Below, in pieces: positions 1 to 64,000 of a stretch of 64,000 nt of DNA. The notes beneath the pieces are model-generated. The model saw only the letters and a list, made by a program, of their open reading frames with translations, made no database searches and was not told where the DNA came from. Origin of the DNA: Eunapius fragilis (Eukaryota; Porifera; Demospongiae; Spongillida; Spongillidae). The translations under genes and the position numbers were made by a program. Every line of letters starts with the position of its first letter. The first letter of the stretch is position 1. Where the stretch lies: positions 5,535,335-5,599,334 of the forward strand of contig OY811989.1 of the NCBI GenBank assembly GCA_963681505.1, written 5' to 3'.

Positions 1-162
1 ACCCTTACAACCATCACATCACACCCTTACAACCATCACATCACACCCTTACAACCATCACATCACACCCTTACAAACATCACATCACACCCTTACAACC
101 ATCACATCACACCCTTACAACCATCACATCACACCCTTACAACCATCACATCACACCCTTAC
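1..162. repeat. 22-bp minisatellite in intron
   Basis: Units of CACCCTTACAACCATCACATCA, about seven, running off the left edge. Confidence 0.9.
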
Positions 163-206
163 AGTGCTCCCTTCTCAACCTTTTCATGTGACCACACCCA
201 CTACAG

Positions 207-7262
<7,056 letters not shown>

Positions 7263-7367
7263 CTGAGAGGGTGTGGCCAATATCTCCCTTTCTTTGTCCA
7301 CTTGTTGCAATGGATTCAAACCTTTCACCCTGCCCCGCCCCCATGTTTGTTCACTGCCTTGTGTACA

Positions 7368-7404
<37 letters not shown>

Positions 7405-7883
7405 TGATACAGCCAGTGTGTGTTATGCATTGTCATGTGCTCTAGCTTCCACAATGATAGTTTGATTTTATTTCATGTATTAATTAATTTTTGTTTGTTT
7501 GTTTAAAAAAACTCAGCCTTCTAAACTTTTTTTTTTTCTTCTTGCTTGGGTTTTATTTGATCATGCGTCATTTGTATGGTGAACTCTTCTCTGCCACAAG
7601 TGTCGGCGGGTCTGTATAGGCTGTAGGTGTGTCGGCGGGCCTGCATAGGCTGTAGGTGTGTCGACATGAGCTACATGTATGAAATATATTGGAATATGCA
7701 AGTCTTTCAGGTACACCACACCGAAAGGGCGCGCGTTGCTAGAAAGCTGTTTGTAGACCCCTTTCGTCAAACTACAGTTAATTGAATTCATATATGAGCA
7801 AAGTTATGTGCCGAAGGGGCAGTGTACATAAAATCCTTGAGAATCACTTCTCTATTAGTACATTATTCGATTAGTACATTATA

Positions 7884-10835
7884 ATGGCTGCTGAAAGCGA
7901 GAAGATAAGCGTTCTTATAGTTGGCGGTGGTCCCGTGGGACTCACGCTCGCCTCAGAGCTGTCCTATAGGGGGGTGAACTGCATCCTGCTCGAAAAAAAA
8001 CCTGATACCTCGGACTCCGCCAAGGCCGTTCTCATAAACTGTCGCACCATGGAACATTTCCGTCGCCTAGGTCTACAATACAAAGTGCAAGAGGCGGCAT
8101 ACCCTTTAGAGCTCCCCGTAAGCGTAAGCTGTGGGACCAACCTGCTGGGAGACGGCATCTTGTTTTCCAGTAAATTCGACTCGGCAGCAGACGTCTTGGC
8201 GGGACGAGGAAGCCGGTATATTATGTACGTGCCCGGTGCGTCCCCTACATGTCCATTGCTGTGCCCACAGTACCGGCTAGAGCCCGTGCTGAAGAACCAC
8301 CTACTGACGGCCGACAACGTTACGATGCTGTATGGCTACGAAGCCACGTCCCTGAAGCAGGACGAAGACGGGGTTACGGTGGAGGCGCGCCACACTTCCG
8401 ACGAGGGTGTGGTCACGTCCAAAACTTTCAGGGCTCAGTACGCAGTGGGTACAGATGGCGGATCCAGCTGGGTCAGGAAACAGATTGGGGTTCACACCTA
8501 TGGCAAATTCGTGGTGGCCAGGGCTTGCAGTATCACCATAAAGTCACCTGAGCTGTTTACACGTCTACAACAGCTGAATCGCACAGGAATGTATTTTGTC
8601 ATGAATACCAAGCTAACGGCTCTTGTAATAACCCTGAATGCAGAAGGTGGATTAGCCTTCCATGTCTTTTTGCCATCAAACTACTCTGATGAGCAAGTGG
8701 ATGCGGTGGTCCAGAATGCTCACCAGTGTGTCGTGGATCTGATGGGTGAGACCCTTCCATTTACCCTCATCAGTGCCCAGGGATACAACATGCACTGTCT
8801 GCTATCTACCAAGTACCAGGAGGGACGGTGCTTTCTAGCAGGGGATGCTGCCCACCAATGGCTACCAGCTGGTGGGTTGGGTCTGAACACAGGGATTAGT
8901 GATGTTGCAGACCTGGCATGGAAGCTGGAAGCTGTTCTTAAAGGCTATGGTGGTCCTCACCTCTTTGACTCCTATCAACTTGAGCGTCGGATGCTGGCGG
9001 ACTCCACAAGGCAGTTTGCTTTGAACCTAGGTAGTGAGGTTCTCCTGCGACGGCAGCATTTGCAGGCATTCCTGTTGTACACACCCCTTGTGCGCAGTGT
9101 GTTTGGTCGAATTCTTCAAACAACGCTGTTTCAACAGTTCTTCCTTGGCAATAACATCATCCTTGGATTTCAGTATTCCGCCTCCAACGTCATAGTCCAC
9201 GAATACGATGAAAGGGGCGGAGTCAAGCCACACCCATGTTCCTCAAGCAAGTACCTTCCCTCCACCCTTCCTGGGTCACGTGCCCCCCACGTGGGGTCCT
9301 TGCCTGATTGTACCTCCATCATCGATCTGTTTGGCAAGCAGTTTGTCCTCCTGCTCATTGGTGGAGAGGAAACTGACTGCCAGGCACTGAGGGATGGGCT
9401 GGCCAACAGAGGTGTCCCTCTCCAAGTGTATTCATACCCAAAGCTGCCTGAGCTATTAGCCATCTACGACCACAAGTTCTATCTAGTTCGTCCCGACGGT
9501 GTGATTGCCTGGCGTTCAGACTACCAGCCCAGTGCAATGGAGGCCAGTAGGGTAGTGGGGATAGTCCTTGGAGACATCTCCAGCACACATCTCTCACAGA
9601 GAGCCATTACACCAACACGTCATCCCATAATAACACCATCTTTTGCCAACGTGGAATATGGGGCAGTGGTGGCCTTCCTATTGCGGGGTTTTGCTAAGCT
9701 GTCCGAGATGGTCTGCATTGGGTGTGGTCTGGGTACAACATGGCTGCTGAGCGCCTTGTTCACTCACCGCCCACATGAGTTCCTTCAAGCTGTGTCCAGA
9801 CATCGTGCCCTGGTCATCAGTGGATTTGGAGATGCCGAGAAGGTTCTGAAAGTTGACCCCAATCATATCAGGGAGTTTCTCCCCTCTGACGTCTTGATCA
9901 AGGTTAATGCATTCTCTGTTAACCCCATCGATGTCCGCATGCGTCAGGGCTATGGCTCCTCTCTGTTGAAGGCTCTGGCAGGTGGGAGGTCCCTCTTCCC
10001 CCTAGTGCTGGGGCAAGACTGCTCTGGGGAAGTGGTGGCGGTGGGGGACAACGTGAGCAGGTTTGCCCCAGGAGACCAGGTGTACGCGGCCCAGAGCTTT
10101 GGGAGACAGGGAACCTATGCAGAGTACGTGACCGTAGACAAGTCCCTGTGTGCTCTGAAGCCAAGGAACATAGACCACAAACAGGCGGCTTCCCTGCCCT
10201 ACGTGGCAGCCTCTGTGTGGACAGCCCTGGTGACTGAGGTGGGGGTGTGTCCACAGTGGGTAAAGGGGAAGAGAGTGCTGGTACATGGTGGGACAGGGGG
10301 TGTCGGGTCATTTGCTGTGCAGCTCCTGAAGGCTTGGGGTGCAGAGGTGACGACCACTTGCTCCACCCACAACATCAGCCTGGCCCACAAGCTAGGTGCA
10401 GACATAGTGTTTGACTACACCACAGGAAGCTTCAGTGGTGCTCTGAAGAAGAACTATGACCTGGTTCTGGACACAGTTATAGGGAATGAGAAGGCCTCCC
10501 TGAGCGTCCTGAAGGCTTTTGGAGGGGCCAAGTATGTGACCCTCATCTCCCCACGTCTCTGCCTTGCTGGTAAGTACGGCAACTTTCTCGGGTCCTTGGT
10601 GTTTTCGTGGCTGTACCGGTACAAGGTGTTTGTGAACAGGGTGTTCTTTGGTCGAGCGTTCCATTACGTGTTGGCCCAGCCCAGTGGGTCCATCCTGGAA
10701 GAGGTGGCCAAGATGGTGGAGAGTGGGGCCGTATGCCCAGTGATAAGTTCTGTGTACAAGTGGGAAGAGATAGTTGATGCTCATCGTGATGTGGAGGCGG
10801 GGCACTCCCGTGGAAAGGTGGTGGTAACATTGTAA
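7884..10835 (+). CDS. FAD monooxygenase fused to quinone oxidoreductase-like MDR domain, copy A
   Basis: Single-exon frame of 983 codons. The N-terminal half is an aromatic-ring-hydroxylase-type FAD monooxygenase (PheA/TfdB family): dinucleotide motif VLIVGGGPVGLTLASEL near residues 9-25, a DG motif in YAVGTDGGSSWVR, and the FAD-ribityl motif FLAGDAAHQWLPAGGLG. A thioredoxin-fold tail like that of phenol hydroxylases follows (LLIGGEETD...LVRPDGVIAWR, about 480-550). The C-terminal third is a zinc-free MDR reductase like RTN4IP1/quinone oxidoreductase: GQDCSGEVVAVGD and the NADPH-binding VHGGTGGVGSFAVQ. The fusion could couple hydroxylation of an aromatic or quinone substrate to quinone reduction; that is inference. 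Lack of introns, unlike all neighbours, suggests retroposition or horizontal origin. ATG 7884 is chosen because it leads straight into the dinucleotide fold. Copy B (32566-35532) differs by about two dozen substitutions. Confidence 0.9.
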   Translation: MAAESEKISVLIVGGGPVGLTLASELSYRGVNCILLEKKPDTSDSAKAVLINCRTMEHFRRLGLQYKVQEAAYPLELPVSVSCGTNLLGDGILFSSKFDSAADVLAGRGSRYIMYVPGASPTCPLLCPQYRLEPVLKNHLLTADNVTMLYGYEATSLKQDEDGVTVEARHTSDEGVVTSKTFRAQYAVGTDGGSSWVRKQIGVHTYGKFVVARACSITIKSPELFTRLQQLNRTGMYFVMNTKLTALVITLNAEGGLAFHVFLPSNYSDEQVDAVVQNAHQCVVDLMGETLPFTLISAQGYNMHCLLSTKYQEGRCFLAGDAAHQWLPAGGLGLNTGISDVADLAWKLEAVLKGYGGPHLFDSYQLERRMLADSTRQFALNLGSEVLLRRQHLQAFLLYTPLVRSVFGRILQTTLFQQFFLGNNIILGFQYSASNVIVHEYDERGGVKPHPCSSSKYLPSTLPGSRAPHVGSLPDCTSIIDLFGKQFVLLLIGGEETDCQALRDGLANRGVPLQVYSYPKLPELLAIYDHKFYLVRPDGVIAWRSDYQPSAMEASRVVGIVLGDISSTHLSQRAITPTRHPIITPSFANVEYGAVVAFLLRGFAKLSEMVCIGCGLGTTWLLSALFTHRPHEFLQAVSRHRALVISGFGDAEKVLKVDPNHIREFLPSDVLIKVNAFSVNPIDVRMRQGYGSSLLKALAGGRSLFPLVLGQDCSGEVVAVGDNVSRFAPGDQVYAAQSFGRQGTYAEYVTVDKSLCALKPRNIDHKQAASLPYVAASVWTALVTEVGVCPQWVKGKRVLVHGGTGGVGSFAVQLLKAWGAEVTTTCSTHNISLAHKLGADIVFDYTTGSFSGALKKNYDLVLDTVIGNEKASLSVLKAFGGAKYVTLISPRLCLAGKYGNFLGSLVFSWLYRYKVFVNRVFFGRAFHYVLAQPSGSILEEVAKMVESGAVCPVISSVYKWEEIVDAHRDVEAGHSRGKVVVTL

Positions 10836-12229
10836 CCATGGAGATAGATATTGTGTAGAAGTGTTAGCTTCTTTTCTGGTCTTGTGAGTTATAAATAATG
10901 TTCTGAGTACATTTAAATAGCTCTGATGGTTCAAGAACAGTGCATGAGGGTGGTAGGCATAATTTGAACTGACTTAACTTGAATACACAGTTAAAACACA
11001 AAAACTTGATGATACTTTAACCCCGAGCGACCCTGCTTAGCAAGGAAGGTTCCTGCATTTGATATGAGCAGAGTAAAGTTCATCTGGTGATAATGCTTGA
11101 CTGTGCTTGTCAATACACTCAAAATAACAATACAATTGAAGGTGAAACTTGCAAGACCTCTGACTATGATTTTGTGACTGTGTATTTCAAGCCTTTGTAA
11201 TGATTAATTTCGATTATGAATGTTTTACATGACATAATCAAATAGCTATGTGATTCTATCCAGGTCATGATACAGAAGGGTGACTATGTAGCCTACTGTA
11301 ACTAGGTTACATGGTTACCTCCCAGCAACATGGTTACATGGTCACCCTACACTAGACAACATAGTTACATGGTCACCCTACACTAGACAACATAGTTACA
11401 TGGTCACCCTACACTAGACAACATAGTTACATGGTCACCCTACACTAGACAACATAGGTCATCCCTACACTTACACTTGAACAAACTGATTCTATTGTTT
11501 GCGAAAATTTCATTGGGGGGGGGGGGGGGGGGGGATGAAGATGGCTACTGACTAGTATTAGTCCCGTACCCAGGCCCTGTGACATAAGCATACATTGGTA
11601 GACTAGGAGCAAGGCAATCTCAGTGCCAGGCTTGTAGCAGATGTACATGGCCAACCCAGTTATTAACTATAACTCATGGGCAGGGAGGTGAGGGGGTGTG
11701 GTTTCTAGTCTCTTATGGTTGCCTCAACATAACTGGAGTTCTTGATGCTACTTTATCTGCAGTGACTGTGATTTCCTTTATGGGTTGTGGTATTCATTGC
11801 TGCCCTGTGTCCTTCCTTGATTTTATGATAATATCATGTGACCATGATGTGACTTTTTCCTGATTTCCTAGTCATTGGAAGTATGTCCTCTGTACTTTTA
11901 GGTTAGGAATGGCAGGTGTGAACTAAACATGATTGCAATCAAATGTCCAGTTCTCACCCTTTACCTAGTAGGCCTTTGTCAGCATGGCAAACAGCTGGAA
12001 TGATGAGGGGAAGGAAGTCAAACTGCCAACCCTGCTTGAAGGGAAAGCACTTGCAGCTTGGCTGGACCCTAGAGAAGATGAAAAAAAAAGGACTTCACGT
12101 CTATGCATAAGCTACTGGTGCAAGCGTTTGATGTCAATTGGTTTTACCATTTTAGACAAGTTCCAATAGCCATAAGCTGTTGCCAGGTGAATTGCTGTCT
12201 CTTTATAGAAGACAATGGACACAGAGCAG

Positions 12230-12490
12230 TTGGATAAATGTGTGAAACTAAAACAGAACCTTTGTAGTCATTTCAGTGGGATAAATGTGTGAAACTAAAA
12301 CAGAACCTTTGTAGTCATTTCAGTGGGATAAATGTGTGAAACTAAAACAGAACCTTTGTGGTCATTTCAGTGGGATAAATGTGTGAAACTAAAACAGAAC
12401 CTTTTGGTCATTTCAGTGGGATAAATGTGTGAAACTAAAACAGAACCTTTGTGGTCATTTCAGTGGGATAGATGTGTGAAACTAAAACAG
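12230..12490. repeat. 46-bp tandem repeat (mirrored at 30905-31130)
   Basis: Unit GGATAAATGTGTGAAACTAA... about six copies here and five in inverted orientation in the other arm. Copy number has changed since the duplication. Confidence 0.8.
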
Positions 12491-12959
12491 AACCTTTATT
12501 TCAAATAATTGCTGTTGACATTAGGAGACTGGAGATTTGTATGTCATAAGGTTACATGAAGTGTAGTATGGGATGTTTTTTTTTGGTAGATATTTGTTTT
12601 GTTCTCTGATAATTAAGCCTTTATACTTATTGGTGAGATCCATGATGAAATTTCAATTGTGATGAGATCCTTGTCCATTGTATTTGGATTGTGAACATAA
12701 AAAGATATTGTCCAGTCAAGAGTAAATCATATACATGGGTAAAGACAATAAAGTGAGGGCATGGTGTTATGAGTTATGAAGAGGTACAGTAACTGCACTA
12801 GCTCTTTCTTCAATAAAAATGCCCACAGATGTTTGTCCATGTAGGATCAGAGTTAGTATACGCAACTAATTAAGCAGTGAATGGTTACCTGGTGTAGTTA
12901 TTAACGCTGCCTAAGCTTTGTAAATTATGACTTATAAGAGACTAAAAGAAACTGCATAT

Positions 12960-14060
12960 AACTCAGTTGTGGTTAACCTGACCCGAAGGGAGTGTACGCA
13001 CTGGTAGTAAGGGTAAATATCCGTTTAAGAACCACATTTACTTTCAGAATCACAGCTCTCTCCACACACCGTACTTTTTATGATTTCTTTTGAAACCCAT
13101 TTTCAAATTCATCGAAGAACATATAAACTATTCGTTTGTCTCCATCCTGGTATTATTGGCCCGTTTTGGACCCTTAGGGATCGTGGGGAGGGGGGGGGGG
13201 GGGGGGGGTCAGGTGTGTGTGTGACCTAATCAGAACCAACGGTCTAGATAGCAGAAGTACTTAAAATTTCATTGAAGGGCTTACAATTAGACTTGTTACA
13301 GCTTGATTGAAAACTTTTTAATTCGCCCACTAGCTCAACCAACGATCAATACCTAGCCGCGGAATGTACACACACAACTACAATTAACCTTCGTTAATGG
13401 TTGTAAAAAGATGCAAGTTAGAAATGTTGGTGTGATGTGAGTGGGGGGGGGGGGGGGGATGACGATGTGTACACATCATGCTTTGAGGGACATGTCTATA
13501 TATAGGAGCTTATGGGCTTTAATGAACTGACTCAAAATACTCTTTGTAATAATGCCATTCTTCATGAGTGCCTGATATAAGCCTCTTTTCAAACTGATAT
13601 GTCTCAAATTTACCATACAACCCACATTGTCTTCAGCACATAGGTATAAATGTAGGCAGAGTATGCCACTCGTTCGTCTTAGCCTTTTGCAGTGTTGGAT
13701 GCCATTGTTCTGGTGGGGTCATACCACATTTAGAAGAGAATACATGTATACGAAGCTGCATAGAACTCAGTTGTGGTTAACCTGACCCGAAGGGTTTACG
13801 CACTGGTAGTAAGGGTAAATATCCGTTAAAGAACCACATTTACTTTCAGAAATCACAGCTCTCTCCACACACCGTACTTTTTTATGATTTCTTTTGAAAC
13901 CCATTTTCATATTCATCGAAGAACATGGATAAACTATTCGTTTGTCTCCATCCTGGTATTATTGGCCCGTTTTGAACCCCTTAGGGATCGTGGGGAGGGG
14001 GGGGGGGGGGGGGGGGGGGGGGTCAGGTGTGTGTGGCCTAATCAGAACCATAGATTATTT
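12960..14060. repeat. Interspersed repeat R1, two head-to-tail copies
   Basis: About 500-800 bp element with recognisable segments: CTCTCTCCACACACCGTAC, a variable G-run after GATCGTGGGGA, and a block ending near TATAGGAGCTTATGGGC. Other copies on the opposite strand are at about 21050-21840, 27830-28260, 29150-29620 and 29620-30190. No long ORF; a non-autonomous transposon family is likely, the class unknown. Confidence 0.75.
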
Positions 14061-14197
14061 AGACAGGGATCACGTGCACGCCAATTAACAGCTCCATCAA
14101 GGATTTTTCAATTGATTGAGACTGATAATATGTACAACCTGCAAAAGGATGTTATGTGTGTGCAATCAATCGTTGATTATTACATGCGCTTTTTGCC

Positions 14198-15011
14198 GTT
14201 AGGCAAAGCAAGGACACTTAATTATTACATGGACTGGAAACCACCGCGTAACGTAATACAATAAATTGTCGCAATCCTCGTTGCGCCTCGTTCCCAACCT
14301 TTTCAGACAAAAAAAGGCTTTTGTCTTAGCTTTGGAGTGGCTTACAGTTACAGAAAGCTGTTCTTTTGTTGAGATAAACCCGTTATAAGTCTTAAGGATT
14401 ACGTTAACATACGGGTCTTAGCTTCTACGTGCATGTTTGCCTCGCTACGCTACTTTGGTTAGGCTCCTGGACACACCGATGAGTAGACATTTGTTATGAA
14501 AGGTGTTTCCAGCGCTTAATGGTATGATACAAGTCCTATGTTAGTTTGTATTGAAAAGGATGTTTCTTAAAGGAAGGGCAAACGATTTTAATCGAACGAT
14601 GCGCATGTTTTGTTGTCAGGCCACTGCAAATATGGTAATAGTTATGGCCTTATTTAACGTTTCACAGTATACCAGGATGGTTTCTCTAAGTCCAGATTAT
14701 ATTTACATGATGAACGAACCTATATTTATTTCTATACATTGCCTTGAACTGATGTTTATTAATTATTGGTTCATTGCTTATTTTGAATTAGCGATGCCAA
14801 AAATGCAGAAAGGGAAGCGAAGAATGGTTTATACATAACAAAAACCAACGTCACAGCACCCCAGTCAAGTCCCAGTCTTCTGATGCACTATAACAATCAC
14901 ATCGTCGTGTACATGTACTAACTCATTAATAATTCATGAGCAACGAGGATAGCGACATGAATTTATTGTGGTTTCCAGTCCATGTAATAATTAAGTGTCC
15001 TTGGGCAAAGT
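14198..15011. mobile_element. Candidate DNA element with long terminal inverted repeats
   Basis: The segment at 14198-14252 (GGCAAAGCAAGGACACTTAATT..., ending in the GGTTTCCAGTCC complement) recurs reverse complemented at 14965-15011. It encloses an open frame 14551-14838 (95 codons, no recognised domain). The spacing suggests a short DNA transposon or its remnant. No target duplication was confirmed. Confidence 0.45.
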
Positions 15012-15408
15012 TAATGTTCACATTTTAAAGGTTTACAGTAGATATTTTTATAAAAATGAAACTTTCGTGTGGTTGAGTGGCTTGAAACACGTGGACACTT
15101 AATCATGAACCAGAGCCTTGAATATAAATACGTGGCCATCAAGTAAAGCGCGTTTCGAAGCGCTTTGAAACACGAGGCCACTAAATCATGATCTAGTTTG
15201 AAACACGTGGTCATTAAGTCATGTGAAACGTTTATTTAATCGTAATCAGAAATTTGAATCAATAATTGCAAAGGCTTGAAACACGTGGTCATGCACTGTT
15301 ATGACCTTGAACATCTGAGCTATTACTTATAATTCGCATCAGAAAAGCAAAGTACATGACACACACCTACATATTACCTATCACCATGGTTGCAATGTCG
15401 CTACCTGT

Positions 15409-15488
15409 CTCCATGGTTACAACGTTACCACCACCTTTCCACGGGAGTGCCCCACCTCCACATCACGGTGAGCATCAACTATCTCTTC
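15409..15488 (-). pseudogene. 3'-end fragment of a third FAD monooxygenase-MDR copy
   Basis: About 80 bp match the last codons and stop of the fusion gene (reading EEIVDAHRDVEVGHSRGKVVVTL on the minus strand) plus a few bases of its 3' flank. Homology ends at both sides in unrelated sequence, so this is a remnant. It lies between the inverted arms, just next to the MITE at 15597. Confidence 0.8.
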
Positions 15489-15596
15489 ATGATGGGAAAA
15501 GCACACTAAGCCTCCTACAAGTTGCCATATGGCTGGGAGATCCCCAAACTCCTTGCATCTGGTGTCAGTTATCCGAATGGAAGCTAGCCTCACATC

Positions 15597-16062
15597 CAGC
15601 GGCGGATCCAGGGGGGGGGCACTCGGGGCACGTGCCCCCCCCCCCCCCCCCCCCCCCTTCATTTATAAATTCATAACTTTTCGGGCCGCATTTTATAATA
15701 TAGCTGCACGATTGCGCTGTCTATTGATATCCGCACGCATGAACTCTACTACTGTACTATATCCCGGGCCCCCCGATACGCGACCATACTCCCCCCCCCC
15801 CCCCCCCCCCGCCCTTCGTATCGGGCCAGAAACCGACAGCACCCCCCCCCCCCCCCCCCCCCCCCCGCTCTTCGTTTTGGGCCAGAATCCGACAGCACCC
15901 CCCCCCCCCCCCCCCCCCCGCTCCTCGTATCGGGCCATAAACCGACAGCACCCCCCCCCCCCCCCCCCCCCGCTTTTCATATCGGGCCAGAAGCCGACCC
16001 CACCCCCAGCCACACCCACCATCCGTGCCCCCCCCCCCCCCCAAAACCTGTATCCGCCGCTG
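15597..16062. mobile_element. MITE with 16-bp TIRs and 5-bp target duplication
   Basis: The left end CAGCGGCGGATCCAGG (15597) matches the right end CCTGTATCCGCCGCTG (to 16062) as imperfect inverted repeats. The flanks are ACATC on both sides (15592-15596 and 16063-16067). The interior has four about 60-bp units, each with a long C-run and GGGCCAGAA-like core. No coding capacity. Confidence 0.75.
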
Positions 16063-16067
16063 ACATC

Positions 16068-16980
16068 CCTCAGCCCCACATTCCTTGCGGTTAATCCTTA
16101 GCACCGGCGCGCGCGTTCTAAACATTTCTATACACATGGTCAGGGAGATTGAAACATGGCTTGGCGATACTCGATTGCCATTGATTAACTATGTTACTGT
16201 TAGATAACCGATTAGACCTATGTCTATTCAAAGTACAAGTTATACGCAATCAAAGGTAGGAAGTAGTGTTGCCAAAACCAGTGGTACACGGAGATATTTT
16301 AAGCACACCAGAGCACTCCAGGCATGTACCCTCACATTAGTATGCATGTTCTCCGCTAATACAGCCTTGCTGTCTGCATGCATGTTTGCGTGTACATCCT
16401 ATGGAGCCCATATTATCATCCAGGTAGGAGTGTGGTCAAAAACAGTGGTGCACGGAGATAGTGTAAGGACACCAAAGTACTTCTAGTTTATAGCCTAACA
16501 TTTGTATGCATGCTCTCTACCACTACAGACAGAACTGTAAACTGAACCCATCCTTTCCCAAGCATAAACATCCATTCCAAGATGCATCTAGAGCCCTCAG
16601 AACATGTCCTCAGATTAATTACACAACTGTTGTGGTTGACTGGAACTATGGATAACTACAGTTGACTTCATATGAAGTGAATGAAGTGACTAAGGCACAT
16701 GGGTCCAGTGCTGGATTAGAAGGGCACTGAAATATAATGTCCCCCCCCCCCCCCCCCCCCCAGTTCGTACATTGTTTGATGTAGAATGGATCAGTGTGAT
16801 TGAATACCGCAGCTTTCAAAGTTCATTATAAGTTCTGTGATAGTAAGGTAGTAAATGATTGAACTTCAGAGTAATATAAGTTGTGTTTAATATCAGGTCA
16901 AAGTGATCATGTTCATCTGCAAAACAGCTTTTTAAAATTCTGCTCACATGCAAGTTCAATTCAAACTAAATAGTCACTAC
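16068..16980. other. No gene recognised
   Basis: Unique-looking AT-moderate DNA with one C-run at 16741-16760. The short frame at 16220-16486 has no recognisable domain or splice support. This is probably the 3' flank of the minus-strand microexon gene. Confidence 0.5.
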
Positions 16981-17013
16981 AGCTCTAAAAAGTCACTACC
17001 CATCTAGAAGCAG

Positions 17014-17061
17014 CTAAAGCAAGTCATTCTGTCCAAAATGTTCTTGTACGGTTCTCTTTGC
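17014..17061 (-). CDS. Terminal exon of microexon gene
   Basis: The pyrimidine-rich acceptor GTGTCTCCCTTCAAACAG precedes a phase-0 frame AKRTVQEHFGQNDLL and TAG. The preceding intron is longer (205 nt) than those inside the array. Confidence 0.5.
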   Translation of the reverse strand, partial: AKRTVQEHFGQNDLL

Positions 17062-20000
17062 CTGTTTGAAGGGAGACACATGTGCCCACACTATATTAAC
17101 AAAGGTTCAAACTCACAGTCATTTCTTTTGCAGTCATTGTGCAGTGAGAATGAAATAGTAAAGTGTAGCACAGTAAAACATAGAATACAAACAAATTTGA
17201 TTTACAAACTTCAGCAATGCATTTAATGTGTTATATGCGACGGAAAATGCATTAATTGATACTTACACACTAATAATATCCATGGTGATGAGGAATAATA
17301 AGTAGATATGAAAAGGTGCCATGGGAAACGCAACACTATTGATACTTACGCACTGCATCATACATCATGTTGACAAGGGATTTAAGTATGCAGTTTAATA
17401 TCCTACGGGAAATGAAGCACTGTTTGCACTTACACACTATATTGTCCATAACAGTGTGCATAGGGGCAAGGAATAAGTAGGCATTGTAAAGATGTAATGG
17501 CCGGGGAAATGCAACAATCATTGATACTTACTTGCTGCCAATATAGTATCCATGGGAACAAGGAATAAGTAGAATTGTAAAGGTGCAATGGGAAATGCAA
17601 CATCATTGATACTTACTCTCTGCATTGTTCACAGCAGTATCCATGGCAACAAGGAATAAATAGTATTGTAAAGGTGAAATGGGAAATGAAAATCATTGAT
17701 ACGTACAGTCTTGCATTGTTCATAACAGTATCCATGGCAACAAGAATACGTAGGCATTGTAAAGGTGTAATGAGAAATGCAACATCATTGATACTTACCA
17801 CCTGCATTATTCATAATAGTATCCATGGCAACGGGCATTGTAAAGGTGCAATGTGAAATGCAACATCATTGATACTTACAGTCTGCATTGTTCATAATAG
17901 TATCCATGGCAACAAGGCATTGTAAAGGTGCAATGGGAAATGCAACATCATTGATACTTACAGGCTGCATTGTTCATAATAGTATCCATGGCAACAAGGC
18001 ATTGTAAAGGTGCAATGGGAAATGCAACATCATTGATACTTACTCCCTGCATTGTTCATCATAGTATCCATGGCAACAAGGAATAAGTAGGTGCAATGGG
18101 AAAAGCAACATCATTGATACTTACCAACTGCATTGTTCATAATAGTATCCATGGCAACAAGGAATAAGTAGGTGCAATGGGAAATGCAACATCATTGATA
18201 CTTACTTTCTGCATTGTTCATGATAGTATCCATGGCAACAAGGAATAAGTAGGCATTGTGTAAAGGTGCAATGGGAAATGCAACATCATTGATACTTACA
18301 GTCTGCATTGTTCATAATAGTATCCATGGCAACAAGGAATAAGTAGGCATTGTAAAGGTGTAATGGGAAATGCAACATCATTGATACTTACCAACTGCAT
18401 TGTTCATAATAGTATCCATGGCAACAAGGAATAAGTAGGTGCAATGGGAAATGCAACATCATTGATACTTACAATCTGCATTGTTCATGATAGTATTCAT
18501 GGCAACAAGGAATAAGTAGGTGCAATGGGAAATGCAACATCATTGATACTTACTCCCTGCATTGTTCATAATAGTATCGATGGCAACAACGAATAAGTAG
18601 GTGCAATGGGAAATGCAACATCATTGATACTTACAATCTGCATTGTTCATGATAGTATTCATGGCAACAAGGAATAAGTAGCCATTGTAAAAGTGCAATG
18701 GGAAATGCAACATCATTGATACTTACACACTGGATTGATAATATATAAATCATGGTGACAAGGTCAGAATGATTAGATATGTTAAGATGAGAAATTACTT
18801 ACAGGCTGCATCCATGGTGATAAGGAAGAAGTAGGCATTGTAAAGGTGCAATGGGAAATGTGACATCATTGATACTTACACGCTGCATTGTTCACAATAT
18901 AGTATCATGACAGCAAGGAATAAGTAAGTATAATAAAGGTGCAATGAGAAATGAAACACATTGATACTTACTTTCTGCATTGTTAGTACAGGTAATAGTA
19001 TCCATGGAATTAGAAGATTAAAAGCATGTAAGGTGCAAAGGGGAATGCTATATTCTTACACACTGCATTGTTCATAATAGCATCATGGTGGCAAAGAATA
19101 AGTAGGCATTGTAAAAGTGCAAGTGAAAATGTGAAACTTACGGTCTGCATAATAGTATCCATGGCAAAAAGGAATAAGTAGGCATTGTAAAGGTGCAATG
19201 GGAAATGCAAATCATTGATACGTACAGTCTTGCATTGTTTATAATAGTATCCATGGCAACAAGGAATAAATAGGCATTGTAAAAGTGCAATGGAAAATGC
19301 AACATCATTAATACTTACAAGCTGCATAATTGTTCATAATAGTATCCATGGCAACAAGGAATAAGTAGGCATTGTAAAGGTGTAATGGGAAATGCAAATC
19401 ATTGATACGTACAGTCTTGCATTGTTCATAATAGTATCCATGGCAACAAGAAATAAGTAGGCATTGTAAAAGTGCAATGGAAAATGCAACATCATTGATA
19501 CTTACAAGCTGCATAATTGTTCATAATAGTATCCATGGCAACAAGGAATAAGTAGGCATTGTAAAGGTGCAATGGGAAATGCAACATCATTGATACTTAC
19601 AGGCTGCATAATTGTTCATAATTGAATCCAGAGTATTGAGGAATAAGTAGGCATTGTAAAGGTGCAATGGGAAATGCAAATCATTGATATGTACAGTCTT
19701 GCATTGTTCATAATAGCATCCATGGCAATAAGGAATAAATAAGCATTGTAAAAGTGCAATGGGAAATGCAACATCATTGATACTTACTCCCTGCATTGTT
19801 CATAATGGTATCCATGGCAACAAGGAATAAGTAGGCATTGTAAAGGTGCAATGGGAAATGCAACATCATTGATACTTACAGGCTGCATTGTTAATAGTAG
19901 TATCCATGGCAACAAGGAATAAGTAGGCATTGTAAAGGTGCAATGGGAAATGTGACATCATTAATACTTACAGGCTGCATTGTTAATAGTAGTATCCATG

Positions 20001-20705
20001 GCAACAGGGAATAAGTAGGCATTGTAAAGGTGCAATGGGAAATGTAACATTGATACTTACAAGCTGCATAATTGCTCATAATAGTATCCATGGCAACAAG
20101 GAATAAGTAGGCATTGTAAAGGTGCAATGGGAAATGCAACATCATTGATACTTACAGTCTGCATTGTTCATAATAGTATCCATGGCAACAAGGAATAAGT
20201 AGGCATTGTAAAGGTGTAATGAAAAATGCAACATCATTGATACTTACAGTCTGCATTGTTCATAATAGTATCCATGGCAACAAGGAATACGTAGGCATTG
20301 TAAAGGTGTAATGAGAAATGCAACATCATTGATACTTACACACTGGATCGTAATGTTCCATGGTAACAAGGCCAGAATAAGTAGCAATACATGGAACAAT
20401 GGGATATACGGCACCACAACTTATTTATACTTACTTTCTCGGCAATCGTCAAACGTCCTACAAATAAAATAACCAGTATGCATGGATTATAAATTAATAC
20501 ACACCTGACAGGCCACTTTACCCTTTAGGTTAGCCGATAATCTGCCCTTGTGACTTGGATCTATGATATCAACCTCTTTGTTCATCTCAACTGGATTGTT
20601 CAGTTGTTGCTGCACGAAATCGTCCTCTAGGTCCTTATAGCTCTGGGGACGAGCATCGGCAAATAGCGCCAGTAGGGCCACAAGAACAGCCAGTTCCTTC
20701 AGCAT
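17014..20705 (-). CDS. Candidate secreted peptide gene built from 36 single-codon microexons
   Basis: Model on the minus strand. Exon 1 (20705-20522) starts with MLKELAVLVALLALFADA, a clear signal peptide, then an acidic pro-region. Its donor GTAAAG (phase 1) joins a 23-nt exon (20457-20435) reading GRLTIAEK and restoring phase 0. Then come 36 exons of exactly 3 nt (20342-17267) and a last exon (17061-17014) with acceptor CTCCCTTCAAACAG and 15 codons plus TAG. The total is about 120 residues. All phases agree without adjustment. The array contributes 6 Cys, 9 Thr, 5 Pro, 5 Leu, 3 Gly, 2 each of Lys, Arg and Ile, 1 Val and 1 Gln. Three Cys are adjacent at its end. An alternative exon 1 donor at 20504 (CAG|GTGTGT) works only if the second exon is also 3 nt (AAA, 20435-20437). 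No homology is recognised; the product looks like a secreted, perhaps disulfide-containing peptide. The gene structure is inference from sequence and needs transcript evidence. Confidence 0.6.
17267..20342 (-). CDS. Tandem array of 36 three-nucleotide microexons
   Basis: Each unit reads ...ATGCAG or a variant, NNN, GTAAGTATC or a variant on the minus strand; introns are 73-95 nt. Low coordinate and minus-strand triplet: 20340 TGT; 20248 ACT; 20156 ACT; 20061 CTT; 19972 CCT; 19880 CCT; 19788 GGA; 19695 ACT; 19601 CCT; 19506 CTT; 19413 ACT; 19319 CTT. Next group: 19226 ACT; 19142 ACC; 19060 TGT; 18972 AAA; 18880 CGT; 18803 CCT; 18727 TGT; 18635 ATT; 18554 GGA; 18473 ATT; 18392 TTG; 18300 ACT. 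Last group: 18206 AAA; 18125 TTG; 18044 GGA; 17962 CCT; 17880 ACT; 17799 GTG; 17707 ACT; 17617 AGA; 17532 CAA; 17434 TGT; 17350 TGC; 17267 TGT. There are 14 different triplets and no stops. The typical intron contains no AG between its donor and its terminal AG, which leaves one usable acceptor. The donor GTAAGTAT matches U1 almost fully. Confidence 0.6.
20522..20705 (-). CDS. Exon 1 of microexon gene: signal peptide and pro-region
   Basis: The ATG at 20705 opens a hydrophobic signal segment (LAVLVALLALFADA) with a probable cleavage site before RPQSY. Residues 20-61 are acidic/amide-rich (DLEDDFVQQQ). The frame is open further upstream, but only this start gives a signal peptide at the N terminus. 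Confidence 0.7.
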
Positions 20706-21049
20706 TCTCTGTCGTTTAGTCGGCTGCGCAAAGGTATGGAAATATGACTGAACAATTTGTTTAAATACGCATGTCCAGACGGAAATTGCAAAGCCGTGTT
20801 CATGAAGGATTTCAAATTGGTATAATCTTTCTGTGGTTTGTGGTCGCGTCCCCAATACCTTGGTAAAGCAAGACTTAGGGTTAGCAAGTGTGGAAGTTAT
20901 ATATGTCACTAGGCTCACCAAGCTCAGGATTATTTCAAAGGGAGTGACCTAGAGTATGCTTGTTATACCTTCCTAAAGGATATCCTGCATGGAGGAGTAG
21001 TCAGGGCACCAAGACTATTACAACCCCTACCCCTATGGAGACTGTGGAG

Positions 21050-21840
21050 GCTCCTATATAGATATGTCCCTCAAAAAAAAACATGATGTGTATACACATT
21101 GCCCCCTCCCCCCCCCTCACTCACATCACACCAATATTTATAACTTGCATCCTTTTACAATCCATTAAGGAAGATTAATTGTAGTTGTGTGTGCTTGTGT
21201 GTGTGCATTCACTCCGCATCCGCAGCTAGGTATTGATCCGGCATTGATTGAGCTAGTGGCGAAATAAATAGTTCATGTTTTCAATCAAGCTGTAAAAAGT
21301 CTACAGTCCTTCAATGAAATTTAAGTACTTTTGCTATCTAGACCGTTGGTTCTGATTAGGTCACACACACCTGACCCCTCGCCCCCCTCCCCACGATCCC
21401 TAAAGGGTCCAAAACGGGCCAATAATACCAGGATGGAGACAAACGAATAGTTTATCCATGTTCTTCGATGAATATGAAAATGGATTTCACTGAAAAGAAA
21501 TCATAAAAAAGTACGGTGTGTGGAGAGAGCTGTGATTTCTGAAAGTAAATGTGGTTCTTTAACGGATGTTTACCCTTACTACCAGTGCGTAAACCCTTCT
21601 GGTCAGGTTAACCACAACTGAGCTTCGTATACATGTATTCACTTCTAAATGTGGTATGACCCCACCAGAACAATGGCATCCAACACTGCAAAAGGCTAAG
21701 ACGAACGAGTGGCATACTCTGCCTACATTTATACCTATGTGCTGAAGACAATGTGGGTTGTATGGTTTAGAAATTTGAGACATATTAGTTTGAAAAGAGG
21801 CTTTTATCAGGCACTCACATATCAAGAAATCGCCATACAT
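21050..21840 (-). repeat. Interspersed repeat R1, solitary copy
   Basis: Carries the same block order as the copies at 12960-14060, reverse complemented, outside the inverted arms. This shows that R1 is mobile and not just part of the large duplication. The flanking stretch 21840-23590 shows no gene, only GT/CA microsatellites. Confidence 0.75.
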
Positions 21841-22420
21841 TAGCGGTCATCTTGCATTTTATTTCAAATTGAATTCTAAATGACCTTAGAAAATACTAAA
21901 AATTGGTCTGAATTTGAATTGTAGTTTTCATTGCGTTCCAATAAAGCAATTATATACAAAAATCAAGACAAAAAACGTAATTACCATCGTAGTCTCGTTC
22001 CCGGGTCTGGGGACGAGACTAGCTGGTAATTACAATTACTGCTCAATAACTTCAAATTAATGCAATTGTAATTGCGCTTCGTTAATAAATTCCTATACTC
22101 AAGCGCCCCACCCACCAGACAAGTGGTGGATGCACAAATAATAAAACTCGGACTTCCGCCGTGACATATATATTACTCGTTTATCAAGGCAGTCTGATAA
22201 ACTTAAGCGGTACCCCCTACAGCCTTGGGAATCCTTGCATTGCCGTTGTTCTCTTTCAAGATATGTATGGCTACCGTTTTATTATTTTTTATTGTACGCT
22301 TTAAGTACTGTGACGTCACGTTGAGAATCTCCTAGCAGGGCCTGTAAATTAAAAACATAACCCTTGTTGTGTGGAAGTCCTGGTAGCAATTCATGCATGT
22401 AGTGATGTATATTCAGGGTC

Positions 22421-22438
22421 TGGTGAGTGAGTGAGTGA

Positions 22439-22508
<70 letters not shown>

Positions 22509-22627
22509 GTTGCATGCTCATAAGGTTTCTTGACCACATCAGCAGTGGTCATGTGTAAACAGATCCCAAATTGAACTGTCACATCTACTGTAGAGCCAGG
22601 ACAATGTCCCATGTCATGCCTTACACA

Positions 22628-22702
<75 letters not shown>

Positions 22703-22705
22703 ACA
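22421..22705. repeat. GT and CA microsatellites flanking about 120 bp
   Basis: (GAGT)n(GT)n at 22421-22503 and (CA)n at 22624-22705 are mutually inverted and could fold back. The stretch 20706-23590 otherwise shows no gene apart from R1. Confidence 0.8.
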
Positions 22706-23744
22706 CGGAGGAGGGGCACATTAAGATGGAAATCTGATATCAGCAGTAGTCTCCTGGGCAAGTGCCTTCATGAGGTCAGCATCTATTTCAAAAATCATGT
22801 AATAATACGCATTGCCCAAAACACATTCAAGTATAAACCCAGAAGCACAGTTTTAGGATTATCAGCTCTGTCAAATTTGTGGTTAACTGGACTAAGGTAG
22901 GTTACATAGTACATGCACTGCTTCATGCTGTGGCCTCGCTTGTGGTATACATGTATAAAAGGACTATAAACTAGCATCAACTTCAAACCCACATGTTAAA
23001 AGTCCTTCCTATTTTCAGGACTTATAGCCACACCATACACTGTATGTGCTGTGTTGTATGTACTCAACTGGTATGTTGTATGAGGGGGGAGGAAAGGGGG
23101 TGGGGCATTGCCCCTGCACAAAGAGGGAGGGTGGTGGTGAGGAGGATGGTACACCAGTGTACCATCCTCAGAATTTTTAAATTTAGGTGAGATCCCCCCA
23201 CACTCTGAAGCCTTGGAGAAGCCATGGGTTTATATGAAGCCATGTGTGTGAATAGCTCAGCATATAAACTTTCCAGTGGCCCAGTCCTTACATCTATTGA
23301 GATAGGGTTTCACTGCCACTATCAAGGCTTCCTTCCAGTAAAAAGCTACAGACCCCTAGAAATGGACCACGTACATAACAAAAAAACGCGCGCACAAGCC
23401 CACACACAGTTTGCTATGAAGAAATGCAAAGCCTCTCATTTAAGTCATTTAGCACATGGAATGTAGAAATATGTGAGGTGGTGGCAAGCAGATAGGCCAG
23501 CTAATAACTAATGCCTCTGCACTGCATGTAGGACACAGGAACTAGTGAGACACACCCACCCATAATCAGAGTACTTGGTGCCATTGTTTCTGGATCACAG
23601 TGCCACATTGCAATCCAGTAGGTACATCACACACACAACATACCCGTCCAGTGCAAACAACAGTACAGACAACACACTTATATTCTTATGAACACACCAG
23701 TCCAGTACATAAAACACACTTGTACAGAACTTTCTACACACCAG

Positions 23745-24350
23745 ACCAACACACTAGTCCAGTACATACAACACATCAGTCCAGTACATACAACACACCA
23801 GTCCAGTACATACAACACACCAGTCCAGTACATACAACACACCAGTCCAGTACATACAACACACCAGTCCAGTACATGCAACACACCAGTCCAGTACATA
23901 CAACACACCAGTCCAGTACATACAACACACAAGTCCAGTACATGCAACACACCAGTCCAGTACATGCAACACACCAGTCCAGTACATACGACACACCAGT
24001 CCAGTACATACGACACACCAGTCCATAACATGCAACACACCAGTCCAGTACATACGACACACCAGTCCAGTACATACGACACACCAGTCCAGTACATGCA
24101 ACATACCAGTCCAGTACATACAACACACCAGTCCAGTACATGCAACACACCAGTTCAGTACATGCAACACACCAGTCCAGTACATACAACACACCAGTCC
24201 AGTACATGCAACACACCAGTCCAGTACATACAACACACCAGTCCAGTACATACAACACACCAGTCCAGTACATGCAACACACCAGTCCAGTACATACAAC
24301 GCACCAGTCCAGTGCATACAACACACCAGTCCAGTACATGCTTGTAACAC
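23745..24350. repeat. 22-bp minisatellite, about 27 units
   Basis: Unit CCAGTCCAGTACATACAACACA with ATACA/ATGCA variation. The long open frames through it on both strands are products of the repeat and not genes. Confidence 0.9.
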
Positions 24351-24530
24351 GCCAGTCCTGTACATTAACAACACACCAAACCAGCAAACACCAGTCCAGT
24401 TGATAGGAACAGGCTATGTTTTGATATGAAAGCCTTTGCACTTTTGTGGCTGCTGTTTTATAGGACTGGTACAACTTTTTTTCCAAGTTGCCGTCATGAC
24501 TTGGACGCTCCAAATGCAACCTGGTACAGT

Positions 24531-24719
24531 ACTGGCTCGATCATAGAGAAAATTCGCAGCTCGATCATACAGAAAATAAAGCATATACATTGGTAACTAA
24601 AGAAACCATCAGTGTTCATAGCAACCACTATGAAAACTAATAGTTGGCTTAGTCCCAATGTATATGCTTTATTTTCTCCATGAGCAAGCTGCGAAATGTC
24701 TCTATGACTGAGCCAGTAC
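24531..24719. repeat. Foldback element
   Basis: Outer segments 24531-24594 and 24655-24719 are imperfect reverse complements (TGGCTCGATCATAGAG... with ...CTCTATGACTGAGCCA; AAAATAAAGCATATACATTGG with its complement). The loop is about 60 bp. It resembles a MITE; a (CA)n tract follows at 24725-24803. Confidence 0.7.
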
Positions 24720-24722
24720 TAT

Positions 24723-24804
<82 letters not shown>

Positions 24805-24863
24805 TATTCCAGAATACAGGAGAACCAATCAAAACAGCTCATAACAATTTAACATAGATTAGG

Positions 24864-25840
24864 TCAGAGGTCATCAACAATAGTGTCCAGTGCAATTGAG
24901 AGGTCATCAACAATAGTGTCCAGTGCAATTGCCAAGTAGCCCTTGCAGTTTAAGTTAGTGGTATCTTCTTTGGATAACCTGAATACATCTGGCAACAGCC
25001 CGGTGCTCACCAGTGTTTCAAATTCAGGAGGGCATAATGGCAGATCCCTGCAAGTCTGTGTAGCTAAGCAGTATGCCAGCTCTTGAGCATCCACAGGCTT
25101 CTTGCACTCCATGAAAGGCCCACCTATAGAGTACCGAAGTAATGTAGCAACCACACCTCAGTGCAAGTCTTACCTAGGTGTCCTCCAAGATTGTACAGGT
25201 CATTAGGAACATCATAGGGACAGTCTGCAGATCTGTTATATCTAATCCTGTGAGTGTTCCAACATGCCTTGAACTCGTCCAAGTCGTTTTGAATCAATGG
25301 TGTGAAAACAAACCCTGCAACATGACTATAGGGTCAAATAAAATTTACATTTTCTGATGACACTAACATTCCGTATCGCTGAAGTAGATCATCAGGGTCA
25401 TACAGGCCATCCTCAACCAAAGACTGAAAATTTGTAACCAATACAACTGTCACATGCATCCTTCAAACGACTGTCACATGCATCCTTCAATAGACTGTCA
25501 CGTGCATCCTTCAATCTATGTGCCTTTATGTATTGCAACGAAGCACAACCCTAATTTACCTTCCAGCTTCAGAATCGTTTCCAGAAAAAAATAACATGAG
25601 GATCATTATTGGATGAGCACACTTTAGCTCACATAACCTTCCTTGAGAACCTAGGAATAAGAAGACATACTTATAATGGCTCACACAAAACATCGAGATT
25701 TACCCATCAATGCAGGCATGAATTGGAAAACCGAATGGTTTCAGTTTCCAGCAGGCAGGAGATGCAGAGTTAAAAGGATGAGAGGCTGCCAGAGAAAACG
25801 GAACAGCTGCTAGGAGTACACTCAAACTGGAGAAGGACTA
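24864..25840 (-). pseudogene. Decayed integrase-core-like (transposon-derived) gene, 3' part
   Basis: Exons in phase at 25423-25368, 25325-25174 and 25123-24864 (stop) read SLVEDGLYDPDDLLQRYG, then FVFTPLIQNDLDEFKACWNTHRIR, then GGPFMECKKP... ending in a duplicated IALDTIVDDL segment. The motif of a late helix followed by W-N-x-H-x-I/M-R is typical of the integrase-core (DDE) proteins found in many fish and invertebrate genomes. Upstream pieces (about 25840-25550) still resemble the core (IHACIDGFSR, SSNNDPHV) but have in-frame TGA codons between them, so the catalytic part appears broken. The three downstream exons are clean, so either a recent loss or a reused 3' portion is possible. The 33-bp duplication at its end (24870-24930) keeps frame. 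Confidence 0.6.
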
Positions 25841-25899
25841 GTAGTTTACATATCTGTGCTGTTTGTTCGTAATTATCAGGTACTGGACCAGTCATCATT

Positions 25900-27830
25900 G
25901 GAACATGTTAACATCGTACCCTCTCTTCCCTCCCCTGTCCTCCCACCTCTCCCTCTGCTCCCTCCTCTCATCCTTCCCTCCCTCTCCTCCCTGCCCTACT
26001 CCTCTCTCCCCTCCCCTTTCTCCCTCCTCTCCCCTCCTCACTCCTCCCTCTCCTCTGCTCCTCCTCTCCTCTGCTCTTCCTCTCCTCTGCTCCTCCCCTC
26101 CTCTCTCCCTCCCTCCCTCCTCCCCTCTCCTCACTCTCCTTCTTCCTCCCCTCCCTTCTCCCTCCCCTCCTTAATAATTCTGTTTACACTTATAACTACA
26201 CTGTCAAAGTACTGCTCATACACGTCACAAGTACAGTCCTATTGTGAATCAGCACCTACATGTAATGGCACTTCCAGTGGGTGCCGTCAGGGGATGTATA
26301 CTTATGGTAACTCTGAACATTGATAGAATGCCTTCCTTTTCTTACGTATAGCCACCAGAAGGCTTCCATAGACTCTGCAACGTTTCTGGAGCTGGTCAAC
26401 GTGGTGTTACATCTAGGCTATGTGACCGAACAAAGCAACAGAAGCCGCATTATGCAAAGCAAAGCCGTTTATTGTGTGATGAAAAAAAAAATATGATTGC
26501 ATGTTTCTGTACAGTGTAGTTTACGATGCGGCATACCAACCCAGAGCCAGCGGAAGGTCTAAATTTTAACCCAGGCAAGAGGAGGAAGCTTTTTAAGTAT
26601 GTGTCATGAAACTAGGTTGTTTTTTTTATAGTACGTATAGCCGTATATTTATTTATTTATTTAAGATTAAAAGATAAACCTTAATTGAGACACTAGGAGT
26701 CAATAAACTGGAAGATAGCTAGCTAACATGGCCTTGGCCCTTACATTATTTGGCTCTCTCCAGGACGATGCTGAGCCTACCGTACAGAGCCGATCGCGAC
26801 ACAGCCGAAGACTTGGAACGAGCCGTGCTTATTTAATTTACTTTTTAAGCCCAAAAATCTACCCAGGCAATTGCCTGGGTTGCCTGCTGCGCTCCGCCGG
26901 CCATGCTGAACCGTCTTGAGAATTTGTCTGTGCTTGGTACGATATCCGTATATAAATTGGCTACGCGTTATTAAGGGTTGCGATATGAAGAGTGCGCATA
27001 TAGTCTCTACTACGACAATACACCAGTTAAATGGGAGGGATCAACTGGTATTTGATGTTAAATGAACAAGATGCAGCTCTCTCAAAAAACACCACATCAA
27101 TGAGGCCATGGCGCATCTAGCCGCAATGGCTTACGGTATTGTCTAATTATGGACCCTTTTGTCCAGCCATATGTATACAGGGCACGATAAAAATAACTAC
27201 AAGTTATTAATTTGTATTACGATGCTGGATTACATCAGCTGGTAAGCGCCATTTTTTTTCAGCAGTGAATTCTATTATGGCCAACAGAGGACCTTGTTCA
27301 CTTTTAAATTGTTAGGAAGGAACATATTAAGAGAAATAAATTATATTCAGCTGTTATAAAATACTAGAATGTATGAAGAGTAGTAATCCAATGGCGCAAC
27401 TAGAAATATCTTTATGTGTCAATAATTATTCTTTGTGGAATATTGTAATGAGGTCAAAAAAATAGCACATTGCATACTTGTCTATGGGAAGCACTATTTT
27501 GCTTTTTGGAAGCGAAAAGTTCAATATAAAGGGATACATTTTTTTACTGATTTGATGAACTGTGATACTGATTGAGATAGATCCGTTGGCGCAAGTGTTG
27601 TATCACCTAGGGCTGGTTAGTTATTATCAAGTATTATAATTTTCCGTACAAAATCAATAGAACAATTCTTGAATATTACACAAAAGTATAAAACGGAACA
27701 ATCAAACAAAAATCATATTTAAACCTTGGTAAACATTAGCAACAGCAAACAATTACAAATGACCGAAATCCAGACTTTCAGGTTTCCCGTTGACCGCTCA
27801 TTTCTCGATATGATGAAGAATGGCATTATT
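25900..27830. other. No gene recognised
   Basis: A C/T-rich tract (25917-26175) is followed by unique-looking DNA. A perfect 20-bp palindrome ACCCAGGCAATTGCCTGGGT lies near 26862, with a related half-site near 26568. Short frames lack domain or splice support. Confidence 0.5.
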
Positions 27831-30190
27831 ACAAAGAGTATTTTGAGTCAGTTCACTAAAGCCCATAAGCTCCTATATATAGGCATGTCCCTCAAAGCAT
27901 GATGTGTACACATCGTCATCCCCCTCCCCCACTCACATCACACCAACATTTCTAACTTGCATCTTTTTACAACCATTAACGAAGGTTAATTGTAGTTGTG
28001 TGTGTACATTCACTCCGCATCCGCAGCTAGGTATTGATCGTTGGTTGAGCTAATGGGCGAATTAAATAGTTTTCAATCAAGCTGTAACAAGTCTAATCGT
28101 AAGCCCTTCAATGAAATTTTAAGTACCTTTGCTATCTAACCGTTCACGTGACCCGTCTAAAATGTCAGAACCAACGGTTAGATAGCAAAGGTACTTAAGA
28201 TTTCATTGAAGGGCTTACGATTAGACTTGTAATGTTACAGCTTGATTCAATATTATAATGGTAGCACCTTTTGAGTTTGGCGGGAAAATGTCTTAAAGCT
28301 GGTTTTGGTGAAATCGTATCATGTAGAGTCTCGAATGTATTTCACACAATTCATGAAAGGTAAGGTTTGTCTAGAAATGTGTTTGAAGTTCTAGTGAACG
28401 AATGTTTTTAATAAAAACAGAAATGAAGCTACCTTTCTGGGCGTGCAAAAGCTGTTCTGTACGTTTTTTTGACCTTGATTTTTTGTAAATAAGCTCTTCG
28501 TAGCAATCTGAATAGAACTGGATAGGTTTTGCCCTTTTCCCTAGCTTTGAAAACATAAAGTGGCACGAAACAGCGTTTTAGACATACAGTCAGTTCTGGG
28601 CGTATAACTACTTAAATAGTGTAAAAGCGGTTTGAAGGTTTCATCCTCTAGTGCACTCATTTTGCGATAGAACTGGACTATGGACTAAGCCAGGGAGTGT
28701 TGGTATGAGGTTATAAAAAGTTCGCGACTATCGCGTCAATCATTAGGGACACGGTACGAATAGACTAGGCCGTACTAGCAGTTCTGGGCGTATTGCTACT
28801 TTTGTATATAGTATTAGCGGGGTTTGAAGGTTTTATCCTCTAGTGCACTCATTTTGCGCTAGAACAGAGCTATGCACGGGAGTGTTGGTATGAAGTTATA
28901 ACAAGTTGGCTTTACATCGAATATCGCGTCAATCATTAGGGATACGGCACGAATAGAGTAAGACTGCTGTCATTTCTGCGCCTGTGGCTACTTTTGTAAA
29001 TAATATTAACGGGGTTTGAAGGTTTCATCCTTCACTGCTACTCATTTTGCCATTCCAGACTTAATAACTACTACAATAACCTATCTTCCGCTATAACACA
29101 GATGGAGCTGTTAATTGGCGTGCACATGATCCGTTTCCAATCCCTGTCTAAATAATCTATGGTTCTGATTAGGTCACACACACCTGACCCCCCCCCCCCC
29201 CCCCCCCCCCCCCGATCCCTAAGGGGTCCAAAACGGGCCAATAATACCAGGATGGAGACAAACGAATAGTTCCATGTTCTTCGATGAATATGAAAATGGT
29301 TTCAAAAGAAATCATAAAAAAGTACGGTGTGTGGAGAGAGCTGTGATTTCTGAAAGTAAATGTGGTTCTTTAACGGATATTTACCCTTACTACCAGTGCG
29401 TAAACCGTTCGGGTCAGGTTAACCACAACTGAGTTCTATGCAGCTTCGTATACATGTATTCACTTCTAAATGTGGTATGACCCCATCAGAACAATGGCAT
29501 CCAACACTGCAAGTGGCATACTCTGCCTACATTTATACCTATGTGCTGAAGACAATGTGGGTTGTATGGTTTAGAAATTTGAGACATATATTACAAAGAG
29601 TATTTTGAGTCAGTTCATTAAAGCCCAAAAGTTAAATAAGCTCCTATATAGACATGTCCCTTAAAACATGATGTGGACACATTGCCCCCCCCCGCTCACA
29701 TCACACCAACATTTCTAACTTGCATCTTTTTACAACCATTAACGAAGGTTAATTGTAGTTGTGTGTGTACATTCACTCCGCATCCGCAGCTAGGTATTGA
29801 TCGTTGGTTGAGCTAGTGGGCGAAATAAAAAGTTTTCAATCAAGCTGTAACAAGTCTAATTGTAAGCCCTTCAATGAAATTTTTAAGTACTTTTGCTATC
29901 TAGACCGTTGGTTCTGATTAGGTCACACACACCTGACCCCCCCCCCCCCCCCCCCGATCCCTAAGGGGTCCAAAACGGGCCAATAATATCAGGATGGAGA
30001 CAAACGAATAGTTTATCCATGTTCTTCGATGAATTTGAAAATGGGTTTCAAAAGAAATCATTAAAAAGTACAGTGTGTGGAGAGAGCTGTGATTCTGAAA
30101 GTAAATGTGGTTCTTAAACGGATTTTTACCCTTACTACCAGTACGTACACTCCCTTCAGGTCAGGTTAACCACAACTGAGTTATATGCAG
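27830..30190 (-). repeat. Cluster of R1 copies and hairpin
   Basis: Three partial to full R1 copies (27830-28260, 29150-29620, 29620-30190). Within the first, about 57 bp at 28088-28145 return as a near-perfect reverse complement at 28173-28229, giving a strong hairpin. Confidence 0.7.
28588..29060. repeat. About 200-bp tandem repeat, 2.5 copies
   Basis: Three blocks begin near 28590, 28778 and 28970 with CAGTTCTGGGCGTAT or a variant, followed by GGTTTGAAGGTTTCATCCT. Non-coding. Confidence 0.65.
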
Positions 30191-33100
30191 CTTCTTTTAG
30201 TCTCTTATAAGTCATAATTTACAAAGCTTAGGCAGCGTTAATAACTACACCAGGTAACCATTCACTGCTTAATTAGTTGCGTATACTAACTCTGATCCTA
30301 CATGGACAAACATCTGTGGGCAATTTTATTGAAGAAAGAGCTAGTGCAGTTCCTGTACCTCTTCATAACTCATAACACCATGCCCTCACTTTATTGTCTT
30401 TACCCATGTATATGATTTACTCTTGACTGGACAATATCTTTTTATGTTCACAATCCAAATACAATGGACAAGGATCTCATCACAATTGAAATTTCATCAT
30501 GGATCCCACCACAACAGTGCAATGGCTTACTAACCTACCTTTTTTTCTGCTTCTTTCAGTTCACTCCTTAACTCCCAATTTCATTCAGCTTCGCTTGATA
30601 CTCAGCTCAGCACTATTTCAGTTCATCACTCTTACCACTCTTTCTCTTTTTTCAACTCTTTCAATTCATTGCATATACATAGCTCAGCACTCTTTCAGGT
30701 TACTTCTTTTGCTCACAACTTCACTTAACCTCTTATTGCTCCTTTTTTTTTTCTGGTAGAAGTAGTCATTGGCAGAAAGTATAAAGGCTTAATTATCAGA
30801 GAACAAAACAAAATATCTACCAAAAAAAAACATCCCATACTACACTTCATGTAACCTTATGACATACAAATCACCAGTCTCCTAATGCCAACAGCAATTA
30901 AATAAAGGTTCTATTTTAGTTTCACACATTTATCCCACTGAAATGACCACAAAGGTTCTGTTTTAGTTTCACACATTTATCCCACTGAAATGACCACAAA
31001 GGTTCTGTTTTAGTTTCACACATTTATCCACTGAAATGACCACAAAGGTTCTGTTTTAGTTTCACACATTTATCCCACTGAAATGACCACAAGGGTTCTG
31101 TTTTAGTTTCACACATTTATCCAACTGCTCTGTGTCCATTGTCTTCTATAAAGAGACAGCAATTCACCTGGCAACAGCTTATGGCTATTGGAACTTGTCT
31201 AAAATGGTAAAACCAATCGGCATCAAACGCTTGCACCAGTAGCTTATGCATAGACGTGAAGTCCTTTTTTTTCATCTTCTCTAGGGTCCAGCCAAGCTGC
31301 AAGTGCTTTCCCTTCGAGCAGGGTTGGCAGTTTGACTTCCTTCACCTCATCATTCCAGCTGTTTGCCATGCTGCATGTCAAAACACTTAAACCATTTGGC
31401 GGCCTCCCCAGAAGAGAAGGGTTTTGGAACACTAATCTCAGTACTTGATACAGCCATTCTCTGCTACCAATGTGACAAAGGCCTACTAGGTAAAGGGTGA
31501 GAACTGGACATTTGATTGCAATCATGTTTAGTTCACAACTGCCATTCCTAACCTAAAAGTACAGAGGACATAAGCTTCCAATGACTGCCACAACCTGTTA
31601 AAGGAAATCAGGAAAAAGTCACATCATGGTCGCATGATATTATCATAAAATCAAGGAAGGACACAGGGCAGCAATGAATACCACAACCCATAAAGGAAAT
31701 CACAGTCACTGCAGATAAAGTAGCATCAAGAACTCCAGTTATGTTGAGGCAACCATAAGAGACTAGAAACCACACCCCCTCACCTCCCTGCCCATGAGTT
31801 ATAGTTAATAACTGGGTTGGCCATGTACATCTGCTACAAGCCTGGCACTGAGATTGCCTTGCTCCTAGTCTACCAATGTATGCTTATGTCACAGGGCCTG
31901 GGTACGGGACTAATACTAGTCAGTAGCCATCTTCATCCCCCCCCCCCCCCCCCCCCAATGAAATTTTCGCAAACAATAGAATCAGTTTGTTCAAGTGTAA
32001 GTGTAGGGATGACATATGTTGTCTAGTGTAGGGTGACCATGTAACTATGTTGTCTAGTGTAGGGTGACCATGTAACCATGTTGCTGGGAGGTAACCATGT
32101 AACCTAGTTACAGTAGGCTACATAGTCACCCTTCTGTATCATGACCTGGATAGAATCACATAGCTATTTGATTATGTCATGTAAAACATTCATAATCGAA
32201 ATTAATCATTACAAAGGCTTGAAATACACAGTCACAAAATCATAGTCAGAGGTCTTGCAAGTTTCACCTTCAATTGTATTGTTATTTTGAGTGTATTGAC
32301 AAGCACAGTCAAGCATTATCACCAGATGAACTTTACTCTGCTCATATCAAATGCAGGAACCTTCCATGCTAAGCAGGGTCGCTCGGGGTTAAAGTATCAT
32401 CAAGTTTTTGTGTTTTAACTGTGTATTCAAGTTAAGTCAGTTCAAATTATGCCTACCACCCTCATGCACTGTTTTTGAACCATCAGAGCTATTTAAATGT
32501 ACTCAGAACATTCTCACAACAGCAGAAAAGAAGCTAACACTTCTACACAATATCTATCTCCATGGTTACAATGTTACCACCACCTTTCCACGGGAGTGCC
32601 CCGCCTCCACATCACGATGAGCATCAACTATCTCTTCCCACTTGTACACAGAACTTATCACTGGACATACGGCCCCACTCTCCACCATCTTGGCCACCTC
32701 TTCCAGGATGGACCCACTGGGCTGGGCCAACACGTAATGGAACGCTCGACCAAACAACACCCTGTTCACAAACACCTTGTACCGGTACAGCCACGAAAAC
32801 ACCAAGGACCCGAGAAAGTTGCCGTACTTACCAGCAAGGTAGAGACGTGGGGAGATGAGGGTCACATACTTGGCCCCTCCAAAAGCCTTCAGGATGCTCA
32901 GGGAGGCCTTCTCATTCCCTATAACTGTGTCCAGAACCAGGTCATAGTTCTTCTTCAGAGCACCACTGAAGCTTCCTGTGGTGTAGTCAAACACTATGTC
33001 TGCACCTAGCTTGTGGGCCAGGCTGATGTTGTGGGTGGAGCAAGTGGTCGTCACCTCTGCACCCCAAGCCTTCAGGAGCTGCACAGCAAATGACCCGACA

Positions 33101-35515
33101 CCCCCTGTCCCACCATGTACCAGCACTCTCTTCCCCTTTACCCACTGTGGACACACCCCCGCCTCAGTCACCAGGGCTGTCCACACAGAGGCTGCCACGT
33201 AGGGCAGGGAAGCCGCCTGTTTGTGGTCTATGTTCCTTGGCTTCAGAGCACACAGGGACTCGTCTACAGTCACGTACTCTGCATAGGTTCCCTGTCTCCC
33301 AAAGCTCTGGGCCGCGTACACCTGGTCTCCTGGGGCAAACCTGCTCACGTTGTCCCCCACTGCCACCACTTCCCCAGAGCAGTCTCGCCCCAGCACTAGG
33401 GGAAAGAGGGACCTCCCACCTGCCAGAGCCTTCAACAGAGAGGAGCCATAGCCCTGACGCATGCGAACATCGATGGGGTTAACAGAGAATGCGTTAACCT
33501 TGATCAAAACGTCAGTGGGGAGAAACTCCCTGATATGATTGGGGTCAACTTTCAGAACCTTGTCGGCATCTCCAAATCCAATGATGACCAGGGCACGATG
33601 TCTGGACACAGCTTGAAGGAACTCATGTGGGCGGTGAGTGAACAAGGCGCTCAGCAGCCATGTTGTACCCAGACCACACCCAATGCAGACCATCTCGGAC
33701 AGCTTAGCAAAACCCCGCAATAGGAAGGCAACCACTGCCCCACGACCCACGTTGGCAAAAGATGGAGGTGTTATTATGGGATGACGTGTTGGTCTAATGG
33801 CTCTCTGTGAGAGATGTGTGCTGGAGATGTCTCCAAGGACTATCCCCACTACCCTACTGGCCTCCATTGCACTGGGCTGGTAGTCTGAACGCCAGGCAAT
33901 CACACCGTCGGGACGAACTAGATAGAACTTGTGGTCGTAGATGGCTAATAGCTCAGGCAGCTTTGGGTATGAATACACTTGGAGAGGGACACCTCTGTTG
34001 GCCAGCCCATCCCTCAGTGCCTGGCAGTCAGTTTCCTCTCCACCAATGAGCAGGAGGACAAACTGCTTGCCAAACAGATCGATGATGGAGGTACAATCAG
34101 GCAAGGACCCCACGTGGGGGGCACGTGACCCAGGAAGGGTGGACGGAAGGTACTTGCTTGAGGAACATGGGTGTGGCTTGACTCCGCCCCTTTCATCGTA
34201 TTCGTGGACTATGACATTGGAGGCGGAATACTGAAATCCAAGGATGATGTTATTGCCAAGGAAGAACTGTTGAAACAGCGTTGTTTGAAGGATTCGACCA
34301 AACACACTGCGCACAAGGGGTGTGTACAACAGGAATGCCTGCAAATGCTGCCGTCGCAGGAGAACCTCACTACCTAGGTTCAAAGCAAACTGCCTTGTGG
34401 AGTCCGCCAGCATCCGACGCTCAAGTTGGTAGGAGTCAAAGAGGTGAGGACCACCATAGCCTTTAAGAACAGCTTCCAGCTTCCATGCCAGGTCTGCAAC
34501 ATCACTAATCCCTGTGTTCAGACCCAACCCACCAGCTGGTAGCCATTGGTGGGCAGCATCCCCTGCTAGAAAGCACCGTCCCTCCTGGTACTTGGTAGAT
34601 AGCAGACAGTGCATATTGTATCCCTGGGCACTGATGAGGGTAAATGGAAGGGTCTCACCCATCAGATCCAGGACACACTGGTGAGCATTCTGGACCACCG
34701 CATCCACTTGCTCATCAGAGTAGTTTGATGGCAACAAGACATGGAAGGCTAATCCACCTTCTGCATTCAAGGTTATTACAGCCGCCGTTAGCTTGGTATT
34801 CATGACAAAATACATTCCTGTGCGATTCAGCTGTTGTAGACGTGTAAACAGCTCAGGTGACTTTATGGTGATACTGCAAGCCCTGGCCACCACAAATTTG
34901 CCATAGGTGTGGACCCCAATCTGTTTCCTGACCCAGCTGGACCCGCCATCTGTACCCACTGCGTACTGAGCCCTGAAAGTTTTGGACGTGACTACACCCT
35001 CGTCGGAAGTGTGGCGCGCCTCCACCGTAACCCCGCCTTCGTCCTGCTTCAGGGACGTGGCTTCGTAGCCATACAGCATCGTAACGTTGTCGGCCGTCAG
35101 TAGGTGGTTCTTCAGCACGGGCTCTAGCCGGTACTGTGGGCACAGCAATGGACATGTAGGGGACGCACCGGGCACGTACATAATATACCGGCTTCCTCGT
35201 CCCGCCAAGATGTCTGCTGCCGAGTCGAATTTACGGGAAAACAAGATGCCGTCTCCCAGCAGGTTGGTCCCACAGCTTACGCTTACGGGGAGCTCTAAAG
35301 GGTATGCCGCCTCTTGCACTTTGTATTGTAGACCCAGGCGACGAAAATGTTCCATGGTGCGACAGTTTATGAGAACGGCCTTGGCGGAGTCCGAGGTATC
35401 AGGTTTCTTTTCGAGCAGGATGCAGTTCACCCCCCTATAGGACAGCTCTGAGGCGAGCGTGAGTCCCACGGGACCACCGCCAACTATAAGAACGCTTGTC
35501 TTCTCGCTATCTGTC
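29095..35515. repeat. Right arm of large inverted duplication
   Basis: Reverse-complement partner of 7890-14100. It differs by indels: about 265 bp at 30502-30765 rich in TTTC/ACTC and about 110 bp near 31366-31470 are absent from the left arm, and the 46-bp array has fewer units here. Apart from fusion gene copy B no convincing gene is seen. Confidence 0.85.
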
Positions 35516-35532
35516 GCCATTCTCGCATTCAA
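32566..35532 (-). CDS. FAD monooxygenase-MDR fusion, inverted copy B
   Basis: Same architecture as the copy at 7884-10835, on the opposite strand, 988 codons, no frame breaks. It begins with four extra residues (MNAR) before the shared start region, and the two copies lose similarity just upstream of their ATGs, so the duplication edge lies at the start codon. All cofactor motifs are kept (GGGPVGL, GDAAH, GGTGGVG). Differences are scattered and mostly conservative, for example Q/R in LG(Q/R)DCSGE and an extra proline near residue 627. Both copies therefore look functional. Its ATG lies only 49 bp from the ATG of the divergent P4-ATPase gene at 35582, so the two share a very short promoter region, whereas copy A sits downstream of the kinase gene with different upstream DNA. 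Expression of the copies may therefore differ. Confidence 0.9.
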   Translation of the reverse strand: MNARMATDSEKTSVLIVGGGPVGLTLASELSYRGVNCILLEKKPDTSDSAKAVLINCRTMEHFRRLGLQYKVQEAAYPLELPVSVSCGTNLLGDGILFSRKFDSAADILAGRGSRYIMYVPGASPTCPLLCPQYRLEPVLKNHLLTADNVTMLYGYEATSLKQDEGGVTVEARHTSDEGVVTSKTFRAQYAVGTDGGSSWVRKQIGVHTYGKFVVARACSITIKSPELFTRLQQLNRTGMYFVMNTKLTAAVITLNAEGGLAFHVLLPSNYSDEQVDAVVQNAHQCVLDLMGETLPFTLISAQGYNMHCLLSTKYQEGRCFLAGDAAHQWLPAGGLGLNTGISDVADLAWKLEAVLKGYGGPHLFDSYQLERRMLADSTRQFALNLGSEVLLRRQHLQAFLLYTPLVRSVFGRILQTTLFQQFFLGNNIILGFQYSASNVIVHEYDERGGVKPHPCSSSKYLPSTLPGSRAPHVGSLPDCTSIIDLFGKQFVLLLIGGEETDCQALRDGLANRGVPLQVYSYPKLPELLAIYDHKFYLVRPDGVIAWRSDYQPSAMEASRVVGIVLGDISSTHLSQRAIRPTRHPIITPPSFANVGRGAVVAFLLRGFAKLSEMVCIGCGLGTTWLLSALFTHRPHEFLQAVSRHRALVIIGFGDADKVLKVDPNHIREFLPTDVLIKVNAFSVNPIDVRMRQGYGSSLLKALAGGRSLFPLVLGRDCSGEVVAVGDNVSRFAPGDQVYAAQSFGRQGTYAEYVTVDESLCALKPRNIDHKQAASLPYVAASVWTALVTEAGVCPQWVKGKRVLVHGGTGGVGSFAVQLLKAWGAEVTTTCSTHNISLAHKLGADIVFDYTTGSFSGALKKNYDLVLDTVIGNEKASLSILKAFGGAKYVTLISPRLYLAGKYGNFLGSLVFSWLYRYKVFVNRVLFGRAFHYVLAQPSGSILEEVAKMVESGAVCPVISSVYKWEEIVDAHRDVEAGHSRGKVVVTL

Positions 35533-35581
35533 GGTTAAAGTTTAATGGTTAAATTTCCCCTGGGCACGAGGTATAATACTG

Positions 35582-38500
35582 ATGGAGGAAAAGGTTACGT
35601 CTTACCATGATACAGCTGCACCTCCACCAGGATATCGCTGCTTTACAGCTCAAAGCGTACTTCTACCTCCGGCACCTTGGTATCGAAAAGTTCGTGTTCC
35701 AGGTTTTACCCGTCGTACATCTCCATACACAAATGTTGTACGCACTACCAAGTATACAGTGTTTAACTTTGTGCCCAAAAATCTATGGGAACAGTTTCAT
35801 CGCGGCGCCAATCTCTATTTTGTCTTCATAATTTTTCTAAACTTGGTGCCTGAGTTGGAGGTGTTTGGGAAGGAGATAGCCTTTATTCCTGTACTATTCG
35901 TGCTCTTGGTAACTGCTGTCAAAGACATCTTTGAAGACTACCGACGCTACAGATCTGATAAAGAGGTGAATAGCAAGCAAGCCAGAGTTTACGACCGGTA
36001 ACTGCCTACCCCCGCATCTATTTAATACGCACTCACACACATGTCAACGCACGTGCCTCCAGTGAAGCGCGAAGGTTTGAAGAGGTCCAATGGAAGGACG
36101 TGCGTCTTGGCGACTTCGTTGAGGTCCTGTGCGACGCGGCTATTCCCGCAGACCTTCTTCTGATTCGCTCGAGTGATACGGGAGGCGTGTGTTACATTGA
36201 AACAGCCACCCTCGATGGAGAGACGAACCTGAAGCAGAGGCAGGCCGTGTTACAAAACCAGCAGCAACACAACACAGAGGTTAGCCCACTGGTATAACAG
36301 TCGCCATTTTGCTACTACTAAGTGAGGGTACATGCAGTACAGTGTCCATGTTAACGTATCGAGAGGTAACAAGATAGTCGCGTCACCTGCCCGCTGCCTT
36401 TTACTATCAACACAACTTACAGTTCGTTGGTAACCTAAATAACTGTAGTCAGAGCTGTGCTAACATGTAGTCCAGTGATAACCCTGTGCACTCACTGCAG
36501 GCCGAGGATGGGATAAGGATGTTTGAGCCAGGTGATTTGAAGGGGGAGGTGTGGTGTGAACAACCTCATGAGAAGATCTACGAGTTCAATGGATACATGT
36601 GAGTGTGTCAGCCAACGGGCCTCGTGCTTTAACCCTTCCTCCACCTCATTGCCACACCTCACTTTCCCCTAGTGCTTCTCCTTGTGAAGAACATGTTCCC
36701 ATCACTCGTAGCAACCTTTTACTGAGGAGCTGTGTACTGAGGAACACCACAGCTGTGATTGGGTTGGTGGTGTATGCAGGTGAGTGGAGTTGGAGCAGGA
36801 AGGCTGTACCAGGGAAGGCTCCTTTATGAAGTAGTCATTGTGAATGAGCATGCAGTCGCTGTTATTGTATTTTTTATGGATTGTGGTCTGGTAGAACTAT
36901 TTTGGCTTGCAAATCCCATCTCAATAATGCTACACAGGCCATGAAACCAAAGCCATGTTGAACAACACTGGTCCTCGCTACAAGAGAAGCAAGCTGGAGA
37001 AAGACATTAACATTGATGTCATCGTGCAGGTGGTAATACTGGTAGTTCTATGTCTGGTGGGAGGCATAGGTGAGTGGTGGGAGGGACATTGGTGAGTGGT
37101 GGGAGGGACATTGGTGTGTAGTGGGAGGGACATTGGCTAGTGGTGAGAGGGACATTGGTGAGTGTGGTGGGAGGAGCATTGTGAGTGGGAGGCATTGGCG
37201 AGTGTGGTGGTGGGAGGGGCATTGGTGGTGTGTACATGTATATGTGAGGGGCAGTAATGATTGGTTTATGATCCTTCTCCTTGACACCAGGCAATGGGGT
37301 GTGGTCAAAAATGCAGCTGGGTATTGATGTGCCTTACTACATCCAGAGGCTAAGTCCTGCCTTAAGTGGCTTTACCACATTCTGGAGTTTCATCATTCTA
37401 CTACAGGTAACCACACACCCCAAAATATGTGTGGGCGTGGTGTTTACATGCATGTGTACCATACACCCTTACATGGACATGCATCTGCACTACACACCTT
37501 ACATGGACATGCATCTGCACTATACACCTTACATGGGCATACATCTGCACTACACACCTTACATGGGCATACATCTGCACTACACACCTTACATGGGCAT
37601 ACATCTGCACTATACACCTTACATGGGCATACATCTGCACTACACACCTTACATGGGCATACATCTGCACTACACACCTTGCATGGACATGCATCTGCAC
37701 TACACACCTTACATGGGCATACATCTGCACTACACACCTTACATGGGCATACATCTGCACTACACACCTTACATGGACATGCATCTGCACTATACACCTT
37801 ACATGGGCATACATCTGCACTACACACCTTACATGGGCATACATCTGCACTACACACCTTACATGGGCATACATCTGCACTATACACCTTACATGGGCAT
37901 ACATCTGCACTACACACCTTACATGGGCATACATCTGCACTACACACCTTACATGGACATGCATCTGCACTACACACCTTACATGGGCATACATCTGCAC
38001 TACACACCTTACATGGGCATACATCTGCACTACACACCTTACATGGGCATACACACCTTACATGGGCATACATCTGCACTACACACCTTACATGGACATG
38101 CATCTGCACTACACACCTTACATGGGCATACATCTGCACTATACACCTTACATGGGCATACACACCTTACATGGGCATACATCTGCACTACACACCTTAC
38201 ATGGGCATACACACCTTACATGGGCATACATCTGCACTACACACCTTACATGGGCATACATCTGCACTACACACCTTACATGGGCATACATCTGCACTAC
38301 ACACCTTACATGGGCATACATCTGCACTACACACCTTACATGGGCATACATCTGCACTACACACCTTACATGGGCATACATCTGCACTACACACCTTACA
38401 TGGGCATACACACCTTACATGGGCATACATCTGCACTACACACCTTACATGGGCATACATCTGCACTACACACCTTACATGGGCATACACACCTTACATG

Positions 38501-41500
38501 GGCATACATCTGCACTACACACCTTACATGGGCATACATCTGCACTACACACCTTACATGGGCATACATCTGCACTACACACCTTACATGGGCATACATC
38601 TGCACTATACACCTTACATGGGCATACATCTGCACTACACACCTTACATGGGCATACATCTGCACTACACACCTTACATGGGCATACATCTGCACTATAC
38701 ACCTTACATGGGCATACATCTGCACTATACACCTTACATGGGCATACCTGTGTAATTGTAATTTTTTTGTATGTGGTGTGTGCAGGTGATAGTCCCCATC
38801 TCCTTATACGTATCAATTGAGATAGTTAAGTTAACTCAAGTATACTTCATCAACTGGGACATCAGTATGTACCACCAGCAAACCAACAGACCCTTTCAGT
38901 GCAGAGCCCTCACCATCAATGAAGACTTGGGTCAGATTGAGTATGTCTTCTCAGATAAAACTGGTACACTCACTGAGAATGAGATGGTGTTCAGATGCTG
39001 TTCCATTGGTGGTATCAACTATGCTCATTCAGTAAATTGTATGTGCATCTCCTGTATTCTTGGCTGTGGGTTTTGACTTTGTTTTAATGTACCACACACC
39101 AACCTTCCTACTGTTTTCAAACCTGCACCTTCATCTGCCCCTCCCCTCACCTGCCCATCCTTACCTACCTCTCCTCACATATCCTCACCTGCCCCTCCTC
39201 ACATACCCTCTCCTGCCCCTCCTCACATACCTCACCTGCCCCTCCTCACATACCCTCACCTGTCACCCTCCCACATCAGTTGGTCTAACGGATCATGGCA
39301 CTGAAGGTCCAAAGACAGCAGTAAGTGTATTGCAACATGAGTGTAATGTACGGGTGTACGTGTGTAATGTACGGGTGTACGGGTGTACGTGTGTAATGTA
39401 CGGGTGTACGGGTGTAATGTACGGGTGTACGGGTGTACGTGTGTAATGTACGGGTGTACGTGTGTAATGTAGGGGTGTACGTGTGTAATGTACAGGTGTA
39501 CGTGTGTAATGTACAGGTGTACGTGTGTAATGTACGGGTGTACGTGTGGAATGTACAGGTGTACGTGTGTAATGTACAGGTGTACGTGTGTAATGTACAG
39601 GTGTACATGTGTAATGTACGGGTGTACGTGTGGAATGTACAGGTGTACGGGTGTACATGTGTAATGTACAGGTGTACGTGTGTAATGTACGGGTGTACGT
39701 GTGTTAATTATTAAATATCCTTTCGAGGGTCCCTTCTCAGTTTTTTGGTATGTACTACATGTACTGCCTGATTTTGTTATACACAATCCTTGCTATGATT
39801 TAAATGTATCATTAAACGATTAACGTCGGAATATTTAAATTGTTTAGCCAAAGTAGAGTTGTACAAAAACAGCTAAATGAGGCAGCAGAGGAACCTTAGG
39901 TAGCTGGGAGGGGTTTCAACTACATAATCCGAAGCCGTGAACATGAGTGACTTCATTTTTCAAAGGTTCTAGAAGAATTCATTGGTAACGGTAAACACAT
40001 CTTTGATGCAGACGTGCGTATCTCGGTGGTAATCGGTTAAGTAGGTAATTTTTCACTTGATTTCCTCCTCCCCACTCCGTGCTTCAAAGGTGACCACACC
40101 TGTTCAGGATACAGCCCTGGTCAGTGCTCTTCAGGACTCCTCCCTCAGAGGAGAATGCATTCAGGACTTCTTCCTCAACATTGTCCTATGCAACACAGTG
40201 GTGGTGGTGACAAAGGAGTCTCACCATAGGAAGATGGAGAGGAACAAGGGCTCCATCTTGCCAGGGGATGTGGTCTATGAAGCAGAGTCACCAGATGAAG
40301 CAGCCTTGGTTGAGGTACATACACTCCACACACCATCCATGGTTGAGGTACTTGGAGCTTGGTACCCCGGCTACCTCCTCCCCATTCTCTTGGTCTCACG
40401 TTTGTGTTATGGCTTGTTCTAAGTCTCTTCCTCTTGTAATTGAGGTAGCTATACATTGTGGGTGAGGGTGTTAGTCATGATGTGTGGAGAGGTGAGGGTG
40501 TTAGTCATGAGGTGTGGAGGTGAGGGTGTTATTCATGAGGTGTGGAGAGGTAAGAGTGGTCTCAATATTCATGAGTGACACCCTCACCCCTCCACACTCG
40601 TTAGTCATGACATGTGGAGAGGTGATAAGAAATAACCTCACACACCTCCTCCCCAGGCTGCTCGTGCCTATGGTTATACTCTGACCGCCAAGTCCCAACA
40701 CTGGGCAACAGTCCACACCCCGCATCACGGACCAATCAAATTTCAGATCCTCCAGATGTTGGAGTTCGACTCTGTGCGCAAGTGTATGTCAGTAATCATA
40801 CAGGAAGCAGGAACTGACAGACTTGTGCTGTATTCAAAGGGGGCTGACTCAACAATCTACCGCAACCTGTCCCATAGCAATGATGGAACCAACACGATAA
40901 CAGCCGTCACTGAGCAGCACCTAAGTATGTACAGCAAGTTAGGTCTGAGGACCTTGTGTTTGGCTAAGAGGGTAAGAAGTGTGTGAGGGGTGTGGAGTAT
41001 AGGAGGTGTGGGAGGGTGGGAAGTATGGGAGGTGTGGGAGGGTGTGAAGTATGGGAGGTGTGAGGGGTGTGAAGTATGGGAGGTGTGAGGGGTGGGAAGT
41101 ATGGGAGGTGTGAGGGGTGGGAAGTATAGAAGATGTGTGAGGGGTGGGAAGTATAGGTGGTGTGTGACTGTGATGATGTGTGGATGTGTGTGATGTCATA
41201 CACCTGGCCCACAAGCATTTAACAAGATTGCTGACCTTGACCATAACATTGCTGGGCCAGTATACCTTGACCATAACATTGCTGGACCAGTATACCTTGA
41301 CCATAACATTGCTGGACCAGTATACCTTGACCGTAACATTGCTGGGCCAGTGTACCTTGACCATAACATTGCTGGGCCAGTATACCTTGACCATAACATT
41401 GCTGGGTTGTAAGTGGACAGGATAACTTTACAGCTGACCCTTATAAAATATGTGTGTTGTGTGTGTGTGTGTGTGTGTGTCCTTCATCTATGACGACTTC

Positions 41501-44500
41501 AGTCCCTCACTAAAGATGAATACCAAGGGTGGCTCAACACCCACCATCAGGCTCAGCTCAGTCTGGAGGACAGAGAGTCTTTACTCTTTGAGTCTGCCAG
41601 ACGCATCGAAAGGCAGCTGGAATTGCTGGGTATGGCATCCTGTTGTCATGGTTTCCACCATAAGCCCAAAGTCCTTGGCCATCCTTACTTGTTCGTTTGA
41701 TCCCTCAGGGGCCACTGGTGTTGAAGATAGGCTTCAAGATGGCGTACCTGAGACAATTGAAGGGTTACGTATGGCTGGGATCAATGTGTGGGTACTCACT
41801 GGAGACAAACAGGTTAGACGTATGTGCTGTAAGTAGTGGGGTAGGATGGAGGGGGTGAAGTGTGATGGGGATGGTGGGGGTGGAGTGTGATGGGGATGGT
41901 GGGGGTGGAGTGTGATGGGGATGGTGGGGGTGAAGTGTGATGGGGATGGTGGGGGTGGAGTGTGATGGGGATGGTGGGGTGGAGTGTGATGGGGATGGTG
42001 GGGTGGAGTGTGATGGGGATGGTGGGGTGGAGTGTGATGGGGATGGTGGGGTGGAGTGTGATGGGGATGGTGGGGTGGAGTGATGGGGATGGTGGGGTGG
42101 AGTGTGATGGGGATGGTGGGGTGGAGTGTGATGGGGATGGTGGGGTGGAGTGATGGGGATGGTGGGGTGGAGTGTGATGGGGATGGTGGGGGTGAAGTGT
42201 GATGGGGATGGTGGGGTGAAGTGTGATGGGGATGGTGGGGGTGAAGTGTGATGGGGATGGTGGGGGTGGAATGTGATGGGGATGGTGGGGTGAAGTGTGA
42301 TGGGGATGGGGGGTGAAGTGTGATGGGGATGGTGGGGGTGGAGTGTGATGGGGATGGTGGGGTGGAGTGTGATGGGGATGGTGGGGTGGAGTGTGATGGG
42401 GATGGTGGGGTGGAGTGTGATGGGGATGGTGGGGTGGAGTGTGATGGGGATGGTGGGGTGGAGTGTGATGGGGATGGTGGGGTGGAGTGATGGGGATGGT
42501 GGGGTGGAGTGTGATGGGGATGGTGGGGTGGAGTGTGATGGGGATGGTGGGGTGGAGTGATGGGGATGGTGGGGTGGAGTGTGATGGGGATGGTGGGGGT
42601 GAAGTGTGATGGGGATGGTGGGGGTGGAATGTGATGGGGATGGTGGGGTGAAGTGTGATGGGGATGGTGGGGGTGAAGTGTGATGGGGATGGTGGGGGTG
42701 AAGTGTGATGGGGGTGGTAGGTCACAAACAAACACAGTACAATTATGGGTAGGCAGTTTTGTGGTTTAAACAAATCATCAAACTGCTTTTTGGTATTTGC
42801 CTGAACCAGGTATGTTCTAACTGTACTGACCTCCAGATGGGGATGGTGGGGGTGGTGTGATGGGATGGTGGTGTGGTGGGATGGTGGTGTGATGGAGTGT
42901 GATGGAGTGTGGTGTGATGGGATGGTGGAGTGTGATGGGATGGTTATGTTTATTACAACCATTGTAGTTATTGATGGTTTAATAACTGATCATAAGCAAT
43001 GACATAAGCAATGACACACTACATCTTGTTCATGTGCCCTGTGCAGGAGACAGCTGTAAGCATTGGCTACTCGTCCAAACTGTTCAATCCAGATATGGAT
43101 GTTATTGTCCTGAATGCTACTTCACAGGTTGAGTTAAAACTGTGGTCATAGCCTTTGTGCATGAGAGACCAGGGCGATTTTTCGATTTTATCAAACAGTC
43201 ACCAGCGTTTCACTGTGTCGGACCTTCTGTACTGTATAGGCCATACCTACCCTTGTCCCTGTGTCCCCTCACAGGAGGAGTGTAGGGAGATGTACTGTAT
43301 AGGCCATACCTACCCTTGTCCCTGTGTCCCCTCACAGGAGGAGTGTAGGGAGATGTACCGTATAGGCCGTACCTACCCTTGTCCCTGTGTCCCCTCACAG
43401 GAGGAGTGTAGGGAGATGTACTGTATAGGCCATACCTACCCTTGTCCCTGTGTCCCCTCACAGGAGGAGTGTAGGGAGATGCTTAATGCACACAAAGAAG
43501 AAATTTATCGCCATATGGAGGGCAGCCATGTTGGAAGCCATAATGGAAGCATCACCAGCTCCTCCCCTCAGATGTCCTCCATTAGCCTCCGCCCCTTGCA
43601 TGGAGGGTCATTCTCTGCCCCACCCTCCAGTCGGAATCGTGCACTGGTACTTGACGGGCAGACCATGGGCTACATCCTCACTGACAGTAGAATGAGGGGC
43701 TCACTGCTGGAGGTTGTCAAGTGTTGCAAATCTGTGTTATGTTGCAGGGCAACACCTCTCCAGAAGGTAAGAGCATGTGCGGCACATGACCCATCGTGTT
43801 AGAACTCTAGTTATAAACGTATCAAATTTGGTACCTTTATAGGGGATATAACTGTGCAAAGTAAGTGAACATTTACCAACCCCCCCCCCCCCCCCCCAGC
43901 TTTATTGTCTCTGATGCCCCCCCCCCCCCCCCCCCCCCAGCTTTATTGGCTCTGATGCCCCCCCCCCCCCCCCCCCCAGCTTGATTGGCTCTGATGCTGT
44001 AGGTATCAGCTTGCTAAATCATTGGCATGCATAGAGCAGGGAGAGGTGTACACACTTTGCACAGGAATATATCCTCATAACCTAAAACATTCAAGGCAAG
44101 CAATCTGAACAAATCAATAGCTAGCTGCAGTACTTCTCCATATATTTAACGATTTTCTGCCACTGAGATGTGAGGAATGCCAACCTGATGAGTTGGCAAA
44201 CTTTTACCCATGGCAGCAATCTCTATCACCAAAACCCTTGCTAATAAAGGAATGGTATGGAAAAAAGAGAAAACAGTTTTTTGATTGCGAATATATGGAA
44301 TAGTTGCAGCAAAAGGAACCTGATGTAATAAAAGAAGCATCAAAGTTGACACTTGCAATTAAAATGTATGCATAATTAAATATTCAGATCACTGTAACTC
44401 CATGATGGACATAGCTATTTCCATCATAAGAAAGAAGTTGTAGAGGACATGGGTATCTCTTAGAACATTAATGCTGTCTGAATACTCACTCCCTTATGCT

Positions 44501-45420
44501 TAGCTTGCTAGACCATGCAATGCATGATCCCCATTTGAGCTTGGCATAGTGTTAATTGTTTGCCCAAAATGGGGGCAGCCAGTTTGGGTATGTGTAGGGG
44601 AGCAGACCCCCTACCCGCTACCCCCTACCCCCTACCCCCTACCCTGAGCCTGACTGGAACCAAGTGGGAAACGCTGGTTCCCTTTTGGTTAGCCCACACC
44701 TTGACGCTGGTCAAGGTAAGGGTGCCATTTACCATTGACGTATGAACAGCAATGCATGTACAAGTACAGTCAGTGCACATGTGGAGAGGTGGGTGGGTAA
44801 GCAATGCAGCTGGCAGCCTGCTAGCTATAAACTGAGTGACTGCAGCCAACCCCACCACACATGTGTTGACCTGGACCATATCAGGTGTCAATATCTTTGG
44901 GGACAGTGTGTTAGATTGGGTTTGGCTGAAGGTGTGGGAATTAGTTGAGGCTTTTCCCAGACTTTTAGGCTCAAGTGAGGCTTTTCCCAGGGGTGTGTTT
45001 TAAGCTCAGGGTTATTTAGCTTATTCTCATTCACTTAACATTAAACCAAGTTTAGTACCTAAACAAGCACCTTTAAAAGTACTTCATCCCTTTTTGTGTG
45101 ACAATGATCCCATAATACTGAGTTACGTTTGTAACTGGGCCCCCCCCAATGTTAGTTTTTGCTGTGATGTTGTGTGTATATGTGTTGGTTTTCATGCCAA
45201 TGGTTGTAAACGTGTTCATTGTGGCGATAAGGGGAGGATGTCTGAGAGAAGGAAATTGACTATTTCCCCTGCTCTTAGGCTGAGGTGGTCAGACTGGTAA
45301 AGAAGGAGCTGGGGGTAATGACTTTAGCTGTGGGTGATGGAGCCAATGATGTCAGTATGATACAGACAGCCAGTGTTGGTGTGGGTATTGCTGGCAAAGA
45401 AGGCAATCAGGTACTAGGTG

Positions 45421-45491
<71 letters not shown>

Positions 45492-45717
45492 GTATTACAC
45501 ATATATATGTGGGTGTTCCTCCTCATGTAGGCAGTCATAGCCAGTGATTTCTCAATGGCTAGGTTCAGATTCCTGGAGCGGCTGCTTTTAGTTCATGGCC
45601 ACTGGTCCTACTTTCGTCTCGCCAACATGATGCTTTACTTCTTTTACAAGAATGTTGTGAGTGATTGTGAGGGTGATGTGTGTGCGTGCATGTGGAAGGG
45701 CTACCAATAATTATGAT

Positions 45718-45774
<57 letters not shown>

Positions 45775-46823
45775 AATAGGCCTATGCTGCTGTTCTTTTC
45801 TGGTACCAACTGTTCAATGGCTTTTCTGCCTCTACCCCTATTGATGGGGTCAATCTGATTATATTTAACCTCATCTACACCTCCTTACCCATACTGGTGG
45901 TGGCCATTGCTGATCAAGACCTGGGTGCCTATACCCTGCAGGCGCGCAAGTCTTTCTATGTGCAGGGTCGGGAGTCCAAAGTGTACACAAGATGGAAGTT
46001 TTGGCTCACAATGGTGGACGCCCTGTATGAGAGTGCAGTGGTCTTCTTTGTAGCATACGGGGTACGCCCACACACATCCTCTGTACTTTTGAATGTGACT
46101 TTTATGGTCTTTGCACTTTTTACCATTTGGAAAGGAAACGGTGCACGCGTACACACATACACACACACACACACACATACACACATACACACACATACAC
46201 ACACATACACACACACACACACACACACATACACACATACACACACACACACACACATACAAACACATAACTGTACACATGATCTCTTCCTGCAGGCTTA
46301 CATCAGTACAGATGTGGGTGTGGCTGAATTTGGTGTAGTCATCAACTTTTCCATTGTTATCACAACGTCTCTTCACTTGGCAGTGGAAACCATGCACTGG
46401 GTACATTGGTCCCAGATTTAGACTGTACTGATCTCCCTTCCTCCTCCCTCCCCTCCACACAGACATGGGTCCACCATGTGGTGCTGTGGGGGAGTATAGG
46501 TATCACTTTCATTTTCAACCTGATTTACATGGCGATTGACACACAACAGAACACTATCGATACCTACTGGGTTCTGTATGTGGCTGCTACAAGACCTACA
46601 TACTGGTTTGTGTTGCTGGCTACTCCAGTTATAGCTCTCCTACCAAGGTGGGTGGATTGTGTGCATATCTGTGTTCACATTAACACCTCAATGCAGGGTG
46701 GTTGCCAAGGTGATTGAGCAGGAGCTGTTTCCTTCTTGTGTCCTGCAAGCCAGAGTCATGGAAGGAGGGAGGAGGGGAGGCAACCAAGAGCAGTTCCCAT
46801 CACTGAGGACTCACATTAGCTAA
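35582..46823 (+). CDS. P4-ATPase phospholipid flippase, ATP10-like
   Basis: Complete gene of about 1184 residues. Exons: 35582-35997, 36063-36279, 36501-36598, 36673-36779, 36938-37069, 37291-37406, 38786-39038, 39280-39320, 39966-40028, 40090-40314, 40657-40971, 41503-41629, 41709-41812, 43047-43127, 43464-43766, 45279-45410, 45531-45656, 45780-46061, 46296-46400, 46463-46647, 46697-46823 (TAA). Landmarks: [18 protein letters not shown] and first membrane pair; actuator DGET (about 190-193); [13 protein letters not shown]; phosphorylation site DKTGTLT with Asp near 419; [19 protein letters not shown] nucleotide site; [11 protein letters not shown] hinge; six C-terminal membrane segments. [27 protein letters not shown] places it with class-5 (ATP10) flippases, which move phosphatidylcholine or glucosylceramide inward with a CDC50 partner in some cases. 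The exon at 39966 is in phase but weakly conserved. The protein is shorter than human ATP10A. Confidence 0.9.
37407..38745. repeat. 30-bp minisatellite filling an ATP10-like intron
   Basis: About 45 units of ACATGGGCATACATCTGCAC plus TACACACCTT, with 15-bp short variants. Because the unit is a multiple of three, several frames stay open for hundreds of codons; these are not genes. Confidence 0.92.
39340..39705. repeat. GTGTAATGTACGGGTGTAC minisatellite
   Basis: About 19-bp units in the intron after the exon ending at 39320. Confidence 0.85.
41222..41405. repeat. 30-bp minisatellite, six units
   Basis: Unit CCTTGACCATAACATTGCTG plus GGCCAGTATA in an ATP10-like intron. Confidence 0.85.
41838..42720. 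repeat. 24-25-bp minisatellite
   Basis: Units GTGATGGGGATGGTGGGGTG plus GAGT, about 36, in the intron after 41812. Open frames on both strands are artefacts. Confidence 0.9.
43213..43463 (+). repeat. 63-bp tandem repeat carrying extra 3' splice sites
   Basis: Four copies of a 63-bp unit, each with CCCTGTGTCCCCTCACAG|GAGGAGTGTAGGGAGATG, give acceptors before 43275, 43338, 43401 and 43464. The unit is 21 codons and the frame stays open through all copies. Upstream acceptors would add 21, 42 or 63 residues (cysteine-rich, [14 protein letters not shown]) to the P-domain region of the ATPase. Confidence 0.85.
43880..43985. repeat. C-run tandem repeat
   Basis: Three units of CCAGCTTTATTGGCTCTGATG followed by 16-20 C. 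The ATPase intron 43767-45278 holds nothing else recognised. Confidence 0.8.
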
Positions 46824-46897
46824 GCATGGCACAAATTTTGAGTGTTTCAGATGTTTTATCACATTCATGACATTAAACATAGACCTAGACGGGAATG

Positions 46898-47035
46898 AAG
46901 GGTCCTCCAATCCTTGTGGTCGCATGTACTAGGGACCTCCAATCCTTGTGGTCGCATGTACTAGGAACCCCCACAAGGTCCTCCAATCCTTGTGGTCGCA
47001 TGTACTAGGAACCCCCCACAGGGTCCTCCAATCCA
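46898..47035. repeat. About 45-bp tandem repeat downstream of the P4-ATPase
   Basis: Units GGTCCTCCAATCCTTGTGGT plus CGCATGTACTAGGAACC, three to four copies, between convergent gene ends. Confidence 0.8.
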
Positions 47036-47214
47036 TATGACCAGTGCTGTTCATTCCTGTATGCGGTTACTCCACATGTAGTATCTTGTAACTGTTGCCA
47101 TGGTGATACCGTATTTGGTATTTGCAAGCCACAAACATTTAATCCAAAACAAAATAGCTGAACATTACAGAACACAAATGACACAATGATCTGATTTTTG
47201 ATTGGCAGTTGCCA

Positions 47215-49134
<1,920 letters not shown>

Positions 49135-49490
49135 TGTTTTGAGGTGTTATTGACTGTTCCTGCGTTCCAAGCAATTAATATTTATACACTACTACAGCGG
49201 TCTCGTACCCCGACCGACTGCTCGTTTTGGATTATGTTGCGCATGCCCAGTCTTTTCTCCCTTTTCGGTTGGCACGTGTGGATAAGGTATGTAACGGTGG
49301 TGTGTATCCTTCATTTGGTTGTGGATCCGTTACGGGTAGGTGTTCAGTGCTTCTGGCCTAACACCACTCAGACATATTTAACGTATAGTTGCATATTTTC
49401 AATACTCCGATTAATCGAACCATTCACTAAACACGATTTCTTTGTCGTTTAATTTATTTATTTTTCCTGTTGATCCCCTTCCCCTTAGTC

Positions 49491-50252
49491 ATGAAGACTA
49501 TTCTTGGCACACAGATCATCAAAGTGCCCAAAGATGGTAAGTAAGACCCCCCTTCGTTCATAGATTGTTTCAAGGGAAAGTTTACGTTCTGGCCTAAAGT
49601 CACCGTGGATGTAAAGAACAGAGTGGTGACCGTGAAAGGTCCGAGAGGCACCCTGGTCAAGGCCTTCAAGCACGTTGACTTGGAATTCATTCGTATCGGG
49701 AAGAGACGAGTGAAGGTCAACATGTGGTTTGCAACGAGGAAGAACATGGCGTGTCTACAAACTGTTTGCAGCCATATAAAGAATCTGTTCAAGGGAGTTC
49801 GATACGTGAGTGAACGCCCTAAAGCACATCTCTTTGTATTTAAAAAGCGGTTTCTAATTTCCGCAGGGCTTTCGCCTCAAAATGAGGGCCGTGTACGCCC
49901 ACTTCCCCATCAACATAACCATGACGGAGGGCAATACCATCGTGGACATACGTAACTTCCTCGGAGAGAAGTTTACGAGAACTGTCAACCTGAAGCCTGG
50001 AGTTACCTGCACACCAACGGGCAACAAGGACGAAATCCAGGTGGAAGGAAATGACCTTGAAATGGTCACACTTTCTGGTAAGTTATGAGGGCCTCACCCA
50101 CCTGCTACCTTGGTATTTAATGTACTTACATGTAACTACACTATGTAGCTGCCCTTATCCATCAAGCTGTCTTGGTCAAAGAGAAAGACATAAGGAAGTT
50201 CTTGGATGGCATTTATGTGTCTGAAGAGGGCACGATAGTTCAGAAAAAGTAG
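49491..50252 (+). CDS. RPL9: Large-subunit ribosomal protein L9 (uL6)
   Basis: Exons 49491-49536, 49600-49805, 49867-50077, 50149-50252 join in phase to 188 residues (human protein about 192). Diagnostic stretches are [42 protein letters not shown] and the terminal [16 protein letters not shown]. It is a component of the 60S subunit near the sarcin-ricin loop. CCCCTTCCCCTTAG just before TCATG looks like a 3' splice site, so a 5'UTR intron directly ahead of the ATG is likely, as is common for ribosomal protein genes. The gene is divergent from the RING ligase and convergent with the kinase at 50394, whose stop lies only 141 bp from this one. Confidence 0.96.
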
Positions 50253-50393
50253 TGTGAATGTCTTTTGAAACTGCTTGTCTATGTGATGCAAAAAGAATTG
50301 ATTTCTCTAACATTAAGATCATAATACACACTATTAAGCAGCGGAATTTGGGGTGGGAGTGGCCAATATACTACAGTCACATGCAGCAAGGCT

Positions 50394-52490
50394 TTATTGA
50401 AGTGCCCTCCGCAATGCCTCAGCCAAAGTCGGTCGACCCCTTGGATCAGGGGCCAGCATGGACTGGACCAGGGACGAGAAGCTCTGTGGCAGTCGCTGGA
50501 TGTGGGCAGAGGAGGAGCAGAAGGTGTACTCCAGGGGAGGGATATTGGACACCTCGTAGGCTCTCTGGTCGAGGCGTCCCGTCTCAAAAGGGTTCCTGTG
50601 GCCAGCCAGCTCATAGGCCAACACCCCTGCAGACCACACAGGCTGCTTCAGATAGGAGAGGACACGGTTGGGCCCAGGCCTGGCGTTGAGGATCTCTGGA
50701 CCCATGTGTGCCTCATTCCCTCCAATCTCCATTCCTGTATGGCAGACACATGTATGTGTGCAGGGTCAAATTAGCACAGGTGTTGATAATTCTACATCAC
50801 TAAGTATATCATAAATAAATAAATTAATGGAAAAACCAAACCCTCAAGGACACTGCAAAAATAACAAAAACACTGATTTGTGGCACACAGCAACATCCCC
50901 TCCCCACCATGAAAATAAAAGAACGGGAAAAGTTAATATCAAATGATTTAGACACGCCTCCAGAAAGTTCAAACCTCATTAGGGTAATGAACTTTATTTA
51001 CATGACTGCAGAGAAAAGGTCACACAACCTTTGAGTGCTGAAAGCTGTGCCAAATACAATGTTCACACTCCACACCCACCGTGCATATAAGGTGTCTCCA
51101 TCTTCTCGTTGAGCACTATACCCTTGCCAAAGTCGGCTATCACAACCTTCCCGTTCCTGCTCAGGAGGAGGTTGTCCATCTTGAGGTCCCTGTGGGCCAC
51201 GCAGTGGGACTCCAGGAACACCAAACCTCTCAGCAGGTCTCTGAACCACCCCAGCACATCGCCAGCCTATAACAAAGGCCTCCTCAGCCCTTCAAACTTT
51301 AGTATAACCCCTTGCCATACAGACCCTCCTCCTCAGCCCTTCAAACTTTAGTATAACCCCTTGCCATACAGACCCTCCTCCTCAGCCCTTCAAACTTTAG
51401 TATAACCCCTTGCCATACAGACCCTCCTCCTCAGCCCTTCAAACTTTAGTATAACCCCTTGCCATACAGACCCTCCTCCTCAGCCCTTCAAACTTTAGTA
51501 TAACCCCTTGCCATACAGACCCTCCTCCTCAGCCCTTCAAACTTTAGTATAACCCCTTGCCATACAGACCCTCCTCCTCAGCCCTTCAAACTTTAGTGTA
51601 ACCCCTTGCCATACAGACCCTCCTCCTCAGCCCTTCAAACTTTAGTGTAACCCCTTGCCATACAGACCCTCCTCCTCAGCCTTCAAACTTTAGTATAACC
51701 CCTTGCCATACAGACCCTCCTCCTCAGCCCTTCAAACTTTAGTGTAACCCCTTGCCATACAGACCCTCCTCCTCAGCCCTTCAAACTTTAGTATAACCCC
51801 TTGCCCGCACTTAACACTTTAAACTTTTAGTACTACTCCTCCCCAGCCCCATACCTGAGGTCCCTTGTTAGCAACCAGGCCATCCACATGTGCCTTCATG
51901 GTCACAGGTAGCTCCTCCAGGAGGAGGAAGAGGGACAGTGACCTGACATGAGGACCCAAACGAGAGAAGTTAGCATATAGCGCTGGATCAGCTCTATCGT
52001 AGAAGAATGCGTGCAGACGGATGATGTTCTCGTGAGGAGGAAGCTGGCATAGTATCTGGTACTCATTGCGGTGTGTCCTCTGAAGCTAATGACATCATTG
52101 GGGAAGGAGGTGTGGCATCAAGTAGGAAAGAGGGTGGAGCATAGTGCCTACATTTGAGACAGTGGATGTTCCCTGCTGGTAGCTAGGCAACACCTTCATG
52201 GCATACACCCGATCGGGGCTGGGAAGTCCACTCCTGGTACACTTAACCCTCAGTACAAGGCCATCTGGTCCATTGTCATGGATAATCCCGAGCTGAGGAG
52301 CAATGCAGAGGATAACAGATGGTTGGAGGACAGTAATCCAATAAATGCTCACCACATCATAGTTCTCCAGAGTTGTGGTGTAGAGCATCCTTGTCTCCAA
52401 CAGCTCAAGCTCCAGCTGTCTTGTTCCGAGGCTGTCGACCTAGTTACCGTGGAAGGATAACATCATCCGCACACACACACACCACACACA

Positions 52491-52555
<65 letters not shown>

Positions 52556-53574
52556 ACAGCCTTTGGTGTAGACTCTTGAACCTTCTGCAGCTGACTCTTC
52601 AGACTGGAGATCTCAGCATCCTTCCTCTCCACACACTGCTTCATCTTCTGCAGGTCTTCCTCCAGCTTCCTCTGATGCTCAGGGTTACCTGCACTCACCG
52701 CTCTTATCGGAGGACGTGTTTTCAGAGATGCATTTTCAGTTTCCAACAGACTCATGCGTCTCCTGGTGTCCTCCAATTCTCCCTCCAACTTCTGCCGATG
52801 TTGATCCAATTCCTCCACATTTTTCTCTGCTGCCTCCACCTTCATCTCCAACCGTCTGGTCTGCTTCTCGTCTGGTGCAGTGGACCCTCTAAGGTCTGGC
52901 GTGTCAGCATAAGTGGTCCTTTGGGTAGCCTGCTGCAGTCTAGAGTCCTTGGATTGTTGAGCCAGTCTGTACTCTGGTACACTGTCCATAAGCTTCTTCT
53001 TCAAGTCCTCTCTGCTCAGACAGTCTGCAGTCGATATTCCCAACTTTGTCATTACCTCCTTGGTGACTTTAACTGGTGCCACCTCCACATCAATCCTCAA
53101 CAGCTCTTCCACAAGCTGGGGACGGTTCTGCCTGCGAGCCTCCTCCTCCCTCCTCCTGGCCTCATCCCTTGCCCTTTGCTCCTCCTCTTCCCTCCTCTTC
53201 TTCTCAGCTTCTTCCTTCCTCCTCTGTTCCTCTCTCTCAGCCGCCTCTCTCCTGTTCTTCTCCTCGTACTCCTCCTTCAACTTCTTCTCTCTTGTGTTCA
53301 CTACCCTCGCCATCTCTTCAGCAAAGCCTTCAGCGAGGTGTTCAACCAGCTTCAACTTTGCCCGCCTGTCCATCAGCTCCTTTATCGTTCCATCAATCTT
53401 CCCCGTCTGTATCCCAGACCTGATTTCATCTTCTCGCTCAAACTTGGCATATGAGATCCCCCCTTCTCGAAAGAAGGCAAATATGAAAGTAGGCGTGTAT
53501 TGGACGTTGCCCAAGTCCTCACGGAGCTGTTTGATGTGAAAGGGAAATGCTCAAACACAATATCACATGCACTT

Positions 53575-53617
<43 letters not shown>

Positions 53618-54144
53618 TCGCGCAATTTATTGGCTCACACGTGCACACATACTTTTTACACACAGCGCGCGCGCACACGCACACATGCACACGCACACAC
53701 ACGCACACACACTCACACATGCACACGCACAGTACACAAACGCTCCCTTTTACCTTACCAGTCATTATCAACCAAAAACAAAAAAAGGAAGCCGTGTGAC
53801 GTATCGCAATGTTGGGGTCGCCGTGTTATCGTTACCTCGGGAAAGGTGAAGCCAGGCTGTTCGATGGACGCCCTGAAAAACCCAAGTTCGCCGTGTTCCC
53901 GCGCCAGGTTAAGGAACACTTGCTGCATACGTTTGCTGCTTTCTGACTGATCATTGGTGACCTCTACGGCTATAACATTGCTACCTTCCTTACATATCTC
54001 CTTCAGTCCCTGCCACGAGCGTGTGTTCTGTTGGAGGACGTAGAAATTCTTTGGCGGAGGCACACTCCTGGAAGCGCCCCCGCGGTTCATGCCTTCCAGG
54101 AGTGCCTGGGCCACCAACAGGTCGAACAGAGACATGCTTTTCAC
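50394..54144 (-). CDS. Thioredoxin-like / coiled-coil / PINK1-like protein kinase
   Basis: Seven exons: 54144-53836, 53526-52558, 52439-52353, 52292-52152, 52079-51855, 51266-51080, 50734-50394; all phases agree, about 752 residues. Residues about 50-150 look like a thioredoxin fold ([10 protein letters not shown]...LGFFRA...[15 protein letters not shown]) without a CxxC pair. About 150-440 is a long charged coiled coil ([21 protein letters not shown] and heptads to LELELLETR). The kinase follows: YAMK lysine about 488, αC Glu in NEYQIL, HRDLK Asp about 604, DFG Asp about 622, and [11 protein letters not shown]...RPGP...NPF, which is close to PINK1. There is no mitochondrial presequence at the N terminus, so it is not an ordinary PINK1. 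Joining the coiled coil to the kinase rests on the phase-0 exon 52439-52353. An alternative is two adjacent genes. An intron (51270-51830) holds a 49-bp minisatellite. Confidence 0.75.
51285..51815. repeat. 49-bp minisatellite in the PINK1-like gene
   Basis: About eleven units of CCCTTCAAACTTTAGTATAA plus CCCCTTGCCATACAGACCCTCCTCCTCAG. Read on the coding (minus) strand the array ends next to the acceptor at 51267. Confidence 0.9.
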
Positions 54145-54409
54145 TGTTTAGCTGAATCTGCAAATGAAATAATTTCCCCTCTCGGCGGGGGGCGGGGGGT
54201 TTGGTTTTTGGTAAGGGCGTGGGGATTGGATTTGATTGGCATGCCTTCGGTGGTACGTGTGTACCTCTTTACACAAACAATACACATATACACGTGTGAC
54301 ATTATTTGCTACTAATCACTCCGCGGGCCGGGCCCGCCCTTGCAGTATTACCGTTAATGATCACACTTTTATGTGGAGTAAAAAAAAAGTTCAATGTGTG
54401 TGCGTGCGC

Positions 54410-57400
54410 TCAATTAGGCCAGAACCACTTCCCAAACTGGTCCCAGCTATCCATTGAGGTGAACACAAGTTCGTTCATCCCGCTCTCCTCAGAGGACTGG
54501 AGGGTCCCCTGTTCAACAATCTTCTTGTTCCACTCCACCTCCAGCACCTGGTTGTCCTGCAGTGGCCATATGGTGATGGTCCATCCTGCGGCATCAGTGT
54601 GGTGGCAGAGCTCGTCGTCTATCCCTCTGATCTGGTCCCTCGGCTTCCCAAAGCATTCAAAGTGCTTGGACAGCTCTCTATGGAGGACCTCTGCCTTACC
54701 CACATACACCTGGAAAAATATGGAACAACACTGGTCCCCAGATCATTCACATAGACCATACAAATATACTCCTCCCCAGACTATACTTTCTAATGGACAC
54801 TCCTCACCAATGGGCCCAGGTAATACCTTCCCATGGATACTCTTCCCCAGGCCATACCTTCTCATGGACATGGATAGCTTCCCCAGGCCATACCTTCTCA
54901 TGGACATGGATAACTTCCCCAGGTCATATATACCTTTTCACATGGATAACTCTTCCCCAGGTCATACCTTTTCATGGTTCATATACTGCATCATGTAGAC
55001 AGCCTGCATGGTGGTCACAAAGTCCTCATATGATAAGTTAGCCTTCCTAGCCAGCACGTGGAGCAGAGCCTCCTTAGTTGGGGGAAGGCCAACATGAGAA
55101 TACCAACCAGAGAGCTTGATAAACTCATCCCGATCTGCCAGGGGGGGTGGAGAGGAGGGAAGGAAAGGGAGGGGGTGGAGAGGAGGGGGGTGGAGAGGGA
55201 AGGGAAGGGAGGGGGTGGAGAGGAGGGAAGGGAAGGGAGAGGGTGAAGAGGAGGGAAGGGAGAGGAGGGGAGGGAAGGGAAGGGAGGGGGGTGGAGAGAA
55301 GGGAAGGGAAGGGAGGGGGGTGGAGAGAAGGGAAGGGAAGGGAGAGGAGGGAAGGGAAGGGAGGGGGTGGAGAGGAGGGAAGAGAAGGGAGAGGAGGGAA
55401 GGGAAGGGAGAGGAGGGAAGGGAGAGGAGGGAAGGGAAGGGAGGGGGTGGAGAGGAGGGAAGGGAAGGAGGGAAGGGAAGGGAGAGGAAGGAAGGGAGAG
55501 GAAGGAAGGGAGAGGAAGGAAGGGAGAGGAGGGGGGTGGAGAGGAGGGAAGGGAAGGGAGGGGGTGGAGAGGAGGGAAGGGAAGGGAGGGGGGTGGAGAG
55601 GAGGGAAGGGAAGGGAGAGGGTGAAGAGGAGGGAAGGGAGGATAGTTAAATAGATTATTCAATAACATACTTTGTAGAACATACTTTCATACAACTGGCT
55701 ATGACATGCAACCTTTGGAACCCTGAGAGGGGGAGAGAGATGGGGGTGAGGTGGATAGTGGGATAGTGTGGTCACGGTGAGGGTGGATAGTGGAATGGGT
55801 GTGGTCATTAGGAGGTGGATAATGGATGGATGTAGTCAAGGTGAGGGTGGATAGTGGGATGAAAAGTAGTACACGTGGTATAACTCAACTTATAGTTGCC
55901 TTCATCACCTTCTGTGTAGAAAAAGGAAAAAAGTTTAATGAGAGAAGGAAGCAGTGTTTTGTCACCTTCATCTGACACATACACCAGCTTCACATGGGTG
56001 ATGGGAATAGCTCCTCTCTCACTGGGGGCACATGCTTTTTGAGCATAATACCAGCACAGGTCCTGGGAGGGAGGGGAGGGGGAGGGGGAGAGAGGGAGGA
56101 GGGAAGGAGGGAGGGGAAGAGAGGGAGGAGGGAAGGAGGGAGGAGAGAAGAAGGGAGGGGAGGAGAGGGGAGGTGACCCACTTAAATAGCATGTGAAAAA
56201 GAAATCTTCACTAATCACCATGACCTGCTTACATCCATCGGCTTCAGTAATGTCATCTCTTCATACATATTGAAGGACATATCCTACATTCACACACACA
56301 AACATACACATACATGTTTCTATGAAAACAATGCATACCTCGTTGCTCTGGGCAACAAACTGGCAGGTGGCAACGACAAGAGTGCCTGGGGGGAGTCTCC
56401 TCTGTGCCTCCCTCTGTTGGGTGTGGAGCAGATCCTGCAAACATCAAGGTCATGTGACCTACTTCCTGCTTCCATCAAGGTCATGTGACCTACTCTGCGC
56501 CTCAAACATCATGGTCATGTGACCTACTTCCTCAACGCTTCAAGATCACTTCCCCCTCAAACATCACTGTCATGTGATCTAGTCACCTGACTTACTGCAA
56601 TTATTTTAATTTCCTTTCTCCTCCCTCCCCTATAGATATTACCCCTCCCCTCTTACCCCCCCTCCCCCCAGACACCCCTCCCCATAGATCTTACCCCTCA
56701 CCCATAAATATTGCCTCTCCCCCATAAATCATACCCCTCCCCCATAAATGCCCCCCCCCCCCCCCTACACCTCACCCCCTCTGTGCAGTACACACCTCAT
56801 CTATTGTGGCCTGCACCTCAAGGAAGTCAGTACCACTCCAGGACATGAAGGATGATAGGTCCAGAGCTGGATCCACCTCTGACTCACTACCAGTAGGACA
56901 GTGGCTGCTTGTGTAGCTGTTTGTTACTATTGTGGAGGGATGATGGAGAAGGGGGAGGGGAGAGGGAGGGGAGAGGGAGGGGAGGGGAGGGGGGAAACGG
57001 ACACATGTATGGTGGTCATAAGGTGGTGGTCATAAGGTGGTGGTCATAAGGGTGTTCATAAGGTGGTGGTCATAAGGGTGTTCATAAGGCGGTGGTCATA
57101 AGGTGGTGGTCATAAGGGTGTTCATAAGGTGGTGGTCATAAGGTAGTGGTCATAAGGGTGTTCATAAGGTGGTGGTCATAAGGTGGTAGTCATAAGGAGG
57201 TTCATAAGGTGGTGGTCATAAGGTGGTGGTCATAAGGGTGTTCATAAGGTGGTGGTCATAAGGTGGTGGTCATAAGGGTGTTCATAAGGTGGTGGTCAGA
57301 AGGTAGTGGTCATAAGGTGGTGGTCATAAGGTGGTGGTCATAAGGTGGTGGTCATAAGGTGGTGGTCATAAGGTGGTGGTCATAAGGTGGTGGTCATAAG

Positions 57401-59103
57401 GTGGTGGTCATAAGGGTGTTCATAAGGTGGTGGTCATAAGGTGGTGGTCATAAGGGTGTTCATAAGGTGGTGGTCATAAGGGTGGTCATAAGGTGGTGGT
57501 CATAAGGGTGTTCATAAGGTGGTGGTCATAAGGTGGTGGTCATAAGGGTGTTCATAAGGTGGCGGTCATAAGGTGGTGATCATAAGGGTGTTCATAAGGT
57601 GGTGGTCATAAGGTGGTGGTCATAAGGGTGTTCATAAGGTGGTGGTCAGAAGGTGGTGGTCATAAGGTGGTGGTTATAAGGTGGCGGTCATAAGGTGGTG
57701 GTCATAAGGTGGCGGTCATAAGGTGGTGGTCATAAGGGTGTTCATAAGGCAGTGGTCATAACGTGGTGGTCATAAGGTGGTGGTCATAAGGTGGTGTTCA
57801 TAAGGTGGTGTTCATAAGGTTGATCATAAGGTGGTGGTCATAAGGGTGTCCATAAGGTGGTGGTCATAAGGTGGTGGTCATAAGGTGGTGTTCATAAGGG
57901 TGGTCATAAGGTAGTGGTCATAAGGGTGTTCATAAGGTGGCGGTCATAAGGTGGTGATCATAAGGGTGTTCATAAGGTGGTGGTCATAAGGTGGTGGTCA
58001 TAAGGGTGTTCATAAGGTGGTGGTCAGAAGGTGGTGGTCATAAGGTGGTGGTCATAAGGTGGTGGTTATAAGGTGGCGGTCATAAGGTGGTGGTCATAAG
58101 GTGGCGGTCATAAGGTGGTGGTCATAAGGGTGTTCATAAGGCAGTGGTCATAAGGTGGTGGTCATAACGTGGTGGTCATAAGGTGGTGGTCATAAGGTGG
58201 TGTTCATAAGGTGGTGTTCATAAGGTTGATCATAAGGTGGTGGTCATAAGGGTGTTCATAAGGTGGTGGTCATAAGGTGGTGGTCATAAGGTGGTGTTCA
58301 TAAGGGTGGTCATAAGGTGGTGGTCATAAGTGCAGCAGTCATAAGGCAGTGGTACACAAGTTATGATAGTGGTGGTCATGTGACCAGACACAAGTGGTGG
58401 TCATGTGACCAGACACAAGTGGTCTTTCTTTACTCCTTGCACAAGTGATGTGACCCCTGAGATGTGACCCCGTGACCCCTGAGACATCAGCTTCAGCTTA
58501 CCATGGTGAAGTGGAATGAGGTAAGTCTTTGGTACTAAGCCAGTAAGTCCAGCAGCGTTCTTCGCCACATACCAGAAAGCCATCTAAGTTCAGAGATTAC
58601 ATCACACCATTTAGCCAGTACACTGCAGGTGCTATTTTCCCCACCGGCCCGCGCCACGTTATGATGCACACAGATCATTGTTGCTTTGCAATAACAAAAA
58701 CACGCACACACATATTGACACAAACACGACTGCTGATCTGAAGCTCCCGGCGGGCCGGCTGCTAATTTATTAATTATTAGGAATTATTACATGCGTACGT
58801 ACAGTACTACATGCACACATGGACTAGGTATTGCGCCGACTTACTTCGGCCTGTCGTACAATAGTCAGGACTTCTCCCTGTGTGAACGTGAGATCCTGCG
58901 AAGGTAGAGCGGTTTAGCACACACCCACAATGCGCACGCTCCACGCACTTACTCCTGCTTCCTGACCATTGAAGTCTTGCTCCGCAACACAGACCTGGTT
59001 GGGGAGAAAGGCCTCTTCCTAGAAACACGAGCGGCTGCATGAGACAAGACGTCATAACGACAGGCAGTACCTCGTCCCCCACAAGAACAGCTTCTTCGGA
59101 CAT
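54410..59103 (-). CDS. Two-SH3-domain adaptor-like protein, unknown family
   Basis: Twelve exons join in phase: 59103-59071, 59018-58953, 58895-58845, 58583-58502, 56926-56796, 56434-56339, 56283-56233, 56062-55966, 55911-55875, 55722-55685, 55134-54968, 54709-54410; 382 residues. The first SH3 (about 19-90) runs VCVAEQDFNGQ...DLTFTQGE...FWYVAKNAAGLTGLVPKTYL and resembles the nephrocystin-1 SH3, but the rest does not match nephrocystin-1. A second SH3-like domain (about 140-220) reads VVATCQFVAQ...DMSFNMYEEMTLL...WYYAQK...GAIPITHVKLV. The C-terminal 150 residues (KLSGWYSHVGLP, DAAGWTITIWPL, ending KWFWPN) have no family I recognise. It probably binds proline-rich partners. The large intron at 56927-58501 holds a minisatellite. 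Its start is 229 bp from the divergent caspase-like gene. Confidence 0.75.
55140..55640. repeat. GGGAAGGGAGAGGA purine tract
   Basis: 500 bp of G/A-only units in an SH3-gene intron. Long frames on both strands are artefacts of composition. Confidence 0.85.
57000..58330. repeat. 14-17-bp CATAAGGTGGTGGT minisatellite
   Basis: About 90 units alternating GGTGGTGGTCATAA and GGGTGTTCATAA types, in an SH3-gene intron. A higher-order block (about 57580-57900) is repeated at about 57940-58300. Confidence 0.88.
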
Positions 59104-59332
59104 GTGTGGCGGCTGGTGCAGAGGAAACAGCGTCGCAGTATTAAATTATACAGAAACCAAAACCCAAAGTGACGTCGTCGCATTATCTTTGACCACACCT
59201 CCATCCACTTTCATAGTGGTGACGCCTGTCACGAAAAATTCTATCTGTCCGTAAAATATTTATCCTAGGATAATTTTTGTCGTGACACGCCACTCGGGCG
59301 AAGGGGATTCCCCTGGTTGAGCCCCCTCGTTG
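59104..59332. promoter_or_regulatory. Short divergent promoter region
   Basis: Only 229 bp separate the ATGs of the SH3 adaptor (-) and the dsRNA-binding caspase-like gene (+), so both promoters and 5'UTRs must lie here or overlap the genes. No canonical TATA box is evident. Confidence 0.5.
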
Positions 59333-61788
59333 ATGGTTGCTAGTGGAATGGCTTCATTAGTACAGACAGTGTGCAGTGATCAGCCAGGTGCAAAAGGCCT
59401 CTGTGTTATCATTGCAAACACGCAGGGGAATCGTAGTGATATGCCATTACTGGAGGGCGTGGAGAGTGACCGCGTGAATATGGAACGAACGTTTAAGACC
59501 TTGAAGTTTGCTGTGTTGAGCTTGAAGAATCGCGGTGTGTACGATATGATGACGCTATTTCGCGAGGTCGCTCGCTATCCCGACTATCCTCCCTCGTATC
59601 GGAGGATAGCCATCGTCTTTGCCGGTCACGGGATAGAGGGAGAACTGTGTGCACACGACGGAACCATACCCATCAAAGACATTATAGACCACTTCCAACC
59701 CCGCAACTGCCATTCAAGCATCAGAGGCATCTCAAAGCTCTTCTTCATCGATGCGTGTCGCGGGGAAAGAGAGATGGAGCTGGTCGTCACGGCGCGAGGC
59801 GGTACAGCCGTCCCATCGAAGGTCGTGCCGCAGTGCGGGAACAGCCTTACAGCGTACTCCACCATGGAAGGCTACAAGGCGCACGAAATTGCTGGGGGCG
59901 TATGGATGACCGAGCTGAGTGTGCAGTTACTACAGGACAAGAGCATACTTGATATTATGACGGACATAAACAAAGTCTTGTTAGAGAAGTTTCAAAACCC
60001 CGGCATGAGCAGGTGTGTACAGCAGCCAATTCTGGAGTCCACTCTAACTGAACACATCAATTTGTTAAAGGAAAGCAGAGGTACTGGTATGTTTATGTGT
60101 ATGTATGTGTATGTGTGTGTGCATGTGTATGTATGTGTATGTATATGTATGTATGTATGCATGTGTATATGTGTGTTGTTTTGCAAAAGTTTGTGTACAC
60201 CACTCGTATCCTACTGTTCCATCACTGATTCACACATGTACACACCCACTCATAACTGCATGTCCTTAATTAATCAGATGTGTTACACAATCTCACACAA
60301 TAAACCACTCTCAGATTAACACATTAAATCCCTCCCCTCCCCCCCCATCAGAGGAAAAACCCCCCAACAACGCACCGCTCCCAACCAAATTGTCTCCACA
60401 GCAAGTGACATCACAAATTCAGGGTAACCATGGTGACAAGCGGCTGCATCTCAACTACCCAAGTATGGACAGAAGTAGACAATTGGAGCATACAGAGAGC
60501 ACAGATGTATACCAACAGGTTCTGGATGCCATTGTGAAGGACCAGTTGCTTCAAGATTACAGAGAAAGTCTGGAACCATGTGATGTTGGAGGCAAGATAA
60601 TGTTCTGTGCGAAGATAGAGGGCACAGTTGATGGAGAGGCACATGTATTTGAGAGTGACCGTTTGGAAAGTGAAGATGATTGCAGGGAGCAGGTAGCCAT
60701 GAGAGCAGTCAGTTTCATCCAGGGCCAGATGACTGCACGAGGTGGTGTGTGTGCCCCACCCACCTTTTCTGGCAACCAACGTGGGACCGGGGAGGAGGAT
60801 CTATCACGTGAAGGGGGAGAGGTGATTACGCTAAGTAAGAGTAATGGCTGTATGGTGGGGGAGGAGGTGGGGAGGGTGGTGGCAGGGAGGAGGTGGTGGC
60901 GGGGAGGAGGTGGTGGTGGGGAGGAGGTGAGGAGGGGTAGTGGTGGGGAGGAGGTGGGGGTGGGGAGGGAGAGGAGCATGTGATTGGCATCGTGGTGTTA
61001 CATATGATGAATAGTTCACAAAATTTTCTTAGGAGGGAGAACTCACCATCAGGAGCATATATGTGATCTAATTATCAGCATGACTGGTGATGTAATAACT
61101 GCTCTTTACGGCAGCAGCCTCATCACCCGCCTATTCTAATGGTTGAGGTGATATTTTTTAATGTGGTTAAATTTTGCTCATGAAGTAGACACCTGTTACC
61201 ATGGAAACTTTTCCCCATTGTTACCATGGATACCACCCTTGCACAGCTGCATCCAGGAATTACAGGCAGGAGCTACACGAGTGGTGTCAACGCAACAAAG
61301 CTGCTGCCACTAGAACATTTGACACAACTGTTGAAGGCCACAGCTGCTCCATTACAATCAACAACAAAACCTTTAGGAGCAAGCCATGCACTAGAAAGAG
61401 GGAAGCAGAAGAAGAGGCCGCCATGAAGGCTTTGGGGTCACCACAGAAGGGAAAGGAAGAGGCCGCCATGAAGGCTTTGGGGTCACTACAGAAGGGAAAG
61501 GAAGAGGCCGCCATGAAGGCTTTGGGGTCACTACAGAAGCACCACCAACCCTCTCCTACCCAACCTGGTAAGATGCGTCTGAAGGAATACTGTGACCATC
61601 ATCCAGAGAAGCAACTAAGGCTGAAATATGATATTACCTCCAATACGACCAATGGACCTTTCCAGTGTACCCTGACCATATCAGCACCCTTAGTAATGCA
61701 CCCTATTGTGGTAACTGGAGATCTCTGTAAAAGTGTCAAAGAGGCTGAACACAGTGCAGCTGATAAGGCACTATTGAAGCTCAAATGA
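59333..61788 (+). CDS. Caspase-fold protease with C-terminal dsRNA-binding domains, copy 1
   Basis: Three exons (59333-60080, 60352-60834, 61247-61788) give 590 residues. Residues 20-245 are a single-chain caspase-fold domain: His99 in FAGHG, Cys142 in FFIDACRG, then AYSTMEGYKAHE and a C-terminal helix region DIMTDINKV. Large and small halves are joined by only about 25 residues with no obvious processing linker, and there is no CARD or DED. Asp140 and Glu185 sit where the paracaspase MALT1 has its acidic S1 residues (D462, E500). After the protease come a divergent dsRBD-like segment (about 325-380), a good dsRBD (NYRQELHEWCQRN...KREAEEEAAMKAL) and a last one (MRLKEYCDHHPEKQ...AADKALLKLK). 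A 45-bp unit encoding GKEEAAMKALGSLQ is tripled at the end of the second dsRBD. It is probably a cytoplasmic dsRNA-responsive protease; function and specificity are inferred. A TTG just before the ATG is ignored. Confidence 0.85.
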
Positions 61789-62325
61789 TACATTTGTGTG
61801 ACATACATGCATATGAGTCGATCAAAACATTCTATAGTTTTATTTTTATTTTTATAATGGTAACCTGAACCTTACGTAATAGTAAGCATAAAGACCCCCC
61901 CCCCCCCCCCCCCCCTCCACTCTTCCGCCTACGGACACGCTCCTAGCAGAAATAGCTTTGAAACTCTTCGATTGTTGAAATTGATCACCTCGATCAGCGG
62001 TATTTGAAGCAGTACTAGAGCGCACGTGATAATAAGCCTCGTCGGTCTCCACTAATTGCAATAATAATATAGCTAGATTATATAGAATGTGCGTGCGATG
62101 GCATGTGGATGATGCACAAGGTTCAGTCAGCGGGTTAGCCATAAATATGAATACATTAAGGCGAGGGTATAAACTGTTCAACCACTTTTTATATTCATAG
62201 AGAGAACCAATAATCAGCGCAGTTGTTGTTACTCTGGTCCCCAGACTAGGGGGGGGAGGTGGTCTCGTTGTCTCAATAAATAGGGTCTGGGAACGAGACT
62301 ATTTCGGAGCTTAAACGACCCTGTA
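61789..62325. other. Spacer between the two caspase-like genes
   Basis: A C-run (61896-61914) and, near 62230-62305, two partly inverted copies of a GTCTCGTTCCCAGACC-like motif, also present at 21992-22020. No gene is seen. Confidence 0.5.
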
Positions 62326-63783
62326 ATGGAGGGCGTCTCTGCCGTGTGCCGCGCAAACGTCGACGCCTTGGGGCTGGCCGTTATTATTGCGAACAGGAGG
62401 GGTGCGCTACCTGGACAAGATGTGCTGGCAAATGTCGTGGTCGACAGGGACAATATGTGTGGTGCCTTCCAGCGGCTGCGGTTTGCAGTGATCAGTGTCA
62501 CAGACGTCAGCACGGAGGAAATGATGGCGCTATTTCGCGAAGTGGCCAGCTTTCACAGCTACCCTCCCTCGTATCGGAGAATAGCCATCGTCTTTGCCGG
62601 TCACGGGATAGAGGGAAGACTATGTGCACACGACGGAACCATACCCATCAAAGACATTATAGACCACTTCCAGCCCGACAGGTGCCATCCCAGCATCAGA
62701 GGCATCCCTAAGCTGTTCTTCATCGATGCATGTCGCGGAGGTTTACATATGAGAGCGGTGGTCGCAGAGCGAGGCGGTACAGCCGTCCCACTGAGGGTCG
62801 TACCGCAGTATGGTAACAGCCTAGTAGCTCATTCCACTATGTCCGGGTACAAGTCACACGAAGTTGCTGGAAGGGGAGGCATGTGGATGTCCCAGTTAAG
62901 CAGTAAGATACTCCAAGACAAGAGTATATTGGACATCATGACTGACGTGAACCAGTCAATGATGGAGGAGTACCAGGACCCTCGTTACCAGCCCTACATA
63001 CAGCAGCCAACGTGTGAGAACACTCTAAATGAGACAGTTAACTTGTTCAGAGAGTCTCAATCAGGTTAGCTAATACCTTCACTCTTTGTCAGTCACACTT
63101 AACATACTGTTCTTGTACCCAGCTTTTGTCAGAGGACCCCCCTTCCAGGAACCACACCCCTCTCAGGGACCACACCCCTTCCTGGGACCACACCCCTTCC
63201 TGGGACCACACCCCTCCCTTGGACCACACCCCTCCCTGGGACCACTGCACTCTACTGCTGAACGTAGTAGTGGAACAACATCTGATGGATCACTACAGGG
63301 TGAGCTCATGGCATAGTGGGTGTGGTCCACACTGAAGTATTAGCATGTGGGTGTGGTCAGTACATTATGGTGGGCGTGGTCCACACTTAAGCATGGTGGT
63401 GTTAACCCCTAGGAGGCTCTGCCAGTAACTACAGGAAAGTGTTAAATGAGTGGTGCCAGCAGAATGCCATTGATGCAGGATCATGTAGGAGGTTTGCAGA
63501 ACGCTCAAACCCCCAGATGCACCAATGCACCATTACGGTGAGGAAGAGAGAGTTTTCAAGTGAGTGGCATGTGAAGAAGAAGGATGCAGAAGAGGAGGCA
63601 GCCAAGATGGCTGTGTTATGGCCACAGGGGCAGCAGCCACCATCTTTCCATTTGAGAGCAGCTGCTGGTACTGCAATAGGGTCAAAACCTTCATCACCTT
63701 CAGTGAGCCCTAATCTCTGTGGAAGCATCAAAGCAGCTGATAAAGCACTTGTGAGGCAGGGTATGGTGTTGTGCTGTTATTAA
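62326..63783 (+). CDS. Caspase-fold protease with dsRNA-binding domain, copy 2
   Basis: Exons 62326-63064, 63123-63299, 63413-63783 give 428 residues. The protease domain keeps His93 (FAGHG) and Cys136 (FFIDACRG), with Asp134 and Glu179 in the presumed S1 pocket as in copy 1. Exon 2 encodes a proline-rich linker of repeated GPHPFLG/GPHPSLG. Exon 3 carries one dsRBD (NYRKVLNEWCQQN...KKKDAEEEAAKMAV), then a tail with SIKAADKALVRQG, which matches the end of the last dsRBD of copy 1, so that domain has been lost by deletion. The first dsRBD-like exon of copy 1 is replaced by the linker. Tandem arrangement and shared exon phases (1-1) show local duplication. Part of the protease exon is almost identical to copy 1 at the DNA level. 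Confidence 0.85.
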
Positions 63784-64000
63784 ACGTTCATTGTTTGTGG
63801 GCTTGAGGATAAACTTAATTAAAGAATGATGTAGCTCACAAATTAAACTTCATTTAATCTACAAGTGCCGAAGGCTACCTAACGTTTGTGCTGGGTATAC
63901 CTAACACACACACTATTGGGTTTACCCTAACAAGGTTTGTGTAGCTCTAGTTAGTTTCTTGGGTGGTAAATCTTGCGTGTCTGAACACATCAGGAAGCTA

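Follow-up and report, generated by a model that had tools for sequence, protein, structure and literature searches.

Cone-snail toxin superfamilies and sponge Cys-rich peptides share a conserved signal, a variable mature part and a recurring Cys pattern, and introner elements take the form of many near-identical introns. At the level of gene structure, schistosome micro-exon genes (MEGs) are described as having a signal peptide and many small symmetric exons, 6-36 bp long and divisible by three, from which variable secreted products are made (PMC3961193, PMC4015677). The aphid bicycle and megacycle genes encode fast-evolving secreted proteins from many small exons of one phase, a megacycle gene having more than 100 microexons (PMC9168663). 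Single 3-nt exons are also spliced in animals, as in NCAM, troponin T and homothorax (PMC7392893, PMC8042270).

The gene described here lies in a 64,000-nt stretch of DNA from the sponge Eunapius fragilis, the whole of which is called the window. It resembles the schistosome MEGs in its symmetric exons: in the family, 560/622 decoded exons no longer than 30 nt have a length divisible by three, and the array is in phase 0. The sponge family also shares a hydrophobic N-terminus, a putative signal peptide. It differs in that its exons are of 3 nt and occur in long runs, outside the 6-36 bp given for MEGs, and in that it belongs to another phylum; the comparison is one of gene descriptions. The sponge gene works like a micro-exon gene, yet we regard it as a variant rather than a member of the MEGs, because exon size differs and any homology is putative. 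The internal exons of aphid bicycle genes are of phase 2, in contrast to the phase-0, 3-nt exons of the sponge array, and the 3-nt exons of NCAM, troponin T and homothorax are isolated exons of ordinary genes, not as peptide-encoding arrays. The sponge family follows the same plan of signal, variable part and Cys pattern as cone-snail toxins and sponge Cys-rich peptides, with no sequence match in Pfam or PDB. Unlike introner elements, its introns are, among the genomic matches listed, almost confined to one gene family and lie exactly one codon apart. Literature searches on 3-nt exon arrays, sponge microexon peptides, bicycle genes and schistosome MEGs, in a mostly open-access collection outside bioRxiv, showed among the matches listed no title or opening of an abstract that described such an array.

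The array and the structure of the window gene

The features of the gene, all on the minus strand, are as follows.

20760..20767, minus strand: TATA-like element TATTTAAA upstream of exon 1, putative, from sequence
20522..20705, minus strand: exon 1, 184 nt, encoding the predicted signal peptide MLKELAVLVALLALFADA together with a pro-region, from decoding and family matches
20435..20457, minus strand: exon 2, 23 nt, GRLTIAEK, restoring phase 0, from decoding and a 23-nt homologue in the paralogue on contig C1
17267..20342, minus strand: array of 36 exons of 3 nt, translation CTTLPPGTPLTLTTCKRPCIGILTKLGPTVTRQCCC
First bases of array exons, minus strand, units 1-12: 20342, 20250, 20158, 20063, 19974, 19882, 19790, 19697, 19603, 19508, 19415, 19321
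First bases of array exons, minus strand, units 13-24: 19228, 19144, 19062, 18974, 18882, 18805, 18729, 18637, 18556, 18475, 18394, 18302
First bases of array exons, minus strand, units 25-36: 18208, 18127, 18046, 17964, 17882, 17801, 17709, 17619, 17534, 17436, 17352, 17269
19697, 19415, 19228 and 17709, minus strand: variant ACT units (GCAAG acceptor, GTAC donor), frame kept with or without them
17117..17124, minus strand: probable penultimate exon AAATGACT, 8 nt, Lys codon and TGA stop, from small stop-carrying homologues in the C1 and C22 genes
17014..17061, minus strand: first part of the last exon, beginning after acceptor CTTCAAACAG; probably 3'UTR, or else coding for AKRTVQEHFGQNDLL with a stop

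The first-pass annotation had described 36 units with an invariant 3-nt triplet between an AG acceptor and a GTAAGT/GTACGT-type donor, intron bodies of 73-95 nt that usually lack an internal AG, and 14 triplet values without a stop. Measurement bore out each of these statements. Exactly 3 nt separate the AG acceptor from the GTA donor in 36/36 units (20342-17267, minus strand), and the donors comprise 32 GTAAG, 3 GTACG and 1 GTACA, all four units with a GTACG or GTACA donor having a GCAAG acceptor. The introns ending at the 36 exons measure 73-95 nt, and 31/36 have no internal AG. Lengths in this range are compatible with splicing by intron definition. The triplets take 14 distinct values, with no stop codon among the 36 units. 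With up to 2 mismatches allowed, the window contains 27 copies of the unit pattern ATGCAGNNNGTAAGTATCAATG, all of them within the array, and the shuffled-sequence control contains none.

The units had also been said to be alike except at the triplet, which holds when they are compared pairwise. In 40 unit pairs of the window array with less than 3% flank divergence (mean 2.1%), 59% of triplet sites differed, and only 8 pairs had an identical triplet; in 329 pairs with less than 10% flank divergence, 65% of triplet sites differed. Ungapped 3-base windows within the introns, taken as a control, differed at 2-43%, the higher values arising where indels shift the register. This pattern points to homogenised introns combined with selection on putative codons. 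The array introns ending at 3-nt exons were no more stably folded than shuffled sequences (mean z -0.43 to 0.48 in seven arrays); thus, there was no sign of a structure that would bring the splice sites together.

Decoding of the gene relied on a splice-chain calculation that scores donors and acceptors with generic weights and is blind to exon length, reading frame and codon. The stricter decoding gave exons of 184 nt and 23 nt followed exclusively by 3-nt exons until the last exon at 17061, all in frame; it used 32/36 units and skipped the four ACT variants. The looser decoding used 35/36 units (19697 was skipped), one extra 3-nt exon (TTT, 17208-17206, not conserved in the C1 paralogue) and then a few other small exons. 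The predicted precursor begins MLKELAVLVALLALFADARP...LKGRLTIAEK and continues with the CTTLPPGTPLTLTTCKRPCIGILTKLGPTVTRQCCC segment from the 36 units read in order.

Exon 1 ends in phase 1 at AAAGG|GTAAAG, and the exon 1 donor, the 23-nt length of exon 2 and much of its sequence are conserved in the paralogue on contig C1, which is also preceded by the same TATTTAAACAAATTGTTCAGTCA stretch as the window gene, at its TATA-like element. An alternative exon 1 of 201 nt ending CAG|GTGTGT, followed by AAA as a 3-nt exon, is in frame in the window; it was not kept as a rule for the family, since C1 has no AG in front of the final three bases of its 23-nt exon.

At the 3' end, an in-frame stop occurs in a small exon before the last exon in the window gene (AAATGACT), the C1 gene (CCATGACT), the C22 genes (CCATTAAAGCTGTAATT and relatives) and four Cys-less genes (TGATAATCC... 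and relatives). The stop of the window gene is therefore probably in the 8-nt exon 17124-17117, and the last exon (17061-17014) is probably 3'UTR, because the paralogues carry their in-frame stop upstream of it. Against the 8-nt exon, the stricter decoding joins the last Cys codon directly to 17061, ending AKRTVQEHFGQNDLL; since that decoding skips the AAATGACT exon, the placement of the stop is a judgement from conservation. The proposal that the signal-peptide and 23-nt exons join the array in phase 0 stands; the terminal exon, previously taken as coding and stop-carrying, probably belongs to the 3'UTR on account of the paralogue stops.

Related loci in the genome and related sponge proteins

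The genome (219 Mb in 24 contigs, the window lying on a 6.2-Mb contig) was searched with the signal peptide, which gave 58 matches at E values as high as 10; a few of these are further fragments of a gene already matched. The window gene is one of a multigene family. Of 46 family loci, 45 were decoded, L014 being omitted because it and L050 are one gene. The 45 loci contain 492 three-nt exons with no stop codon, compared with 19.8 expected from base composition; the reverse strand gave 10 such exons and shuffled sequences 5. The corresponding controls for decoded exons of at most 30 nt that are multiples of three were 74/197 (reverse strand) and 43/129 (shuffles). At least three consecutive 3-nt exons were found in 38/45 loci. 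The seven without such a run were L008, L009, L020, L021, L028, L032 and L047, for which the sequence covered after the start codon was less than 1.6 kb in six and 9.7 kb in L047. These counts over loci are not independent, because units and genes are duplicates of one another; several loci form near-identical pairs, and L015 and L016 are identical.

Two pattern counts made independently of the decoder gave the same spacing. In the 45 loci, the spacing between CAG and GTAAG[TA], counted up to 30 nt, was 3 nt in 408/462 cases, the others including gaps of 6 nt (19), 9 nt (10), 12 nt (4) and 0 nt (1), with none of 1, 2, 4 or 5 nt; on the reverse strand, 0/20 gaps were of 3 nt. Genome-wide, the pattern ATGCAG...GTAAGTATCAATG with 0-24 nt between its parts gave 358 matches, 351 of them with exactly 3 nt, and neither TAA, TGA nor TAG was present among the 351 triplets; the reversed pattern had no match in the whole genome. 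Seven matches were not of 3 nt, one of which, of 4 nt, was among the matches listed. The family signal peptide adjoins 90 of the 100 listed matches (of 358). Most places of the other 10 were inspected (L052-L056) and revealed further arrays away from family signal peptides: 26 units in L053, 15 in L054 (ending CCC) and 20 in L056, besides short ones of 3 units in L052 and 2 in L055. A simple scan of these stretches for a signal peptide found none, and gap exceptions outside the 45 loci were 4 nt in L052 and L055 and 5 nt in L056. Checked for stop triplets and for gaps of other lengths, the related loci thus have 0 stops, with 3 nt in 408/462 and 351/358 cases, and the claim of a secreted-peptide gene with one codon per exon gains support from this spacing and absence of stops.

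The pattern C..C..C..CCC recurs in the arrays of the window, C1 and C22, including the C22 arrays, whose introns have diverged, which argues that the triplets are read in order. Triplets and introns were compared unit by unit in 14 paralogue pairs, all of which were tested. The triplets were significantly more different than the introns in six pairs, with nonsynonymous:synonymous codon differences of 7:0 (L036/L037), 9:3 (L036/L042), 12:0 (L041/L046), 7:0 (L041/L049), 5:0 (L017/L023; p=0.042, which would not survive correction) and 22:0 (window/L050). No significant excess was seen in the other eight (L037/L039, L043/L048, L007/L017, L007/L023, L015/L016, L025/L027, L031/L033 and L025/L031), some of which are near-identical or short. 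In the C22 pairs, no Cys codon was aligned with a codon for another residue. Cys is paired with another residue in three aligned units of window/L050, whose units are therefore not reliably matched; the same may apply to other arrays with homogenised introns.

The longest run was found in L051 on contig C11, with 52 consecutive 3-nt exons reading IPFDPSKVINLDPSFDPKNFVFCPPDKPDPSKVINFDKFYKFCPPDKFDDCC. Its peptide contains repeats, and several of the corresponding units have introns that are most alike 25 and 20 units apart, indicating that blocks of units were duplicated together with their codons. Decay of units is also seen: one donor in C1 reads GAAAGT, and one acceptor in L007 reads CAA where L017 and L023 have CAG; the decoder places a 1-nt exon there, which would shift the frame if the unit were not skipped. 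A Cys-less class is present on C5, C1 (22.4-22.5 Mb) and C12, some of its members being Pro-rich, e.g. APPTPPPIWWKKTPAWK.

A proteome search for the predicted peptide had been suggested; protein searches found no full-length product. Pfam assigned no family to two predicted precursors, the best PDB match (beta-defensin 7, E=2.3) was not significant, Rfam and tRNA scans of the window returned nothing, and the unit pattern had 0 matches in IMG/VR. The signal MLKEL...LFADARP is also present in Ephydatia muelleri proteins EMCRGX_G000365, G000383, G000433 and others. Among seven NCBI models of E. muelleri, three terminate in VRMR (P0018-P0020) and two continue with VSINDV/VSIHDV (P0023, P0030), as expected in these five if they run into an array intron, while P0021 and P0022 show neither. 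The read-through protein P0006 reads the 23-nt exon and apparent units TGT and CCT; it is from proteins of this kind that the unit may be surmised in other genomes.

Origin and proposed splicing of the putative one-codon exons

We consider it highly probable (roughly 0.93), judging from sequence, that the window gene belongs to a large family, probably of freshwater sponges, that encodes secreted, hypervariable, mostly Cys-rich peptides with one residue per exon. Exon 1 would supply the signal peptide and pro-region, the 23-nt exon would set phase 0, and 36 successive one-codon exons would build the segment from the first Cys to CCC, one residue each. Gain, loss, block duplication or skipping of units would add or remove residues without a frameshift, because each unit is a phase-0 codon. 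The introns within the array would be kept alike, probably by duplication and conversion, with selection acting on the codons. The spliceosome would presumably remove all array introns. We infer that the peptide is processed and secreted, as well as its exact ends, and it most likely serves in defence or acts like a toxin.

Tandem copies such as these units would also be seen if the array were a non-coding tandem repeat within one large intron; exon 1 and the 23-nt exon would then run directly into the last exon, and the splice-like motifs would be by-products of repeat amplification. This is very hard to reconcile with the absence of stops in 492 decoded or 351 genome-wide triplets, the 3-nt spacing fixed at many loci, the recurring Cys pattern, and the concentration of variation at the triplets of otherwise near-identical units (59% against 2.1% in the flanks), and we give it almost no credence. 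As to origin, separate insertions of an introner-like element could have split an originally uninterrupted coding sequence between its codons, which would fit introns a few percent apart beside saturated triplets. Independent insertions would not be expected to share the same phase in 36/36 cases and to lie exactly one codon apart; moreover, several L051 units were copied along with their triplets to positions 25 and 20 units away, and 90/100 listed matches of 358 cluster beside the family signal peptide. Such an origin is therefore improbable.

One-residue-per-exon coding, the reading we prefer, could extend to alternative splicing of the codon-exons, giving many related peptides per gene. 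The frame is kept whichever units are included, splice sites are weak or broken in some of them (19697 in the window, one in C1 and one in L007), and alternative splicing is reported, in the available text, for schistosome MEGs with symmetric exons (PMC4015677). A skipped Cys codon would alter the Cys count, yet the Cys pattern recurs across paralogues, and we regard this extension as rather unlikely. Put forward tentatively, and less likely than not, is a categorically new architecture: a family of codon-modular genes across the genome, in which every residue of a secreted peptide would have an exon to itself, recombination between introns would alter residues and regulated skipping would give a combinatorial peptide library. 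Near-identical introns would recombine so that residues are inserted, deleted, swapped or block-duplicated at no frameshift cost, and the spliceosome would handle dozens of 3-nt exons serially, as a codon-by-codon splicing ratchet.

Annotation seems to miss such products: five of the seven E. muelleri models have the ending or the read-through that running into an array intron would give, and current proteomes may therefore lack a class of sponge peptides. If the preferred reading is true, the family would represent a new extreme of gene splitting, with an unbroken run of 36 one-codon exons here and of 52 in a sister gene. It would serve as a natural experiment on how the spliceosome copes with successive 3-nt exons, and the gene structure itself would ease residue-by-residue change of the peptide.

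Sequence context of the array gene

The window array gene is located in the spacer between the arms of an inverted duplication of ~6 kb, the best piece of which extends over 4.1 kb at 96% identity. Both arms carry an intact frame for a FAD-monooxygenase/quinone-oxidoreductase fusion. Two caspase-domain frames were identified by domain matches near the end of the window, and the frames following one of them gave double-stranded-RNA-binding and Dicer-dimerisation matches. Minisatellites with units of ~14–60 nt are very dense across the window, occurring in many places.

7883-14100 and 29100-35521, arms of the inverted duplication
59321-63783, plus strand, two caspase-domain frames with the associated matches
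4483-5333, 6002-6704, 37462-38747 and 57010-58330, examples of minisatellites

Array length and composition in other loci

The array of the window gene is exceeded by that of a paralogue, L051, whose predicted product contains an internal peptide repeat.

C11:3595600-3602100, minus strand, L051, 52 consecutive predicted 3-nt exons

Additional long arrays of 3-nt units were found at L053 (26 units), L054 (15) and L056 (20), where the family signal peptide was not recognised within the 4-kb stretch analyzed per locus. Five loci of the same signal-peptide family (L041, L043, L046, L048 and L049) carry 3-nt exon arrays and lack Cys, some of them being Pro-rich (e.g. APPTPPPIWWKKTPAWK).

Possible unit loss and array decay

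The short unit runs at L052 and L055 include a 4-nt gap (TTTT, TTCT) and perhaps represent decayed arrays. In L007, a codon unit following TGC, which is present in both L017 and L023, has its acceptor changed from CAG to CAA. If one residue were lost through a single splice-site change of this kind, the reading frame would survive.
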